NCBI GenBank assembly: GCA_030602615.1
Contig: JAUVZM010000011.1
Span: forward strand, 1-55,793
Reading direction: 5' to 3'
DNA length: 55,793 bases
Source: a bacterium
GTDB taxonomy: Bacteria; Armatimonadota; Zipacnadia; Zipacnadales; Zipacnadaceae
Positions within the stretch are counted from its first letter, which is position 1. Each line of letters begins with the position of its first letter. Below the pieces are notes generated by a model, which saw only the letters and a list, made by a program, of their open reading frames with translations, made no database searches and was not told the origin of the DNA. Shown here in pieces: positions 1 through 55,793 of the stretch. The position numbers and the translations under genes were made by a program.

Positions 1-68
1 GCTTGCGACTCGCCGGCAAATGCCGCCAATAGATTCTTCTCTGTCTGTGTGCCCTTAATACTGGCCAC
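1..68 (-). CDS. Rubrerythrin, N-terminal fragment cut by the window edge
   Basis: The reverse strand from 68 reads GTG and then MASIKGTQTEKNLLAAFAG..., the characteristic beginning of rubrerythrin (KGTxTEKNLLxAFAGESQA). A strong ribosome site (AGGAGG, 79-84) lies 10 bases upstream of the GTG. The ATG directly after that site is not the start, because its frame stops after seven codons. Only the first 22-23 codons are in the window. Rubrerythrins are non-haem di-iron peroxidases that reduce hydrogen peroxide in the cytoplasm of anaerobes. The gene fits the oxidative-stress genes at 3.8-6.9 kb. The rest of the protein, including its rubredoxin part, cannot be checked here. Confidence 0.85.
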   Translation of the reverse strand, partial: MASIKGTQTEKNLLAAFAGESQ

Positions 69-251
69 TGTCAATCATCCTCCTTTGCAGAATAGGACCC
101 CGCGCAGCGCGTCAAGCTCCCCGGCAGCAGTCCGCGCTCAATACAATATTCTTCACCGGCCACTTGCCTTCCTGCCCTCGGCCGCTTACTGGATAGATTG
201 CCTCCAGCCATTGAATTGTATACCTCTGGCTTAGGTCGCTGCTGACCTCAA

Positions 252-2429
252 TTATTGATCATCGCTCAGCGAGTAGCGGCGTAGGCGCAGCGAATTGGAT
301 ACCACTGACACCGAGGAAGCGGCCATCGCGGCGGCGGCAATCATCGGATTCAGCAGGCCGGCCGCAGCCAGCGGGATGGCAGCGATGTTGTAGAAGAAGG
401 CCAGGAACAGATTCTGCTTGATGTGAGCCAGCGTCCGGCGGCTGAGCAGTATAGCGCGCACCACGCCCATCGGGTCGCCGCTGACCAGCGTGATCTCTCC
501 TGCTTCCATAGCGACATCGGTGCCGGTGCCCAGTGCAATCCCCACGTCGGCCTGCGCCAGCGCCGGTGCGTCATTGATGCCATCTCCCACCATCGCAACG
601 CGGTGGCCCTGCTGCTGAAGTTGTTTCACCTGGTCGCTCTTCTGCTCGGGCAGAACTTCCGCAAGGACGTTGTCCATGCCTAACTGCTGGGCGATAGCTT
701 CGCCGGTGCGCCGATTGTCGCCGGTGATGAGGTAGGTATCCAGGCCCATCTGCTGTAAGCGCGAGACGGCCCCCGGCGCCCCCGGTTTGAGCGTGTCGGC
801 CAGAGCCACCAGGCCCACCAGCCGGCCGTCTTTCGCCAGTAGCAAGGTCGTATTGCCTTGCTGTTCCAGGCTGCTCTTAGCTTCCTGCACAGAAGAGACA
901 TCCACACCCGCGTCGTGCATCAGCCCGGCGCTGCCCACCAGAATCTGCTGGCCGTCTACCGTTGCCCGTACCCCACGACCCGCCAGGGCCTCAAAGTCAT
1001 CCACGGCGGCAATCGCCAGGTTGCTGTCTCTAGCGCGTGCCACAACTGCCTGCCCCAGGGGATGTTCGGAAGGATTCTCGACTGCTGCTGCGAGGCGCAG
1101 TAAGTCGTCCTCGGCAAGCTCGTCGGTTAGGGATAACAACTTGGTGACCGCAGGCTCCCCGCGGGTAAGAGTGCCGGTTTTGTCGAAAAGGATAGTATCG
1201 AGCCGGCCCACCATTTCCAGCGCGCTGGCCTGCTTGATGAGAATCCCGTGGTCCGCGCCGAGACCCGTGCCCACCATCACTGCCGTTGGCGTGGCCAGTC
1301 CCAGGGCGCAGGGGCAGGCCATCACCAGCACCGCCACCGCGGGGATCAGGGCACGCTCCAAACCAACTCCCGCCAGCAGCCAGCCCAGGAAAGTCAGGAG
1401 GGCAATAGCAATGACGGCTGGCACAAAGTAAGCGGCAACCGTGTCGGCCAGTCGTTGGATGGGCGGCTTGGTCCCCTGCGCCTCCTGCACCAAATGTATG
1501 ATTTGCTGCAGGGCCGTTTCGCTGCCTACCGCCGTTGCCTGGAACTTGAAGGTGCCGGTCTTGTTGATAGTGCCACCAATGACTCCGTCACCGGTAGTCT
1601 TGTCGACGGGGATACTCTCACCGGTTATCATTGACTCGTCCACCGTTGAGTGACCCTCGAGCACCTCGCCATCAACCGCAATCTTCTCGCCCGGGCGGAC
1701 CACCACTACGTCGTCCACCTCCACTTGCGCAAGTGGGACTTTAATCTCCTCGCCATCACGGATTACCGCCGCCTCAGTCGGGGCCAGTTGCATCAATTTG
1801 CGGATTGCCGCGGAGGTGCGCCCCTTGGCGCGGGCTTCCAGGAAGCGTCCCAGAGTGATGAGTGTGAGGATGACAGCGGCCGTGTCGTAGTAGACATGTA
1901 ACTGGTTCTGGGCAAGGAAGGTGACATAGACACTGTATAGATAGGCAGCCGACGAGCCCATAGCAATGAGCACGTCCATATTGGCGCTGCCGTGCTTCAG
2001 CGACCGATAAGAGTTGCGATAGTACTGCCAGCCCAGGATGATCTGAACGACCGTAGCCATGGCGAACAGCACATAGAGTCTGCTCGGAAACTCGCGCCAG
2101 GCGCTGAGAATGAACAGCGGAACACTGACCACCACTCCTAGCACAAACAGCCGTCCCTGGCGGCGGAGCTCAGCGGCACGCGCTTGTTCCTGCTCGTCCT
2201 GAGGTTGTTCGCCCACGGCGTGGGCGTTATAGCCAGCGTCTTGCACCGCGGCGATAAGCTGCTTGATACCGGTCTGCGTGGGGTCGAACGTCACCCGTGC
2301 CGTCTCGGCAGCGAAGTTGACATTCGCTTCAACAACCCCAGCCACACGGCGTAGGGCCTTTTCAATGGTCTGGGCGCAGGCCGCACAGTGCATGCCGGTG
2401 ATCTCAAGGGTTACAGAGTGCTCAGTCAT
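252..2429 (-). CDS. copA: Copper-translocating P1B-type ATPase
   Basis: A 725-residue heavy-metal ATPase that exports Cu(I) from the cytoplasm across the inner membrane. Visible in order: an N-terminal HMA metal-binding domain with GMHCAAC (residues 12-18); membrane helices; the actuator motif TGES (269-272); the transmembrane CPC metal site (372-374), which is diagnostic of P1B-1 copper pumps; the phosphorylation motif DKTGT (416-420); the SEHPLG motif of the nucleotide domain (about 454-459); and GDGINDAP in the hinge. Length is normal for a pump with one HMA domain. It lies 44 bases downstream of the permease gene at 2474-3499, so both probably share the promoter near 3590. No copper-regulator gene is seen nearby. 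Confidence 0.95.
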
Positions 2430-2473
2430 CCCTCTCAGTCCTCCCAGAGCTGGCTACCAACGGCCGGCGCGGC

Positions 2474-3499
2474 TTACCATCCGATGGCGAGCACCACGAG
2501 GCCAACAAGTAAGCCAATGATGAGATTGACGGTCTTAACAACGATGAAATCCCGGCGCGAGTGAGCCAGCAGCGGCAACATACCGTGGCCGTCCTGGACC
2601 ACCGAGTTGGTTAGCAGTGTGCTGAAGGGAATCGCGCCCTGCGCATACAGGGCCACGAAAAACAGGTGGGGGCCTGATTCCGGGATTATGCCCACCAGAG
2701 CGGCAACTACGAGCACCGCCAGGGGGTTGGCCTCGAGCAATTGATCCAGATGCAAATGCTGATTGGCCAGGGCGGTAAGAAGCAGAGCGCCGAATGTCCA
2801 CAGAAAGATCCTGGGCACGTGCTGCTTCACCACGTGCTCCCACAGGTGCTCCTGCAGGAAGTGGTCGGGGACGGTGCATACTATGAATAGGCTGATGGCT
2901 GAGGCCAGCAAGAGAGTCACGCGCACCCAGTTCCACTGAGCTGGGCCGACCTCCCCGATAAGCAGCGCGCCCAGGAACAGGCCTATTGTGGCCGCCAGGC
3001 TGGCGCGCGCGAGCGTACATTCGCGCCATTGTTGGAGGATCTGCCCCTGGGGGTAGCACGGGCAGGCTTCGCCATGGACCTGGTAGGTATGAGTCGGTGC
3101 CGAGATCAGTCGGCGGCAGTGCCGCAGGCACCAATCGACAAAAACCCCAGCGCCAAGCGCAACTGCTATCAGTACCCCAGTCAGCACGGAGAAGCTGCGG
3201 GGGATCATAGCCAGCATTACGAACGCTTCATCGCCACTGGTGGCGATCATAGTCGCGGTGAGCGCGCCCATTGAGACGATGCCATGCTCGTAGAGCGTCA
3301 CGACGGCAAATGCCCCCAGACATCCTGGAGTTGCCCCCAGCAAGACGGCCAAGATGTAGGCTTGCCAGCCTCCGCGTCGTAGCCCCTCCGTCAAGACACC
3401 ACGGGTGACGACGTTAATGTACTCGATCAACAACATCATCATAAAGACGAAGGCCGTGATCAAGAGGGTATGCTTCAACGTGGCAATAGCGATGTCCAT
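2474..3499 (-). CDS. Ten-TM heavy-metal/arsenic efflux permease (ArsP_2-like)
   Basis: A 341-residue integral membrane protein resembling the ArsP_2 family, annotated variously as arsenic efflux protein or putative manganese transporter. It has about ten hydrophobic helices in two halves. Each half carries a GATPG- or GIIPESGPH-like re-entrant motif, and the halves are joined by a soluble linker containing Cys and His (EACPCY around residue 145, plus a nearby His and Cys) that could bind metal. It is first in a two-gene operon with copA, so a role in metal efflux is likely, but the substrate cannot be read from the sequence. The ATG start at 3499 gives a natural N-terminus just before the first helix. 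Confidence 0.7.
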   Translation of the reverse strand: MDIAIATLKHTLLITAFVFMMMLLIEYINVVTRGVLTEGLRRGGWQAYILAVLLGATPGCLGAFAVVTLYEHGIVSMGALTATMIATSGDEAFVMLAMIPRSFSVLTGVLIAVALGAGVFVDWCLRHCRRLISAPTHTYQVHGEACPCYPQGQILQQWRECTLARASLAATIGLFLGALLIGEVGPAQWNWVRVTLLLASAISLFIVCTVPDHFLQEHLWEHVVKQHVPRIFLWTFGALLLTALANQHLHLDQLLEANPLAVLVVAALVGIIPESGPHLFFVALYAQGAIPFSTLLTNSVVQDGHGMLPLLAHSRRDFIVVKTVNLIIGLLVGLVVLAIGW

Positions 3500-3577
3500 A
3501 GCTGCTTGTCCGGTCTTGCGGTATTGCTCATCATCCTGCGTAGGTGCATAACAGTAGCGCGGACGCAGCTCAGTCCT

Positions 3578-3606
3578 AGTCTACTGTTTCGCGACAGGTG
3601 GGTCAA
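3578..3606 (-). promoter_or_regulatory. Sigma-70-type promoter for the efflux permease-copA operon
   Basis: On the minus strand TTGACC (3601-3606) is followed after exactly 17 bases by TAGACT (3578-3583). This places transcription start about 70 bases upstream of the permease ATG at 3499. Two of twelve positions depart from consensus in the -35/-10 hexamers apart from the third and fourth bases of the -10. No clear operator is visible. Confidence 0.5.
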
Positions 3607-3771
3607 CTCCTGCGCGCGGTAAGCCCCACCAGCTTCTTCATGGAAGTTTATGAGCTTAACTTCGCTAATCTGACCCGTGTATCCTGCTTGGCGGCGACAG
3701 GAGAATATGGGGGGAGGGCGAATAATAATATTAGTAGGTTGTCCAACTCGCAACTCAGGAGGAGAAAAAAT

Positions 3772-4254
3772 ATGGCACAAGCGGCAATGTTTTCGGCAAA
3801 CCAGATGATTGATATCGCCATTCAGACTGAGCAAGCCGGACGCGCTTTTTATGAAGCTGCCGTCCAGCACAGTGACGAGCCGCAGGTGAAGTCGCTGTGT
3901 CAGTGGCTCGCTGACGAAGAGCTTACCCACGAGCAGACTTTTCGGCGCCTGGGACAAGACCTGCCGCCCGAAATAGAGCCGAGGGAGTGGCCAACAGAGA
4001 GAGCCGAGTTCATCGACGCCCTCTTAGGCTCACGGTTTATGCCCAAGCCCGAACAGGCAGAAGCGTTAGTCGAAGGTATGTCGGCACAGGACATACTGGA
4101 TTTTGCGCTGAACTTCGAGAAAGACACCATTGTTTTTCTGTACGAGATGCGCGACATGGTTCCCGCTAGTGCCGTTGACAAGGTCAATGAGATCATCGCC
4201 GAGGAAAAAGCGCACGTATCTCGCATTATGAAAGCCGAAGCAGCGCTGGAATAG
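3772..4254 (+). CDS. Ferritin-like (rubrerythrin-family) di-iron protein
   Basis: A 160-residue protein consisting of a ferritin-like four-helix domain only. Di-iron motifs visible are E-A-G-R-A-F-Y in helix 1, EELTHE with an ExxH-type ligand set in helix 2, EKDTIVFLYEM in helix 3 and EEKAH near the C-terminus. There are no Cys pairs, so no rubredoxin centre. I chose the ATG at 3772 because AGGAGG lies 8 bases upstream; a longer reading from 3598 adds residues unlike the family. It probably takes part in peroxide reduction or iron handling, together with the rubredoxin-bearing gene 45 bases downstream. Confidence 0.85.
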   Translation: MAQAAMFSANQMIDIAIQTEQAGRAFYEAAVQHSDEPQVKSLCQWLADEELTHEQTFRRLGQDLPPEIEPREWPTERAEFIDALLGSRFMPKPEQAEALVEGMSAQDILDFALNFEKDTIVFLYEMRDMVPASAVDKVNEIIAEEKAHVSRIMKAEAALE

Positions 4255-4299
4255 CATTGGGCGGATCCTACCTAACCAGCGCGCAGAAAGGAGCTGACT

Positions 4300-4833
4300 A
4301 TGAGAGTCAGGGTATTCCGATGCCGAATCTGTGGGGACCCCTATATTGGCGAGAGTCCACCGACTCACTGTCCCTTTTGTGGGGCACAGGCTCAGTACAT
4401 CATTGATGCGCACGACTGGGACAGTGGCGAATTTGACGTGGAACTGTCTGAGGTTTCCCGGCAAAACCTGGAGGCGGCGCTGGACCTGGAGATGGGAAAT
4501 GCTGCTTTCTATGCCTGCGCGCGGGACAAAGCAGCGGCGGATGGTGACGAGTATATGCTGGCCAAATTCAAGTGCTTGATGAAGGTGGAAGCCGAACACG
4601 CCTCGGCTATCTGCAAGTTTCTGAAGATAGACAAGCCCGAACTGTCGCCGGGCGCGTGCAGTGCCGACGGAGTGGAGAACTCGCGCGAGGGCTACGAGCG
4701 GGAAGACCGCGCTATCGGGGCCTACGCCAGATTCCGCGACGAGGCCACCGAGCCGCGGATGAAGGAGTTCTTTGGCGTCCTGGTAGAGATTGAGACTGAT
4801 CATCTGGAGATCCACGCCGACGACACGAAATAA
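4300..4833 (+). CDS. Reverse-type rubrerythrin (rubredoxin domain first)
   Basis: A 177-residue protein with an N-terminal rubredoxin-like Fe(Cys)4 site (CRIC at 8-11 and CPFC at 24-27) followed by a ferritin-like di-iron domain (E-M-G-N-A-A-F-Y, EAEH, EREDRAI, EIETDH). The order is opposite to classical rubrerythrin and matches the reverse rubrerythrins of clostridia, which act as NADH-linked peroxidases with rubredoxin partners. The start ATG at 4300 has GGAG 7 bases upstream. It is the second gene of the plus-strand stress cluster. Confidence 0.88.
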   Translation: MRVRVFRCRICGDPYIGESPPTHCPFCGAQAQYIIDAHDWDSGEFDVELSEVSRQNLEAALDLEMGNAAFYACARDKAAADGDEYMLAKFKCLMKVEAEHASAICKFLKIDKPELSPGACSADGVENSREGYEREDRAIGAYARFRDEATEPRMKEFFGVLVEIETDHLEIHADDTK

Positions 4834-4917
4834 ACACGGTCAAGACCCGTTCGGATGGTACAGTCCGGAGCCAGTTGGCACTGCGTATAGGCCACACCTA
4901 CGAAGGGGGTCACGACT

Positions 4918-5514
4918 ATGCCACACCAACTACCTGACCTGCCGTATGCTTATGATGCTCTGGAGCCGTTTCTGAATGAAGAGACGATGCGTCTGCACCA
5001 CGACAAGCACCACGCGGGGTACGTACATGGCCTTAATGAGGCGGAGGAGAAGATAAAGGCTGCTCAGCAGTCGGGAGATTTTGCGGCCATTCGGGGGTTG
5101 TGTGACGCGTTGGCCTTCAACTATTCGGGCCACCTGTTCCATACGCTGTTCTGGAACAATATGAGCCCGGACGGTGGGGGTGAGCCGGAGGGGGAACTGG
5201 CGGCGCAAATCAACAAAGACTTCGGCTCGTTTGCTACCTTCAAGGCTCGGTTTTTGGCCGCGACCAATAGCGTCCAGGGGTCAGGGTGGGGTGTGGTGGC
5301 CTGGCAGCCGCTCGGCGCGCAATTGGTGATTCTGCAAGCCGAGAAGCACCAGAATCTGGCCCAGTGGGGAGTAACTCCCCTTCTGGTTCTGGATGTGTGG
5401 GAGCATGCCTACTACCTGCAGTACCAGAACCGCCGTCCCGAGTTCACCGAGGGCTTCTTCACCGTCACCAACTGGGAGGATGTTGCTGCTTGCTTCGCCT
5501 CCGCGAGGAAATAG
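4918..5514 (+). CDS. sodA: Superoxide dismutase, Fe/Mn family
   Basis: A 198-residue cytoplasmic superoxide dismutase. Metal ligands are His27 (in LHHDKHH), His75 (in GHLFHTLFW), Asp159 and His163 (in LDVWEHAYY). At the position that usually separates Fe from Mn enzymes there is a glycine (Gly71) rather than the Fe-type Gln, and a Gln is present in the later HQN segment. This points to a Mn or cambialistic enzyme, though metal choice is not certain from sequence. No signal peptide is present. It lies 84 bases downstream of the reverse rubrerythrin gene and 102 bases upstream of hcp. Confidence 0.95.
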   Translation: MPHQLPDLPYAYDALEPFLNEETMRLHHDKHHAGYVHGLNEAEEKIKAAQQSGDFAAIRGLCDALAFNYSGHLFHTLFWNNMSPDGGGEPEGELAAQINKDFGSFATFKARFLAATNSVQGSGWGVVAWQPLGAQLVILQAEKHQNLAQWGVTPLLVLDVWEHAYYLQYQNRRPEFTEGFFTVTNWEDVAACFASARK

Positions 5515-5616
5515 CCAAGCCGCCACGACAGGAGTCCAGGCCCTATTCGGTCAGAGCCGGGCTCAGCTCACGCAGACTAGCTTGCGGCCTACATCTTGTA
5601 AGGAGGGGGAGATAGA

Positions 5617-6903
5617 ATGTTCTGCAATCAGTGTGTACAAACTGCCAAAGGCACAGGCTGTACCACAGTTGGCGTATGTGGCAAGAATGAAGATGTCCAG
5701 GGCCTTCAGGAGAATCTGATTTATGTGTTGAAGGGCATTAGTGCCTACGCTTACCATGCGCGAGAGTTGGGGGCGGTTGACGAGGACATTGATGCCTTTC
5801 TGGCGGAAGGCCTGTATGCAACGTTGACCAACACTGACTTCGACCTGGCTCGCTTCCTTGGTCTCAGCCTTAAAGGAGGCGAGATGACCATCCGGGCAAT
5901 GGAGCTTTTGAAAGCGGCCCACGTTGAAGCCTTTGGCGAGCTCGAACCGGTGAAGGTTACTACAGGTACCCTCGCTGGGCCAGGGATTCTCGTCACAGGC
6001 CACGATTTGAAAGCACTGGACGAACTGCTCAAGCAAACCGAGGGCAAGAGCATTAACATCTACACACACTCCGAGATGCTGCCCGCCCACGGCTATCCCG
6101 AGCTGAAGGCATACAAGCACCTGGTTGGCAACCTGGGCAAGGCCTGGTTCGATCAGAAGCGACTATTTGCGGACAACTCCCTGGCGATTGTCGCCACTTC
6201 CAATTGTGTGCTGATACCCCGCGAGCAGTACCAGGACAGACTGTTTACAATGGGAATTGCTGGTGTACCCGGTGCCAGACACCTGGAGGATTACGACTTC
6301 TCTGAGGTGATCCAGACAGCACTATCGTTGCCGCCGCTTCCAGAAGAGGCCGCAGAGACTACTCTGACCACGGGCTTCGCCGCGTCCAATGTTCTGCCGC
6401 TGGCCGACAAGATCGTAGCCGCAGTAGAGGCTGGACAGCTCCGCCACTTTTTCCTGGTAGGCGGGTGTGATGCACCCGGCAAAGGCGGTGAATACTACCG
6501 CAAGTTCGTCGAACTTACTCCCGACGATACGGTCGTGCTCACATTAGCTTGTGGCAAGTTTCGCTTCAATGATCTCGATCTGGGCGACATTGGCGGGATT
6601 CCTCGCCTGATTGATCTGGGGCAGTGCAACGATGCCATCGAGGCGGTGCGTATTGCTACGGCACTGGCTGAGGTCTTCGACTGCGGTGTTAACGACCTGC
6701 CGCTGACGCTGGTACTCTCGTGGATGGAGCAGAAGGCCGTGGCTATACTGTGGTCGCTGTTTCATCTGGGCATCAAGGGCATTTATCTGGGGCCGAAGCC
6801 GCCTGCCTGGGTGACTCCCCGTATTTTGGAGATTCTTCAGGAGAAGTTCGCTCTGCGACTAACCGGTGATCCCGAGGGCGATATTGCCGCAATGATAGGC
6901 TAG
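5617..6903 (+). CDS. hcp: Hybrid cluster protein (hydroxylamine reductase / NO reductase), class III
   Basis: Hcp carries a [4Fe-4S] cluster and a 4Fe-2S-2O hybrid cluster, and reduces hydroxylamine or NO and peroxide. The proximal cluster Cys are C3, C6, C15 and C21. Apparent hybrid-cluster ligands are all present: His129, Glu153, Cys197, Cys284 (persulfide position), Cys312, Cys337 and Glu371, with Lys373. At 428 residues it lacks the roughly 100-residue helical insert of class I and II proteins, so it belongs to the short class III type of archaea and thermophilic bacteria. A very strong ribosome site (AAGGAGGGGG) precedes the ATG. No NADH-linked reductase (hcr) gene follows. Confidence 0.93.
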
Positions 6904-6948
6904 TGCCTGATAGCTTCGCGCCGTGAGTCTTGATCCCTTCTAATTGTA

Positions 6949-6977
6949 TTGACAAAGCTCGCCAAGCGGCATACGAT
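6949..6977 (+). promoter_or_regulatory. Sigma-70-type promoter for the CHASE2 cyclase operon
   Basis: TTGACA (6949-6954), a 17-base spacer and TACGAT (6972-6977). It lies 69 bases upstream of the chosen GTG start and just after hcp ends, so the signalling operon is probably transcribed separately from the stress cluster. Confidence 0.55.
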
Positions 6978-7045
6978 AGGGGCAGAGGAGCTAAGAGCGG
7001 CTTCACAACGCAGTCTTGTGGGGCCAGCTTGGGAGGAAACCCCAC

Positions 7046-8968
7046 GTGCAGAGGCGTCGCTCCAGCTACATTGTGGCAGGGGTAATTGGGCTGGTTGCGG
7101 CAGTACTGGCCCTGCTGCTGTGCTGGCCGAGGGCGGGGTTAGGATTGGTCGGCCAGGCCCTCTGGCGGGCGGAGCTGCTCACCTATGATTTCCGCCTGGC
7201 CAATTCCGTACCCCAAACTGCCAGCGACCACCTCGTTGTTGTCACCATTGATGAGAGATCTATTGCTTCGGTAGGTACCTGGCCGTGGCCGCGGCGCTAC
7301 CATGCCCGGGTTATCAGCAATCTAGCGGAGGCCGGCGCGAAACTGATCGGCGTGGACCTCATCCTCAGCACGGTCAGCGGCGGGGAGAGTGGCATAGCTA
7401 AACCCCTGGCCTGGGAGCCGGAGCCCAGCGCCGACGATCTGGCCCTGGCTGAGGCAGTGGCCGAGGCGGGTAACGTAGTGCTGGCCATATCTATGGCCAA
7501 AAGCCGCGCTCACCACGGCGAGATGGCAGCAGACGTCATCCAGGCCGATTTCCCCTACTGGCGCTTTGAGGAGGCCGCCTACGGGATGGCCGTGGTGAAT
7601 ATGCCCAAGGACCTCGACGGGACGGTGCGGCGCTGTTGGATGCAACGTACCTACCAGGATGAATCGTGGCCGACCATGCCGCTGCTGCTGGCGGCTGAGT
7701 TCCTCGGCACCGAAGCGTCTGCGCAGATGCAGAAGGTGGAAAAGGCGGCGGGAGTGGACAGTGTCTCCCTGCGCGGAGACAGCTTTGCCATTGCTTATCG
7801 GGGGCGTCCGGGGGTCGGCATCAAGCGCATTCCGTACTGGCAGGTGCTGGAGGGTCAGTTTGATTCAGCGGAAATTGTGGGTAAGATAGTGTTGGTTGGT
7901 GCTACTGACCCGGCCTTGCAGGATATGTATGACACTCCTGTCACCCTGGGGGGGCAAACCTCCGCCGACAGTGCGGCTGGCGAGCAGATGCCCGGAGTGG
8001 AAGTTATGGCCAATGCCATTGATACCATTGTGGGGGAGCGCTATATCAAGCCGGCCAGTCCCGTGCTTCCGGCTTTGCTTACCGGTTTGCTGGCAATCAT
8101 TGTAGCCGTCTTTGAGGTGCGGCTGCGGCCCCTGTGGTCGCTGGGCCTGTTGTGGCTGCCGGCCATAGCTGCTCCGGCTTTGCTTGCTCTTGTTTTGTTT
8201 GAAGCTTACAACCTGTGGCTGTTGTCGATAGCGGTATTGCTGGGTGTGACGCTTAGCTATGCAGGGAGCACCGTCTACCTGGAGCTGACCACCGAGCGAC
8301 AGCGGCGACACCTGCATCGGTCCTGGTCGCAACGGGTTTCTCCCGATGTGCTCAGCGTAATACTGGATAACCCGGCCATTGCGGGGGTGCAAGGCAAGCG
8401 GGTGGAGGCGACGGTTATGTTCACTGACCTGCAGGGTTTTACCAGCTTTTGCCATAGTTTTCCGCCCGAGCAGGTAGTGGAGACACTGAACGAGTATCTG
8501 ACCCGGATTACCGGGGCCATCCGCCACCACGGCGGCACAGTCCACAAATTCATTGGTGACGGGGTGATGGCTACCTTTGGAGCGCCGGTGCCCCACCCCG
8601 ACCACGCCCGACGCGCGGTGCTGGCGGCCTGTGAGATTCAGGAGGAAATAGAGGGCCTATTGGAGAAGTCAAAGCGAGAGGGTTGGGAGACGCTGGTACG
8701 CGTGGGAATACACACCGGCGATTTGGTGGCCGGTGATATCGGTTCGCAGCAGCTCTTGGAGTACACAGTGATTGGGGACACAGTGAGCACTGCCTCGCGC
8801 CTGGAGGGGCTCAACAAAGAGTTTGGCACGCAGATAATGATCAGTAAGACGACCCAGCAGCAGGCGGGGGCTGGCTTTGAGCTGGAGGCCCTGGGCGAGG
8901 CGCAGATCCGCGGTCGCGGTGAGCCATTAGAAGTCTTTGCCGTGAGGAGGCTGACAGAAGATGAATAG
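7046..8968 (+). CDS. CHASE2-domain class III adenylate cyclase
   Basis: A 640-residue inner-membrane receptor. An N-terminal helix (about residues 9-30) is followed by an extracytoplasmic CHASE2 sensor (about 40-335; VVTIDERSI, PWPRRYHA, GVEVMANAIDT), a cluster of three helices (about 338-410) and a cytoplasmic class III cyclase domain (about 450-590). Metal Asp residues are D461 (FTD) and D505 (IGD), and Lys501 is the ATP-type base-recognition residue. The position equal to the transition-state Asn of class III cyclases is Ser581 (TVSTASR), while the neighbouring Arg585 is kept. The GTG at 7046 is preferred because GGAGG lies 9 bases upstream; a TTG at 7016 would add ten residues. The end overlaps the FecR gene by 8 bases. 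Confidence 0.9.
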   Translation: MQRRRSSYIVAGVIGLVAAVLALLLCWPRAGLGLVGQALWRAELLTYDFRLANSVPQTASDHLVVVTIDERSIASVGTWPWPRRYHARVISNLAEAGAKLIGVDLILSTVSGGESGIAKPLAWEPEPSADDLALAEAVAEAGNVVLAISMAKSRAHHGEMAADVIQADFPYWRFEEAAYGMAVVNMPKDLDGTVRRCWMQRTYQDESWPTMPLLLAAEFLGTEASAQMQKVEKAAGVDSVSLRGDSFAIAYRGRPGVGIKRIPYWQVLEGQFDSAEIVGKIVLVGATDPALQDMYDTPVTLGGQTSADSAAGEQMPGVEVMANAIDTIVGERYIKPASPVLPALLTGLLAIIVAVFEVRLRPLWSLGLLWLPAIAAPALLALVLFEAYNLWLLSIAVLLGVTLSYAGSTVYLELTTERQRRHLHRSWSQRVSPDVLSVILDNPAIAGVQGKRVEATVMFTDLQGFTSFCHSFPPEQVVETLNEYLTRITGAIRHHGGTVHKFIGDGVMATFGAPVPHPDHARRAVLAACEIQEEIEGLLEKSKREGWETLVRVGIHTGDLVAGDIGSQQLLEYTVIGDTVSTASRLEGLNKEFGTQIMISKTTQQQAGAGFELEALGEAQIRGRGEPLEVFAVRRLTEDE

Positions 8969-10625
8969 TCATACAACAACAGCTTTTCGGCAGATTATTG
9001 TGCTGACAGCGGCAGCCCTGCTAGTAGCGTTGGCTTGGCCGGCGGTGGCGGCCCCGACTGCCAAGATTACAGCGATCGTGCTCAATGTGACCCATCGCCC
9101 GGCGGGGCAGGACAGTTTTGTGACGAGCCAGGTGGGCACGCAGCTTGCCGTGGATAGCCGTGTGCGTACCGGTCGGCGCTCGAAGTGCGAGATAAAGTTC
9201 CCCAACGGCACGGTGGTGCGCATGGCGCCGCGCAGCGAGCTGGTTATCAAGTCGGTGACCGGCCGGCAGGTGAAGCTGCTCAGCGGGCAGGTTCTGGCTA
9301 ACGTGGTGAAGGGCAGCGGTGCCCAGGTTGAGGGCGCAGTGGCGACCGCCGCGGTCCGCGGCACGCAGATGCTGTTCCAGGGCCCGACCGCGCCCGAGGT
9401 CTATCCGCCCCGCGAGCGGGAGCAGGTATCCGTCTGGGACGGCGAGGCGGTATTCAGCACTGACGTCGGTAGTACCACGGTCGGCCACCAGCAGCAGTCC
9501 GGGGTTGGCACCAGCGGAGCGCCCGGCCCGGCCTCTCCGTCATGGCCATCTAGTTTTCCTACTGGCGCGCTGACGCCGTGGTGGGAGGGCATAAAGGGTG
9601 GTACCGCTGTTCAGTCAACTCCCGGTACCACGGCGGGCACTGACTTCAAGCAGCAGGTAATTGGCTCCGGGCAGGCCGACCTGACGGCAGGGGCGATTAC
9701 CCCGCCAACCGGTGCCATCGAGGTAATTGTCGAGGGCGCGGGCTCGGCCGCTGCCTCTGGCTCTGGCGGAGCTGCTGGCTTGCTGCTGGCGGCTGCCCCG
9801 CAGGCCTTCGGCTCTTTGCAGTCGCAGCCGGCTTCAGCGTTCGGACGCAACTTCTATGGCCCGCGCAGCCGACTTGATGTCTATGGGCTGCTGTGCAACG
9901 GCGGCTCGTTTGGTGGAATGCGGGCGCGAGCCAGTGGCATCTGGGGCAATGATCTGTACCTGGAGGTGGGCGGACAGATCAACAGTGACCTGAGCGAAGA
10001 GTGGCATACGACCCTGAGCGAAGGCTTTGGTCTGTGGCGGGCGGGTGAATTTGATATCATTGCCGGACGGCAGCACTATCTGCAGGGGCCGGTGAACAAC
10101 TGTAGCCTCGGCTCGCTGTTCAGCTACACAACTTTCGATGGTGCGCGCCTGCGCTACAAGGGGCGCAATGCTACCGTGGATTTGGCCTGGATAGACAGCT
10201 ATGATCGGGTGATCGTCGCAGGTGGCGAGGGTGGAGGAGCTCTGGGTAGGCTCAGCCTGCCCCTGTATGGCGGGCAGATAGGGTTCAACTACTTCCACGA
10301 ACGGGGCGTGGGTGACGGCGAGAGTGTGGATGTATCGTATCCGGTCCGGCCCGGCTACCTGGACTTCTATGCCGAGGTCGGCGAAGATGCGGCGGATAAC
10401 AGGCTGACGACCTGCGGCTTCTACTTCCCCAATACGTATCAGACGCTGGGGCTGGATCTGTTTGTTGAGTATGCCGAGCGCGACGGCTACGATCCGATGT
10501 GGTCGGCGGTCGGCTACCAGGAGATGGACAAGGGCTGGACCGGCGTCTTTGCGGTGCGGCGAATACAGGGCGGCGATTGGGATGGCGCGGTCGGCGCCTT
10601 CAAGCGCTTCGGCAACTTGGATTAA
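8961..10625 (+). CDS. FecR-domain protein fused to a predicted outer-membrane beta-barrel
   Basis: A 554-residue exported protein. Residues 1-30 form a Sec signal peptide ending in AVAA. A FecR domain occupies about 60-145 (SRVRTGRRSKCEI, PNGTVVRMAPRSEL, AAVRGTQ). A Gly/Pro/Ser/Thr-rich linker follows to about 300. The last 250 residues are alternating aromatic/polar strands with short turns (VYGLLCNGG, LEVGGQIN, FDIIAGRQHYL, LDFYAEVGE, LFVEYAER), as in porin-like barrels, and the protein ends near VGAFKRFGNLD. FecR domains often sit beside CHASE2 proteins, consistent with a shared envelope-signalling role. The barrel call is by eye and no named family was recognised there. Confidence 0.7.
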   Translation: MNSHTTTAFRQIIVLTAAALLVALAWPAVAAPTAKITAIVLNVTHRPAGQDSFVTSQVGTQLAVDSRVRTGRRSKCEIKFPNGTVVRMAPRSELVIKSVTGRQVKLLSGQVLANVVKGSGAQVEGAVATAAVRGTQMLFQGPTAPEVYPPREREQVSVWDGEAVFSTDVGSTTVGHQQQSGVGTSGAPGPASPSWPSSFPTGALTPWWEGIKGGTAVQSTPGTTAGTDFKQQVIGSGQADLTAGAITPPTGAIEVIVEGAGSAAASGSGGAAGLLLAAAPQAFGSLQSQPASAFGRNFYGPRSRLDVYGLLCNGGSFGGMRARASGIWGNDLYLEVGGQINSDLSEEWHTTLSEGFGLWRAGEFDIIAGRQHYLQGPVNNCSLGSLFSYTTFDGARLRYKGRNATVDLAWIDSYDRVIVAGGEGGGALGRLSLPLYGGQIGFNYFHERGVGDGESVDVSYPVRPGYLDFYAEVGEDAADNRLTTCGFYFPNTYQTLGLDLFVEYAERDGYDPMWSAVGYQEMDKGWTGVFAVRRIQGGDWDGAVGAFKRFGNLD

Positions 10626-10665
10626 TATCGGCATTGGATCGGTGCTAAGGAGGGTTAGAGGAAAG

Positions 10666-12450
10666 ATGCAGCGTGCAGAGCTTACGTTAATAGTTGTGGC
10701 TGCAGTCATTGCTGTGGTGATAGCTGGCTGTGGCGGAGGCTCAGGCTCCAGCGCGACCGGAGAGATCTCAGTTACTGTGGTGTTTCCCGAGCAGTCGCAG
10801 CCAGCCGGCCCGGCTCCTCAGGAGATGCCTGAGGCGACTAACAGTGTGCGCATCCAGGTGATTCCGTTCAAGCCCGGCGACGGCAACGGCATCATAGTAG
10901 GCGGCGAGCCAGGAGCCAGCCGGGGCGGAGTCGTGCCGCCGGCCCCTGCCCAACCGATTGTGCCGGATCTGGTCATAACACGGGATCCGGATAGCACCCA
11001 GGTGGGGGGCACCGTCAGGGGTGTACCCCCCGGCGACTATCTGGTGCGGGCTTTGGCTTATGAATCGGATGACGGTACTGGGCAGGTGATTGCTGAGGCC
11101 ATGGCGCCGGTGACGGTAGCAGCCGAGCAGACCTCCCTGGTCCACCTGGTGACGGAGGCACTGGTTGTATTGGTTGAGGTTATGCCCAGTGAATTGATGC
11201 TGATGCGCTATGCCCAAACCCAGCTTGTCGCGACCTGCTACGACGCCGATCACAATATAGTGATAGGCAATCTGCAATGGAGCAGCGACGATCCGAGCGT
11301 GGCCTCAGTGAATCCCAGTACCGGCTGGGTTGCCGGCCAGAACATCGGCACTTGCACCGTCACTGCCGAGGAGTTGGGCAGTGGTGTTGAAGGCAGTTGC
11401 GAGGTGACAGTCTACGGCGATGTTGCTTCGGCTCTGGTCGGAGAGTGGCTGCTCATTGACGAAGAAGAAGGGGCCTTGCCCGCGGCAGTGCCCGGGCAGG
11501 TGACCAAGCTGTCAATCGAGAGCGACGGGCAGAGCGAGCTATGGGTAGGCTCGGAGGAGATATGGGCCACAGGGCAGATTCAAGCCGCCAGTGGGTCGGG
11601 CAGTATGATCTGGACGGAGGCGTGCCAGGTGCCACCTCCGCCGGAGCTGCCGCCACTCGATGTGGAGATTTCCTTCACCTACATTGTGGCGGGCGGGCAG
11701 CTTACTATGGTGAGCCAGGAGCCGGTGAGAACTGCGCAGGGCACGGTCCAGATAACCCGGATGTTCGTGAAGTTGACCGCCGGCCCGCCGAGTGCCGTTG
11801 TCGGTGCGTGGTTCGGGGCTCCCTATGACCAACCTCCTGGTGAGTGGGACAGCCGTGTATTCATGCTGATGGAGGTGGACAGTAGCGGGCTGCTGGAGTC
11901 GACTGATTACTACGTGGATGGCTTGGACCAGCAAGTTGCCGAGCCCCAGTCGGGGTCGTGCTTTGGTGCTGAGGCCGGGGATCATCTACTGCTGGAACTG
12001 GAGATGAGCCCCGTGGAGCTCAAGCACATGCACTATGTCAGCGATTCGCCGTGGCCCAAACTGCTGACTTTGGAGGACCCATACGCAGGGGAAAGCTCGG
12101 TTTTTGCCCAGCGCCACCCGGGGCTGGATCCGGACCTCGTAGGCGGTTGGTTCGTGTTGGAGGAGGGTACGGAGATGTACATAAATCCTGACGGAACCTA
12201 CTCTATCGAGTACTACGGGGAAGTAATCGAGAGCGGCACTATTGCCTCTTACTACGCCTGCGGGCCTCCCGCCGATGACTTTGACGGTTGGGCAGTCTTC
12301 CATTCTACCGGTGGTTACATACCGGGGCAAGTCGGGGCACCGGTCCTGTACTGGGGTTATGAGGTGGGGCCCGGGATCGTAACGCTGTACGGATTCTATC
12401 TGGGTAGCCCGTACGTGATCACTCTGTCTCCCATTGCCGCGCTCACTTGA
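10666..12450 (+). CDS. Lipoprotein with a Big2-type Ig-like domain
   Basis: A 594-residue predicted lipoprotein. A hydrophobic signal ends in the lipobox VIAGC (Cys22), followed by a Gly/Ser spacer. Residues about 170-255 form a bacterial Ig-like Big2 domain (WSSDDPSVASVNPSTGWV... GTCTVTA). The remaining C-terminal portion contains two or three repeated lipocalin-like segments of the type LVGEWLLIDEE, VVGAWFGAPYD and LVGGWFVLEEG, each starting with a (L/V)VGxW motif, suggesting a repeated beta-sandwich or barrel unit. AAGGAGG lies upstream of the ATG at 10666. It is the third gene of the CHASE2-FecR unit, 40 bases after the FecR gene, and probably acts on the same surface. No specific function was recognised. 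Confidence 0.75.
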   Translation: MQRAELTLIVVAAVIAVVIAGCGGGSGSSATGEISVTVVFPEQSQPAGPAPQEMPEATNSVRIQVIPFKPGDGNGIIVGGEPGASRGGVVPPAPAQPIVPDLVITRDPDSTQVGGTVRGVPPGDYLVRALAYESDDGTGQVIAEAMAPVTVAAEQTSLVHLVTEALVVLVEVMPSELMLMRYAQTQLVATCYDADHNIVIGNLQWSSDDPSVASVNPSTGWVAGQNIGTCTVTAEELGSGVEGSCEVTVYGDVASALVGEWLLIDEEEGALPAAVPGQVTKLSIESDGQSELWVGSEEIWATGQIQAASGSGSMIWTEACQVPPPPELPPLDVEISFTYIVAGGQLTMVSQEPVRTAQGTVQITRMFVKLTAGPPSAVVGAWFGAPYDQPPGEWDSRVFMLMEVDSSGLLESTDYYVDGLDQQVAEPQSGSCFGAEAGDHLLLELEMSPVELKHMHYVSDSPWPKLLTLEDPYAGESSVFAQRHPGLDPDLVGGWFVLEEGTEMYINPDGTYSIEYYGEVIESGTIASYYACGPPADDFDGWAVFHSTGGYIPGQVGAPVLYWGYEVGPGIVTLYGFYLGSPYVITLSPIAALT

Positions 12451-12477
12451 GCCTGTGTGCCCAGCTTGGCCGCTGGC

Positions 12478-13263
12478 TTAGGCGTTGATTTCTTCCCGCA
12501 CCGCCAGGATATGGTCCAGGGTATCTGGCGTCGGCCCCGTTGGAGCGTACTCCAGGCCGATGAAGCCGGTGTAGCCGGCCTCGTCAATCGCAGCCAGCAC
12601 GTTGGCGTAGTTGATCTCCCCGGTGCCCGGTTCGTGACGGCCCGGGACGTCAGCAGTGTGGAAATGGCCGATCAGTCCGATGTGAGAGGTAATGGTGGCG
12701 ATGAGGTTGCCCTCGGTGATCTGCTGGTGATAGATGTCATAGAGCAGCTTCACCGCGGGGCTTTGTACCTGCTCGACGATCTCGAAGCCCTCCAGGCTGG
12801 ATGTCAGGAAATACCCGGGATGGTCAACCAGGATATTGAGCGGCTCGAGGACGAGCGTGACGTCGGCTTCTTCGGCCAGAGGTGCTGCCGTCTTCAGGCA
12901 GGCGACCACACCGGCGTGGGCGCGGTTGCGGTTGATGTTGATTGGTATAGGTGTAGCAATGTTTGTAGTGCAGATCAGGGTCTTACAGCCCACGGTCTGC
13001 GCGGCGGCGATCGCCTGCTGGGTAGCGTCAGCAAATCTGTCAGCCAGGCTGTAATCGAGCATCCCCTCGGGCGCATCTACGATCATTGCTGCCACTGGTA
13101 GATCAGTATTCTGGCAGGCGCTGGCTACCGCGTCCAGGTCCTTGTTGGAGTAACTCCAGAACTCGACACCGTCCAGGCCAGCCTCGGCTGCCGCTGGGAT
13201 GCGCTGGCTGAACTCGTCAATCTCCGGGAACAGCATCTCAATGCAAGCGGAGAGCTTTATCAC
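12478..13263 (-). CDS. Hydroxypyruvate isomerase-like TIM-barrel protein
   Basis: A 261-residue protein of the xylose-isomerase-like / AP endonuclease 2 TIM-barrel superfamily, closest by eye to hydroxypyruvate isomerase (Hyi). It shows the N-terminal KLSACIEMLF strand, LVLEPLN with a metal-ligand Glu, GLIGHFHTADVPGRHEPGTGE with the His/Asp/Glu metal residues, and GFIGLEYAP with the final Glu. It would interconvert a small ketose/aldose pair, but the substrate is uncertain. The start is a GTG at 13261-13263 with GGGAGG about 8 bases upstream. In the minus direction it follows the sugar kinase at 16256-17692, from which it is separated by the VIT-vWA gene and repeats. Confidence 0.8.
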   Translation of the reverse strand: MIKLSACIEMLFPEIDEFSQRIPAAAEAGLDGVEFWSYSNKDLDAVASACQNTDLPVAAMIVDAPEGMLDYSLADRFADATQQAIAAAQTVGCKTLICTTNIATPIPININRNRAHAGVVACLKTAAPLAEEADVTLVLEPLNILVDHPGYFLTSSLEGFEIVEQVQSPAVKLLYDIYHQQITEGNLIATITSHIGLIGHFHTADVPGRHEPGTGEINYANVLAAIDEAGYTGFIGLEYAPTGPTPDTLDHILAVREEINA

Positions 13264-13317
13264 GTTACTACCTCCCTGTGGATTTGCTATGACGCCAGTT
13301 TCTGCGCCAGGCGTTGG

Positions 13318-13390
13318 GTGACCTTCCCCCTCGCAGCCGCGAGCTTCTCAGTTCGGCCTGCTGGTGCCGACTACCCTATGGCTGGCCTGC
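13318..13390 (+). repeat. 73-bp direct repeat, copy 1 (left of the VIT-vWA gene)
   Basis: Copy 1 matches 16226-16298 at 66 of 73 positions in the same orientation; similarity stops at both ends. Read on the minus strand it encodes a version of the last residues of the sugar kinase (VVGTSRPN then stop), so it looks like a duplicate of that gene's 3' end plus about 30 bases downstream. It lies in the non-coding leader of the VIT-vWA gene. Confidence 0.85.
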
Positions 13391-13512
13391 CTCTGCCTCC
13401 GGCTTACCTCGTCGAATGGAACAAATCTGGCCTCGTTTTTGTCAAACGATATAGAGGGTGGCGACCCTCGCTGACAAAGGCTACGATGATTGTGGGAAGG
13501 GAGACGATTTCA

Positions 13513-16128
13513 GTGATCAGGACAGCGAAAGAGAGTGCTACGGTGGCAACGATTCTGGCGCTGGTGTGTATGGGCGGGGGGTTGGTGTGGCTGCAACAGG
13601 GAGCAACTGCGCCAGCGGAGGCGATGGAGGCGCGGCCTACACCCGGCTCGCTGGCAGTGGTTAACGAAGAGGGCGAGGTGGTCGGTATGTGCCCGCTGAA
13701 GCACACCGATGTGCGCACCGAGATTTCCGGCTTCGTCGCCCGTGTGGAAGTCACCCAGCAGTTCCACAATCCCTACGACGAGAAGATTGAGGCAGTCTAC
13801 ACCTTCCCGCTGTCGCAGAAGGCGGCGGTAGACGACATGCTGATGAAGGTCGGCGACCGCGAGATTCGTGGGGAGATCAAGCGGCGCGAGGAGGCCCGCC
13901 GCATCTACGAGGCGGCCAAGCGAGCCGGTCACGTCGCCAGCCTGCTCGACCAGGAGCGGCCCAACATCTTCACCCAGTCGGTCGCGAACATTATGCCGGG
14001 GGAAAACGTGGACATTACGATCCGCTACGTGGAGGTGCTCAAGTTCGAGGATGGCTGGTTCGAGTTTTCCTTCCCGACGGTGGTCGGGCCGCGCTATATC
14101 CCCGGGGCACCGACGTCGAGGCAGCCCGAGGTCCCGCCGGAGCTTGAAGGCCAGGTAGTGCAACCAGACGTCCCCGAAGGCACCGGGGAGCCACAGGGTA
14201 CGGGCTGGTCGCCGGACACTGATCAGGTACCCGACGCCTCGCGCATCACGCCGCTGGTCACCGCGCCGGATACCCGCGTCGGCCACGATATTTCGATCAG
14301 CGTAGAGATTCATGCCGGTGCGCCGATCAGGGAGCTGGAGTCGAAGCTGCACGACATCAGCGCCGAGCATGACGGCGAGGTCGCGCACGTGCGGCTCAAG
14401 GAGAAGGCCACGATCCCCAACAAGGACTTCATCCTGCGCTACACGACCGCCTCGGAGGAGATCGAAGACGCGGTGCTGGTGCACGCCTCGGACCTGGGGC
14501 GCTTCTTCACGCTGATTCTGCAGCCGCCCGAGCGCGTCCGGCCCGAGCAAGTTACCCCCAAGGAGATGGTCTTCGTCCTGGACACCTCCGGGTCGATGCG
14601 CGGCGAGCCAATCGACAAGGCCAAACAGACGATGTTCCACTGCCTGGATAGCCTCGACCCCAGGGATACTTTCAACTTCATCACCTTTGCGGGCGCAACG
14701 CAGGTCATGTTCGACAAGCCAGTGCCAGCGAGCGAAAAGAATACTGAGAAGGCCCAGGAGTTCCTCGAGGGTCTCGAGGGTAGCGGCGGCACGGAAATGA
14801 TGACAGCGATTCGCGTGGCGCTGGCGCCTTCAGACTCGCAGGAACATCTGCGCATCGTCTGCTTCATGACAGACGGCTACGTTGGCAACGACATGGCGAT
14901 CATTGACGAGATCCAGCGCCATCCCAATGCCCGAATCTTCTCGTTCGGCATCGGCCAGTCGGTGAACCGCTTCCTGCTGGAGAACATGGCCAAAGCCGGA
15001 CGCGGGGAAGTGGATTACGTGACGCTGGGCACGCCTGGGGAAGAAGTAGCCGAGCGCTTCTACGAGCGGCTGCGCAACCCGGTGCTGACCGACATTGAGA
15101 TTGACTGGGGGGAGTTGCCCGTCACCGAGATTTATCCCCAGAGCATCTTAGACCTGTTCAGCAGCAAGCCGGTAGTGATATACGGTCAGGCCCGAAAGGC
15201 GGCGCGCGGCGAGATTGTACTGCGAGGCAAGGTCGCCGGCAGGCCCTTCGAGCGGGAGATCTTCGTCGCCTTGCCCGGCCGGGAGCCGGGCCACGAGGTG
15301 CTCGGTGCGCTGTGGGCGCGGCAGAAGATCGAGCACCTGATGAACCAGGACTGGGCCGGTATCCAGCGCGGCAGCCCCCGCACTGAAATCAAGGAAGAGA
15401 TCATTGACCTGGGCCTGAAGTTCCGGCTGGTCACCCAGTTCACCTCATTCGTAGCCGTTGAGTGGATGGTCATCACCGAGGGCGGCGAGGCGCGCACGGT
15501 CCCGGTGCCCGTGGCGATGCCCCAGGGCGTCACCTACGAGGGCGTGTTTGGTGAGCACAAGGCTGTTACCGCTCAGACTTCTTTCGGTATACCGTGGAAT
15601 GTAGGAGGCGGGTATGGCTGGTATGGGCATGGTGCAGGGGGGATGGCAGGACCGGCCGGCCCGCCAGCAGCTTCAGTGACAGCGGGTCTGCCAGGCCCGG
15701 CCGGCCCAGTGGCGTCCGATGAACTTGATTACCTGCAGGACGATGTCTGGGACCTGGCCGACCGGGTCACAGCGCTCGAAGCGGCTGAGGGACGGGAACT
15801 GACACCAGAGGAGAAGCGCAAAGTCATTCTGGAGTATTGCCTGGCCGGAGAACTACACGGCCTGGCTGAGAAGGTCGCCAGCGAAGGGCAGGACGGTAAT
15901 CTCACGATCGGCGACATTGAGGTCAAAGGCGGACTGGTCGAGGTCGCCATCTGGCTGACCGATGATTCTGAGGAGAACCTGGCCAAGCTCAAGGAGCTCG
16001 GCTTCCAGGTGCTGGGCCAGGCGAAGAGCGTAAAGATGCTAATCGGCAAGCTGGCGGTGGACAAGCTGGAAGAAGTCGCGGTGCTCGACTTCGTGCGCTT
16101 GGTCGAGCCGGCGCCTACCAGCGGATAG
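13513..16128 (+). CDS. Exported VIT and von Willebrand factor A domain protein
   Basis: An 871-residue protein from the GTG at 13513 (GGGAAGGGAG 8-10 bases upstream; an ATG at 13486 is the alternative). A signal peptide or anchor (SATVATILALVCMGGG) leads into a VIT domain (about 50-180), an Ig-like stretch, then a vWA domain (about 350-525) with the MIDAS motif DTSGS near 356. Near 696-735 is a Gly/Pro-rich, collagen-like stretch (AGPAGPPAA, GLPGPAGPV). The C-terminal 110 residues are a compact alpha/beta domain (LKELGFQVLGQAKSVKM). The layout resembles bacterial relatives of inter-alpha-trypsin inhibitor heavy chains, which are surface proteins. No LPXTG or PEP-CTERM tail is seen. It lies between two sugar genes and inside two 73-bp repeats. 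Confidence 0.88.
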   Translation: MIRTAKESATVATILALVCMGGGLVWLQQGATAPAEAMEARPTPGSLAVVNEEGEVVGMCPLKHTDVRTEISGFVARVEVTQQFHNPYDEKIEAVYTFPLSQKAAVDDMLMKVGDREIRGEIKRREEARRIYEAAKRAGHVASLLDQERPNIFTQSVANIMPGENVDITIRYVEVLKFEDGWFEFSFPTVVGPRYIPGAPTSRQPEVPPELEGQVVQPDVPEGTGEPQGTGWSPDTDQVPDASRITPLVTAPDTRVGHDISISVEIHAGAPIRELESKLHDISAEHDGEVAHVRLKEKATIPNKDFILRYTTASEEIEDAVLVHASDLGRFFTLILQPPERVRPEQVTPKEMVFVLDTSGSMRGEPIDKAKQTMFHCLDSLDPRDTFNFITFAGATQVMFDKPVPASEKNTEKAQEFLEGLEGSGGTEMMTAIRVALAPSDSQEHLRIVCFMTDGYVGNDMAIIDEIQRHPNARIFSFGIGQSVNRFLLENMAKAGRGEVDYVTLGTPGEEVAERFYERLRNPVLTDIEIDWGELPVTEIYPQSILDLFSSKPVVIYGQARKAARGEIVLRGKVAGRPFEREIFVALPGREPGHEVLGALWARQKIEHLMNQDWAGIQRGSPRTEIKEEIIDLGLKFRLVTQFTSFVAVEWMVITEGGEARTVPVPVAMPQGVTYEGVFGEHKAVTAQTSFGIPWNVGGGYGWYGHGAGGMAGPAGPPAASVTAGLPGPAGPVASDELDYLQDDVWDLADRVTALEAAEGRELTPEEKRKVILEYCLAGELHGLAEKVASEGQDGNLTIGDIEVKGGLVEVAIWLTDDSEENLAKLKELGFQVLGQAKSVKMLIGKLAVDKLEEVAVLDFVRLVEPAPTSG

Positions 16129-16225
16129 AGCTGATAGGTCCGTATCTGCCGAAGCACAAACAACAGGCGTCCGGCACAGCGGCGGCAACCGTGATATGAG
16201 TACGGGAGGCCTATTCTGTCGCCGT

Positions 16226-16298
16226 GTGACCTTCCCCATTGCAACCGCGAGCTTCTCAGTTCGGTCTGCTGGTGCCGACTACCTCACGGCTGGCCTGC
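16226..16298 (+). repeat. 73-bp direct repeat, copy 2 (right of the VIT-vWA gene)
   Basis: Direct repeat of 13318-13390 with seven mismatches, scattered and mostly changing codons in the plus frame, so it is not a conserved plus-strand peptide. Bases 16256-16298 are the 3' end of the minus-strand sugar kinase, including its stop codon; the other 30 bases are downstream of that gene. Confidence 0.85.
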
Positions 16299-17692
16299 TG
16301 AATATCCGAAAATTGGCCGGTGGCAACTGCCGCACACAGCGCCGCGCCTACCGCTGCTTCCTCCGTATAGATGGTCATCTGCAGAGGCAGGTCAAACGAA
16401 GCCGACAGAATATCAGCAAGCAGTTGGTTCTTGCGGATGGCGTTGCCGGAACCGACCAGTAGATCGTGGTCACCGAGGCCGGCTTGCTGCATGCGCTTAT
16501 ACAATATTTTGATCTGCTCGGCCAGTCCTTCCAGCAGGGCACGGGCCATATGACCGGGGGTGAAGTTGGCCGGGCTCATCCCCCGCCAGATGGCCCGCCG
16601 TTCGGGCTGCTGGCGCGAACCGGTAAAGAGCGGCTCACAGTGGAGTCCGTCGGCGCCGGGGGGAACCTCACTGGCCACTTGGTTAAGTACATCATATATG
16701 TCTGGCATATCGGCGAGGCCGAAGATATCTCGGCCAACTTGATAGAAAAAATCGCGCAGTAGCTGGTAGGAGCGCCCGCCACAAAGCCCGGCGCCTACCA
16801 GGAGGAAGCCGCTTCCCAAAGCGGGGCGCAGATCTAATCCCTCGGCCAATAGCAGTTGTTCAGTGAACGCGGAGATCTGGGCGCCGGTGCCGATGTTGAC
16901 CAGCACGCTGCGGTCGTAGTCAGCCACACTGCCGGCGAAGCTGGCCTGATTGTCGCCGCAGCCGTTGGCCACGGGCAGGCCTGCTGGCAGGCCAGTGCGA
17001 GTAGCGCTGGGTTCGGTGAGATTGCCGACGGCCTGGCAACCGGGCTGCACCGGCGGCAGATGTCTTGCACATAGCCCTAGGGCGGCGATAAGCTCGTCGT
17101 TCCACGCGTCTGCCATCACGTCAAAGAGGCCGGCGCTGGCCGCATTGGTTGAGTCCGTCACTGGCTGGCTGTCACACAAGCGACTGACCAGGTAGTCGGG
17201 AGCGAAGCAGGCTGTGGTGTCCGCTGGCAACAGGTCATTGTGCTTCAGCCAGAACAGAGTTGAGCCCATATAGCCGGTGGCGGGAGTGCAGCCGCTCTGC
17301 TCAAAGCCATCGCCGCCCAATTCCAGCATCTGCTGCAGGTAGGTCCTGTCTCCGGATACCTGTTCCTCGCAGCGTTGGTCCTGCCAGCCGATGAAGGGGC
17401 TTACCGGCTCGCTGGCCGCATCCAGCAGCACCATTCCGTGCATCTGCCCGGTGACGCCTAAGCCAGCGAGCGCATTAACCTCAATGTGTTCGGTGACAGT
17501 GCTGATGACCTGCAATGAAAGCTCAACCATCCGGTCAATATCCCATTCACTGCGGCCGGGGGACTTCTCGTCACCGGATAGTCTGCTGTCGTTGGGAATG
17601 CTGTGGCGGGCGATCACCTGCGCCGAATCAGTATCCAGCACCACTCCCGCGATGGTGGTGGTGCCCAGGTCTATTCCCAGGTATCTGCTCAT
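16256..17692 (-). CDS. FGGY-family carbohydrate kinase, sedoheptulokinase-like
   Basis: A 478-residue sugar kinase with the actin-like ATPase fold. N-terminal phosphate motif GIDLGTTT (6-13), substrate-side motifs GVTGQMHGM and WQDQRC, catalytic-base motif GCGDNQASF, and C-terminal adenosine motif LLVGSGNAIRKN. The MHG/WQDxRC pair, the NIGTGAQ stretch and the GAGLCGGRSY motif make it look more like sedoheptulokinase/D-xylulose-type kinases than glycerol kinase; the exact sugar is uncertain. The last 14 codons lie within the 73-bp repeat. Together with the isomerase-like gene it probably formed a minus-strand sugar-catabolic pair. Confidence 0.82.
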   Translation of the reverse strand: MSRYLGIDLGTTTIAGVVLDTDSAQVIARHSIPNDSRLSGDEKSPGRSEWDIDRMVELSLQVISTVTEHIEVNALAGLGVTGQMHGMVLLDAASEPVSPFIGWQDQRCEEQVSGDRTYLQQMLELGGDGFEQSGCTPATGYMGSTLFWLKHNDLLPADTTACFAPDYLVSRLCDSQPVTDSTNAASAGLFDVMADAWNDELIAALGLCARHLPPVQPGCQAVGNLTEPSATRTGLPAGLPVANGCGDNQASFAGSVADYDRSVLVNIGTGAQISAFTEQLLLAEGLDLRPALGSGFLLVGAGLCGGRSYQLLRDFFYQVGRDIFGLADMPDIYDVLNQVASEVPPGADGLHCEPLFTGSRQQPERRAIWRGMSPANFTPGHMARALLEGLAEQIKILYKRMQQAGLGDHDLLVGSGNAIRKNQLLADILSASFDLPLQMTIYTEEAAVGAALCAAVATGQFSDIQQASREVVGTSRPN

Positions 17693-17738
17693 CGCGCCTC
17701 AGCTCTACGCTTGGTAACGGTGATATGTGCATCTTCAT

Positions 17739-17751
17739 TTCCCTCAGGGAA
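17739..17751. promoter_or_regulatory. Small palindrome upstream of the sugar kinase
   Basis: TTCCCT-C-AGGGAA, a perfect 6+1+6 inverted repeat 47 bases upstream of the kinase ATG. A second imperfect pair (GGTC/GACC) lies near 17770. It could be an operator for a sugar-responsive regulator, but no regulator gene is adjacent and chance occurrence is possible. Confidence 0.25.
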
Positions 17752-17909
17752 TGAATTGACCTTCCTCAGGTCTGTTTGACCGAGGCTGTGCGTCAGAAAA
17801 GTGATGCTCCGGCAGCAACGCAGAACTGGGCAGGGAGGATTAGCTGGGGGAACGGCGAATGGTATGAATGGAATTCACCACTACACACCATTCGAACCAG
17901 GAGACACTG

Positions 17910-19535
17910 ATGACTACGAAGTACGTTCTTGTAACCGGCGGGGTAGTTTCCGGCATCGGCAAGGGCATCACCACCGCTTCGTTGGGCTTGCTGCTCAAGC
18001 GGCGCGGCTACCGGGTGGCATTGGTCAAGATTGACCCCTACATCAATGTTGACGCCGGGCTGATAGCTCCCTTCCAGCACGGCGAGGTCTACGTGACCGA
18101 CGACGGGGCCGAGACTGACCTGGACCTGGGCCACTATGAACGGTTCATTGATGAGCCACTTAGCAAGCTCGCCAATATTACTACCGGGCAAGTGTATGGT
18201 GATGTCATCGCCAAGGAGCGTGATGGGGACTACTATCTGGGCCAGACGGTGCAGGTTATTCCCCACATCACTGATGAGATTAAGGAGTGCATCAGAGCAG
18301 CCGCTCGCCACAATGACGCGGATATCTGCATTGTGGAGATTGGTGGGACGGTCGGCGACATCGAAGGTGAGCCGTTCCTGGAGGCCATTCGGCAGATGCG
18401 GATTGACGAGGGTCCCGAGCATGTCTGCTATGTTCACGTCACCCTAATTCCGTACCTGGAAACAGTTGAGGAGCTGAAAACCAAGCCCAGTCAACACAGC
18501 GTCCAGGCGCTGCGGCGGGCTGGTATCCAGCCGACTCTGATCGTCTGCCGCAGCAAGCTGCCCCTCACCGAGGACATCTACAATAAGATCTCTCTGTTCT
18601 GTGATGTGCCGGTCGCCAACGTCATCGAGGGCCGCGACGCTGACAATCTCTACGAGATACCGCTAGCAATGGAGCACCAGGGCATAGCTGAATTGGTCAC
18701 TGAGCAGCTTGGCCTGCCCTCTGGCGAGCCTGACCTGGACGACTGGCGGGATCTGGTCAAGCGGATAAAATCGCCGACGCACCAGGTCAAGATTGCTATG
18801 GTCGGCAAGTATATGAACTTGCACGACTCCTATCTGTCGGTGACTGAAGCGCTGACTCATGCAGGGGCGGCTAATGATGCCCGCGTGTGTATTGAGTACG
18901 TTGATTCCGAAGAGATTGAAGAAGAGGGGCCGGAGGAATTTCTTAGCGAGGTAGCGGGAATTCTGGTGCCAGGCGGCTTTGGAGATCGCGGTATAGAGGG
19001 CAAGGTTGCCGCCATTCAGTATGCTCGTGAGAACAACCTTCCCTTCCTGGGGTTGTGCTTGGGCTTGCAATGCGCAGTGATGGAGTTTGCCCGCAACGTC
19101 TGTGGCCTGGCCGGCGCTAACTCGCGGGAGTTTGATCCAGAAACCCCCCATCCGGTAGTAATCTATCTGAAAGAGCAGGAATATGTTACTGAGATGGGGG
19201 GGACCATGCGGCTGGGCGCCTATCCGTGCGTGCTCACTGCGGGATCGCTGGCCGCCCGGTTGTATGAATCCGGCGAGATTTCCGAGCGCCACCGCCATCG
19301 CTACGAAGTAAACAACGCTTGTCGTGACGAGCTGGAGGCGGCCGGGATGGTCTTCTCCGGCACCTCGCCGGAGGGTGATTTAGTAGAGCTTATCGAGCTG
19401 CCCGATCATCCCTTCTTTATCGCTACCCAGGCCCACCCCGAATTCAAGTCGCGGCCCAACCGCGCGCACCCGCTGTTCCGCGGGCTGATTGCAGCCGCTC
19501 TGGATTATCAGGCAGACGACAAGTCCGGCCAGTAG
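17910..19535 (+). CDS. pyrG: CTP synthase
   Basis: A 541-residue enzyme that aminates UTP to CTP using glutamine and ATP, the last step of CTP synthesis. The N-terminal synthetase domain begins [16 protein letters not shown] and contains DPYINVDAG and the [10 protein letters not shown] motif. The C-terminal glutamine amidotransferase has its nucleophile Cys near residue 382 (GLCLGLQ) and the later His-Pro-Glu (AHPEF). Length is normal. The ATG at 17910 is chosen because AGGAG lies 6 bases upstream; the ATG at 17868 would add 14 residues unlike the family. It is monocistronic and convergent with the fli-like operon. Confidence 0.96.
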
Positions 19536-19596
19536 CAAATAAGTGGATAAGGATAGACAGACCGCGGGTAGAGGTAGCTTCAGCAGAGGCTGGCAA

Positions 19597-20793
19597 CTAG
19601 TGGGAAACTTCGGTCTGGGCCTGGTGTGGCTCAGCTACCTGCAATATACGAACTCCCAGTTGGTCTTCGACGACCACGATCTCGCCACGAGCAACCAGCT
19701 TATTGCCAGCCAGAATCTCTACCGGATCATCTAGGCTGTGATCCAGGGTCACCACTGCGCCGGCGCGAAGCTCCTGCAGTTCACCCAGCGGCATAACAAC
19801 TCGTCCCAGCCGGATTTGAATCTCGACCGGAATCCCGTCCGGCGACTCCAGGTTCGTCTCACCTGTGCCTGTGGCCTCGGGCGTTTGGGCTGAGGATAGT
19901 TGCTGCTCAGATTCGGGGACACTGTTGGGCTGCTCGCTCATAGCTGTGTGGCTCCCGCTGTGAGTATTTGCCGCCAGTAAGCGTACACTAAGCTGACCGC
20001 CTTGGGCACCGGCCTGGCCGGCGGCGACCGGCCGGCCGGCGGCTTGCAGTTGCACAATCATTTTTTGGCTGTTGGGTAGCAGCAGGACGTCCCCACGATC
20101 CAGCGCCTGCAGTTCGGTCAGCTCCAGAGATGGAGCAGGCAGGACAGCCTCCAGGCACACCGGAAGGGCATGCAGTTGGCTGCGCTTGAGCCTGGCCGGG
20201 TCGGTCTCGGCATTCGCTGCGAGGTTGTTGCGCCAGGCTGCGGTCGGCGCTGCCATCACTATGTCGTGCCGGCCGCCGCTTGCTCCCAGGGGGACTGCCA
20301 CGGCAAAGCTTTCCGAGGCAAGCGGGGACTGCGGGGCATCGGCAGATAGCATCTGGTGTCGGCCACGGCTGCCAAAAAGCGTACCCAGGACGCTGCCGGC
20401 CAGTGCTTCCAGATATGGCTGCAAGATGGCCAGGTCCGTCCGGGTCAATTCTTCGGAGGATAGCTCCAGCTTCGTCGAGTATCCCAGCAATGGGCCGACG
20501 CAGCGTACTGCCAGTGCTCGGGGCATCTTTGTTACCATCTGGCTGGAACCGCCGAAGCGCGAGACCAGCGTAGGCCCGGTGGCTTGTTGTATCTCCTGTA
20601 ATTCAGACTGCTGCCAAAGCAACTGAGGGGTGTCGGTGGTGGCAGCCGTGCCCAGGTAGCTGCGGCTGACGCGGCGCAGCGCCTCGGTAAGCGCCAGCAA
20701 TTGGGCCTGCAGCACCTGTCGCTCCCGGCTATCTAGCTGCCAGGCGGCAGGGAAGCGGGCCCGCTGATATGTGGTATCAGGTGGCAGTAGCAT
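19597..20793 (-). CDS. FliM-FliN fusion (two SpoA domains), C-ring/sorting-platform protein
   Basis: A 398-residue protein. Residues about 25-195 resemble the CheC-like middle domain of FliM (LTEALRRVSRSYLG... LGGxLEALAGSVL-type pattern). A first SpoA domain lies at about 205-275 and a second at about 320-386 (PVEIQIRLGRVVMPLGEL... DDPVEILAGNKLVARGEIVVV), joined by a Ser/Gln/Glu/Pro-rich linker of about 40 residues. FliM and FliN, or SctQ in type III secretion, form the cytoplasmic C-ring. The usual FliM N-terminal CheY-binding peptide (LSQDEIDALL-like) is absent. The ATG at 20793 is chosen because a start at 20934 would run deep through the FliJ-like gene; as chosen it overlaps it by 17 bases. 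Last gene of the operon. Confidence 0.8.
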   Translation of the reverse strand: MLLPPDTTYQRARFPAAWQLDSRERQVLQAQLLALTEALRRVSRSYLGTAATTDTPQLLWQQSELQEIQQATGPTLVSRFGGSSQMVTKMPRALAVRCVGPLLGYSTKLELSSEELTRTDLAILQPYLEALAGSVLGTLFGSRGRHQMLSADAPQSPLASESFAVAVPLGASGGRHDIVMAAPTAAWRNNLAANAETDPARLKRSQLHALPVCLEAVLPAPSLELTELQALDRGDVLLLPNSQKMIVQLQAAGRPVAAGQAGAQGGQLSVRLLAANTHSGSHTAMSEQPNSVPESEQQLSSAQTPEATGTGETNLESPDGIPVEIQIRLGRVVMPLGELQELRAGAVVTLDHSLDDPVEILAGNKLVARGEIVVVEDQLGVRILQVAEPHQAQTEVSH

Positions 20794-21256
20794 TGAAGTG
20801 AGGATTGTTGGTGACTTGCACGGTGCGCACCAGGTCATCGAATCGCCTCTGGCGGCTGCGCCGGGCTGCTTGGGTGGCTTGCTGCTGGAGCCGGGTGATA
20901 GCCTTTTGGGCCGCCCGCCGCAGTTGGGCGGCATTGACCAGCTCGGCCTGTCTGCGGGAGGCCCTCTGCTTGAGCCGCTGATGTGTGCGCTGGATTCGGG
21001 TTATGCGCCGGTCCAGGTCGGCCAGTGCGCGCTGGCATCGCTGGTGCCAGTCAACGGTATCTGGGACCTGTCTACCTGCGTCGTTACGCAAAGTGGTCTG
21101 TTCCCGGTGCAACTTGGCCAGTCTGGCCTCGGCTGCGTGCTGCAGCCTGCGACATATCGCCGCTCGTCGCTGGCATAGCTGTTCTCGCTCTGCACGGTGA
21201 TTCAGGATTTTGTCCATCCGGGCGATACGTTTGTTCATCGGGCCTTTCTCAGGCAT
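20777..21256 (-). CDS. fliJ: FliJ/SctO-like coiled-coil protein
   Basis: A 159-residue, highly charged, Arg/Gln-rich, almost wholly helical protein with heptad patterns throughout (RLQHAAEARLAKLHREQ, KAITRLQQQATQAARR). FliJ-family stalk proteins have little conserved sequence, so the call depends on size, coiled coil and position right after the FliI ATPase. FliJ acts as the central stalk of the ATPase hexamer. An internal ATG at 21238 with GAGAAAGG just before it is an alternative start; the ATG at 21256 overlaps the end of fliI by 8 bases. Confidence 0.65.
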   Translation of the reverse strand: MPEKGPMNKRIARMDKILNHRAEREQLCQRRAAICRRLQHAAEARLAKLHREQTTLRNDAGRQVPDTVDWHQRCQRALADLDRRITRIQRTHQRLKQRASRRQAELVNAAQLRRAAQKAITRLQQQATQAARRSRQRRFDDLVRTVQVTNNPHFNATAT

Positions 21257-22586
21257 TCATTAGGTCTGTCAACCATTGGCGGGTGCGGTCGGAGGGCGAA
21301 TACTCGTCAGGACGCTGCTGCAGGAACTGGTTCATCTCGGCGCGCAGCGCCAGGGCCCGGTCTACGCGGGGGTCGCTGCCTCGGGTGTACGCCCCTACAT
21401 CTATCAGGTCCCGGGCCTGATTGCGGGCTGCCACCAACGAGCGGAACTGAGCCGCGGCCTGGCGGTGGTCTGGCTCAACGACATCGGCCATCAGCCGCGA
21501 GACCGAGCGGGTGATGTCAATAGCCGGGTAGTGGTCAGCTTCGGCCAGTTGTCGGGAGAGCACGATGCGCCCATCGAGAATAGCAGTGGCGGCATCGCCG
21601 ACCGGGTCATAAATGTCGTCCTGTTCGACCAGCACAGTGTAAAGGCCTGTTATTGTGCCTTGCTGAGTAGCCCCGGCCCGTTCCAGAAGCTTGGGGAGCA
21701 TAGTGTACAGTGACGGCGGATAGCCGCCGGTGGTGGGCATCTCTCCGGCTGCCAGGCCGACTTCACGCTGGGCGCGAGCCAGGCGGGTCAGCGAGTCCAT
21801 CAGTAGCAGAACATTGGCACCGCGCTGGCGGAAATACTCGGCAATGGCGGTAGCGGCCAGCCCGGTATGCACCCGCAGCAGCGGGGACTGGTCGGAGGTA
21901 GTCACCACGACGACGGATTTGGCCAGTCCCTCGCCCAGATCGCGCTCCAGGAAATCGAGAACTTCGCGCCCGCGCTCGCCGACAAGTGCAATTACGTTGA
22001 CATCGGCACTACTGTGACGGGCAATCATCCCCAGCAGCACGCTCTTGCCGACGCCAGCTCCGGAGAAGATGCCCAGCCGCTGTCCCTGGCAGCAGGTGAG
22101 CAGGCCGTCAATGGCCCGTACTCCCACCCACAGTGGCTCAGTTATCCGGCGACGCTTCAGTGGCGGTGGCGGAGCGTTTTCCAGAGCCTGATGGCTCTGG
22201 ACTGGGATGGGACCTTTGTCATCCAGTGGCCGGCCAAAACAGTCTACTACCCTCCCCAGCATCTGTGGCCCCGTGCCGATCTGCAGTTGCTGTCCGATAG
22301 CCACCACGCGGCAGCCCGGCTCGACGCCTCGCAGCGAGCCGAGCGTCAGCAGAATGGTATGATTCTCGCGGAAGGCCACCACCTGGGCGTAGATTGGATC
22401 ATCGCCGCCGTCCGGCTGCAGCGTACACAGTTCACCGATCTGCGCAGCCGGGCCTCGGGCCACGATTGTCAACCCGGAAATCTCCACTACCGTTCCGGCT
22501 CGCCGGAACCGGCTGGCTGTCCGGGCTTGCTCAACCAGGTGCTCAAATTGCTGGACTTGCTTGTCGATGATCGGTTGTATAGACAT
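21249..22586 (-). CDS. fliI: FliI/SctN-type ATPase of flagellar or type III export
   Basis: A 445-residue ATPase related to the F1 beta subunit that energises or primes substrate entry in flagellar and type III export. Walker A is SGAGVGKS; the family motif ALVGERGREV follows; Walker B is LLLMDSLTR; then RAQREVGLAAGE, GYPPSLY and ILDGRIVLSRQLA. Length and motifs are fully preserved, so it is probably active. It sits directly between fliH-like (20-base gap) and fliJ-like (8-base overlap) genes, the usual order in flagellar operons. Confidence 0.93.
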   Translation of the reverse strand: MSIQPIIDKQVQQFEHLVEQARTASRFRRAGTVVEISGLTIVARGPAAQIGELCTLQPDGGDDPIYAQVVAFRENHTILLTLGSLRGVEPGCRVVAIGQQLQIGTGPQMLGRVVDCFGRPLDDKGPIPVQSHQALENAPPPPLKRRRITEPLWVGVRAIDGLLTCCQGQRLGIFSGAGVGKSVLLGMIARHSSADVNVIALVGERGREVLDFLERDLGEGLAKSVVVVTTSDQSPLLRVHTGLAATAIAEYFRQRGANVLLLMDSLTRLARAQREVGLAAGEMPTTGGYPPSLYTMLPKLLERAGATQQGTITGLYTVLVEQDDIYDPVGDAATAILDGRIVLSRQLAEADHYPAIDITRSVSRLMADVVEPDHRQAAAQFRSLVAARNQARDLIDVGAYTRGSDPRVDRALALRAEMNQFLQQRPDEYSPSDRTRQWLTDLMNA

Positions 22587-22606
22587 AAAATCTGTTGCTG
22601 GTGCGA

Positions 22607-23215
22607 TTATTGCTCTATGTATGCTGGTAGGCTTCGGTGAATCTGGGCCAGTTGGGTGGGGATGTCGGCATCAATGATTTCATAGTCGCTTTCCACAATA
22701 CAGCCTCCGCGTTCAATGCTGGAGTCACCGATTACGCGCAGGTTGGAGAGCCGTCCCAGCAGCGTTTCGTCGGTTTGGAGGATGTCTTGCACGACCGGCC
22801 GATCGTCGGGATGGACGCGCACGTGCAGTTCTCCGTGGCAGGCCAGGTCCTCCAGAGCGGCTTTGACGGTGCGTTCGATAACCCGGCGGTCCTGGCGAAT
22901 CTCGGCGGCGACGATGCGCCGGGCGATGGCGATAGCCAGACGGACAAGATGGGGCTGGAGCTCCTCCAGCAGGCGCTCCTTGTCGTGGGCCAGTTGGGTG
23001 GTCAGGTCATGAAGCAGGTTTCTGATGCGCGCCCTCTGCGCTGACCCATCCTGCAGGTCAGCAGAGGTAGCCGCGGTTCCGTCACTGCCTGCCGGGTTGT
23101 TCGGGGGGGTGGTTTCGTGACCAAAGCCTGATTCGAATCGCACCGGCCTTACCCACGGCCCCCTCTGGTCTATGTCCGCTTTTTTCAGCAGCCGTTCACT
23201 CACTGTGATCACCAC
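22607..23215 (-). CDS. fliH: FliH/SctL-type ATPase regulator
   Basis: A 202-residue protein with the FliH pattern: a variable N-terminus, a helical middle (about 65-110: LTTQLAHDKERLLEELQ, LVRLAIAIARRIVAAEI) and a C-terminal alpha/beta domain (RVHPDDRPVVQDIL, VIGDSSIERGGCIVES, IDADIPTQLAQI). FliH forms the spokes linking the ATPase to the C-ring. The ERGGCIVES motif is strongly typical of FliH/SctL. It overlaps the FliF-like gene by 20 bases. The start is uncertain: GTG at 23215 or GTG at 23203; neither has a strong ribosome site. Confidence 0.87.
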   Translation of the reverse strand: MVITVSERLLKKADIDQRGPWVRPVRFESGFGHETTPPNNPAGSDGTAATSADLQDGSAQRARIRNLLHDLTTQLAHDKERLLEELQPHLVRLAIAIARRIVAAEIRQDRRVIERTVKAALEDLACHGELHVRVHPDDRPVVQDILQTDETLLGRLSNLRVIGDSSIERGGCIVESDYEIIDADIPTQLAQIHRSLPAYIEQ

Positions 23216-24191
23216 CGTTGCCGAGGGTATTCTGGCTTGCCGTCAATTTAGTGCGCAGGGCCTCGATGAATGAGACTAAGATTTCTTCCCGCGTCGGTCG
23301 CGTTGGCTCAGATAAGCTCCCAGGTAGAGCATTCATCTGTTGCCGGACAGCGGCCGCTGTTTCCGGGTTGGGCACGTGCTGCAGGAGGGCGGCTACCACC
23401 TCAGGACGTTCACCGTCGGCCAGTGAAGTGATCTGGCCGGCGGTTAACCCACTGAGAAACTGCTCGAGCTGGCGTGGTCGGCTGGCCGCAGTCTCGCCGC
23501 TCGTTTGGGCCTGCTGGCTGCCTCGCCGAGCCTGCCGCAGGTACAGGGCGGCCAGAGCGATAGATAGCAGTGCTGCCAGCCCCCAGACCACTGACGGCAT
23601 TTTGAAGGGAGTCTTTGGCTCAGCAAGTGGATCGGTGAGCGCTGGCAGGCTGGAGGTCATCATAGCTACTGCTGCGGTCGGTTGCCCTTTGGCGTAGAGG
23701 ACCTCGCCGCGGCTGTCGATGATTAGTAGGTCGGCCGGCTGTAATCCAGGGACGGTATGCAACACGAAAGTAACCAGGTTGTCCAGCCAATTATCCGGCA
23801 GTATAGAGGCAGGCTGGAACCGTAATTGCAGTGAGAGGCCTGGGGAGCTGGCAGTTTCCGTCTCTGGAGGGCTTACAGCGAAGGTAGCCTGAGCGGCGGT
23901 GATGTAGTCATAGCCGCCCAGGGCACTTTCCAACAGTTGCGTGGTTTCGGCTTGCCTGCGCCGGGTGGTGCCGGGGAGAGGGAGGGATAGCACATTTGTT
24001 GGCAGCGTCGCTCGCGAGCCACGCTTATGCTCTGCGCCATCAGACGAGGTTAGTGCAGTCGGCCCACGGTAGCCCTGGTATAGTGCTACTCCCAGGGCAA
24101 CAGCTACGATGACACTCACAATGGCATAAGCCATCCGCGAGTGTTGAGAAAGCGCCTGCCACCAGCGAAGTAGGTCGCCCAGTGCCTCCAT
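23196..24191 (-). CDS. Reduced FliF/SctJ-like ring protein with FliG-like tail
   Basis: A 331-residue protein, much shorter than FliF (about 550). Helix 1 (19-39) and helix 2 (199-218) flank a periplasmic region containing one ring-building motif of the FliF RBM2/SctJ type (about 75-170; LLESALGGYDYITAAQATFAV, VTFVLHTVPGLQPADLLIIDSRG). RBM1 seems replaced by a short Ser/Pro-rich stretch, and the RBM3 collar domain is absent. The cytoplasmic tail (about 240-290: QFLSGLTAGQITSLADGERPEVVAALLQHVPN) resembles an armadillo motif of FliG, without FliG's C-terminal torque domain. No separate fliG is present. First gene of the five-gene operon. Confidence 0.72.
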   Translation of the reverse strand: MEALGDLLRWWQALSQHSRMAYAIVSVIVAVALGVALYQGYRGPTALTSSDGAEHKRGSRATLPTNVLSLPLPGTTRRRQAETTQLLESALGGYDYITAAQATFAVSPPETETASSPGLSLQLRFQPASILPDNWLDNLVTFVLHTVPGLQPADLLIIDSRGEVLYAKGQPTAAVAMMTSSLPALTDPLAEPKTPFKMPSVVWGLAALLSIALAALYLRQARRGSQQAQTSGETAASRPRQLEQFLSGLTAGQITSLADGERPEVVAALLQHVPNPETAAAVRQQMNALPGSLSEPTRPTREEILVSFIEALRTKLTASQNTLGNGGDHSE

Positions 24192-24270
24192 CGCGGTTAC
24201 CAGCTCTGCTGCGGTTGTAGGTTGCGAAGTGGTGCAGCGACTCGCTGTTATATCTGTGATAGCTTTAAGC

Positions 24271-24284
24271 GTCTATCACTAGAC
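24271..24284. promoter_or_regulatory. Inverted repeat at the fli-like operon transcription start
   Basis: GTCTA-TCAC-TAGAC, a 5+4+5 perfect inverted repeat located just downstream of the -10 element of the minus-strand promoter. Its position would suit a repressor operator. The length is short enough to be chance. Confidence 0.3.
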
Positions 24285-24298
24285 TAACCTCTACACCT

Positions 24299-24327
24299 AG
24301 TATATCATATCTCCCCAGTGTTGTCAA
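24299..24327 (-). promoter_or_regulatory. Near-perfect sigma-70 promoter of the fli-like operon
   Basis: Minus strand TTGACA (24322-24327), 17-base spacer, TATACT (24299-24304). It lies about 108 bases upstream of the FliF-like ATG. Flagellar middle operons often use sigma-54 or sigma-28; here the match is to the housekeeping type. The 294-base gap to larE otherwise holds no gene. Confidence 0.7.
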
Positions 24328-24485
24328 CAAGGTCCCTGTTTGGCTGAGATACCGTAAACACCTGCCTCACTGAGGTTCACGGGCTGACCGGAGAGTGCAC
24401 GCACTCCAGTTAAGTGTATGCTGGCAAGGAGAACCCGGTTGCACTGCCGAATATGGTATTACAAGGTTGCAGAGAGGAATGAGCT

Positions 24486-25322
24486 ATGGTGGATACGGCT
24501 GCGGAAAAGCTGAACAAGCTACGAGAAATCCTGGCGGATATAGGCAGCGTGCTGGTGGCCTTTTCGGGGGGCGTGGATAGTAGCTTCTTGCTTGCAGTCG
24601 CCGTGGAGGTACTCAATCAGCAGGCTGTCGCTGCCACTGCCCACTCTGTGCTGTATAGCGGCTGGGAGTTGGAGCAAGCAGCGGCGGTAGCTGAGCGGCT
24701 AGGCGTGCGGCATATTACTTTCGAAATGGACCACCTTGCTCTGGCCGGATTTGCAGGCAATCCTCCTGATCGCTGCTATCTGTGCAAGCGGGCCTTGTTT
24801 GTGCAGATGCAACAGATTGCCCAGCGTGAAGAGCTGGCCTGGGTGGCTCATGCCGAGCAGATTGATGACCTGGATCAGCGGCGTCCCGGCCGGCGCGCCG
24901 GCCGGGAGCTGGGGGTACGGGCGCCGCTGGTGGAGGCAAGCCTGAGCAAGGCGGAAGTGCGGGAGCTGTCGCGCAAGCTCGAACTGCCAACCTGGAATCT
25001 GCCCGTCAATGCCTGCCTGGCTACCCGGATTCCTTACGGAGAAGCGATCACGGGCGAAAAGCTGCGGCAAATAGCGGCGGCCGAGGAGGACCTGCGCGAG
25101 ATGGGTTTCCGGCAACTAAGGGTGCGGCATCACGGCCCGCTGGCACGTATAGAGGTCTCGCCCGCCGAGTTGTCCCGCCTGGCGCAGCAGCCAGTGCGCA
25201 AACAGGTAGTGGCGGCGTTGAAGGAAGTGGGCTTTGCCTATATCACGGTTGACCTGGCGGGATACCGCTGCGGCAGTATGGATGAAGTGATGGAGAGCAG
25301 TGAGCAGGATGATGAAGAGTAA
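24486..25322 (+). CDS. larE: ATP-dependent sacrificial sulfur transferase LarE
   Basis: A 278-residue PP-loop enzyme that adds sulfur to the pyridinium dicarboxylate precursor of the nickel-pincer nucleotide cofactor of lactate racemase (LarA). The PP-loop is SGGVDSS (27-33). The family motif NPPDRCYLCK lies at 92-101 and the segment NACLATRIPYG at about 175-185 carries Cys177, equivalent in position to the sulfur-donating Cys176 of Lactobacillus LarE. GGAAT precedes the ATG. larB, larC and larA are not in the window. A downstream sugar isomerase gene follows on the same strand. Confidence 0.9.
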   Translation: MVDTAAEKLNKLREILADIGSVLVAFSGGVDSSFLLAVAVEVLNQQAVAATAHSVLYSGWELEQAAAVAERLGVRHITFEMDHLALAGFAGNPPDRCYLCKRALFVQMQQIAQREELAWVAHAEQIDDLDQRRPGRRAGRELGVRAPLVEASLSKAEVRELSRKLELPTWNLPVNACLATRIPYGEAITGEKLRQIAAAEEDLREMGFRQLRVRHHGPLARIEVSPAELSRLAQQPVRKQVVAALKEVGFAYITVDLAGYRCGSMDEVMESSEQDDEE

Positions 25323-25377
25323 GAGGTCTGCGCAGGGCGTCTGTGTGTCAATTAGGAGATGAGAGAGTGATGCCGGT

Positions 25378-27093
25378 GTGATCAATGAGCAGACTTGGCT
25401 GGGAACTGATGAGCAGAGAGCAGAGCTTCAGGCAGTGCTGGAGGTGATGAGTGCCGAGCGGTACGTGGCGAGGATCTGGGACAAAGATGCCAGTCTGTGG
25501 ACCTCCGAGCCCAGTCAGCAGGAGAAGATCGAAAACCGCTTAGGGTGGCTGCGGCTGCCCGAGCGCTGCCTGCTACGCGTCGGTGAGCTTGCTCAGTTCG
25601 CTGATGGGATTCGCCAGGAGGGCTTTGAGCATATAGTCTTGCTGGGGATGGGAGGAAGCTGCCTGGGCGCCTGGGCGCTTGAGCGCATCGTCGAGGCCAG
25701 AGCTGGCTATCCCAGCCTGAAAGTCCTGGATAGCACCGTGCCTGCTGAGGTACTTCGCATCACCGAAAGCATCAACCCGGAGCTGACTCTTTTTGTTGTG
25801 GCCAGCAAGTCGGGGGCGACGACAGAAGTGCTGTCATTCTTCGAGTATTTCTATGGGCAGATCCGCCGGATCAAGGGAGAGCGGGCTGGCGAGAATTTTG
25901 TGGTCATAACTGATCAGGGTAGTGCCCTGGCCGAAATTGCCGACCGGCGCGGGCTGCGGGCCACCTTCGAGAACTGGCCTGATGTGGGCGGGCGTTTTTC
26001 GGTGCTGTCATACTTCGGTATGCTGCCGGCAGCGCTGGCTGGTCTGCCCATCCGCCAGATCCTCGAGGGCGGGCAAGCGATGGCAGCAGCCTGTGGCCCG
26101 TCGGTGCCTCCGGAGCAAAACCCCGGCCTGCGCCTGGGCGCGCTGCTGGGTGCTTCCTACCGGTTGGGACGGGACAAGATTACACTCCTGACTTCTGCTG
26201 AGTTGGACAGCTTTGCGGACTGGGTCGAGCAGTTGCTGGCCGAAAGTACCGGCAAGCAGGGCAAGGGCCTGGTTCCGGTCGTCCGCGAGCCTCTGGGAGA
26301 ACCAGAGGTGTACGGGGATGATCGGTTATTTGTACATATACATCTGTCGGGCGATGAACAGTGTGGTGCCCTGATTAGTGAGCTGGCGGCCGCTGGCCAT
26401 CCAGTGATTGATATCGTACTGTCGGAGGCTAATTCGATCGGCCAGGAGATGTACCGGTGGGAGTTGGGCAATGCGGTGGTTGCTGCGCTTATGGGCATCA
26501 ATCCCTTTGATGAGCCTAATGTCCAGGAAAGCAAGGACAAAACCCGCCAGGTGCTGGCTGAGTGTGCCCAGGCCGGCCAACTGCCCCAGTTTACGCCCGA
26601 TATCGTAGAAGAGCCCCTGCGGTTCTATGGTGCGGCGGGCGCTGACTGCGCTGCTGAAGCGTTGCGTCAACTATTCGGTCAGGCCCAGCCGGGCGACTAC
26701 GTGGCAATTATGGCCTACCTGCCGCACACCGCCCACACCGAGCAGGTGCTGGCGGCAATGCGGGGGGAGATCCGCGATGCGTTGAAGGCACCAGCGACGC
26801 TCGGCTATGGTCCGCGTTTTCTACATTCGACCGGTCAGCTTCACAAGGGAGGCCCCAACACTGGACTGCTCATACAGCTCGTGGCAGAGGCTGGCTCGGC
26901 TGTGCCAATTCCTGGAAAGGAGTATGACTTCGCCACCCTTAAAGAAGCGCAGGCGCTAGGAGATTTCGCGGTGTTGCAGCAGCGCGGTAGGCGGGTGCTA
27001 CGCATTGAGCTGGGCCGTGACATTGATCGGGGTTTGGCCACGCTGGCGGAAGTTATCAGTGAGGCACTGCGCAATGAACCGGGGGATAGCTGA
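25378..27093 (+). CDS. pgi: Glucose-6-phosphate isomerase (transaldolase-fusion type, stand-alone)
   Basis: A 571-residue sugar phosphate isomerase interconverting glucose-6-phosphate and fructose-6-phosphate. SIS-type phosphate motifs are visible: GMGGSCLGAWAL (where Ser is more common than Cys), ASKSGATTEVLSF, and FENWPDVGGRFSVLS. The C-terminal part (GYGPRFLHSTGQLHKGG, IPGKEYDFATLKEAQALGDF) matches the isomerase half of bifunctional transaldolase/Pgi proteins rather than classical Pgi. No transaldolase domain is fused. The start is given at the GTG, because an ATG just before leads to a stop after three codons. It is 55 bases after larE and convergent with flp. Confidence 0.88.
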   Translation: MINEQTWLGTDEQRAELQAVLEVMSAERYVARIWDKDASLWTSEPSQQEKIENRLGWLRLPERCLLRVGELAQFADGIRQEGFEHIVLLGMGGSCLGAWALERIVEARAGYPSLKVLDSTVPAEVLRITESINPELTLFVVASKSGATTEVLSFFEYFYGQIRRIKGERAGENFVVITDQGSALAEIADRRGLRATFENWPDVGGRFSVLSYFGMLPAALAGLPIRQILEGGQAMAAACGPSVPPEQNPGLRLGALLGASYRLGRDKITLLTSAELDSFADWVEQLLAESTGKQGKGLVPVVREPLGEPEVYGDDRLFVHIHLSGDEQCGALISELAAAGHPVIDIVLSEANSIGQEMYRWELGNAVVAALMGINPFDEPNVQESKDKTRQVLAECAQAGQLPQFTPDIVEEPLRFYGAAGADCAAEALRQLFGQAQPGDYVAIMAYLPHTAHTEQVLAAMRGEIRDALKAPATLGYGPRFLHSTGQLHKGGPNTGLLIQLVAEAGSAVPIPGKEYDFATLKEAQALGDFAVLQQRGRRVLRIELGRDIDRGLATLAEVISEALRNEPGDS

Positions 27094-27131
27094 TTAGCAG
27101 GGATAGCAGCCTATTAGCCTGCGGGTGTAAC

Positions 27132-27305
27132 TTACCCACCAGATATAGCGTTGGCAGCATCAGCAACAGCATGCGCTATGGCGGCTCTGAGCATCTGCCA
27201 GACACTGGCCATACTCACGACAAGTACGCTAAGTAACAGGGCATACTCGACGGTAACGATGCCTTTTTCGTCATACCAGAGTTCCTGCAAGCGCTTTTGC
27301 ACCAT
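27132..27305 (-). CDS. Flp-type pilin (class III prepilin), orphan
   Basis: A 57-residue small pilin from the ATG at 27305 (a longer reading from 27344 adds 13 unlikely residues). The prepilin cleavage region is DEKG-IVTVEYALLLS: Gly followed by a mature end with Glu at position 5 and Tyr at 6, then a single hydrophobic helix (ALLLSVLVVSMASVWQML). These are the Flp/Fap pilin hallmarks. It has its own near-consensus promoter. No tad/cpa assembly genes or prepilin peptidase are in the window, so they must lie elsewhere if the pilin is assembled. Confidence 0.82.
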   Translation of the reverse strand: MVQKRLQELWYDEKGIVTVEYALLLSVLVVSMASVWQMLRAAIAHAVADAANAISGG

Positions 27306-27352
27306 GAATTCACCTTCGCAATACGGGCTTACTGAGCCACCCAATTGCTATT

Positions 27353-27381
27353 CTTATAGCACAAAGAGAGTAAATTGTCAA
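27353..27381 (-). promoter_or_regulatory. Sigma-70 promoter of the flp pilin gene
   Basis: Minus strand TTGACA (27376-27381), 17-base spacer, TATAAG (27353-27358), 48 bases upstream of the pilin ATG. It lies in the 119 bases between the hypE stop and the pilin start, so the pilin can be expressed independently of hyp. Confidence 0.7.
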
Positions 27382-27424
27382 GGAGTTTACAGTTTTGTGA
27401 AGATTCCTTTGCAGATATACCCTA

Positions 27425-28438
27425 TCAGCAGATGCGGGGCAGTATCTCGCCGGGGGGCATCTCGACGATGCGGATGGTTCCCAGAGGCGTGCGCAGATGC
27501 ACTTGGGAGCGGTCGGCGCTGGTTACTTGGCCGATGATAGCTGCCTGCTGACCGCCGTCGCACGATTTCATAATAGTCAGGGCCTCGTCGGCCACCGATC
27601 CGTCCACGAAGGCCAGCACCTTCCCCTCGCAGGCCACCTGCAGCGGATCAAGCCCCAGTATCTCACAGACGCCAGCCACCTGCGGCAGTATGGGCAGTGC
27701 CGCCTGGTCAGTCTCCATGGTTACGCCGGCCTGAGTGGCGATTTCGTTCAGCGTGCTGGCCAGCCCGCCTCGGGTTGGGTCGCGTAGGGCGTGGACTTTC
27801 TCGCCCAGCTCGTCAATGAGTTTGCTGGTGATCCCGGCCACTGGTGCTGAGTCGCTCAGTATCTCGCCACTGACGTCAAGCTCCTCCCGCGCACACATCA
27901 CCGCCACACCGTGGTCAGCGATAGTTCCGTTAATGAGCAGCGCATCGCCGACTGCCACTCGCTTGGGGTCAATGTTTGTCTGGGCTGGGACCACTCCCAG
28001 CCCGGAGGTATTGACGAACAACCCATCAGCGGCACCGCGCTCAACCACTTTGGTGTCACCGGTGACGACAGCCACGTCGCAGCGCTCGGCGGCTTCCGCA
28101 ACCGATTTAGTTATGCGGTGTAGATCCTGTGTCGGGAAGCCTTCCTCGATGACAAACGCCAGCGAGATGAACTCGGGAACCCCGCCCATCATTGCCACAT
28201 CGTTGACCGTGCCGTGGACAGCCAGGCTGCCGATGTCTCCGCCCGGGAAGAACAGCGGCGAGACAGTAAACGAATCGGTAGTGAACGCTATCCTTGCCTC
28301 GCCGATGGTTATAACGGCAGCATCATTCAGGGCCTGGCCGGCGCGCTGGAGCAGGGGGGCGAACTGCTGGGCGATAAGCTGCTGGGAAAGCAGCCCCCCG
28401 GCGCCGTGGCTGAGGGTAATAAGTTCGGGCTTCTTCAT
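27425..28438 (-). CDS. hypE: Hydrogenase maturation protein HypE (carbamoyl dehydratase)
   Basis: A 337-residue AIR-synthase-like protein that dehydrates the carbamoyl group on its C-terminal Cys to thiocyanate, giving the CN ligands of the [NiFe] site. It starts ELITLSHGAGG and ends in the signature LPRIC, whose Cys is the carbamoyl acceptor. The ATG at 28438 is preferred over 28483 because the family normally begins just before the LxHGxGG motif. It is the last gene of the hyp operon, separated from hypD by a gap of about 150 bases containing REP-like palindromes. Confidence 0.94.
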   Translation of the reverse strand: MKKPELITLSHGAGGLLSQQLIAQQFAPLLQRAGQALNDAAVITIGEARIAFTTDSFTVSPLFFPGGDIGSLAVHGTVNDVAMMGGVPEFISLAFVIEEGFPTQDLHRITKSVAEAAERCDVAVVTGDTKVVERGAADGLFVNTSGLGVVPAQTNIDPKRVAVGDALLINGTIADHGVAVMCAREELDVSGEILSDSAPVAGITSKLIDELGEKVHALRDPTRGGLASTLNEIATQAGVTMETDQAALPILPQVAGVCEILGLDPLQVACEGKVLAFVDGSVADEALTIMKSCDGGQQAAIIGQVTSADRSQVHLRTPLGTIRIVEMPPGEILPRIC

Positions 28439-28507
28439 AGGCTGCTGAGAGTCTCCACTGATATATTGAGCAGGACCGGTCATGGCTGGGCGGCACCAGA
28501 AGTGCCG

Positions 28508-28532
28508 GTAGGAGCGGCATTCCTGCCGCGAC
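28508..28532 (+). repeat. REP-like palindrome A with GTAG head
   Basis: A 25-base element starting GTAGGAGC, with a hairpin GCGGCA-TTCC-TGCCGC (28514-28529) and ending GCGAC. Its first 24 bases are identical to the element at 32898-32921 read on the other strand. It lies in the hypD-hypE gap, paired with an inverted relative 18 bases away. Confidence 0.75.
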
Positions 28533-28550
28533 TACTCTTGCTCCTACAGC

Positions 28551-28575
28551 GTCGGGACAAGAATGTCCCTCCTAC
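28551..28575 (-). repeat. REP-like palindrome B, inverted partner of A
   Basis: Read on the minus strand it starts GTAGGAG, forms GGGACA-TTCT-TGTCCC and ends CGAC. Both arms of the stem differ from element A with compensating changes, so pairing is kept. A and B in inverted orientation resemble a REPIN. Between them, 28540-28547 is another GTAGGAGC head on the minus strand without a stem. B reaches into the last codon of hypD. Confidence 0.75.
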
Positions 28576-29657
28576 GAACCGTATGATTGGTATTGGTAAA
28601 CCGCGGCGCAGGCTCCCTCGGAGGAGACCATGCACGGGCCAACCGGATGATCCGGCCGACAGGCAGTCCCAAACAGAGCGCAGTCGGTCGGCTGAACCGC
28701 ACCGCGCAGGACCGCCCCACAGTCGCAGCCGGGCGGCTCCGGGACCGGCTTCAGATCCAGGGCGAAGCGCTTCTGGGCGTCAAGCTGGCTGTATTCATCG
28801 CGGATGCGCAGGCCACTGGCGGGAATCTCGCCCAGTCCGCGCCAGCGTGTGTTGGTGACCTCGAAAACTTGATTCATCTTGGTTAGCGCGACGGGATTGC
28901 CCTCAGGTTTTACCACACGATCGTATTGAATGAGCACCTGCGGGTTATTCTCGCGGTGCATCCGCGCCAACATATAGACCGACTGCAGCACATCCAGTGG
29001 CTCAAAGCCGGCCACCACGCAGGGGATACCCTGCTCGGCCAGGGGCTGGTAAGGATATGAGCCAATGATCGCGCTGACGTGGCCCGGGCACAGGAAGCCG
29101 TCAATCTGCACGTCGGGCTGGCCGATGAGGGCTTGCATGGCGGGAGGAATAAGCCGGTGAGCGACGAGTACGCTGAAGTTGGTCAGGCCCAGTTGGCTGG
29201 CCTCACTGATGCAGATGGCTACGCTGGGCGCTGTGGTCTCGAACCCCACGCCCATAAAGACGATTTCATCGTCAGGATTTTCTTGCGCCCACTCGACCGC
29301 CTGTATTGGCGAGTATACTATCCGCACCTGCCCCCCCTCGGCCTTCACCTCGCTCAGGCTCCCGTCACTGCCGGGTACCTGCATCATATCGCCAAAAACC
29401 GCCAGCCAGATACCCTCGCGGGCTAGCTCGATAGCGGCGTCAATCACCTCCGGCGGGGTCACGCACACCGGACATCCCGGCCCCGAGATAAGCGTGAGCT
29501 GCGCGGGCAGCATCTGGGTCAGCCCATAGCGAGCGATGACGTGCGAGTGGGTACCGCAGACCTCCATAAATGCCAACGGCTGGTCAACAGCTTCATGTAT
29601 TTGCTGGGCCAGCCGGCTTGCCTTCTGCGGATTGTGGAACTCCTCTACGTACTTCAT
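28572..29657 (-). CDS. hypD: Hydrogenase maturation protein HypD
   Basis: A 361-residue [4Fe-4S] scaffold protein that, with HypC, assembles the Fe(CN)2CO unit of [NiFe] hydrogenase. Family motifs: FMEVCGTHSHVIARYG, ISGPGCPVCVTP, VGFETTAP, GFLCPGHVSAIIG, and a Cys-rich C-terminal part with CDCGAVLRG and CALFGTAC. The ATG at 29657 overlaps the hypC stop in an ATGA, which supports it over a start at 29678. The C-terminus runs about 15 residues past the usual end, partly through REP-like sequence. Confidence 0.95.
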   Translation of the reverse strand: MKYVEEFHNPQKASRLAQQIHEAVDQPLAFMEVCGTHSHVIARYGLTQMLPAQLTLISGPGCPVCVTPPEVIDAAIELAREGIWLAVFGDMMQVPGSDGSLSEVKAEGGQVRIVYSPIQAVEWAQENPDDEIVFMGVGFETTAPSVAICISEASQLGLTNFSVLVAHRLIPPAMQALIGQPDVQIDGFLCPGHVSAIIGSYPYQPLAEQGIPCVVAGFEPLDVLQSVYMLARMHRENNPQVLIQYDRVVKPEGNPVALTKMNQVFEVTNTRWRGLGEIPASGLRIRDEYSQLDAQKRFALDLKPVPEPPGCDCGAVLRGAVQPTDCALFGTACRPDHPVGPCMVSSEGACAAVYQYQSYGS

Positions 29658-29887
29658 CCCTGTCCGAAGCTCTCCCACCAGCCGATCTCGTCCAGCATCT
29701 CCAGAGTTCTGTGCGCTTCTTCTTCATCTACCCTCTCGATGGCAAAGCCGGCGTGCACCAGCACGTAGTCGCCGAGCTGGGCGTCGGGCAGCATATCCAG
29801 GCGCGTCTTTACCTGGCTGCCGCCAATCTCGGCGATGCCCCGGTTGCCATCTATTTCAATCAGTCTGCACGGCAGCGCAACACACAT
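29654..29887 (-). CDS. hypC: Hydrogenase maturation chaperone HypC
   Basis: A 77-residue chaperone. It begins MCVALP, with the essential Cys2 that binds the iron unit or the hydrogenase large subunit, and contains GDYVLVHAGFAIERVDEEEA, the family's beta-barrel signature. It sits between hypF (2 bases upstream) and hypD (4-base overlap), showing translational coupling. Confidence 0.96.
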   Translation of the reverse strand: MCVALPCRLIEIDGNRGIAEIGGSQVKTRLDMLPDAQLGDYVLVHAGFAIERVDEEEAHRTLEMLDEIGWWESFGQG

Positions 29888-29889
29888 AG

Positions 29890-32184
29890 CTATCTGTTCC
29901 TCGCTGCAGCTACCACTGCCTGCCCCAGCGCCAGGCCGCCGTCGTTGGGCGGCGTTTCTTTGTGAATAAGCACTGCAAAGCCTGCTTTAGTAAGCTCGTG
30001 GTGCAACCCAACCAACACCAGCTCATTCTGGAAAGTGCCGCCAGAGAGCGCTACCTGGCCGATATTGGTCTCGTCAGCCACTTGCTGAACTGTGTCAGCC
30101 AGCATCTGCACAAATGCATTGTGGAAGCGAGCCGAAATCTGGCCTATCGCAGTACCCGCCTGCAAGTCATTCACGATTTCGTGGAACATCGGGCCGGGCT
30201 GCATAATGAGCATATCATTGTCGCGAGTGATTTCGTAGCTGTAGGCCTCTTCAGCTTCGGTAGCGGCTGCTTCCAGCATTATGGCTGATTGGCTCTCGTA
30301 GGCCTCCACCGGGCACAGTCCCACCAGCGCTGAAACTGCCGAAAACAGCCGGCCGGCACTGGAGGCCAGCGGACAGTTTATATCCTTCTCAATCATTTGC
30401 TTGAGCACGCGCCAGGTATCTGTGTCCAGCGTCTGACAGAACTTAATGTCGGCGTCCAGTAGCCTCTGGCAGTCCAGGTATACTGCGGCCATCCGCCAGG
30501 GCTGCCTGATGGCCTGCTCGCCGCCGGGCAGTGGGACGTAGTCGAGATGGGCTGCGCGTGTGTAATCATCGTAGCTGCTGACCAGCACCTCGCAGCCCCA
30601 TACAGTGCCGTCGGCTCCATAACCGGTTCCGTCACAGGCTACTCCCAGCACCGGTCCCGCTACGCCGTGTTCAGCCATGCAAGCGGCGATGTGGGCGTGA
30701 TGGTGCTGGACAGTGACCGTCTCCAGGCCCTGCTCTTTGGCAAACTGCTGAGCATAGCGCGTGCTCAGGTAGCTGGGATGCAGGTCGTGGGCAATCAGAT
30801 CGGGAGTGACGCGCAGTACGTCCTGCAGATGTTCGACGCACCACTTGAAATATTCCAGCGTCTCGGCGTCCTCCAGGTCACCGATATGCTGGCTCAAGAA
30901 AGCATTATGCCCCTTAGTAAGGCAGAAAGTATTCTTAAAATGTCCGCCGACGGCCAGGGTCTTGCCCAGGTCTCGCTCCAGCTTGATGGGAAAGGGAACA
31001 TATCCGCGGGCCCGCCGCATAATAATTGGCCCCAGCGGGGTGGGGCGGACCACCGAATCGTCGCAGCCGATGTTGATTTTTCGGTTATGCAGCAGAAATC
31101 CGTCGGCGATATGGCCCAGGCGCTGGCGGGCCTCGTCGTTCTGGGTGGTCAGCGGTTCTTCGCTGAGGTTGCCGCTGGTCATCACCAGCGCCAGCAGGCG
31201 GTCGTCGGCCAGCAGTAGATGGTGCAGCGGCGTATACGGGAGCATAGCGCCGTGATACTTACTGTCCGGAGCTACTGACGGCGCAATAGTCGAGTCTTTT
31301 TGCATCAGCAGTACGATTGGCCGGATCGGGCCGCTCAGCAGCGCTCGCGCCTCGTCGGTGACCTCGCAGTAGGTTTGAATGTCTGCCAGGGATGCAGACA
31401 TTATCGCCAGCGGCTTCTGCTCGCGGCCTTTGCGGCGGCGCAGCTTCTGGACTGCCTCTTCGTTGGTCGCATCGCAGGCCAGGTGAAAGCCGCCCAGGCC
31501 CTTGATGGCAACAATCCCTCCGGCCACCAGCCGCTCGATAGCTTCTTGCACGGCCTTATCTCGGGTGTAGTGCTTATCACCCACTACCAACTCCACATGC
31601 GGGCCGCAGACCGGGCAAGCATTGGGCTGGGCATGGTAGCGGCGGTCGTCAATGTCGTCGTACTCGCCCTGGCACTGCGGGCACATCACAAACGGCTGCA
31701 TGGTGGTGTTGGGCCGATCGTAGGGAACAGTTTCGATTATGGTAAAGCGTGGCCCGCAGTTGGTGCAATTGATGAACGGGTACTGATAGCGGCGGTCTTC
31801 AGCATCAAATAGCTCGCGGCGGCAATCCTGGCAAGTCGCCACGTCGGGCGAGAGCAGAATGGTGCCGCCGGCGGCCTCGCGGCTGGCGGTGATGACAAAT
31901 TGGGAGTCGCCGGCAACAGGAAGCTCGCTGGTGGACATATCTTCGATGCGGGCGATGGGCGGCTTTTCTTTGGGCAGGTCCTTGATGAAGGCTGTCACAT
32001 CTCCGGGATTGCCTTCCGCCTCGATGACCACGCCGCCGGTGAAGTTGTGTACGCTGCCCGCAATATTGTGCTTCTGAGCCAGCCGGTGGATAAAGGGGCG
32101 GAAGCCGACCCCCTGGACGATGCCGGTGATGGTAATCTGGCGCCTTATGCGCTGGTCAGTTGTGAGTGCTGCTCGGTCAGCCAC
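29890..32184 (-). CDS. hypF: Carbamoyltransferase HypF
   Basis: A 764-residue protein that makes the thiocarboxamide on HypE from carbamoyl phosphate. Domains in order: acylphosphatase-like (GIVQGVGFRPFIH), two zinc fingers (CQDC...CTNC and CPQC...CPVC), a YrdC-like nucleotide domain (AIKGLGGFHLACDA, RKGREQKPLAIM) and a Kae1-like domain (VQHHHAHIAACMAEHG, GTGYGADGTVWG, SGGTFQN). The GTG at 32184 has GGAG 8 bases upstream; a GTG at 32190 is also possible. Either way it overlaps the end of hypB by about 40 bases. Confidence 0.95.
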   Translation of the reverse strand: MADRAALTTDQRIRRQITITGIVQGVGFRPFIHRLAQKHNIAGSVHNFTGGVVIEAEGNPGDVTAFIKDLPKEKPPIARIEDMSTSELPVAGDSQFVITASREAAGGTILLSPDVATCQDCRRELFDAEDRRYQYPFINCTNCGPRFTIIETVPYDRPNTTMQPFVMCPQCQGEYDDIDDRRYHAQPNACPVCGPHVELVVGDKHYTRDKAVQEAIERLVAGGIVAIKGLGGFHLACDATNEEAVQKLRRRKGREQKPLAIMSASLADIQTYCEVTDEARALLSGPIRPIVLLMQKDSTIAPSVAPDSKYHGAMLPYTPLHHLLLADDRLLALVMTSGNLSEEPLTTQNDEARQRLGHIADGFLLHNRKINIGCDDSVVRPTPLGPIIMRRARGYVPFPIKLERDLGKTLAVGGHFKNTFCLTKGHNAFLSQHIGDLEDAETLEYFKWCVEHLQDVLRVTPDLIAHDLHPSYLSTRYAQQFAKEQGLETVTVQHHHAHIAACMAEHGVAGPVLGVACDGTGYGADGTVWGCEVLVSSYDDYTRAAHLDYVPLPGGEQAIRQPWRMAAVYLDCQRLLDADIKFCQTLDTDTWRVLKQMIEKDINCPLASSAGRLFSAVSALVGLCPVEAYESQSAIMLEAAATEAEEAYSYEITRDNDMLIMQPGPMFHEIVNDLQAGTAIGQISARFHNAFVQMLADTVQQVADETNIGQVALSGGTFQNELVLVGLHHELTKAGFAVLIHKETPPNDGGLALGQAVVAAARNR

Positions 32185-32801
32185 TGGCACAGCTCCGTTA
32201 TACCCTCGCCGGTGGTACAGGAGGTGGCGAACTGGACTGCCTCCGGTTGAAGCTGCTGGCAGAGGTTCCAGAACTTCTCGGTATCAAATGGTGAATGGGG
32301 AATCAGGTCAAGCTTGTTAAGGATAATTCCCTGGCAGGTGCGAAAGGCCACCGGATATTTCTCGGGCTTGTCATCACCTTCAGGAATGCTACAGACCACA
32401 AAGCGAAATTGCGCGCCCAGCTTGAAGGCTGCCGGGCAGACCAGGTTGCCGACGTTCTCAATAAGGAGCAAATCAGTGCTGGCCAGGTCCATTTTGTCAA
32501 TAGCCCGTCGCACCATCGGGGCATTCAGGTGGCACATCCCGCCGGTATTGATCTGAAAGGCCTCGGCGCCGGCTGCTTCAATGCGCTCGGCATCGTTGGC
32601 GGTAGCCACATCGCCCTCGATGACCCTGACCGTCAGCCCCTTGAGTTGCTGAATGACCTTTTCCAGAATACTGGTCTTCCCACAGCCGGGGCTGCCCATC
32701 AGATCCACAGCCAGCACGTTATGATCTGCCAGGAGCTGCTGGTTTTCCTGAGCGGCCGCATCGTTGTCGCCCAGCACGTCGGTCATCAGTTCTACTTGCA
32801 T
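32145..32801 (-). CDS. hypB: Hydrogenase nickel incorporation GTPase HypB
   Basis: A 218-residue GTPase that with HypA delivers nickel to the hydrogenase large subunit. The P-loop is GSPGCGKTS (36-44); the metal-site segment GGMCHLNAP, ENVGNLVCPA, and the guanine motif NKLDLI are visible. It lacks the N-terminal CxxCGC nickel site and any His-rich stretch, so it is a simple, non-storage form. First gene of the minus-strand hyp operon. Confidence 0.95.
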   Translation of the reverse strand: MQVELMTDVLGDNDAAAQENQQLLADHNVLAVDLMGSPGCGKTSILEKVIQQLKGLTVRVIEGDVATANDAERIEAAGAEAFQINTGGMCHLNAPMVRRAIDKMDLASTDLLLIENVGNLVCPAAFKLGAQFRFVVCSIPEGDDKPEKYPVAFRTCQGIILNKLDLIPHSPFDTEKFWNLCQQLQPEAVQFATSCTTGEGITELCQWLTEQHSQLTSA

Positions 32802-32897
32802 AAGCTACCTGCTTTGTTGGCTTGCTTGGTTAGTGCTATTGCATACTTCCTTTTGTTTAGACGTGTCTCCTTCGCGCTGCGTTGAAGCCCGCTAGAC

Positions 32898-32921
32898 TCG
32901 CGGCAGGAATGCCGCTCCTAC
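32898..32921 (-). repeat. REP-like palindrome C
   Basis: Identical over 24 bases to element A (28508-28531) but on the minus strand: GTAG head, GCGGCA-TTCC-TGCCGC hairpin, GCGA end. It lies in the 186-base gap between the divergent hypB and hypA genes, just upstream of the hypA promoter. Confidence 0.75.
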
Positions 32922-32933
32922 CATCCGGTATGC

Positions 32934-32962
32934 TTGCTGGAGGAAGCAGGCAGTGGTACAAT
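32934..32962 (+). promoter_or_regulatory. Probable promoter of hypA
   Basis: TTGCTG (32934-32939), 17-base spacer, TACAAT (32957-32962), 26 bases upstream of the hypA ATG. Confidence 0.45.
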
Positions 32963-32987
32963 GCCGCCGATTGGGTGAATAGCAGCT

Positions 32988-33356
32988 ATGCATGAGTTCT
33001 CCGTCGCCTCCAGTATCGCACGCCAGCTTACCGAAGTTGCTCGGCAGCACCACAGGAAGCTCTTGGGCGGGACGGTGGCCATTGGCCCGATGAGCACGGT
33101 GGTCCCGGAGTTACTTAGTGAGGCCTGGAAATACGTCATCAAGGACACAGAACTGGACGGGGCTACGCTCCACATCGAGCAGGTCCCCATCCGGGCGCGG
33201 TGTCGCGAGTGTGATGCTGTTACCGAAGGGCACGACCCGTTTGTGAGATGCCGCGCTTGTGACAGTATGAATCTGCAGATAGAGTCGGGATTTGAGCTGC
33301 AGATAACTGGCGCCGAACTGGCTGACGATACAGAGAATGCCAGCCCCGCCCGGTAG
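32988..33356 (+). CDS. hypA: Hydrogenase nickel metallochaperone HypA
   Basis: A 122-residue metallochaperone. It starts MHE, giving the His2 nickel ligand, and has the structural zinc site CxxC (Cys72, Cys75) and CxxC (Cys88, Cys91). The N-terminal helix MHEFSVASSIARQL is typical. It is transcribed away from hypB, unlike the usual hypAB arrangement, and converges on the maturation protease gene. No strong ribosome site is visible, but the MHE start fixes the N-terminus. Confidence 0.94.
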   Translation: MHEFSVASSIARQLTEVARQHHRKLLGGTVAIGPMSTVVPELLSEAWKYVIKDTELDGATLHIEQVPIRARCRECDAVTEGHDPFVRCRACDSMNLQIESGFELQITGAELADDTENASPAR

Positions 33357-33402
33357 GGCCACTTGCCAGTAGGGTCTGCGCGATTTTCTCAGCGTTATTA
33401 GG

Positions 33403-33876
33403 TCAGGGCCGGGGGGAGTTAGACTGGCGGCGGTCGGGCAAGTCGGCGACAAAACGGTCAATCGCCTCGGTGATCAATGGCGTCAGGGGCTGGCCCCAGC
33501 CCAGGTTTTGCGGCTGGATGCCCAGTATCAGCATCTGCTTGTCCTTGACTCCTGCCAGCACCTTGGCCAGCAGCCCTACCGAACAGTTGTGTGTGGAAAT
33601 GCTGGCGTCGGCCAGCTCGTCGGGCGCAAGTAGACCTATTTCGCCGGGAGCTTGCTTCATATCTACGGCATCGACCAGTAGAATGGTGTCAGCTGGGTTG
33701 TCCAGCATTTCTCCAACATAATTCTCTGGTACCTCTTCGCAGCGCAGGTATTCCAGGTCGAGCTTTTCCGCAACCTTCTCGGCCAGAACTAGCCCGGCCT
33801 CATCGTCGCCACGCATTGGATTACCCACGCCCACAACTAACATCGGGCGATCAAAGTGGTCTTCAAGCAGATTCAT
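33403..33876 (-). CDS. [NiFe]-hydrogenase maturation protease
   Basis: A 157-residue endopeptidase of the HycI/HybD (M52) family that removes the C-terminal peptide of the hydrogenase large subunit after nickel insertion. Motifs: VVGVGNPMRGDDEAG (nickel-site acidic residues), LLVDAVDM, and ISTHNCS with the third metal-sensing His. ILGIQPQNLGWG near the end is typical of the HycI branch, suggesting a group 3 or 4 hydrogenase, but no structural hydrogenase gene lies in the window to confirm this. Confidence 0.92.
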   Translation of the reverse strand: MNLLEDHFDRPMLVVGVGNPMRGDDEAGLVLAEKVAEKLDLEYLRCEEVPENYVGEMLDNPADTILLVDAVDMKQAPGEIGLLAPDELADASISTHNCSVGLLAKVLAGVKDKQMLILGIQPQNLGWGQPLTPLITEAIDRFVADLPDRRQSNSPRP

Positions 33877-34038
33877 TTATGAGGATTCCTATCAGGTATG
33901 GTATGAGTGCGGCAAAGTTATTGTGCCTTGGCCTGCCCACCTGGGCAAGCGCTATACAGAATTTGGCGTCAGCCCGGGCCCTTAGGCTGACGCACAGATG
34001 ACAACACCAACCACTGCTTTCGACCATAACGTTGCTAT

Positions 34039-34067
34039 AGTATATCATCTGTGCAGCCACAGCGCAA
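34039..34067 (-). promoter_or_regulatory. Probable promoter of the hydrogenase protease gene
   Basis: Minus strand TTGCGC (34062-34067), 17-base spacer, TATACT (34039-34044). The predicted leader to 33876 is about 155 bases and contains the 9-bp hairpin at 33966-33993. Confidence 0.45.
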
Positions 34068-34165
34068 GGACTGTTATCAAGCGATATGGGCAGCTCAGGG
34101 ATGTCCTATGGCGCGCGGTCGGCAGTGAATATGGCCCCGACGGCGGGGGAACAGACGCCCTACGC

Positions 34166-34194
34166 TTGACTCCACACGAGGCATATGATAGAAT
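34166..34194 (+). promoter_or_regulatory. Probable distal promoter of the Ig-like/Cu-oxidase-N protein
   Basis: TTGACT (34166-34171), 17-base spacer, TAGAAT (34189-34194). It is followed 38 bases later by a second candidate at 34232. Confidence 0.5.
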
Positions 34195-34231
34195 ACAGAT
34201 GGATTTTGGCTCTATTGCGGTGTTTAACTGA

Positions 34232-34259
34232 TTGACGCCGTGGATAGTCTCTATATAAG
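34232..34259 (+). promoter_or_regulatory. Possible proximal promoter of the Ig-like/Cu-oxidase-N protein
   Basis: TTGACG (34232-34237), 16-base spacer, TATAAG (34254-34259), about 100 bases upstream of the ATG at 34362. Confidence 0.4.
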
Positions 34260-34361
34260 GATGCGGATGGGCAGTCGGCTATTTGTGCCAACTGTTGAAG
34301 CAGACGCGCCTGGTGCCTAATCGCAGTATGCGTCGCAGCTAGTGTGAGGGAGGAAGTTGCA

Positions 34362-36164
34362 ATGTCTAAGCTACGCTCCTTGTGCTGGTCGCTACTGGGC
34401 CACCTCGGTCTGATTAGCTTCCTGCTGCTATCGGTCTCGCCGCCGGGTATAGGCGCGCCGGTAGTGCGTATCACCAAGCCGCAAAGCGGGCAACTTGTTG
34501 TTGGTCAGACCTGGATTGAGGTTGCCTATCGCGCCGAGGGTAACAGTCCTATTCAGGCGGTTCAACTGTATGTAGACCATCAGCTAGCCCATCACTGGCG
34601 CCTGCCGGTGCCCAAGCTAGAGGGTACGCAGTCATTCTCGTGGGATTTCTCCTTTGCCAGCGGCACGACCCACACTGTTACTGCTAAGGCTATTGACACC
34701 CAGGGGGGGGAAGGGGCGGCCGAGATCATTGTCCAGGTGCGAAGCATCAGCAGTGAGCAGCCCGATCAGATCCCGCCGGTGGTTAATGTCTACTACCCGG
34801 CGCAGGGCGCTGAGGTCGAGGGTGAGATTGAACTGAAGGCCAACGCCACTGACAACGTCGGGGTCAATGCTGTTTTCTTCTATGTTGATGGCAAGCTTCA
34901 CACTATGATCATGAACGCCCCGCCCTATGTGACGAAGTGGGATACCACCAAAGCCCCCGACGGCCCCCACCTCATACAGGCCAGCGCCTGGGACAAGCAA
35001 GAGAATCGGGGCGATTCCGCGGAAGTTACTGTGCTTGTTAAGAATCGCTCGCGGACCACTGCTGCGGTGGCAACAGCGACGGCTGCTGCGGCAGCAGGGA
35101 CTGACCAGGCCCCCGTGGTGACCATCGGGCCGATAGCTGATGCGGCAACGCAGCCGCAGCCTGCAGCGGATGCAGGTGTTGTGGCGCAGACCTTTGGGGG
35201 CTTGCCAACCGTGGCCCGGCCGGCTGCGCCTGAGCCCACTGAGGCTGAACGAGCGCATGCGGCGGCTGTGCCGGAAAGTCCCGAACGAGTAATCAGCGGC
35301 GCCCGCTTTGGTCAGCCAGCCAGGGCGGTGACAATGGCAGCACCGGCTGTCCGGGGCAGCACGTCCACAGCGGCGCCCGCGGCTGGAGCAACTGCAGGGA
35401 AGGCGAGGCTCGTGCACCTGCTCTCGGCTACCACGGCCAAGGCTACGGGGAAAGCTGAGCAACCCAGCACGACTGCTGAACCGGCTTCCCAAGCGTATGC
35501 CATGGTACCAGGGCCCCGCAGTACCGCACCGGCAACATCCATTGTTAGCCCGCCATCAGCGGTGGCGGCAGCAACCCTGCCGAGTGAGCTGGCTGCGGCC
35601 CCCAGCAGATTGGCACTACCGGTGGTCTCTATCTCACAACAGACCCCGGCTAGCGCGGTGACATCGGTCAAGCCGCCGCGGCCGCAGGAAACCGTTGAAT
35701 ACCAGGTGGCCATGCTGCCTGGGCCGGAAGAAAGCAGCTTGCCTCATGCTGAGCGGGTTAGTAAGCCGGCTACCGGCGTCTCGCTGCCCAGGGAGATTGG
35801 CGAGCTGCGCGATATCAAAGTGGTATTTGACGGGGCGATGCTCGATCTGCGCGCCGCTCCTGAAGTAAAGGCCGACATTTCGATGGGGCCGCTTCGCGAG
35901 GTATTTGAACAGACCGACGGGGTGCTGTACTGGTTTGCCGAGCAGAAGAAGGTCCGTGCGGTTAACCAAGAACTTGATATTAACCTGCAGATTGGCAACT
36001 CCGTTGTTAAGGTCAACGACCAGGAGCAGGAATTGATATTGGCCCCATATATCAAGTGCGGTCGGACTATGGTTCCGCTCCAGTTTTTGGCCGATGCCCT
36101 GGATGTAGCCATTCGCTACAATCCAGCCACCGGACAACTGGTCATCAGCAGCACTGAGTTCTGA
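34362..36164 (+). CDS. Exported Ig-like protein with copper-amine-oxidase N-domain
   Basis: A 600-residue secreted or surface protein. Signal peptide about 1-31. Two bacterial Ig-like domains follow (about 33-126 and 137-228; the second has VYYPAQGAEVEG... DNVGVNAVFFYVDGK), then a linker of about 250 residues rich in Ala, Pro, Thr and Ser (about 230-485). The last 115 residues form a copper-amine-oxidase N-terminal-like domain (LILAPYIKCGRTMVPLQFLADAL...YNPATGQLVI), a fold common in envelope-associated proteins and usually not a copper site. The ATG at 34362 has GGGAGGA 9-10 bases upstream. It stands alone, between promoters and a hairpin. Its role may be cell-wall or matrix binding. Confidence 0.8.
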   Translation: MSKLRSLCWSLLGHLGLISFLLLSVSPPGIGAPVVRITKPQSGQLVVGQTWIEVAYRAEGNSPIQAVQLYVDHQLAHHWRLPVPKLEGTQSFSWDFSFASGTTHTVTAKAIDTQGGEGAAEIIVQVRSISSEQPDQIPPVVNVYYPAQGAEVEGEIELKANATDNVGVNAVFFYVDGKLHTMIMNAPPYVTKWDTTKAPDGPHLIQASAWDKQENRGDSAEVTVLVKNRSRTTAAVATATAAAAAGTDQAPVVTIGPIADAATQPQPAADAGVVAQTFGGLPTVARPAAPEPTEAERAHAAAVPESPERVISGARFGQPARAVTMAAPAVRGSTSTAAPAAGATAGKARLVHLLSATTAKATGKAEQPSTTAEPASQAYAMVPGPRSTAPATSIVSPPSAVAAATLPSELAAAPSRLALPVVSISQQTPASAVTSVKPPRPQETVEYQVAMLPGPEESSLPHAERVSKPATGVSLPREIGELRDIKVVFDGAMLDLRAAPEVKADISMGPLREVFEQTDGVLYWFAEQKKVRAVNQELDINLQIGNSVVKVNDQEQELILAPYIKCGRTMVPLQFLADALDVAIRYNPATGQLVISSTEF

Positions 36165-36199
36165 GTGTCTTTTGGGCGTGACCATCTCAACGCGCACTA

Positions 36200-36232
36200 A
36201 AGACAGCCCCGGTACTGTTCTGGGGCTGTCTT
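36200..36232 (+). terminator. Hairpin after the Ig-like protein gene, probable terminator
   Basis: A perfect 11-bp stem AAGACAGCCCC / GGGGCTGTCTT with an 11-base loop, 36 bases after the stop codon. Only two T residues follow the stem, so intrinsic termination may be weak; the A residues before it could help on the other strand. Confidence 0.55.
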
Positions 36233-36277
36233 CGGTTATGGCGTCGGGGTGCGTCCCGCAAAAGGACGTACAAATAG

Positions 36278-37603
36278 ATGCCCGATAGAGAATTGATGCT
36301 GTTTGGCACGCAACAGATTGGTGACGATGGCCACCTGGAGGTGGGCGGATGCGATACAGTGGAGCTGGCCAATGAGTTCGGCACCCCGCTGTATGTTGTG
36401 GACGAGGTGCATCTCCGTCAGCAGTGCCAGCAGTATCGGCAAAGCTTTGCCGAGCGGCTGCCGGCAGCGACCATCTGCTTTGCCAGCAAGGCGTTGACTA
36501 CTACTGCTATTTGCCGAATTATGGACCAGGAGAGCCTTTCTCTGGAGGTATCCAGTGCTGGTGAGTTGTACACGGCAATCCAGGCTGGATTTCCCCCTGA
36601 GCGTATACTTCTCCACGGCAATTTCAAGCTGGACCAGGAGCTACAGATGGCCCTGGACGTGGGCGTGGCGCGGGTGATTGTTGACAGCCTGTCAGAGTTG
36701 CACCGGCTCGCTGAGATGGGGCGCAGCGCCGGAACGCAGGCCGATATCTGCCTGCGGGTAGTCCCCGGCATCAAGCCGCAGACGCATAGCTATGTTCAAA
36801 CTGGGCAGATTGATACCAAATTTGGCTTGCATATAGGCACAGGAGCGGCTGCTGAGGGGGTGCGGACGGCCACAGAGCTGCCGGGAGTGGCTCTGCGGGG
36901 GCTGCACTGCCACATTGGTTCCCAGATGTTCGAGTTGGATAGCTTTGCCCGCGCCGCTGACATAATGATTGAGTTTATGGCGCAGATGCGCGATGAGTTT
37001 GGGGTAACGCTTGATGAACTAAACCTGGGAGGAGGCCTGGGCATAGCCTACACCTCGGAAGACGCTCCACCCGACATCGCCGAGCTGGCTGATGTCATTG
37101 CTGAGGCCGTCCAGCAGGCAACGGACAAGTATAACTATCCGGTCCCCGAGATTGTTTTGGAGCCGGGTCGCTCGATAGTAGGCACCGCCGGCCTTACTCT
37201 GTATACGGTCGGGCCGGTCAAGGAAATTCCCGGCGTGCGCACCTATGTGGCGGTAGACGGTGGCTTGTCGGACAATCCCCGACCGGCCCTGTACGGCGCC
37301 GAATATACTGCTGTGGTGGCCAACCGGGCCAACCAGGCGCGGACTATGCCGGTACGCCTGGTCGGCCGGCACTGCGAGAGCGATACGCTGATTGAGGAAG
37401 TAGCCCTGGCCCCGGTCCAGGAAGGCGATATTGTTGCCGTATTCTCGACCGGCGCGTATCACTACTCGATGGCCTCAAACTACAATCGCTTCCCGCGACC
37501 AGCGATGGTTTTGGTACGGGACGGTCAGGCAGACGTTATTGTGCGCCGCGAGAGCCTGGACGATCTGGTGCGCCAGGATGTTATGCCCGAGCGGCTGCGG
37601 TGA
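36278..37603 (+). CDS. lysA: Diaminopimelate decarboxylase
   Basis: A 441-residue PLP enzyme that converts meso-diaminopimelate to lysine. PLP lysine in ICFASKAL (about residue 70), HGNFK, CHIGSQ, GGGLGI, EPGRS and the C-terminal CESDTL and GAYHYSMASNYN motifs are all present. It is the first gene of a long plus-strand run. AAAGGA lies about 12 bases upstream of the ATG. Confidence 0.96.
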   Translation: MPDRELMLFGTQQIGDDGHLEVGGCDTVELANEFGTPLYVVDEVHLRQQCQQYRQSFAERLPAATICFASKALTTTAICRIMDQESLSLEVSSAGELYTAIQAGFPPERILLHGNFKLDQELQMALDVGVARVIVDSLSELHRLAEMGRSAGTQADICLRVVPGIKPQTHSYVQTGQIDTKFGLHIGTGAAAEGVRTATELPGVALRGLHCHIGSQMFELDSFARAADIMIEFMAQMRDEFGVTLDELNLGGGLGIAYTSEDAPPDIAELADVIAEAVQQATDKYNYPVPEIVLEPGRSIVGTAGLTLYTVGPVKEIPGVRTYVAVDGGLSDNPRPALYGAEYTAVVANRANQARTMPVRLVGRHCESDTLIEEVALAPVQEGDIVAVFSTGAYHYSMASNYNRFPRPAMVLVRDGQADVIVRRESLDDLVRQDVMPERLR

Positions 37604-37635
37604 GGTGACTGCTGCGGCCGCAGTAGCGTGCTCAT

Positions 37636-38925
37636 ATGGATCAGATGGCAGACAATCTGTCGGAACAGATGGAACGCGGGCTGGATGCTGACGGGCTCGC
37701 CCTGCTGCGAGAAGCAGGGAAGCTTGCCCGGGATATGGATGTTGAGCTGTATCTGGTGGGTGGGCCGGTACGAGATTTGTTGCTGCAGCGGCCGCAGCTT
37801 GACCTGGACCTGGTAGTGGTCGGCGACGGGCTGGGCTTCGCGCGGGCCTGGGCTGATAGGCTCGGAGCGAGCATCACCGTCCACCCGGTATTTCTGACGG
37901 CTACTGTAGCGCTGCCTGGGGGGCGTCATATGGACGTTGCTACGGCGCGGTGTGAAAGCTACCAGCATCCCGGGGCACTGCCTACTGTCCAGCCAGCATC
38001 TATCGAAGAAGACCTAAGCAGGCGCGATTTTACTATCAATGCGCTGGCCGTGGCGCTGAATGCGGGCAAGTGGGGAGATTTGTACGATCCCCGTGGAGGC
38101 CAGCACGATCTGCAGGCCGGTCTGATCAGGGTGCTGCACGAGGACAGCTTTCTCGATGATCCGACTCGCCTGATCCGCGCGGTCGGCTTTGAGGTGCGCC
38201 TGGGTTTCTCGCTAGAGGAGCATACGCACCAGCTACTGGGGGCGGCAATTGATGAATCAGCGCTGGACCTGATCAGCGCCCAGCGGCGCGCTGAGGTCCT
38301 GCTGCCGCTGGTTGGAGAAGAGTCGGGTGCCGATGTGCTGGCGCGAATGGCCGAGCTGGGCCTGCTGAGGACTATGCATCTGGGCGGGCCGGTTAGCCAC
38401 GAGTTACAGACAAGCCTGAAGCAGGTGCCGGCGGTGCTGGAGGCTCTGGATGCGCCGAGGACCGGCAGGAGCACGGCGCTAGCCCGCCTGGCCCTGGTGG
38501 CTCATGATGCCGGCACCGCCGCAGCTACGCTCATTGATTACTTGCAGTTGCCGGGGGAGGCGGGAGCCAGTCTTACACGGGCACTAGCAGCGCTGGCCAG
38601 CCCCCCGCCGCAGTTGACGGCTGCTGCGGTCACCCCGGCGGAATTGTATTTTGCACTAGAACATTATTACATTGTTACCGTCGTCGTCTTGAGCGTCAAC
38701 CAGCCATTCATGGCGGGCAAGCGCATCCAACAGTACTGGCGAGAGCTGCGTCATATTGAGTCAGATATTACCGGCGAAGATCTGCTGGCGGCGGGGGCCC
38801 AGCCCGGGCCTGCTTTTTCGCAAGCCTTGCGGGAGGCGCTGCGAGTAAGACTCAACGCCCCCAGTGCCTCGCCGGAAGAGCAGTTGCAAGCTGCGCTGGA
38901 ATACTTGGAGTCGGTGCAGCAGTAG
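37636..38925 (+). CDS. CCA tRNA nucleotidyltransferase / poly(A) polymerase family
   Basis: A 429-residue class II nucleotidyltransferase. The head has LVGGPVRDLLL (41-51) and the metal pair DLDLVV; then RRDFTINALA, the DPRGG segment, and DDPTRLIRAVGFEVRLGF in the neck. The tail is helical and lacks an HD domain motif. It most likely adds or repairs the 3' CCA of tRNA; a narrower CC- or A-adding role cannot be excluded. 32 bases after lysA. Confidence 0.9.
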   Translation: MDQMADNLSEQMERGLDADGLALLREAGKLARDMDVELYLVGGPVRDLLLQRPQLDLDLVVVGDGLGFARAWADRLGASITVHPVFLTATVALPGGRHMDVATARCESYQHPGALPTVQPASIEEDLSRRDFTINALAVALNAGKWGDLYDPRGGQHDLQAGLIRVLHEDSFLDDPTRLIRAVGFEVRLGFSLEEHTHQLLGAAIDESALDLISAQRRAEVLLPLVGEESGADVLARMAELGLLRTMHLGGPVSHELQTSLKQVPAVLEALDAPRTGRSTALARLALVAHDAGTAAATLIDYLQLPGEAGASLTRALAALASPPPQLTAAAVTPAELYFALEHYYIVTVVVLSVNQPFMAGKRIQQYWRELRHIESDITGEDLLAAGAQPGPAFSQALREALRVRLNAPSASPEEQLQAALEYLESVQQ

Positions 38926-38940
38926 GAACCGAGAATAACA

Positions 38941-39591
38941 ATGCTGATTAATCAGCTACTAAGTGGAAACTTTGACCCGGCCTTTATTCTGTCCTGGCTG
39001 GTGGCAGTGACGATTGCGTTGACGGTGCACGAGTTCGCCCACGCCAAGGTGGCGGACATGGCCGGGGACGCCACACCACGCGCGATGGGCCGGGTGACAC
39101 TCAACCCGCTGGCTCACTATGACCCGATCGGCACGACTATGATCCTGCTGTTGGCGATGGGGTGGGGGAAGCCGGTGCAGATAAACCCGACCAACTTCGG
39201 TCACCCACGGCGCGATGGGGCATTGGTCTCTCTTGCTGGTGCCGGGGCAAATATCATTACCGCCGCTGTGTTCGCCATTCCTCTGCGCTTCGGCTTTGCT
39301 GGCGAGTACGCATCTCCGCTGAGTCTAATAGTGCTGCTTAACCTGTTCTTGGCGTTTTTCAACCTGATTCCGATCTCTCCGCTGGACGGATCGCATATCC
39401 TCGAAGCGATGCTCCCGTACGAGAAGGCCCGCGACTACGCGATCTTCATGAGCCGGTACGGGATGGTCCTTCTGGTCAGTCTATTCGCTGCCGGTTTCGT
39501 GGGGCTGCCCGTGTTGTGGGGTGTGGTTGTAATTCCCAGTGTCTTGCTATATTCTTTACTAACTGGTGGCTTGTTGCCCCCATTTTTCTGA
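38941..39591 (+). CDS. Site-2 protease family (M50) membrane metalloprotease
   Basis: A 216-residue multipass protein of the small YdiL/YwhC-like M50B group. Zinc motif HEFAHA (about 29-34) in the first helices and the third ligand in NLIPISPLDGSHI (Asp about 148). Such proteases cleave within the membrane; the substrate is unknown. Placement just before trpS, scpA and scpB is a common synteny in bacteria. Confidence 0.92.
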   Translation: MLINQLLSGNFDPAFILSWLVAVTIALTVHEFAHAKVADMAGDATPRAMGRVTLNPLAHYDPIGTTMILLLAMGWGKPVQINPTNFGHPRRDGALVSLAGAGANIITAAVFAIPLRFGFAGEYASPLSLIVLLNLFLAFFNLIPISPLDGSHILEAMLPYEKARDYAIFMSRYGMVLLVSLFAAGFVGLPVLWGVVVIPSVLLYSLLTGGLLPPFF

Positions 39592-39633
39592 GGGATACTT
39601 CGGGACAAGTTGACCAGTGCAGGAGGCAGCGTC

Positions 39634-40617
39634 GTGGCTAAGAAAGGACGTATCCTCAGTGGACATCGCCCTACTGGACAGTTGCATCTGGGGCATTTGG
39701 AGGGGACTCTGCGCACCTGGGCTGGTCTGCAGGACGATTATGAGTGTTTCTTTGAGATCGCCGACTGGCATGCGCTGACCACTGACTTTGAAGAGACTGA
39801 GGCGCTGCGCGAAAACATCGAGCAGGTGGCCATTGATTGGCTGGCCGCCGGCCTGGATCCGGAGCGCAGCGTGCTATTTGTCCAGTCTGATGTCAAAGAG
39901 CACGCCGAGCTGCACCTGTTACTCTCGATGGTGACGCCGGTCTCGTGGCTGGAGCGCTGCCCGACTTACAAGGAGCAAAGAGATCAAATCGGCGAAGAGA
40001 AGACCGCTGGCTACGGCTTTTTGGGTTATCCGGTCCTGCAGGCGGCCGATATCATAATCTACAAGGCCGATACTGTGCCCATCGGCAAGGACCAACTGCC
40101 CCACCTGGAACTTACTCGCGAGATCGTGCGGCGCTTTAATAACTTCTACGGCAACGTCTTTCCCGAGCCGCAGGCGATGTTCAGCGAGTTTGCCCTGGTG
40201 CCGGGCACTGATGGGCGAAAGATGAGCAAGTCGTACGGCAACACCATAGACCTGGCTGACGAGCCTGACGAGATCGAGCAGAAGATCCGCAAGATGTTCA
40301 CCGACCCCACCAAGATCTACCAGGGCGATGCCGGCCATCCCGACAAGTGTCCTGTCTTTGTCTACCACGGCATCTACAACAAAGCGCGGACTGAGCCGAT
40401 AAAGGCAGCCTGTGAGTCCGGCGATTTGGGTTGTGTGGATTGCAAGGCGGAGGTCACCGAAAAGCTGCTGGCGGCGCTGGCTCCGGTGATGGCGCGACGC
40501 CGCGAGCTGGAAGCTGACCGCGATTTGGTACGGGATGTGCTGGATAGTGGGGCCGAGCAGGCCCGGCAGGTGGCGGCGGCGACGATGGAAGATGTCCGTG
40601 CGGCGATGAAGCTATGA
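39634..40617 (+). CDS. trpS: Tryptophan-tRNA ligase
   Basis: A 327-residue class I aminoacyl-tRNA synthetase. HIGH-type motif RPTGQLHLGH, and KMSKS in GRKMSKSYGN (about 196). CDCKAEV-like CVDCKAEV near the C-terminus and the FTDPTKI segment are typical. The start is the GTG at 39634 with AGGAGG 7 bases upstream; a TTG at 39610 is less likely. Confidence 0.96.
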   Translation: MAKKGRILSGHRPTGQLHLGHLEGTLRTWAGLQDDYECFFEIADWHALTTDFEETEALRENIEQVAIDWLAAGLDPERSVLFVQSDVKEHAELHLLLSMVTPVSWLERCPTYKEQRDQIGEEKTAGYGFLGYPVLQAADIIIYKADTVPIGKDQLPHLELTREIVRRFNNFYGNVFPEPQAMFSEFALVPGTDGRKMSKSYGNTIDLADEPDEIEQKIRKMFTDPTKIYQGDAGHPDKCPVFVYHGIYNKARTEPIKAACESGDLGCVDCKAEVTEKLLAALAPVMARRRELEADRDLVRDVLDSGAEQARQVAAATMEDVRAAMKL

Positions 40618-40653
40618 CCGGGCCGAGACGCCGAATCGGTGGGGTGATATGCA

Positions 40654-41733
40654 ATGGCGGTCCGCAAAGCCATTATCCTATGCGCTGGTGAGGGCACGCG
40701 CCTGCGCCCCCTAAGCTTCTCGGTACCCAAACACCTGATGAGCGTGGCCGGTCAGCCGCTCTTAGGGTGGATACTGGAGGCACTCAGTGAAGCCGGCATC
40801 GAGCAGGTTGGTGTGATCACACCGCCTCAGGAAGAGGCTATCCGCGAGTTCGTGGCAGATGGCGCTGCCTGGGGAATGAGCGCCACTTATCTGGTTCAGC
40901 CCGAACCGCTGGGGCTGGCCCACGCCGTCAAGTGCGCTCGCGACTTCTTGGATGATGATGCCTTTCTGATGTACCTGGGCGATAATGCTCTGGAGCAGTC
41001 CCTGGGTGAGTTTATTGATGAGTTTGAGCGAAGCGAAGCTGATGCTACGGTACTGGTCAAGCAGGTGGACGACCCCCGCCAGTACGGCGTGGTGGAGATG
41101 CGCGACGGCCAGGTAGCCGGGCTGGTGGAGAAGCCGCCCGATCCTCCCAGCAACCTGGCCATTGTTGGTGTTTACGTTTTTCAGCCGGCGATCCTGGAGG
41201 CCATTGATCGCATCGCCCCCTCGGCTCGCGGCGAGTACGAGATCACCGACGCTATCCAGCAATTGCTGGACGACGGCGGCAAGGTGATGGCCCACGAACT
41301 GACCGGATTCTGGGAAGATGCCGCCGCGCCCCCGGATCTGCTGCGCATCAACCGTTTTTACCTGGATAGGCTTGATCTGGCCGTCCACGGTCTAATAAAT
41401 GAGGCCAGCAGCACCGAGGGCGCGATAGGCATAGGCGTGGGTACCCAGGTGACTAACTGCGCGTTGTCAGGGCCCTGCCGGGTGGGGAATGATTCAGTCC
41501 TGGCCAACAGTGACATCGGGCCCAGCGTGTCAATCGGTAATAACTGCCGGGTTGTCGGTGCAAAGCTGCGAAATTGCATCGTAGAAGACGGCACTTGTAT
41601 CGAGAATTTTCCAGGCGGTATAGTGGACTCGGTGATCGGCCGGCAGGTGTCTTTGCAGGGCGACGGCTGCTGCTCACAGCCAACGCGGGTAATCGTCGGC
41701 GATATGTGCCGCATAGAGACTACTGGTAGATAG
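40654..41733 (+). CDS. Glucose-1-phosphate thymidylyltransferase-like nucleotidyltransferase
   Basis: A 359-residue sugar-1-phosphate nucleotidyltransferase of the long RmlA type. Signature CAGEGTRLRPL and PKHLMSVAG at the N-terminus, YLGDNAL for the metal Asp, VEKPPDPPSN, GEYEITDAIQ, and WEDAAAPPDLL. The last 100 residues form a left-handed beta-helix (hexapeptide-like IGIGVGTQVTN, VSIGNNCRVVG). It would form an activated sugar (dTDP- or UDP-linked) for LPS or glycans. It sits between trpS and scpA, where it is not normally found; no rmlBCD genes are nearby. Confidence 0.85.
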   Translation: MAVRKAIILCAGEGTRLRPLSFSVPKHLMSVAGQPLLGWILEALSEAGIEQVGVITPPQEEAIREFVADGAAWGMSATYLVQPEPLGLAHAVKCARDFLDDDAFLMYLGDNALEQSLGEFIDEFERSEADATVLVKQVDDPRQYGVVEMRDGQVAGLVEKPPDPPSNLAIVGVYVFQPAILEAIDRIAPSARGEYEITDAIQQLLDDGGKVMAHELTGFWEDAAAPPDLLRINRFYLDRLDLAVHGLINEASSTEGAIGIGVGTQVTNCALSGPCRVGNDSVLANSDIGPSVSIGNNCRVVGAKLRNCIVEDGTCIENFPGGIVDSVIGRQVSLQGDGCCSQPTRVIVGDMCRIETTGR

Positions 41734-41753
41734 CAACTTTCTTTGGCTCAACC

Positions 41754-42530
41754 ATGGATGCAACGCTGACTGAAGAATTGGATCGGGATCTTTTCACTGG
41801 TTATCCGGTGAGGATCGAGATTTTTGAGGGCCCGATAGATCTGCTGGTGTATCTGGTCAAGCGCGAGCAGTTGGACATATCCGAGGTCTGTCTGGCTGAG
41901 ATCACCGGCCAATACCTGGCCTACCTGGAGGCTATGCAGGCGGTAAATATTGCAGTGGCCGGAGAATTTATCGTTACCGCGGCAACGCTGCTGCAGATCA
42001 AGTCGCGCCGTCTTTTGCCGGTAACAGTCGAGGAAGTTGAACCAGATGAAGACGAGGAGTTGGAGCTGCTGGGGCGGATGCGGCGGCGGGTGGCCCAGTA
42101 TCGGGCTTTCAAGGAAGCTGCTCAGGTGCTGGACGAATCGCGCCAACAGCGCCAGCACCTCTATGTGCGCTCTCTGAGTGATGACGAGGACCTACCCAGC
42201 GGCTTTGTCCGCCTGGAAGATATCTCGATATTTGACCTGGTTGGCGCGGTGCAGGATCTGCTCGAAAAAGCCCGCACTGAGCAACCCGTGCATAGCATGG
42301 AGCGGCCGCCAGTTACCCTCCCTGAGCGTATCGGGGAGCTGTTGTTTCAGCTCCGGGCGGCCGAAGCAGGGCCCCTGCCTTTTGCGCAACTGGTGGGCAC
42401 TCCGGTCACCCGGCAGATCATTATTGTCACCTTCCTGGCTATCCTGGAGCTGATCCGCCGGGGTCGGATCCAGGTTCATCAGGAGCGGGCGGGGGCCGAG
42501 ATTCTCATTCGCTTGGTTGCGTCAAATTAG
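41754..42530 (+). CDS. scpA: Segregation and condensation protein A
   Basis: A 258-residue kleisin that bridges the SMC dimer in chromosome condensation. N-terminal FEGPIDLLVYLVKREQLDISEV and the following AGEFIVTAATLLQIKSRRLLP are the ScpA signature; the C-terminal winged helix (VTRQIIIVTFLAILELIRRGRIQVHQ) binds the SMC head. It is 20 bases after the nucleotidyltransferase and 18 bases before scpB. Confidence 0.96.
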   Translation: MDATLTEELDRDLFTGYPVRIEIFEGPIDLLVYLVKREQLDISEVCLAEITGQYLAYLEAMQAVNIAVAGEFIVTAATLLQIKSRRLLPVTVEEVEPDEDEELELLGRMRRRVAQYRAFKEAAQVLDESRQQRQHLYVRSLSDDEDLPSGFVRLEDISIFDLVGAVQDLLEKARTEQPVHSMERPPVTLPERIGELLFQLRAAEAGPLPFAQLVGTPVTRQIIIVTFLAILELIRRGRIQVHQERAGAEILIRLVASN

Positions 42531-42548
42531 CTACTATCCCCGGGAGAG

Positions 42549-43169
42549 ATGCGCAGATTGACATCAGTGGATTTGTGCTGCGTAATTGAATGTTTGCTGT
42601 TTGCCAGCAACAAGCCGGTCAGCGAAGCGAAGCTGGCAGAGGTCTTGGGTGTGGCTGAGCAGCGGATCGCTGTGCTGATCGACCAGTTGCAACAAAGACT
42701 CGAAGATCGAGGCCTGTGCGTGGTTGAGCTGGCTGGCGGCTATAATCTGGCCACGCGTCCGGAGTATGCTGACTTTGTCGAGCAGTTGCTGGAGCCTGAG
42801 CCGGAACGGTTGTCAGTGGCCGCACTGGAGACAGTGGCCATCATCGCCTACCGGCAACCGATTACGCGGCCGGAGATTGATGAGTTGCGCGGCGTGAATT
42901 CCTCGGGAGTGGTCAATACCTTGCTGGAAAAGAGCCTGGTAGAAGTGGCTGGCCGCAAGCAGGCACCGGGGCGCCCGTTTCTGCTAAGGACCACGTTGCA
43001 CTTTCTGAGCAGCTTCGGACTGCGTGACCTTGATGAACTACCTCGGTTAGGCCCGCTTGAGGCCGAGAAGCTCGCTGAGGGGCTGGCCGAGTCGGTGCGG
43101 CAACAATCATTGGATGCCCAGGAGGAAGACCAGTTATCGCCTCCCGACGAAGCGGAGTCAGTCAGGTAA
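42549..43169 (+). CDS. scpB: Segregation and condensation protein B
   Basis: A 206-residue tandem winged-helix protein that binds ScpA. Signature ALETVAIIAYRQPITRPEIDELRGVNSSGVV and the following GRPFLLRTT-FLSSFGL... segment. It has a short acidic tail. The next membrane-protein gene begins just after its stop. Confidence 0.96.
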   Translation: MRRLTSVDLCCVIECLLFASNKPVSEAKLAEVLGVAEQRIAVLIDQLQQRLEDRGLCVVELAGGYNLATRPEYADFVEQLLEPEPERLSVAALETVAIIAYRQPITRPEIDELRGVNSSGVVNTLLEKSLVEVAGRKQAPGRPFLLRTTLHFLSSFGLRDLDELPRLGPLEAEKLAEGLAESVRQQSLDAQEEDQLSPPDEAESVR

Positions 43170-43177
43170 GTGCCGGG

Positions 43178-44656
43178 GTGGTTGGCGCTTGCATTACGGC
43201 GGTAGCGGTGTTGCTGTTGTGGCTGGACTGGCTGCCGCTGGGTGTGCCCGGCCAGTGGGAATGGCTGCGGCGGGCGGCGGCGGTAGTACCAAGCCTGGTA
43301 GCGGCGGTGGCCGTGGCCGCAGCGATAGGTGCAGGGGTACTGGTCCTGGCGGTTTTGCGATCAGCCCGCCAACCCACTCGAACTGTTGCAGCAGTACTGC
43401 TTGCAGTAATCCTCGTAGCCAGTTTGCTCGCTGCAGTTGGCCTGACGGCCGGCGATCCGGGCTTCTGGGCCAGCGGCGCTCTGGCGGTCATTAGTGACAC
43501 CTCGATGGGCTACTACGGCCAGGCGCTGTCACTAAGCGGCGTCAGTGATGCCTTTTCCTATCACTCCGCGCGAGTCGCCAGCAATCGGCTTCCCGATCGT
43601 GTCCGCACTCACCCGCCCGGTCCTATTATTTTCTTCTATCTGCTGCGTCAGTGGCTTGAGTATGCTCCCGGAGTGATTGACTGGGGCGAGACCGCGCTTG
43701 CCCAGCGAGATATCAGCGCAGCCCAGTTCCATGGGATAGCTCGCGGTCTCACTCAGGCGCCTATAAGCCGCCGGGATGTCGTGCTCGCGGTACCCATTGC
43801 TTTCATTCTGACGGTACTTGGCGCTCTGGTGGTGCTACCGGCCTACGGAATAGGAGCCGTGGCCTTTGACCGGCGGACCGGGCTGGTCGCCGCTTTGCTG
43901 GCGGGCACGGTGCCCTCTTTGTTGCACTTCGTGCCCAGCATTGATGGCATTGGAGCGGTGTTGGCGCTCATCTACTTGTGGCTGTGGATGCTGGCTGTCC
44001 GGCGGGCGGAGGTGTGGCTGTATATCCTGGCAGCGCTGGGTGCGACAGCGATGCTGCTGTGGAGCTTTGGGTATGTGATGCTGCTGGTGCTGGCAGTGAT
44101 TGTGGCGATACCCGTGTGGGGCCAGACGTACCCAGATGAGATGAACCGACATCTGCGGGGAGTGGCATGGGGAATTCTGGTCTTCGCTGTCGTTCATCAG
44201 CTACTCTCATCGGGGCTGGAATACAATATACTGATTGCACTTCCTGCTTCCGTGGCTGTACATCGGCAAATACTGGCCGCCGCCGGTCGCAGCTACTGGT
44301 TGTGGCTGCCGATGAATCTGTGCGATTTTCTGCTGTTTATGGGGCCAGCTCTGGCGACGATGTCAGTAGCTGCCATCTACAATGGCCTGAAGCAGCGGCG
44401 CTGGCCGGCCCTGGCCCAGGGGCTGGTGATTGGTCTTCTGGTCATTGTAGTTTTATTGCTGTTTTCTGGCTCCACGCGGGGAGAGGTGGGGCGCATCTGG
44501 GTCTTTCTTATGCCCCTGGCAGCGCTGCCCGTTGCTTATTATGTTGCCAGACTCTCCGACTCCAGATTGGTGTGGATGGGAGCGGCGCTCATTGGCCTGC
44601 AAGTCTGCTTTACCATCGTTCTTCATGCTACGCTGGTGCCGGTATACCCCTTCTGA
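43178..44656 (+). CDS. Polytopic membrane protein, GT-C glycosyltransferase-like
   Basis: A 492-residue protein with about ten or more hydrophobic helices. After two helices a large periplasmic loop includes RVASNRLPDRVRTHPPGPIIFFYLL; the THPPGP motif is typical of lipid-linked-sugar glycosyltransferases of the PMT/ArnT (GT-C) class. No family name is firmly recognised. The start is given as the GTG at 43178, 8 bases after scpB; the exact start is uncertain. Possible role: sugar transfer to an envelope polymer, consistent with the nearby nucleotidyltransferase. Confidence 0.65.
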   Translation: MVGACITAVAVLLLWLDWLPLGVPGQWEWLRRAAAVVPSLVAAVAVAAAIGAGVLVLAVLRSARQPTRTVAAVLLAVILVASLLAAVGLTAGDPGFWASGALAVISDTSMGYYGQALSLSGVSDAFSYHSARVASNRLPDRVRTHPPGPIIFFYLLRQWLEYAPGVIDWGETALAQRDISAAQFHGIARGLTQAPISRRDVVLAVPIAFILTVLGALVVLPAYGIGAVAFDRRTGLVAALLAGTVPSLLHFVPSIDGIGAVLALIYLWLWMLAVRRAEVWLYILAALGATAMLLWSFGYVMLLVLAVIVAIPVWGQTYPDEMNRHLRGVAWGILVFAVVHQLLSSGLEYNILIALPASVAVHRQILAAAGRSYWLWLPMNLCDFLLFMGPALATMSVAAIYNGLKQRRWPALAQGLVIGLLVIVVLLLFSGSTRGEVGRIWVFLMPLAALPVAYYVARLSDSRLVWMGAALIGLQVCFTIVLHATLVPVYPF

Positions 44657-44693
44657 CTATCTGGGAGCGGTCTGGGCGCACAAAGAACCGTAG

Positions 44694-45692
44694 CTACGAG
44701 CGGCGTTCGCGGGTGAGAATTCGGTCTCCGTAACCCAAGTATAGAGCAAGTGCTGCGAAGAATAGACCACCAAGCAGGAACCGGGCCCAATTAGTGGCGA
44801 GTGGTCCGGCTCGCTGGGGGCTGAGCAGGCCCTCGATGAGCGCGGCGACCACGAAGATCGGCACCGTCCCCACGGCCAGCTTTACTGCCTTGACCGCCGC
44901 GATGCGAAAGGCGTCACCGCGGAACCGATCGCCGGGGTTGATCAGTGCATAGCCCATCATCAGCCCGGCGCCGGCGGCGATGAAGATCGCAGGTATCTCG
45001 ATGGCCCCATGGGGGCTGACCACGGCCACCAGGTCGAGCAGCCGCCCGCAGTGGGCGCCAATGCCCAGAAAGGCACCCAGCATCAAGCCATTCATGATTA
45101 GCACATACAGAGTGCCGAGGCCCAGAGTGACGCCCAGCGCGAAGGCCTTCAGGGCCACCTGGATATTGTTGCTCATCAGTATAGCTGAGAAATTAGCTCC
45201 GCCCAGCATCTGTGCAGCATCGGCGAAGTACTCACCGGCCGGCTTGTCAGAGGTGGCGAAGTCTTCGATGGCCTCGGGGGAGCAGGGGCCCAGCAGCGTG
45301 GCTGACCAGCGGTAGTCAATGCTGACCAGCAGGTAGGCCAGAGCAGCGACGGCGACGGTGATGCCGGCGGCTACGGCGACGTATCGCCAATTCTCGCGGA
45401 AGGTCTGAGGAATCTCGGCGCCGAATAGATGACCCAGACGCACCGGGGGACGACTGCGCCGTCCGTAGACCAGGCCGTGGGCGCGACCGACCAGTTGATT
45501 CAGGTACTCAATCATTTCGGCATCACGCCCCTGGCTATTGGCCCGGGCTAGCGCAGCGGTGGCCTGCCGGTATAGGGCACCCAGCTCGTCAAGCTCTTCA
45601 GCCCGGAGCTTGCTCAGGCCGCGGCGTTGGGCACGGTTGACCAGTTCGGCTAGTCGTTCCCACTGTTGGGATTGGTTGGGAATAGAAATCAC
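44694..45692 (-). CDS. SpoIIM-family membrane protein
   Basis: A 332-residue protein with a soluble helical N-terminal region (about 1-90) and a C-terminal membrane domain of the Stage II sporulation protein M family (NNIQVALKAFALGVTLGLGTLYVLIMNG; SPHGAIEIPAIFIAAGAG). In non-sporulating bacteria such proteins occur widely next to RDD membrane proteins, as here; the function outside sporulation is not known. The GTG start at 45692 follows an extended -10 promoter closely. Confidence 0.88.
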   Translation of the reverse strand: MISIPNQSQQWERLAELVNRAQRRGLSKLRAEELDELGALYRQATAALARANSQGRDAEMIEYLNQLVGRAHGLVYGRRSRPPVRLGHLFGAEIPQTFRENWRYVAVAAGITVAVAALAYLLVSIDYRWSATLLGPCSPEAIEDFATSDKPAGEYFADAAQMLGGANFSAILMSNNIQVALKAFALGVTLGLGTLYVLIMNGLMLGAFLGIGAHCGRLLDLVAVVSPHGAIEIPAIFIAAGAGLMMGYALINPGDRFRGDAFRIAAVKAVKLAVGTVPIFVVAALIEGLLSPQRAGPLATNWARFLLGGLFFAALALYLGYGDRILTRERRS

Positions 45693-45717
45693 TCGCTTTC
45701 AGCGGTCGCTTATGGGT

Positions 45718-45726
45718 ATTATAGCA
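45718..45726 (-). promoter_or_regulatory. Extended -10 promoter of the SpoIIM gene
   Basis: Minus strand TGCTATAAT, a consensus -10 with the TGN extension, 26 bases upstream of the GTG start. Only a poor -35 (TACCCT) lies 17-18 bases further up, consistent with an extended -10 promoter. It falls within the 60 bases shared with the divergent RDD gene. Confidence 0.55.
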
Positions 45727-45752
45727 CTTTTCGGTAGGGAAGGGTAAGTCAG

Positions 45753-46568
45753 ATGCAGCGGGATCAGGTTATCATCGAGACGCCCGAGCATGTCCAGTTC
45801 AGCTATGAGCTAGCCGGGCTGGGCTCGCGCTTTCTGGCCCTGGTGCTGGACACCCTAATCCAGGGCGCGGGGCTGCTGGTGGTGCTGATTCTACTATCGG
45901 CGGCCAACCAGCTTTTGAACTGGACTTTCCCAGACCTGGGCGAGGTCGCCGGCCTGCCGATCACCATGCTCATTGTTGTCTTCTCCGTGGAGTTGCTGCG
46001 GTTGGCTTATTTCATTGTCTTCGAGTTGATCTGGAATGGACAGACGCCGGGGAAGCGCATAGGCGGGATGCGCGTGATTAGGGCGGGGGGCGGTGCTATC
46101 GGCTTCGCCGCCTCCGCCCTCCGCAATATCCTGCGCTTCGTGGACAGTTTCCCCATTCTCTACCTGGCCGGAGGTACCTTTGCCTTTTTTACCAGGGCCA
46201 ACCAGCGGATTGGCGACCTGGCGGCGGGCACAATTGTGGTCAAGGAGCGACTTTGGGAATATCCCGGCGAGGCAGCGGCGGCTGAACTGGGTGAGGAGCC
46301 AGGCGACCTGGCGGAAGCCGGTGACCCGGCAGTACGCCGGGCCCGAGGCTACGTAAGCTCGCTTAGTGCGGAGCAGATTCGGACGGTTCGCCGCTTCATC
46401 GAACGGCGCAGTGAGCTGTCTGCTGACATGCGCAGCCAGCTAGCAACGCGCATCGCCGCCTCCCTGCGCGAGCAATTTCCCGGCCTAACTCTAACTGAGG
46501 GCGAAGACCCTGAGCGGCTGCTCGAAATAGTCTACCAGGCTCACCTGCAGCGCGAGCGCAATCTGTAG
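45753..46568 (+). CDS. RDD-family membrane protein
   Basis: A 271-residue protein. The RDD domain (about 10-160) has GLGSRFLALVLDTLIQG in the first helix, NGQTPGKRIGGMRVI between helices, and RFVDSFPILYLAGGTFAFF. The C-terminal 100 residues are soluble and charged, with a helical Arg-rich part (IRTVRRFIERRSEL). Divergent from the SpoIIM gene, with which RDD genes are commonly paired. Function unknown. Confidence 0.88.
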   Translation: MQRDQVIIETPEHVQFSYELAGLGSRFLALVLDTLIQGAGLLVVLILLSAANQLLNWTFPDLGEVAGLPITMLIVVFSVELLRLAYFIVFELIWNGQTPGKRIGGMRVIRAGGGAIGFAASALRNILRFVDSFPILYLAGGTFAFFTRANQRIGDLAAGTIVVKERLWEYPGEAAAAELGEEPGDLAEAGDPAVRRARGYVSSLSAEQIRTVRRFIERRSELSADMRSQLATRIAASLREQFPGLTLTEGEDPERLLEIVYQAHLQRERNL

Positions 46569-46573
46569 TGCGA

Positions 46574-46825
46574 CTATACCTCTGATGGGCTTACTACAGC
46601 AGTCGAGCTGCCCAGTTCGGGATGGCGCGGGGCGACCAGGAAGATGTAGATTATGGGCAGCAGCCCCACAGTATTGAGAACTAGCAGGGCAAGGTACCAG
46701 CCTAACTGATCGCGGCGGGCGGCCTTCCACAGGGCGATACCCTTCCAGATAGCGCTCCATATTACCAGCGGCACCAGTAGAGCCGATGAGAGAACTGGTA
46801 CGCCCAGGCCCAAAGATGATTCCAT
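46574..46825 (-). CDS. Small two-TM membrane protein, DUF5652-like
   Basis: An 83-residue protein with two hydrophobic helices (about 9-33 and 41-63). The pattern WSAIWKGIALWKAARR followed by LLVLNTVGLLPIIYIFLV is typical of the DUF5652 family of small membrane proteins of unknown function. A ribosome site (AGGAGGAA) lies just upstream of the ATG at 46825. It sits 54 bases downstream of lpxL and may be read through from the LPS operon. Confidence 0.78.
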   Translation of the reverse strand: MESSLGLGVPVLSSALLVPLVIWSAIWKGIALWKAARRDQLGWYLALLVLNTVGLLPIIYIFLVAPRHPELGSSTAVVSPSEV

Positions 46826-46879
46826 AGCTAATTCCTCCTTCTCTTCATTTGTGCAATATCGCCACGAGCAGCTCCATGC

Positions 46880-47788
46880 TCAGTCGTCCTTGTCCGTTTT
46901 CCAGCGGTCGTGTAGCCACAGCCACTGCTCAGGGTAGCGGCGGACCTGTTCACTCATAGCATCATTGATCTGCTGAGTCAACTGCTTAGTGAACTGGTCG
47001 CGATCGTCGGTTTGCGGCAGAGGAAGCGGCGGTAAGATCTGGCTGACGAAGCTGCCATCGGGCAGGCGGCGGGTGAAGAAGGGAACCAGGGCGCAGCCGG
47101 TGTGCAGAGCCAGGACGGCTGGGCCGGCGGCTGTGGCAGCGCGACGTCCCAGAAACTCGAGCTCGAGGCCCCTTCCGGCAGCATGCTGGTCGGGGACGAT
47201 GCCCAGCCCGCGATTGTCACGCAGGATTCGGATCATTGCGCGCACGTCCTCCCGGCCTAGCACCTCGATGTTGTGGTGCTGGCGCGCCTGGTTGATCAAT
47301 CGGGCACAGACTGGTTCATTGGAGTCGCGGGCCAGGACCGTAACCGGAAATCCCTCAGCGGCGAAGCGGGCCCCGCCCAGCTCCCAATTCCCGAAATGGG
47401 CAGTGAAAACCACGGCACCCCGGCCCTCAGCGAAGGCCTGATGAAGGTGCTCAGTGCCCTCCAGGGAGACAAGTGCCTTCACTTGCTCAGGAGTCATATA
47501 GCGCATCTTGAATAGTTCGATCATCGTCTTGCAGATGTTGATGGTTGACTGTAGTACGATGCTGCGCCGCTGGGCCGCAGAGAACTGATCTCCGAAAACC
47601 TTGCGGATATTCTCGCGCGCCAGGCGCTGGCGGGAAGGGCATAGTAGATATATAAGGTAGGCCAGACCAGTGGCGATGACCCGCAGCCAGCTCAGTGGCA
47701 GGATGCGGGCTAGCCCGTCCACGGTGCGGACCACATTGCGGAACATCCAGTAGCCAATTCGCTTGCCCAGCGGGCGTCGCTCAGTCAT
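46880..47788 (-). CDS. lpxL: Lipid A biosynthesis acyltransferase (LpxL/HtrB family)
   Basis: A 302-residue late acyltransferase that adds a secondary acyl chain to the Kdo2-lipid A precursor at the inner face of the inner membrane. N-terminal membrane helix, catalytic HxxxxE in TAHFGNWELGG, then IVPDQHA and the FFTRRLPDGSF segment. Last gene of the LPS operon; overlaps lpxK by 8 bases. Confidence 0.92.
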   Translation of the reverse strand: MTERRPLGKRIGYWMFRNVVRTVDGLARILPLSWLRVIATGLAYLIYLLCPSRQRLARENIRKVFGDQFSAAQRRSIVLQSTINICKTMIELFKMRYMTPEQVKALVSLEGTEHLHQAFAEGRGAVVFTAHFGNWELGGARFAAEGFPVTVLARDSNEPVCARLINQARQHHNIEVLGREDVRAMIRILRDNRGLGIVPDQHAAGRGLELEFLGRRAATAAGPAVLALHTGCALVPFFTRRLPDGSFVSQILPPLPLPQTDDRDQFTKQLTQQINDAMSEQVRRYPEQWLWLHDRWKTDKDD

Positions 47789-48935
47789 AGTGAGACTCTC
47801 CTAGGGCCTGCCGGGCGCGATCCACCACTTCGGCAACTGCCTGCTGGCCACTGATTATCTGCAGTTGGCACGCGACGACCACTACTGGTATGTCCAACTC
47901 TCGATCCGGCCACTTCACGGCGTCTTTGGCAGTGATAGCGACAAAGTCGGCCTGCTGGGCGCGGGCAGCCGCTTCGATCTCTCGCAAATCCTGCACCGTG
48001 TAGTAATGATGGTCAGCATAGCGCCGAGCAGTCACTTCAGCGCCAAGCCGGCGCAGCGATTGCTCAAAAGACTCAGGATTGCCGATTGCTGAGACTGCCA
48101 GCACCTGTCTCGCGCATATCTGCTCTAATGCTACCGGCTGCCCGCGGAGCATACGAAGCCCGGTGATTTGATGTGTTGTTTCGACGACTGGCAGTTCCTC
48201 GGCGCTGTGGCGCACAAGCTTTTTCAGTCGGGAAAGTTGGGCTGGGTCGGCCTGGTCGGCGTGCGTAAGCCAAATCTGGTCGGCGCGGCGCAAGTGGGCA
48301 ACAGGTTCCCGCAGATAACCGGCTGGGAAAAGCTGCTGGTGGCTTATGTCAACCGTCGCATCAATTAGCACTATGTCAATCAGCCTATTCATCCGGAAAT
48401 ACTGAAAGCCGTCGTCAAGTATCACGATCTGAGCGTCACTGTCTTCGGCCAGCCGGGCAATAACTGCCTCGCGGCGCTTGCCAACTGCAACTGGCACCCC
48501 TTCGAGCGTCTGCGCCAGCAGGCAGGCTTCGTCGCCTGTCTCGGAAACGCGCCACCCCGTGGTGGCTTCGTCGCCCCAAAGAATAACTGGCTCGCGCCCG
48601 ATCTGACCTCGGTAGCCGCGCAGGACTATCGCTGGCTTGATGCCAGCGTGCTGCAGGTGGCGGGCCAAGAAGGCGGCGGCAGTGGTCTTGCCGGTGCCGC
48701 CCATAGTCAGGTTGCCGATGCTAATGGCAGGCAGCGCCGGGCAGGTGCGCCGCTTCCGGCCGCTGGTATACAGCAACAAGTTACCCTTAAGTCCCAACCA
48801 ATATAGCCCGGAAACCGCCTGCAACAGCAGTCGGCTGATGCTGGCTGACAGGCTGGTATCCTGACCGGAAACTGTCTTTTCCCACCAGTGAGACAAAGGC
48901 GTCGATTGCCTGGGGGCCTGGTGGTTTTTCATCAT
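47781..48935 (-). CDS. lpxK: Tetraacyldisaccharide 4'-kinase
   Basis: A 384-residue P-loop kinase that phosphorylates the 4' position of the lipid A disaccharide. Walker A SIGNLTMGGTGKTT, the ILDDGFQY motif with the catalytic Asp pair, and the ITAKDAVKW segment are clear. The N-terminus carries the short helix before LGLKGNLLLY. Overlaps waaA by 4 bases and lpxL by 8. Confidence 0.94.
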   Translation of the reverse strand: MMKNHQAPRQSTPLSHWWEKTVSGQDTSLSASISRLLLQAVSGLYWLGLKGNLLLYTSGRKRRTCPALPAISIGNLTMGGTGKTTAAAFLARHLQHAGIKPAIVLRGYRGQIGREPVILWGDEATTGWRVSETGDEACLLAQTLEGVPVAVGKRREAVIARLAEDSDAQIVILDDGFQYFRMNRLIDIVLIDATVDISHQQLFPAGYLREPVAHLRRADQIWLTHADQADPAQLSRLKKLVRHSAEELPVVETTHQITGLRMLRGQPVALEQICARQVLAVSAIGNPESFEQSLRRLGAEVTARRYADHHYYTVQDLREIEAAARAQQADFVAITAKDAVKWPDRELDIPVVVVACQLQIISGQQAVAEVVDRARQALGESHYD

Positions 48936-50290
48936 TCGGCCAGCAGTAGGGCCAGCTCGCTGACCATCCGCTGGGAGGCGCCGGACTGTTTCTGCAGCAG
49001 GCTGTGGCCCTTGGTTTGATAAAGCTCGCGCTCGGCCTGGGAAGCGAGCAGGCGATTGGTGACCTCGACCAGCTCGCTACCATTCTCCACCTGAATAGCC
49101 GCCTGCTGGTCGAGGGCCAGGTCGGTTATATCCTGAAAGTTATGCATATGCGGGCCAAAGACCACCGGCTTGCCCTGGGCCAGCGGCTGGAGGATGTTGT
49201 GGCCGCCCCGGGGCACCAGGCTGCCGCCCATGAATACCAGCGTGGCAATGCTGAAGATGCGATTCAACTCGCCGATGGTATCCAGTATCACCACCCGCAC
49301 CTGGGTGGTGGAGCGCAGATCAATATCTTTGCCCTGCTGATGCTCTGCCAGCACCCGACTGCGCCGGTAGGTGGCGTAACCGTGCTCGCTGACCAGCTTT
49401 TCGATCTCGTCACCGCGTTCGGGATGGCGCGGAGCAATGACCAGCTCCAGATCAGGATGGCCCGCGCGCAGCCGGTCGAAGGCGTCCAGTACCGGTTCGT
49501 CCTCCCCGGGATGGGTAGATGCGGCCAGCAATACCGGAGCCTCCTGGCTGAGGCCGAGATCCTGCCGCCATTTAGCTTCTTCTTCCGGTGGAACGTGCGG
49601 GAAGTTCTCGTCGAACTTGCTGTTGCCACTGACTTTTACCCGCTGTGGCGGTGCGCCCAGCGCAATGAACCGGTCGGCGTCTTTTTGCGACTGGCTACAG
49701 ACCAGATCAATGTTGCCTAGCGTCCAGGCAAAAAGTGGACGGAACAGTCGGTTCTTGGGGAAGGCGGCATCGGAGATGCGGCCGTTTACGACGGCGGTCG
49801 GAATATTGCGGGCACGGGCTGTGGCCAGAAGATTGGGCCACAGTTCGCCTTCCATCAGTATGATCAAGTCAGGGCCGATGGTACGCAGGACCCGCTCGGT
49901 TATGCCAGGAAAATCGAAAGGGAAGTAGATGAGTGCTTCGACGTCGAGCTGGAGCTTTTGGGCCATCTTCCGCCCGGTTGGCGTGGTCGTGGACAGGACG
50001 ATCTGGCCGGTGGGCTCGGCCAGGCGCAACTGCTGCAATATTGGCTCGGCGGCGGCCACCTCGCCGACCGAGACAGCGTGCACCCAGATAATGCACCCGT
50101 CAGCTTCTTTCAATTTGCTGACTGAATCGGGCAGTATGCCCAGGCGCTGGGCCAGGCCTGCGCGGGACTTGCCCTGAACTACCAGTCTCCACAGTAGATA
50201 TAGGGCCACCACGGGCAGCAGGATGACAAGCACGATATTGTACAGTATTTTGCGCCAATTTGCGCTGATGTTGCTTAGTAGTGCTTTCAT
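48932..50290 (-). CDS. waaA: 3-deoxy-D-manno-octulosonic acid (Kdo) transferase
   Basis: A 452-residue GT-B glycosyltransferase that adds Kdo to lipid IVA. An N-terminal anchor helix (ILYNIVLVILLPVVALYLLW), IIWVHAVSVGEVAAA with the catalytic-region Glu, LMEGELWPNL, and the C-terminal MGGSLVPRGGHNILQPLA donor-site motif. Whether it adds one, two or more Kdo units cannot be told from sequence. 44 bases after msbA; overlaps lpxK by 4. Confidence 0.95.
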   Translation of the reverse strand: MKALLSNISANWRKILYNIVLVILLPVVALYLLWRLVVQGKSRAGLAQRLGILPDSVSKLKEADGCIIWVHAVSVGEVAAAEPILQQLRLAEPTGQIVLSTTTPTGRKMAQKLQLDVEALIYFPFDFPGITERVLRTIGPDLIILMEGELWPNLLATARARNIPTAVVNGRISDAAFPKNRLFRPLFAWTLGNIDLVCSQSQKDADRFIALGAPPQRVKVSGNSKFDENFPHVPPEEEAKWRQDLGLSQEAPVLLAASTHPGEDEPVLDAFDRLRAGHPDLELVIAPRHPERGDEIEKLVSEHGYATYRRSRVLAEHQQGKDIDLRSTTQVRVVILDTIGELNRIFSIATLVFMGGSLVPRGGHNILQPLAQGKPVVFGPHMHNFQDITDLALDQQAAIQVENGSELVEVTNRLLASQAERELYQTKGHSLLQKQSGASQRMVSELALLLAE

Positions 50291-50334
50291 GAATTAGTTC
50301 ACAGCTTAGCCTGGGCGGATGGTGGGTTTCTGAC

Positions 50335-52125
50335 TCATGCAGAGGGACCCTCCTGGTCGGCAATATGTTCTTCTCCGGCGGCCTCGGCGGACAGGTATAA
50401 GCGGCGGTAGAGGCCCTCCTGGGCCAGCAGTTGCTCGTGAGTGCCCTGTTGGATGATCCGTCCGTTCTCCAGGACGACAATGCGGTCGGCGTTGCGGATG
50501 GTAGACAGGCGGTGAGCGATAATAATCGCAGTTCGGCCCTGCAGCAGCGTATCGAGGGCGTGGTGGACTGCCGCCTCGCTTTCGCGGTCCAGCGAGGAAG
50601 TAGCCTCGTCCAGGATGAGGATACGGGGGTCACGAAGTAGTGCGCGGGCAATAGCTATGCGCTGACGCTGGCCGCCGGACAGGTTAACTCCGCGCTCGCC
50701 GACGGGAGTGTCATAACCTTCGGGAAGAGCCTCAATGAAGTCATGAGCGTTGGCGGCCTGGGCAGCCGCGACGATCTCATCGTTGGTAGCATCGGGTCGG
50801 CCGAAGGCAATATTCTCACGAGCCGTGCCCCCGAACAGCAACGTCTCCTGGGGGACAAAGCCCATAAAGCTGCGCAGCGAGGCCTGGGTAAGGTCGCGGA
50901 CATCGTGACCGTCTACTAACACGGCGCCCGAATCAACGTCGTACAAACGGGGCACCAGGTTGCCGACTGTTGTTTTGCCCGCCCCGCTGGGACCAACCAG
51001 GGCCACGGTCTCGCCGGGGGTGATCTGCACATTGAAATCGAGCAGTACTGGTGTACCCTCATCATACGAAAAGTCGACATTATCAAAGCAGACTTCCCCG
51101 GCTACGCGGTCCAGGTCAAATGCGTCGGGCGCATCCTTGACGTCGGTCTGGGCCTCCAGCATCTCCACAGTGCGAAAAGCTGCTGCTTCAGCACGATCCA
51201 GCGAAAGACGCAGTCGAGTAATACGGCTGATGCTGGTACCAGCAAGCTGCATCAATAATACGAAGGTCATAAGTTGGCTGGAAGTGAGGTTACCGCTGGC
51301 TATTTCGTAGCCGCCATACAGCAAGGTGCCGCACAGGGCGAAACTGACCAGACCGAGCGTCAACATTTGCGAGCCTGCCTGCACGCGGGCCTGGCGCAAT
51401 TCTGCGCGCATTACCCCTTCGGCGGAAGCGGAGAAACGCTTGGTTGTCGTCCTCTCCATGCCGAATATCTTGATGACCCGTATGAGCCCAAATCCTTGTT
51501 CGACGGCGCTGGTCAGGTCAGCCAGGCGTGCCTGCACCAGGTAGCTATAGCGGCGGACCCATCTCCCCAGTAATCTGGTGATAAGGTAGACCAATGGCGC
51601 TACTACCACTGTCAGTAGTGCCAGCCGCCAGGACTTCTGCAACATAAATCTGAAAGAAACCAGGACGGTAACTGGCGCCACCACCAGGTTAGCCAGTTGC
51701 GAGCCTAATACTTGTTGCAGGCGCTGCGTGTCGTTGTTAACCCGTGATATTAATTCTCCGGATCGCTGGCGGTCAAAAAACCTCATTGACAAGAACTGCA
51801 GATGGTTAAAGACCGCTGTGCGCAGATCACAGAGAGTATTCTGGCCGATCCATTCACCTAGATAGTGGGAGATTGCCTGCAGAATTGCGGCTGCTATCAG
51901 CCAGCCCAGTAGTATCAAGATTTCCTGCAGCAGCTTCTGCATATGCTCAGCTTCGCGCTGCAGGTCTGCCCCGGTCAGGGACTTAAAGAGAGGCTCTAAG
52001 ACCTCGTCGAACCGGTTTACCGCCAGAGCATTGACGCCGCCGGCAACAGCCATCACCAACATCGAGACCAGGATGACCCGTCGGTACTTAATGGCAAAGC
52101 CGCGCAGCGCCCAAAGCCCTCTCAT
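50335..52125 (-). CDS. msbA: MsbA-type lipid A flippase (ABC transporter)
   Basis: A 596-residue half-transporter: a six-helix membrane domain (about 1-320), then an ATPase domain with Walker A GPSGAGKTT, signature LSGGQRQRIAIARAL, Walker B ILILDEATSSLD and H-loop IIAHRLST. Position between lpxB and waaA makes lipid A core flipping the most likely job. The N-terminus RGFAIKYRRVILVSM precedes helix 1. Overlaps lpxB by 4 bases (ATGA). Confidence 0.92.
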   Translation of the reverse strand: MRGLWALRGFAIKYRRVILVSMLVMAVAGGVNALAVNRFDEVLEPLFKSLTGADLQREAEHMQKLLQEILILLGWLIAAAILQAISHYLGEWIGQNTLCDLRTAVFNHLQFLSMRFFDRQRSGELISRVNNDTQRLQQVLGSQLANLVVAPVTVLVSFRFMLQKSWRLALLTVVVAPLVYLITRLLGRWVRRYSYLVQARLADLTSAVEQGFGLIRVIKIFGMERTTTKRFSASAEGVMRAELRQARVQAGSQMLTLGLVSFALCGTLLYGGYEIASGNLTSSQLMTFVLLMQLAGTSISRITRLRLSLDRAEAAAFRTVEMLEAQTDVKDAPDAFDLDRVAGEVCFDNVDFSYDEGTPVLLDFNVQITPGETVALVGPSGAGKTTVGNLVPRLYDVDSGAVLVDGHDVRDLTQASLRSFMGFVPQETLLFGGTARENIAFGRPDATNDEIVAAAQAANAHDFIEALPEGYDTPVGERGVNLSGGQRQRIAIARALLRDPRILILDEATSSLDRESEAAVHHALDTLLQGRTAIIIAHRLSTIRNADRIVVLENGRIIQQGTHEQLLAQEGLYRRLYLSAEAAGEEHIADQEGPSA

Positions 52126-53315
52126 TGTAACCCCTCCCTGACCGCAGAGGTTTGCACCGATTGTAGTTTGTCCTGGTCAGCTATGAGTGTCAGAGCCAGT
52201 TGTGCGGCCCGGCGCGCAGCGCCTGGTGGGCCAAGTTCAGCCCGAACTTCGGTCAACTCCTGCTTCATTTGCTCCTGGCGAGATATATCTGTATACAAGT
52301 CTAACACTTCTTTGCAGAGCCGCTGCGGATTGACCTCGTTCTGGATAAGCTCTGGTACGATACGCCGCTGGGCGATGATATTGGGCATCGCGAAATAGTC
52401 GGTGCCGAAGTCCATAAACCGAGCCTGGATCTGCATAGCCAGTGTGCCGCGATAGACCATAATAAGCGGACGCAACGCCGCGGTCGCCTCCAGGGTGGCG
52501 GTCCCCGAGGTGGTCACCACGATGTCTGAAGCCAGAATGAGACTACGGCTGTCGGCCAGGGGCGTAATGTAGTGTGCGGTGGCGGCTCGCCGGTCTAGCT
52601 TACTGGGCTGAGCCTTGGACAATACCGACCACAGGAATTGAGCCTCGGGGAGCTTGCTGTGCAGCAGTTTTGCCGCTGCCAGCAGTTGCGGGCCGATGCA
52701 GTTACGCTCGACATCGCGGCTGCCCGGCATAAGCCCAACTACTGGATCGCCGTCCGGCAGATCTTGCTGGCGGCGAAAGGCAGCCGCATCCTCTTGGTCA
52801 CTGAAGCGGTCAACGACGGGATGGCCGACCCAATGGGCGGGTACGCCACAGTTGCGAAGTTGCTGCGCCGACCACTTAAAGGGCGTGGCCACCATGTCAA
52901 CCAGCTCAGCTAGAAAGCTCCAGTCGTGGGGGCGGCGCCGCCAGGACGAAGGCGGGAAGTAGTACATAATTCGCTGGTCGGGGCATGCCTGGCGAACGGT
53001 TCGGGCCAGGCGAACGTTGAAGGCGCCGAAATCTATGAGAATCAACAGGGCGGGCTGTCGCTGCTCTATCATATTGACGATGCGCTTTTTCTGAACCAGC
53101 AGATAGGGTATCTTGCGGATAGCTTGGGGCAGGCCGATCGCGCCCCAATTGGTGCTATCAAAGTCGGTGGCTACTGCTGCCTGGCGCATATGCGGTCCCC
53201 CGGCGCCAGTCAGCCGGACATCAGTCATCCCCGCCAGCTCGCGGGCCAGACCGGCCGCATGTATGTCTCCGGATAGCTCACCTGTCACAAAGAATAGTTC
53301 CGGCTGTTGGTTCAT
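52122..53315 (-). CDS. lpxB: Lipid-A-disaccharide synthase
   Basis: A 397-residue GT-B enzyme joining UDP-diacylglucosamine and lipid X. Signature GELSGDIHAAGLARELAG at the N-terminus, LIDFGAFNVRLAR, YFPPSSWRR, the WVGHPVVDRF motif and LMPGSRDVE. The C-terminal part has TTSGTATLEATA. 53 bases after lpxA and coupled to msbA by a 4-base overlap. Confidence 0.95.
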   Translation of the reverse strand: MNQQPELFFVTGELSGDIHAAGLARELAGMTDVRLTGAGGPHMRQAAVATDFDSTNWGAIGLPQAIRKIPYLLVQKKRIVNMIEQRQPALLILIDFGAFNVRLARTVRQACPDQRIMYYFPPSSWRRRPHDWSFLAELVDMVATPFKWSAQQLRNCGVPAHWVGHPVVDRFSDQEDAAAFRRQQDLPDGDPVVGLMPGSRDVERNCIGPQLLAAAKLLHSKLPEAQFLWSVLSKAQPSKLDRRAATAHYITPLADSRSLILASDIVVTTSGTATLEATAALRPLIMVYRGTLAMQIQARFMDFGTDYFAMPNIIAQRRIVPELIQNEVNPQRLCKEVLDLYTDISRQEQMKQELTEVRAELGPPGAARRAAQLALTLIADQDKLQSVQTSAVREGLQ

Positions 53316-53368
53316 AGATCAAAACCATAGGGCGAAGCTGGACGATCCAGGGTGTGGGGTGGGGGTGG

Positions 53369-54157
53369 CTAGTGAGGGTCAAGCTGACGGCCACCGTACC
53401 CCTCATCAATACGCAGCATAAAGTCAGTGAGCCGCCTGACCTCGGCTGTCGGATCTGACTGCTCCAGTATCGTGCTCACTGCGTCGCTGACGTTGAGATC
53501 GCTGCGAAACAGCAGGCGATAAGCGTGCTTGAGGGCAGCGATCTGTTGCGATGACATATCGTGGCGCTGCAAGCCCCGGGTATTAAGTCCGTGGGGTCGG
53601 GCGGGGTTGCCACCAACGATCATGTATGGCGGTACGTCGCGGACAATCTTGGAGAACCCGCCGATCATTGCTGTGGTGCCGATGGTAACGAATTGATGGA
53701 TGCCCACCATACCCCCAAAGTTGACGTTGTCTTCAATGACGCAATGCCCGCTGATTCCGACATTATTGGCCATTATTATGTTATTGCCCAGAACGGCATC
53801 GTGGCCTACATGCGAATAAGCCATAAGCAGATTGTGGTCGCCGATCTGCGTGCTTTGGCCGGCGCTGCTGGCACGGTGTATGGTTGCGAACTCCCGGATG
53901 TGATTGTGGCAGCCAATTATCAGGTAGGACTCTTGTCCCTCATACTTTATGTCCTGGGGGGGTTCTCCCAGTACCGCCCCGGTATGGATTTCGGTTCCGG
54001 CCCCCAGCGTTGTCCCCGCCCGAATTACTACATAGGCGCCGATGATACAATCGTCGCCGATTTGAGTGTTACCTTCAATGATTGCGTGGGGCTTAACGGT
54101 GACGTTTTTGCCCAATTCGGCTTGAGGATCAATTATGGCTGTCGGATGTATATTCAT
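53369..54157 (-). CDS. lpxA: UDP-N-acetylglucosamine acyltransferase
   Basis: A 262-residue left-handed beta-helix enzyme, first step of lipid A synthesis. Repeated hexapeptides from IHPTAIIDPQAELGKNV onward; ATIHRASSAGQ; catalytic His in LLMAYSHVGHDAVLGN; GMVGIHQF; then the C-terminal helices (LNTRGLQRHDMSSQQI, ALKHAYRLLF). Overlaps fabZ by 4 bases (ATGA). Confidence 0.95.
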   Translation of the reverse strand: MNIHPTAIIDPQAELGKNVTVKPHAIIEGNTQIGDDCIIGAYVVIRAGTTLGAGTEIHTGAVLGEPPQDIKYEGQESYLIIGCHNHIREFATIHRASSAGQSTQIGDHNLLMAYSHVGHDAVLGNNIIMANNVGISGHCVIEDNVNFGGMVGIHQFVTIGTTAMIGGFSKIVRDVPPYMIVGGNPARPHGLNTRGLQRHDMSSQQIAALKHAYRLLFRSDLNVSDAVSTILEQSDPTAEVRRLTDFMLRIDEGYGGRQLDPH

Positions 54158-54621
54158 TGGGTTGCGGTTTCTGGAAGGGTCTGGTCGGATTCTTGGTCCT
54201 CATCCACCAGCACGAAGCTGAAATCGCCGCTGCAGGCCAGCTCGTCTCCTACCTTGGCGGTGATATGCATCTTGCCCATGGAGCCTTTTTGGCGGACGAG
54301 TTCGGCTTCGATGATAAGCTGGTCGCCGGGGACGACGGGTCGGCGGAAACGGACCTTGTCCACTCCCCCCAGGAAAGCCTGTTTGCCCTGGGTCTCATGA
54401 CCCGTTAGCATAGCGACGCCAGCAGTCTGGGCCATCGCCTCTACAATTAACACTCCGGGCATAACCGGATTGCCCGGCCAATGGCCAGTGAAGTGCGGCT
54501 CATTTGTGGTGACATTCTTCACACCCACGGCCCGTTGCCCTGGCTCCAGCTCCAGGATCCGATCGACCAGCAGGAAGGGATAGCGGTGCGGCAAGGTCCG
54601 CAGGATGGCCCTGATATTCAT
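54154..54621 (-). CDS. fabZ: 3-hydroxyacyl-ACP dehydratase FabZ
   Basis: A 155-residue hot-dog-fold dehydratase of fatty acid synthesis, here in the lipid A operon as in many Gram-negatives. Catalytic His in LPHRYPFLLVDRI and Glu in PGVLIVEAMAQ. The ATG at 54621 is chosen because AAGGAG lies 12 bases upstream and the family starts here; the frame is open to 54717 but the added residues look non-coding. First gene of the operon. Confidence 0.94.
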   Translation of the reverse strand: MNIRAILRTLPHRYPFLLVDRILELEPGQRAVGVKNVTTNEPHFTGHWPGNPVMPGVLIVEAMAQTAGVAMLTGHETQGKQAFLGGVDKVRFRRPVVPGDQLIIEAELVRQKGSMGKMHITAKVGDELACSGDFSFVLVDEDQESDQTLPETATQ

Positions 54622-54751
54622 ATGCTGCGTGGCTCCTTTCCCGAGGCACACCCAACCCGGGTCCTGCTCACCAGTCAGCCTAGTGCCAATCTCCTCTGAC
54701 AGTCCAGCCGCTGGCAAGTCTTGGCCACGGGCTTGTGCAGATGCCGCAGAA

Positions 54752-54780
54752 ATTATAATCTATGCCCTTGTAACTGTCAA
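54752..54780 (-). promoter_or_regulatory. Perfect consensus sigma-70 promoter of the LPS operon
   Basis: Minus strand TTGACA (54775-54780), exactly 17 bases, TATAAT (54752-54757): all twelve consensus bases match. Predicted leader to fabZ is about 125 bases. It sets the operon boundary, so lpxC and lpxD are not upstream in the same unit. Confidence 0.8.
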
Positions 54781-54902
54781 ACTTGCGCGGCCGGCAGCGG
54801 GCCGGTTGCTGGGGAGATTATTCATCAGTTGTGGCCCAAACGTGATCGCCGAGGTTTGGCCTCAAGTTCGCTAGTGTCTCAGTCTGCGAGGGGGAAATCC
54901 AA

Positions 54903-55343
54903 ATGGACTCAGTTACCGTGTTGTTTGCGTTCCTGGCACTACTCGGATTTGGCAGTGGGGCGATCTGCGACAAGCTGGCGCTGCGCGGATTACCTGCTAG
55001 CGGCGCGGTGATAGCTCGCTCCTTGATGACGGCCGTCATTTTCGCTGGCTATGGGGCGCTGGCTGGCCAGTTTCGCAGGATCACTGGTGCCGGTGCCATA
55101 CCTCTGGCTTGGCTGGTAGCAGGCGTGGTCGTCAATCCAGTCTTAGGCCAACTGGCACTTTTTAAGGCCCTGAAGTTCGGGGAGGCCTCACGTGTGATAC
55201 CGATAGCTGCCTCATATCCTCTGGTCACCGTCATTTTGGCTGCTCTGTTTCTGGGAGAGAGGCTGACTGCTCCCAAAGTTGCCGGAGTGCTGTGTATAGT
55301 CGTGGGGATCGGGTTAGTCAGTGGCTTCGGTCGTACCGGGTAG
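54903..55343 (+). CDS. EamA/DMT-family membrane protein, half size
   Basis: A 146-residue protein with five hydrophobic helices, one EamA unit (AFLALLGFGSGAICDKLALRG; ALKFGEASRVIPIAASYPLV; LGERLTAPKVAGVLCIVVGI). Full EamA exporters have two such units; one-unit proteins of the EmrE or YdcZ type pair up. Substrate unknown. Its 3' end overlaps the convergent rsmI by 30 bases. Confidence 0.82.
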   Translation: MDSVTVLFAFLALLGFGSGAICDKLALRGLPASGAVIARSLMTAVIFAGYGALAGQFRRITGAGAIPLAWLVAGVVVNPVLGQLALFKALKFGEASRVIPIAASYPLVTVILAALFLGERLTAPKVAGVLCIVVGIGLVSGFGRTG

Positions 55344-55793
55344 GTCGGTTTCGGGGGTATCGAGCCTCTGCACAGACTGGTAGGCCTCGTTGCGGCTTAG
55401 TTCGGTCAGCAGCTCTACGATGTGGGCGGCATCGCGATGGCTCAGACCCGCCTCCAGCATAGCTTCGACTGCTTCCTGGACATTTTCCTCGGAGACCTCT
55501 CGAGACGTAGCCGGCTGCGGAGCGGGGTTGAGCACCAGCGTAAACTCCCCCCGTGGCTCTGCGCCGGTGATTGCTTGCGCTATCTCGCCGACCGGGCCGT
55601 GCCGGATCTCCTCGTGCATCTTTGTCAGCTCGCGAGCTAGCACTATCTGGCGCTGCGGGCAAATCTCGGCGAGCAGTTGCAGGGTGTCAGCTATGCGGTG
55701 GGGAGCCTCGTATAAGACCACCGGACGCGAGTGGACAGCGATTTGCTCCAGAAATTGGCGCTTTTCGCTGGCTTTGCGCGGCGGATAGCCGGC
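55314..55793 (-). CDS. rsmI: 16S rRNA (cytidine-1402-2'-O)-methyltransferase, 3' part
   Basis: The C-terminal 159 residues of RsmI; the 5' part lies beyond the right edge and the frame is open to 55793. The fragment starts AGYPPRKASEKRQFLEQI and continues VVLYEAPHRIADTLQLL, ARELTKMHEEI and GEFTLVLNP, all RsmI signatures. A C-terminal helical tail follows (VQEAVEAMLEAGLSHRDAAHIVELL), typical of the family. RsmI is an SAM-dependent tetrapyrrole-methylase-type enzyme acting on the ribosomal decoding centre. Confidence 0.93.
   Translation of the reverse strand, partial: AGYPPRKASEKRQFLEQIAVHSRPVVLYEAPHRIADTLQLLAEICPQRQIVLARELTKMHEEIRHGPVGEIAQAITGAEPRGEFTLVLNPAPQPATSREVSEENVQEAVEAMLEAGLSHRDAAHIVELLTELSRNEAYQSVQRLDTPETDLPGTTEATD

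Follow-up and report, generated by a model that had tools for sequence, protein, structure and literature searches.

How did a single gene come to stand between a sugar kinase gene and a sugar isomerase gene that are read from the opposite strand, with a direct repeat on either side of it? The locus that raises this question lies in a contig of 55,793 nucleotides (hereafter the window, which is the entire contig C54) from a genome of 2.45 Mb in 83 contigs, designated G000. The organism belongs to a little-known group, relatives of Candidatus Zipacnadia in the phylum Armatimonadota. A sequence-only reading of the window had proposed that the enclosed VIT-vWA gene was gained as a unit bounded by 73-bp repeats, either through recombination or through an uncharacterised integration process.

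The genes and the repeats

The three genes of the locus and the segments that we distinguish between them are listed in Table 1. The kinase belongs to the FGGY family and scored 187 bits against the xylulokinase model TIGR01312, under the cutoff of 380. Its last 13 codons and its stop (16256-16258) fall inside the right repeat, and the left repeat keeps the corresponding minus-strand reading, ...VVGTSRPN-stop, both just as the sequence-only reading had described. That reading was equally correct in recognizing one opposite-strand gene between the repeats and neither a transposase nor an integrase: neither the open reading frame list nor a domain search yielded a second gene in the insert, which carries the VIT-vWA gene alone. 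The mechanical open reading frame of this gene is 936 aa long and opens with a GTG at 13318, inside the left repeat, while homology to the sister genome G006 favours a start in the region of the ATG at 13486. The protein is predicted to be exported, as an N-terminal signal or anchor can be discerned by eye. It is related to TIGR03788, the marine proteobacterial sortase target protein family, which likewise combines a VIT and a vWA domain. The window protein has the same pair of domains, but its score of 521.7 bits is short of the curated cutoff of 551.65 and its C-terminus (...VEPAPTSG) displays no sorting signal by eye. Residues 744-774 of the protein (window ~15715-15807) recur in the genus, for example at G000:C57:73197-73289 (74%).

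Table 1. Features of the kinase-isomerase locus, in window coordinates.
Feature	Position	Strand	Evidence and remarks
TIM-barrel sugar isomerase	12478-13263	minus	AP_endonuc_2; hydroxypyruvate / 2-oxo-tetronate isomerase-like
Left direct repeat	13318-13390		Duplicated kinase 3' end, runs natively into isomerase spacer; relict stop 13348-13350
Moved block, by homology to the G006 VIT loci	13391-16180	plus	C46 homology from 13380, C17 homology to 16180
Inserted VIT-vWA gene, 880 aa	13486-16128	plus	Pfam VIT 7e-38 and VWA
Filler, 34 nt, at the 3' junction	16181-16214		Matches neither G006 VIT locus nor target
Extra native target sequence beyond the 73-bp repeat	16215-16225		Common with G006 upstream of isomerase; window 16271-16215 against L107 10248-10303
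Right direct repeat	16226-16298		Native kinase 3' end and spacer; aligned to G005 over 16330-16229
FGGY-family sugar kinase, 478 aa	16256-17692	minus	Pfam FGGY_N 1.5e-42 and FGGY_C
Junction homology CGGCTGGCCTGC, 12 bp	16287-16298		In native kinase tail; identical in G006 C46 10485-10496, VIT upstream flank

The two repeats share one orientation, agree at 66 of 73 bases and begin 2908 bp apart, in keeping with the figure of about 90% identity that had been given for them. When the window's own genome was searched at E<=0.001, two copies only were recovered, and many dispersed copies, named by the sequence-only reading as the finding that would speak against it, are thus not seen there. The second copy was returned with an E value of 7e-23, so the similarity is not a matter of chance. 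When direct repeats of 40 nt and longer, up to 10 kb apart, were sought across the whole 55.8-kb window, this pair alone was found. The longest exact run common to both copies is 20 bp, which makes a k-mer assembly artefact at the repeat unlikely. We also considered that the sequence might be a dispersed repeat or the end of a mobile element, and rejected this given its two genomic copies only, the lack of any Rfam match in 13200-16400 and its unremarkable folding (z scores of 0.2 and 0.04); terminator and promoter scans likewise found nothing inside it. Elsewhere in the window, a motif of 26-28 bp is present at 28505-28533 and 32895-32922, in both orientations, and has many near-exact copies in genomes of the genus.

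The empty site in related genomes

We searched for the kinase and the VIT gene in 61 genomes, including the window's own, and for the isomerase, together with the VIT gene once more, in 15 genomes of the family. A close kinase (at least 77% amino acid identity) adjoins the isomerase in three of the seven genus genomes, own genome included, namely that of the window, G005 (85% identical to the window kinase) and G003 (78%). G004 encodes a 61% kinase away from the isomerase, and G001, G002 and G006 encode distant kinases only. A spacer of 84 nt separates the kinase stop from the isomerase start in both G005 and G003, with no insert, and each pair lies on one contig, so genome incompleteness is irrelevant here. 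Because these relatives have kinase and isomerase adjacent without the gene, the VIT-vWA gene was gained in the window by insertion between the two. The sequence-only reading had anticipated this gain and had suggested a search for uninterrupted pairs in relatives, and the opposite scenario, in which the VIT-vWA gene would be ancestral at this place, finds no counterpart among the relatives, none of which was found to carry the gene here. A different VIT-vWA gene occurs near the isomerase in G004 (L106 5526-9842, ~27% identical) and in G001 (L111, with the gene start only on the contig); these genes were judged unrelated.

The same relatives reveal where the repeats come from. The repeat sequence is present once at the empty site of G005, where it was aligned with both window copies, and G003 has the kinase end once before the isomerase, followed by a diverged spacer. 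Both copies align to a single native sequence in G005 and in G006, and in the G005 alignment native sequence extends from the left copy into the isomerase spacer and from the right copy into the kinase. By these alignments, the repeats derive from the 3' end of the FGGY kinase gene plus the spacer to the isomerase gene.

VIT genes at other loci

Close VIT genes (E 1e-100 or better) are found in three of the 15 family genomes, those of the window, G006 and G009. The sister genome G006 encodes two of them, on contigs C46 and C17, at loci unrelated to sugar genes, and it has no VIT gene at its isomerase. Where they overlap, the two share 84.5% identity, and each is ~88% identical to the window at the nucleotide level; both loci are cut by contig ends. 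Neither locus has a kinase tail beside the gene on the readable side: the 5' flank of C46 has only 12 bp in common with the kinase tail, and the other flanks are cut by contig ends. The other full-length-type VIT match in G000 (contig C22) is ~32% identical, and there is no near parent copy in that genome. Contig C31 of G000, which is syntenic with the upstream flank of C46, contains no VIT gene, so the window's lineage either has lost its donor copy or had it at another place. C31 also matches the C17 flank over 61 bp, a short isolated similarity that was dropped. As a locus of the sister genome, C46 is therefore a candidate donor only, and not a proven one. A plasmid search with the VIT gene returned 19 records, all below 60% identity and none covering 80% of the query.

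A further dispersed motif of ~44-52 bp, with some copies near 230 bp, was encountered at many places in the genus (for example L065 9939-9990, L108 18851-19078 and L066 2565-2599), in five of seven genus genomes in one search and in one more in another. It lies at a synteny break upstream of one G006 VIT gene as well as just upstream of a recombinase-like zinc-ribbon/HTH open reading frame, and is possibly a small mobile element.

The junctions

From 13380 onward, within the inner edge of the left repeat, the window is homologous to C46, and it is the 12-bp CGGCTGGCCTGC common to the kinase tail and the C46 flank that accounts for the position of this edge. Runs of at least 12 occur at random junctions of these sequences with a frequency of 2.2e-5, itself an overestimate since the sample includes true VIT homology. 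On the other side, homology between the window and C17 stops at 16180, 34 nt short of native target. No short homology is demonstrable at this 3' junction, which holds the filler instead. The filler bases 16184-16198 match at 15 of 15 positions a G006 sequence that lies upstream of the lost kinase, and at 13 of 15 a sequence in the window at 17713, which could reflect a further short template switch or chance. Alignment with G006 further indicates that the right copy is native as far as 16215, ~11 bases beyond the 73-bp match, and hence that ~84 bp of target were duplicated. The exact length of 73 bp is therefore without meaning, and the 73-bp unit does not correspond to a defined element end. 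Two parts of the sequence-only reading are not supported by these results. The precise 73-bp unit dissolves into a 12-bp homology junction at one edge and a boundary ~11 bp farther out at the other, and the same combination of homology at one edge with filler at the other lends no support to an uncharacterised integration process.

Proposed mechanism and its rivals

The explanation that we consider probable is that short-homology illegitimate recombination brought a copy of a VIT-vWA gene into the spacer between kinase and isomerase. The moved copy would consist of the gene with ~100 bp of upstream and ~50 bp of downstream sequence. Along the minus strand, synthesis or joining would have passed through the kinase end to ~41 nt past its stop (~16215), switched from there to a VIT gene at another locus, entering it at the 3' end, copied through that gene into its own upstream flank, and returned to the target through the 12 bp common to the VIT flank and the kinase tail. 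Since this return would have taken place ~84 bp upstream of where the target was left, the kinase end would be present twice. We infer the order of these steps, the exact donor and the choice between template switching and the joining of a circular or linear fragment. Taken together, these features appear to be the signature of short-homology recombination, or of template switching, in which the target was entered again upstream of the exit. Such an event calls for neither an integrase nor a transposon end and gives the impression of ordinary, rare recombination at short homology. Several points run against this explanation. The candidate donor C46 belongs to a sister genome and the corresponding part of G000 contains no VIT gene, the 3' junction shows filler in place of short homology, and the close genomes are apparently all MAGs. 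In addition, the outer part of the right copy is closer to G006 (1 of 11 positions differ) than to the left copy (6 of 11), a likeness that a simple late duplication does not predict.

This last observation would be expected if the right copy were the attachment sequence of an element, as in a single crossover of a circle carrying the VIT gene together with ~84 bp of kinase tail, whether Campbell-type or site-specific with an integrase acting in trans. Such a crossover would also account for a gene 3' end as target, for the restored coding end and for a product with target-like direct repeats, and circles integrated by single crossover in E. coli left target-end duplications of 109-950 bp in the 14 sequenced clones reported (PMC3240628). 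Nonetheless, we regard it as unlikely, since the insert contains no integrase, the G006 VIT loci lack a kinase tail on their readable side, and the sequence exists in two genomic copies only. A tandem duplication of the kinase end that preceded the arrival of the VIT gene between the copies is improbable: the divergence of the copies (7 of 73) would have left time for it, but it requires two events and an insertion exactly at the joint of the copies, where the 12-bp homology would be a coincidence. Still less probable is that a genuine mobile element transposed here and produced an exceptionally long target-site duplication. Such a transposition would explain target-made direct repeats around one gene and the presence of that gene at different loci in two sister genomes, but no transposase was found, no inverted pair joins the ends of the insert (weak pairs only), and homology of 12 bp between donor flank and target is not expected from it. 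Moreover, classical bacterial elements duplicate far less target sequence than ~84 bp. Finally, a metagenome assembly chimera, which comes to mind because the close relatives are apparently MAGs and the window's 83-contig genome is probably one as well, is hardly credible, as both flanks are native and two false joins would be needed, exact repeat runs do not exceed 20 bp, and the gene is of the same genus (~88% nucleotide identity to G006).

Age of the duplication and the same spot in G006

Across 12 kb elsewhere in the window, G006 is the nearest relative (87-90% nucleotide identity in its longer matches), followed by G005 (83-87%) and G003 (80-82%). Fourfold-site differences amount to 60 of 261 for CTP synthase against G006 and 46 of 218 for the kinase against G005; the CTP-synthase rows with G003 were left out of this comparison as out of frame (one stop, 27.6% nucleotide against 89% amino acid identity). 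A late event, as suggested by 7/73 set against these fourfold rates, was withdrawn because, in a comparison over the same 46 nt, the two copies and G006 lie at about equal distances from one another, with 4/46 differences between left and right, 3/45 between left and G006, and 4/45 between right and G006. All three are far from G005 (15-16 differences). In the 11 nt that follow, the right copy sides with G006 (1/11 differ) against the left copy. In a hand count with G005 as the outgroup, three sites join the right copy with G006, one joins the left copy with G006, and none cleanly joins both copies; the three sites fall inside a 7-nt stretch and could stem from one event. We do not claim that the duplication arose after the split from G006. 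On thin evidence, it may be as old as that split, with G006 being a gene-less recombination product, and the single G006 copy is right-repeat-like to ~16218 and left-repeat-like beyond. That the insertion predates the split between the window species and G006, and that G006 then lost the gene by recombination between the repeats, is a tentative reading that we would on balance not expect to hold.

G006 has also changed at this very spot. In place of the kinase ORF it carries 2.2 kb of other DNA (L107 8014-10247, compared with window 16272-17690). The replacement begins at the AT of the kinase start codon and ends some five codons short of the stop, and within it L107 8891-10228, interrupted by a gap, matches a gene region of contig C59 in the same genome at 87-88% identity. 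The junction has thus taken in a gene-bearing segment in each of two sister genomes. When C59 is compared with contig C22 of G000 (L159, L160), flanks of 92-96% identity enclose a stretch without a match, perhaps another gene-level replacement.

Comparison with known systems

In microhomology-mediated break-induced replication, template switches at short homology reportedly generate complex insertions, fillers and duplications. The window resembles it in such sequence features, and the process itself was put forward for human copy-number variation (PMC2621351). Among the transposed genes of Arabidopsis, single non-transposon genes lie between direct repeats of ~30-290 bp, several of them 66-80 bp; for the cases set out by Woodhouse et al. 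(2010, PMC2869330), these repeats are mostly genic, occur at the empty orthologous site and are in some instances absent from the parent site, and excision of a circle between tandem repeats was proposed. The window similarly presents a gene at a new locus between genic, target-derived direct repeats, with an empty site and a single repeat there, but no near parent copy was found in its own genome. Unlike those plant cases, at least as that account presents them, the bacterial junction has 12 bp in common with the flank that lies upstream of the gene itself. Homology-facilitated illegitimate recombination in bacteria involves 3 to 10 bp of homology at the illegitimate junction (PMC3240628). 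The system of that report is laboratory conjugation with plasmid DNA, unlike the window, and the classical process it treats leads to deletions, whereas the window contains a duplication. Gene replacement by the same kind of recombination has been modelled for other bacterial gene arrays (PMC5361080). We view the present case as another instance of target-repeat-flanked gene insertion, for which bacterial precedents are possible, and we infer its mechanism from one junction.

In bacteria, the gain of a single gene is difficult to observe when no mobile element is involved. With an empty site, two sister loci and homology at a junction, a step of gene relocation becomes examinable at the level of individual bases. 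Should the insertion indeed predate the split from G006, the kinase end would be a reusable docking point, where gene-sized segments come and go without enzymes of their own, a reading that is also hinted at by the replacement of the kinase in G006.

Follow-up and report, generated by a model that had tools for sequence, protein, structure and literature searches.

A putative second, flagellum-derived exporter coupled to sigma28 and FlgM in Armatimonadota

What can a bacterium do with the base of a flagellum when the rod and hook are missing? Five genes in a draft genome of the Armatimonadota pose this question, as they encode a short membrane ring, the FliH-FliI-FliJ ATPase complex and a FliM/FliN-type ring with no export gate beside them. 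Here we report that the other parts of an export apparatus lie elsewhere in the same genome, and that in relatives nearly all of them form a single operon with the five genes. On the strength of sequence comparisons, we consider it probable that the five genes supply the ring and the ATPase of a second exporter distinct from the flagellum, an inner-membrane machine that would work in late-substrate mode and be coupled to sigma28 and FlgM. A search of the open-access literature found no description of such a system.

The window, meaning the whole 55,793-nucleotide stretch analysed, corresponds to contig C54 in a draft genome of 2.45 Mb (G000; 83 contigs, ~93% complete). Five minus-strand genes, termed F, H, I, J and MN, fill its positions 19597-24191, with a promoter upstream:

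23196 to 24191, minus strand: F, a short membrane-ring protein (RBM2 and FliG-middle profile matches, predicted model; dN/dS 0.29-0.56)
22607 to 23215, minus strand: FliH, the ATPase stator (PF02108, E=2e-24; dN/dS 0.18-0.27)
21249 to 22586, minus strand: FliI/SctN export ATPase (FliI/YscN family, 552 bits, cut-off 380; FliI tree)
20777 to 21256, minus strand: FliJ-like stalk protein (PF02050, E=4e-4, under its cut-off; TIGR02473, E=1e-6; its place in the conserved operon)
19597 to 20790, minus strand: MN, a FliM/SctQ-FliN fusion (two SpoA domains, PF01052 matched twice)
24299 to 24327, minus strand: sigma70-type promoter TTGACA-N17-TATACT upstream of F (read directly)

Profile matches bear out both the presence of this block and the names that an initial annotation, made from the letters alone, had given to its genes. 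The housekeeping-type promoter that it proposed is also there, reading from 24327 to 24299, and is kept in the relative G006 as TTGACA-N17-TATAAT. FliI carries the P-loop GAGVGKS together with LVGERGRE and has the lowest dN/dS of the set (0.11-0.14), while the FliJ match is weak but recognisable in both Pfam and NCBIfam. MN scores 104.7 bits with the SctQ model TIGR02551 (cut-off 100.8). Its listed open reading frame extends to 20934 and overlaps J by 158 bases; the true start is most likely 20790, giving a protein of 397 aa, because the overlap then vanishes and the start agrees with those of relatives. Several relatives have MN divided into two separate genes.

The first gene is the most altered of the five. 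F begins with an N-terminal transmembrane helix, followed by RBM2 (residues ~76-167), a second transmembrane segment (~200-228) and a cytoplasmic domain resembling the middle domain of FliG (ARM_M; ~240-285). As a single sequence it barely matches profiles, but an alignment of 17 relatives matches RBM2 of FliF from M-rings of solved structure (E=2e-15) and, separately in its C-terminal part, the FliG middle domain (E=1.9e-4), with the motif GERPEV aligned to the FliG EHPQ region. A predicted model of moderate quality (pLDDT 71) has an ordered helix-strand-strand-helix-strand core, for which Foldseek returned the FliF RBM2 ring. RBM1, RBM3 and the FliG C-terminal (torque) domain are absent from F by profile and domain analysis. 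The earlier naming of this gene as FliF(G) is therefore apt, both domains being matched by the 17-relative profile, and so is the description of ring parts condensed by fusion and loss, seen in F (RBM2 plus FliG middle) and again in MN.

Profile searches of the whole genome recovered the full gate, FlhA, FlhB, FliP, FliQ and FliR, together with FliO. Contig C25 carries flhA followed by a gene for a sigma factor of the FliA/WhiG family (260 bits, cut-off 190); contig C47 carries FliN, FliO, an inserted amidohydrolase, FliP, FliQ, FliR and a short FlhB; and FlgM lies on contig C38 (E=4e-18). The block had been described as self-contained and without any export gate. The second statement is true of the window only, and the first does not hold, since the gate, FliO, sigma28 factor and FlgM are encoded elsewhere in this genome and nearly all parts share one operon in relatives. 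The window had been noted to lack rod, hook and FliG genes; for rod, hook and the FliG torque part this extends to the entire genome, where neither proteins of the FlgB/C/E/F/G family (PF00460) nor the FliG C-terminal domain (PF01706) gave a single match. A normal, complete set of flagellar genes elsewhere in the genome, the outcome that had been named beforehand as pointing to a duplicate or split operon, did not appear.

FlhA of this genome is of a distinct class, at 352 bits against the FlhA cut-off of 772 and 272 bits against the SctV cut-off of 692. FlhA from 61 genomes sorts into two classes, both full-length, one flagellar (E<1e-200) and one to which the window genome belongs (E 1e-94 to 1e-142). 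When 291 genomes of the phylum were scored with the A1 profile, full-length FlhA of the second class reached 713-923 bits, with one outlier at 571 (G032), and flagellar FlhA at most 593. FlhA retains the stretches EVAARFALDALPG and F(Y)GAMDG across the class. A genome-collection scan with the FlhA alignment picked up peptides that all FlhA have in common; no second-class member stood among the matches listed, which served only as named outgroups. Second-class FlhA occurs in families f1, f3, f5, f7 and f8, all of one class of the phylum. Fifteen genomes, including one of the window's own genus (G001), have both a flagellum and the second set, and twelve, the window genome among them, have the second set only.

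In nine loci from families f3, f5, f7 and f8 the second set is an operon of the order F-H-I-J-Q-N-O-P-Q-R-FlhB-FlhA-sigma28, and none of the nine contains axial genes or a conserved cargo gene. The flanking genes vary from family to family. The operon is partly split in family f1, where G011 retains F-H-I-J-Q-N-O-amidohydrolase-P as one block, and in the window's genus the genes are spread over three loci.

The coexistence of an intact flagellum in 15 relatives argues that the second set is a duplicate in its own right rather than what is left of that flagellum. Its source was sought in quick tree searches that included no confirmed SctN or SctV of the Myxococcales type. FliI, which evolves more slowly than FlhA, gives a second-set clade (support 97) whose sister group is the class's own flagellar FliI (87), and the topology roughly tracks families. 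In the FlhA tree, which contains no SctV, a branch of SH-aLRT 100 sets the second-class sequences apart, but their branches are long; flagellar FlhA from genomes of the phylum cluster with those of Fimbriimonadales, which would place the window genome in Armatimonadota. The FliI tree lends moderate support to the second set being an old duplicate of the class's own flagellar genes. We read this as a duplication probably followed by vertical inheritance and reduction, with the flagellum itself later lost in several lines.

The reduction extends to the gate. All nine intact second-class FlhB sequences, 237-266 aa long, break off 14-20 residues short of the NPTH autocleavage site; complete flagellar FlhB in the same set mostly have ~350-400 aa. 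The gene in the window genome ends naturally, as tRNA genes begin 50 bases downstream, and a genome search returned one FlhB-family match and no separate FlhB tail. Salmonella that lacks Flk, and whose FlhB stops at residue 258 or has had its cleaved domain deleted, can send FlgM-Bla to the periplasm with neither rod nor hook; once that domain is deleted, the hook protein FlgE is no longer exported (PMC13060781; published version PMC13344023). That late-locked state also required raised expression and more basal bodies in addition to the loss of Flk, and assembly was inefficient (PMC13060781, PMC13344023). The natural end of second-class FlhB lies close to the Salmonella stop, and this proximity is the main basis for the late-mode mechanism proposed below.

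Sigma28 and FlgM are regulators of flagellar genes. FlgM accompanies the second set in 27 of 27 genomes, and searches of seven members of the class that have neither system did not find it; many genomes having both systems carry two FlgM, and in G042 flgM and a gene for an HD/GAF protein stand directly upstream of F. The sigma28 gene itself lies within the second-set operon in relatives and adjoins flhA in the window genome. A consensus-based search for sigma28-type promoters (TAAAG-N14-GCCGAT) in the twelve second-only genomes gave 45 sites against 21 for the reversed pattern, only a modest excess, and 40 against 12 within family f1; such promoters precede flgM in many genomes. In a first motif search, total counts (15 matches, 12 in reversed controls) were uninformative by themselves, and the signal lay in fixed spacing (N15 in 11 of the 15, ten of these with TAAAG) and in position before flgM. 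The flgM of the window genome has no sigma28-type promoter on its own strand. There the best site precedes the gene for a ~50-aa microprotein that has a single hydrophobic stretch and is conserved in six genomes, and two sites on contigs C6 and C65 were dropped as lying inside long open reading frames.

Congeners have a module comprising rpoN, a sigma28 promoter followed by flgM2 and a gene for a helical protein, and an NtrC-type activator. The helical protein (A3, ~117 aa) was considered as a FlgN and rejected, as no Pfam, NCBIfam, PDB-sequence or fold match spoke for FlgN. It occupies the place of FlgN in flagellar operons and is treated here simply as a helical protein.

From these observations we infer an apparatus that would assemble in the inner membrane and export FlgM-type cargo to the periplasm. 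It would have arisen by duplication and reduction of the lineage's own flagellum. Through RBM2, F would form a small ring surrounding the FliPQR/FlhB/FlhA gate, and its FliG-middle domain could stand in for FliG and seat the FliM/N-type ring. FliHIJ would supply the gate with cargo, for which FlhA would provide the docking site. Since RBM3, rod, hook and the FliG C-terminal domain are missing, nothing would be assembled outside the cell and nothing would rotate, and exported proteins would enter the periplasm. An outer-membrane exit is possible in view of eight unlinked secretin-like matches in the genome. The lost C-terminal domain of FlhB would have been both a dock for early substrates and a brake on late export, and we propose that an FlhB without this autocleaved domain fixes the machine in late-substrate mode. 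FlgM-type cargo, brought to FlhA and exported, would then free the sigma28 factor, which may switch on a small regulon of envelope genes.

The same genes could be read as a complex that secretes nothing, the gate parts forming an inner-membrane structure such as a hat-like particle or the base of a nanotube, or the whole serving solely as a sigma28/FlgM switch. Hat-like structures related to the flagellar type III system, with no function assigned, do exist (PMC9380563), and the lack of a conserved cargo gene in the operon agrees with this reading. We nevertheless judge it unlikely: FliI is strongly constrained (dN/dS 0.11-0.14) with an intact P-loop, both FlhA stretches are kept across the class, a pure regulator has no obvious need of an ATPase and a gate, and the hat structure survived without FliF (PMC9380563).

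Alternatively, this might be a non-flagellar type III system of the injectisome type, delivering across both membranes, whose needle, secretin and effector genes are unlinked and were missed. MN does pass the SctQ cut-off, the secretin-like matches could be enlisted, and FliO is also found in the system of Myxococcota (PMC12403147). However, FlhA, FliP, FliQ, FliR and FliI all score better with flagellar than with Sct models, FliP clearing the FliP cut-off and FlhB scoring about equally with both, and in the tree FliI has the class's own flagellar FliI as its sister. The regulators are flagellar and FlhB is without its switch domain. No secretin gene was recognised in the nine operon loci or in the flanking ORFs that were profiled, nor any gene for needle, tip or translocon proteins, which are small and fast-evolving, in the operon itself. 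Taking these points together, we regard an injectisome as quite improbable; by score, the gate proteins do not side with the SctRSTUV clade, by which injectisomes are recognised.

A decaying flagellar remnant would account for the absent rod, hook and FliG_C genes and for the scattering of the genes over several contigs in the window's genus. Against four congeners, however, dN/dS of the window genes is 0.11-0.56, from which it follows that they are maintained under purifying selection; gene set and order are the same over several families, and the set coexists with an intact flagellum in 15 relatives. Decay is thus very hard to credit. A degenerate or simplified type III-like export machine had been suggested for the locus: the set does look flagellum-derived and reduced, but the selection values and conservation over five families speak against "degenerate". 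An ordinary divergent flagellum, with axial genes undetected or in the gaps of a genome in 83 contigs and ~93% complete and absences read from PF00460 and FliG_C searches, is scarcely conceivable, as PF00460 gave no match in 12 of 12 second-only genomes against 4-6 in most flagellated relatives, FliG_C follows the same pattern (one per flagellated relative, G042 excepted), and neither RBM3 nor the FlhB switch domain is present.

What use half a flagellum might be is an old question, to which the main known answer is the injectisome, with its Myxococcales offshoot. An exporter derived from the flagellum, as favoured here, would be a second, independent case of a flagellum turned into a secretion machine, apart from the injectisome lineage, locked late by loss of the FlhB tail and coupling periplasmic export to sigma28-dependent expression without flagella; on this wider claim our judgement is evenly balanced. 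As parent flagellum and reduced copy coexist in close relatives, the steps of reduction can be read directly by comparing the two. That the FlhB switch domain has been lost in nature allows the proposal of 2026, in which the domain works for early export and restrains late export, to be tested against evolution. For annotators, FlhA, FliI, FliA and FlgM alone do not imply motility.

Every part of the system has a homologue in the bacterial flagellum, and sigma28/FlgM control is shared. Unlike a flagellum, it has no rod or hook, no FliG torque domain and no NPTH domain in FlhB, the features by which flagella are defined, and its FliF is cut to RBM2. The Salmonella mutants lacking the cleaved FlhB domain have nearly the same FlhB end and likewise need no rod or hook (PMC13060781, PMC13344023); periplasmic export of FlgM-type cargo, their expected state, is what we suppose here. 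Those are laboratory mutants, whereas the truncation in Armatimonadota is natural and fixed across families. Chlamydia also keeps flagellar export proteins (FliF, FliI and FlhA) and sigma28 without a flagellum, but is reported to have at least three flagellar orthologues and not a second complete gate, and FlgM-like control has only been speculated upon there (PMC2830194, PMC10597470). The hat-like structure is, as this apparatus would be judging from its genes, an inner-membrane one tied to flagellar gate proteins; it is not made of FliF and is seen in species with the flagellar system, whereas here a separate gene set is involved (PMC9380563). A close parallel is the Myxococcales non-flagellar system, from whose published set rod, hook, FliG, MotAB, secretin and needle are absent (Abby and Rocha 2012, PMC3459982). 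Both keep the export apparatus, ATPase and inner ring and are conserved and vertically inherited (PMC3459982), and FliO is shared (PMC12403147). The Armatimonadota set differs in its probable derivation from the class's own flagellum, as the FliI tree suggests, in keeping sigma28 and FlgM, and in its FliF(RBM2)-FliG(middle) fusion; its FlhB lacks the C-terminal domain, a trait described here for the Armatimonadota set. It would work like the secretin-less Myxococcales system and appears to have an origin of its own.

In the filament-less export set, the window's genome, G000, and G011, another member of its family f1 (locus L083), share an inserted amidohydrolase gene, giving a fliO-amidohydrolase-fliP arrangement. 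In family f3 a conserved gene on the opposite strand separates fliP from fliQ; the one copy of the f3 gene that was searched had no Pfam match.

L005:9994-10773, amidohydrolase gene between fliO and fliP, window's genome
L086:10576-11412, minus strand, conserved opposite-strand gene between fliP and fliQ, family f3
L087:9190-10038, plus strand, the same, family f3
L088:9741-10709, minus strand, the same, family f3
L094:4488-5327, minus strand, the same, family f3

A possible cargo or partner is a microprotein of ~50 aa, with a single hydrophobic stretch and an AVNF or ASGF end, which is preceded by a sigma28-type promoter and conserved in six genomes (loci L270, L262, L248, L250, L179 and L190). 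In the window's genus, the gene that follows it encodes a thioredoxin-like lipoprotein.

C2:38873-38897 (L270 at about 13.7 kb), minus strand, sigma28-type promoter before the microprotein, G000

Also within this genus, the sigma54 gene rpoN is divergent from a sigma28-driven flgM2 (L265-L269, L277 and L278), which is accompanied, in the FlgN position, by a helical protein of 111-118 aa in L265-L269 and L277, the contig of L278 being truncated. An NtrC-type activator is convergent to the module in L265, L266, L267 and L277. The module was not found in G000, though present in its genus.

Two f2 genomes without rod/hook genes carry partial, highly divergent FlhA and FliI matches (G015, contigs C182 and C501; G025, contigs C25 and C296), perhaps a still more reduced form.

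Translations read by eye at window positions 27425-32190 resemble the hydrogenase maturation factors HypE, HypD and HypF. At 47781-48935, the window encodes LpxK (PF02606, 2e-76), which implies that lipid A is made and that the organism therefore has an outer membrane, a feature that bears on the destination of exported proteins.

Follow-up and report, generated by a model that had tools for sequence, protein, structure and literature searches.

A FliF RBM2-FliG middle-domain fusion in a reduced, putatively export-only gene set of the Zipacnadia

What might a FliF-like protein do when it has kept a single ring-building motif (RBM) and ends in a piece of FliG? This question is raised by a gene in the window, by which we mean the whole 55,793-nucleotide stretch that was analysed (contig JAUVZM010000011.1 of assembly GCA_030602615.1), which comes from a 93% complete draft metagenome-assembled genome of the Armatimonadota (Zipacnadia). 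Read from the minus strand, with its ATG at 24191 and its stop codon ending at 23196, the gene was called as an open reading frame of 331 residues; the plus-strand translation of 23196-24191 is riddled with stops and is not open. In the flagellum, RBM2 is described as forming the inner ring in which the export gate sits, and RBM3 as forming the S-ring, while the MS-ring is said to stabilize the gate and FliF to support the assembly of FlhA (PMC8092281). A preliminary description made from the sequence had seen in the protein a FliF reduced to one such motif of RBM2/SctJ type between two membrane helices, with a tail resembling a FliG armadillo repeat without the torque-generating domain, and had proposed that it assembles a ring that does not rotate.

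The predicted architecture was borne out. Hydropathy indicates a first membrane helix at about residues 20-38 (24078..24134, minus strand) and a second at about residues 200-218 (23538..23594, minus strand), which enclose a single motif of the FliF RBM2 type at residues 72-168 (23688..23978, minus strand), as seen in profiles, Foldseek and structure alignment. The second helix is followed by a cytoplasmic domain at residues 235-324 (23220..23489, minus strand) that profiles and structure alignment identify as the FliM-binding armadillo, or middle, domain of FliG. The Pfam model YscJ_FliF aligned residues 84-166 with its positions 94-178 of 179, which is the RBM2 half only, at an E-value of 0.0086 that falls under the curated cut-off, and Pfam FliG_M matched one out of 10 members of the short FliF family. 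A 10-member profile of the family compared with the PDB recovered FliF RBM2 at E 1.8e-8 and, over the tail, four FliG chains at E 0.07-0.5. When profiles split by region were built from 23 relatives, the RBM profile matched FliF proteins with E-values as low as 6.7e-15; two SctJ proteins also came up, at 3e-6 and 1e-5. The profile of the tail, run on 5224 open reading frames, matched eight outside its own family, all of them FliG (one a fragment), at E 1.1e-6 to 0.015; five column-shuffled versions of it gave zero matches among the same 5224. In whole genomes the tail part of the 10-member profile found matches in seven (E 4.6e-6 to 9.7e-4), which overlapped a FliG_M match in all four of these genomes that belonged to the FliG_M sample, the other three lying outside that sample.

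The structural comparisons agree with these assignments, although the AlphaFold model has a mean pLDDT of 62 and was made from a shallow alignment of 6 sequences. A Foldseek search of the PDB returned FliF as its top 34 matches (E up to 9e-4), followed by the injectisome ring proteins EscJ and PrgK, and structure alignment with VIA-align placed residues 72-168 on FliF 125-222 (Z 10-11) and residues 235-324 on FliG 96-191 (Z 9.4 for 8wiw, 8.6 for 3usy, 8.2 for 3hjl and 7.4 for 8umx). Profiles and structure comparisons thus gave the FliF RBM2 and FliG matches foreseen in the preliminary description; the tail is a FliG armadillo domain, and the part of FliG that it covers is the middle domain, the torque-generating domain being absent. 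The dual label RBM2/SctJ has to be narrowed: the motif is an RBM2, and its assignment to SctJ instead of FliF was rejected, as SctJ matches too but FliF matches better in both profiles and Foldseek. In the flagellar motor the D3 region of FliG (107-186) is reported to bind FliMmid, the middle domain of FliM (PMC11087270).

That RBM1 and RBM3 are missing, and not merely divergent, is evident from the lengths of the flanks. Across 23 aligned relatives, one of which is cut at the N-terminus, 20-34 residues separate the first helix from RBM2 and 14-32 separate RBM2 from the second helix; flanks of at most 34 and 32 residues leave no room for another RBM in any of the 23, and hidden copies were rejected on this ground. 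In canonical FliF proteins of the same phylum the second helix is located near residue 420-445. A close relative (L038:1595-2491, 298 aa) has lost the linker between the first helix and RBM2, including an otherwise conserved PLPGT motif, which may be an assembly error or a tolerated deletion. A FliG_M search of the assembly did not find a separate FliG, its best match having an E-value of 0.012. Among flagellated members of the order some FliG_M matches are themselves weak, for example 1.3e-10 and 7.3e-10 in one family (f2), and the places recorded for such matches are G009:C157:51820-52038, G104:C2:303999-304214 and G147:C72:5828-6049, one of them in a 506-aa frame; the FliG of this order may have diverged too.

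The fusion gene (23196..24191) is the first of an operon on the minus strand in the order FliF, FliH, FliI, FliJ and FliM-FliN. Upstream of it lies a sigma-70 type promoter, TTGACA-17-TATACT (24299..24327, minus strand), with 11/12 consensus positions and a TG before the -10 element, in a scan that found 3 sites against 1.2 expected. The end of the fusion gene is overlapped by the gene for a FliH/SctL-like ATPase stator (22607..23215, minus strand; Pfam FliH, E 2.4e-24), after which come a FliI-type export ATPase (21249..22586, minus strand; TIGR01026, 551.7 bits against a cut-off of 379.5), a FliJ-like coiled coil (20777..21256, minus strand; Pfam FliJ at E 4.3e-4 and TIGR02473 at E 1.2e-6, both below their cut-offs) and a FliM-FliN fusion (19597..20793, minus strand), the start of which was set by the 398-aa open reading frame of a relative, the longest frame starting at 20934. 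This fusion had been named as the partner of the short FliF, and its composition is in keeping with that: it has a FliM middle-like domain and two SpoA domains. A profile of its N-terminal part matched, each time at the FliM middle domain, three flagellar FliM proteins (E 2.9e-6 to 3.5e-5) as well as a further member of the fusion's family, and matched none of the three injectisome SctQ proteins in the set. These alignments begin 22-38 residues into flagellar FliM, which indicates that the CheY-binding N-terminus is absent; the structure model of the fusion (pLDDT 37) was too poor to use. Elsewhere in the window we noted by eye a hydrogenase-maturation (Hyp-like) cluster beyond the upstream neighbours of the operon (27425-33876) and a set of lipid A/Kdo genes (46880-54717; LpxA, FabZ, LpxB, MsbA, WaaA and LpxK-like). 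The latter suggest an outer membrane with LPS, in which case any cargo of an export system would face the periplasm.

The remainder of an export apparatus is encoded on two further contigs of the same genome, one (C47) with FliN-, FliO-, FliP-, FliQ-, FliR- and FlhB-like genes and the other (C25) with FlhA and a FliA-type sigma factor; FliP, FliQ, FliR, FlhA and FlhB all score over their Pfam cut-offs. In the genus of the window the cluster is thus divided over three contigs. Relatives in two other families (f3 and f4) have a single cluster of 12-13 genes encoding the short FliF, FliH, FliI, a FliJ-sized frame, a FliM-like protein, FliN, FliO, FliP, FliQ, FliR, a short FlhB, FlhA and the sigma factor. 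The short FlhB, which has 240 residues in the window's genome, measures 229-266 aa where complete, and all 12 aligned sequences break off some 25 residues short of the NPTH switch domain; the flagellar FlhB of genomes that also hold the short form has 358-364 aa. The sigma factor gene adjoins flhA in 11 out of 11 clusters with a complete flhA of the reduced type, and two genomes with both systems (L157 and L164) carry another FliA-type sigma gene in their flagellar cluster. A search of the genome for FliA boxes gave 4 matches against 14 in a reversed control, so that no sigma regulon is visible, and this route to the substrates was dropped.

No conserved neighbour pointing to cargo was found among the clusters compared. 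Six f4 clusters contain, between fliP and fliQ but in the opposite orientation, homologous genes for a putative lipoprotein (L174:6576-7412, L175:7190-8038, L182:10741-11709, L189:4488-5327, L191:7218-8156 and the partial L177:10514-10795), about 280 aa long in three of them, with a lipobox recognized by eye and no Pfam match in the one that was scanned; it is a possible partner or cargo of the export system. In the window's genome an amidohydrolase gene (L005:9994-10773; Pfam Amidohydro_2) sits between fliO and fliP.

The distribution of these genes shows that the reduced system is separate from the flagellum. Among 151 genomes of the phylum, FlhB-family matches occur in 95 and rod-family (PF00460) matches in 90, and shortened FlhB matches in 13, all within the order of the window. 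In that order the short FliF is present in 26 of 41 genomes, 13 times beside a canonical FliF and 13 times without one, a tally made by frame length and match in which several of the latter 13 genomes are less than 90% complete; eight of the remaining genomes have canonical FliF only and seven have neither. The rod/hook family PF00460 gave no match in the window's genome or in any of six sampled genomes with the reduced system only. Flagellin (PF00669) was absent from all nine tested genomes with only the short FliF and present in all six with both forms. This pattern bears on the suggestion that the system is an accessory of the flagellum, such as an assembly helper or regulator working with the canonical motor: the flagellar type of its parts and the 13 genomes with both forms would suit such a role, which is hard to reconcile with its retention in 13 genomes without canonical FliF, flagellin being absent from the nine of these that were tested and the rod family from the six that were sampled, and we consider it very unlikely.

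The same figures have the opposite bearing on the idea that the system is a relic in decay, left over as a flagellum is lost. The half of the bearers without canonical FliF and the scattering of the cluster in the window's genus might be read in this way; however, a canonical FliF stands alongside in the other half, the cluster is conserved across several families, and the domains that are missing do not differ between lineages. Furthermore, all tested genes of the reduced system are under purifying selection: between the window's genome and its closest relative, eleven of them have dN/dS values of 0.08-0.35, as compared with 0.11 and 0.20 for the housekeeping genes pyrG and pgi. The co-occurrence with canonical FliF and the purifying selection largely refute the relic, which we reject as highly unlikely.

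In a concatenated tree of six export proteins the 13 reduced systems form a clade (UFBoot 74) that falls outside the one formed by the flagella of the order itself (UFBoot 100). The AU test rejected none of the tested placements, namely with the order's own flagella (p 0.20), within the Armatimonadota flagella (0.53), outside a monophyletic flagellar group (0.54) and with injectisomes (0.78); ancient duplication, transfer and early divergence therefore all stand. The last of these values is compatible with a contact-dependent, injectisome-like system whose needle, SctD and secretin have diverged too far or are encoded elsewhere, as are the presence of secretins in 12 of 12 genomes tested and the score of the FliM-FliN fusion, which exceeds the NCBIfam cut-off for SctQ. 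Yet the T3SS contigs of four genomes (the window's genome G000, G049, G127 and G024) hold zero secretins, FliO, the FliG middle domain and the FliA-type sigma factor are flagellar traits, and both the RBM2 and the FliM-like domain side with their flagellar and not their injectisome counterparts. We accordingly regard an injectisome-like system as unlikely.

Based on these observations we propose, as the probable reading, that the short FliF is the base plate of a stand-alone, flagellum-derived export machine, one that does not rotate and does not assemble a flagellum. FliP, FliQ and FliR would form the gate with the help of FliO, joined by FlhA and by an FlhB consisting of its membrane half only, and the short FliF would insert through its two membrane helices and ring this gate with RBM2, in the manner of the inner M-ring. 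As there is no rod to seat, RBM3 and the collar, which make its socket, would have gone. The fused FliG middle domain would hang below the membrane and dock the FliM-FliN fusion by the latter's FliM middle domain; this fusion would in turn carry FliH, FliI and FliJ. The short FliF would thereby keep the FliM-docking part of FliG and dispense with those for torque and for binding the tail of FliF itself; the N-terminal and torque domains of FliG and the CheY peptide of FliM would have been lost because nothing is turned or switched, and the autocleaving switch domain of FlhB because there is no transition from rod and hook to filament. Substrates would cross the inner membrane, and the dedicated FliA-type sigma factor would probably couple their expression to the machine. 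One reading would accommodate all these losses, namely a machine that exports but neither builds nor turns anything. The ring without rotation proposed in the preliminary description would be retained in it, and the parts missing from the short FliF are one piece of a system-wide reduction that extends to the absent rod, hook and flagellin, the switch-less FlhB and a sigma factor of its own. A point that counts against export is that FlhB deprived of its C-terminal domain may be unable to export.

The export-gate core could alternatively serve a role other than secretion, in membrane nanotubes or in the inner-membrane "hat" seen near flagellar T3SS parts. The hat has been linked to FlhA and FliP, and a role of the core proteins in nanotubes is mentioned in the same work, where the hat is described as persisting in a fliF deletion (Kaplan 2022, PMC9380563). 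Here, in contrast, the core is conserved together with the short FliF, FliHIJ and FliMN, and nothing else ties the reduced system to hats or nanotubes, which makes such a role quite unlikely. On the export reading, the system could serve as a naturally occurring inventory of the minimal parts of type III export and may show how little a T3SS needs. It suggests that RBM2, the FliG middle domain, the FliM middle domain and the membrane half of FlhB are the pieces for export, and that the other pieces of FliF, FliG, FliM and FlhB serve rod building, torque and switching; what an intermediate between flagellum and injectisome could do would thus become an experimental question.

Our literature search did not find a complete flagellum-independent system with these joint reductions, or a second, reduced T3SS in the Armatimonadota. 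The order's own flagellum is among the nearest comparisons: it shares with the reduced system FliF RBM2, the FliG middle domain, FliM/FliN, FliHIJ, FliOPQR, FlhA, the membrane half of FlhB and a FliA-type sigma factor, whereas rod, hook, flagellin, a separate FliG, RBM1, RBM3 and the FlhB switch domain are absent from the reduced system. We take the gene order to be compatible with a pared-down fla/che operon. The truncation of FlhB has a parallel in the 265-aa SctU of a Rhizobium phaseoli plasmid injectisome (L196:13721-14518), which likewise ends before the NPTH position; that system has SctJ, lies in a symbiont plasmid context and is otherwise an injectisome. It is presumably Rhc subgroup III-like. 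This class of rhizobial injectisome is described in the literature (PMC3574062).

The Myxococcales have a conserved reduced NF-T3SS that is likewise described as being without secretin, needle, FlgBCDEK, FliE and a separate FliG, and that is argued to act across the inner membrane only (Abby and Rocha 2012, PMC3459982). The same account gives it an inner ring of the SctJ type together with an inner rod protein (PMC3459982). The Zipacnadia system differs in its FliF RBM2-FliG middle-domain fusion, FliO, FliA-type sigma factor and shortened FlhB, and a rod protein was not found in it. With one RBM preceded by an N-terminal membrane helix, the short FliF is also unlike the two-domain inner ring protein of the SctJ type.

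One of the closest counterparts in architecture occurs in the Chlamydiaceae. NF004606, which we take to be the chlamydial FliF family, matched the short FliF of the window at E 0.021 and gave weak matches in five of 10 members. The NCBIfam FlhA, FliI and sigma factor models used are presumably chlamydial, and the single canonical flagellar set that was tested scores at least as high against them, so that a specific link to Chlamydia through these models is unsupported. The flhA and sigma-28 genes, we believe, adjoin in the Chlamydiaceae as well. The chlamydial FliF-FliG fusion is described as a protein of about 330 residues with RBM2 only and a second RBM-like stretch (Bergeron 2016, PMC4768692), and its C-terminal 70 residues are reported to bind the cytoplasmic domain of FlhA (Stone 2010, PMC2830194). 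The latter work also notes minor similarity to FliH in the frame between fliI and fliF, the genes being numbered Cpn0858 (FliI), Cpn0859 and Cpn0860 (FliF). As this fusion, of about 330-342 aa with RBM2 but not RBM1, two membrane helices and a FliG middle-domain tail, has been published, the short FliF represents a variant of an architecture already known. The chlamydial protein differs in a shorter tail and in the second RBM-like stretch (165-235) before its second helix, where the short FliF has only its 14-32 residues. Few flagellar genes are described in the Chlamydiaceae, with contacts to the injectisome reported, whereas the Zipacnadia have the full export set, and an injectisome was not seen in them. 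More speculatively, and we hold this to be doubtful, there might be a third class of T3SS, neither flagellum nor injectisome, comprising inner-membrane exporters served by a sigma factor and a cargo of their own. Of the ring, the C-ring adaptor and the switch, such a machine would retain no more than RBM2, the FliG middle domain and the membrane half of FlhB, respectively. The chlamydial FliF-FliG, FliI, FlhA and sigma-28 would then be what is left of that machine, and the Zipacnadia would possess its complete version. The Zipacnadia provide a complete comparison system for the Chlamydiaceae FliF-FliG fusion.
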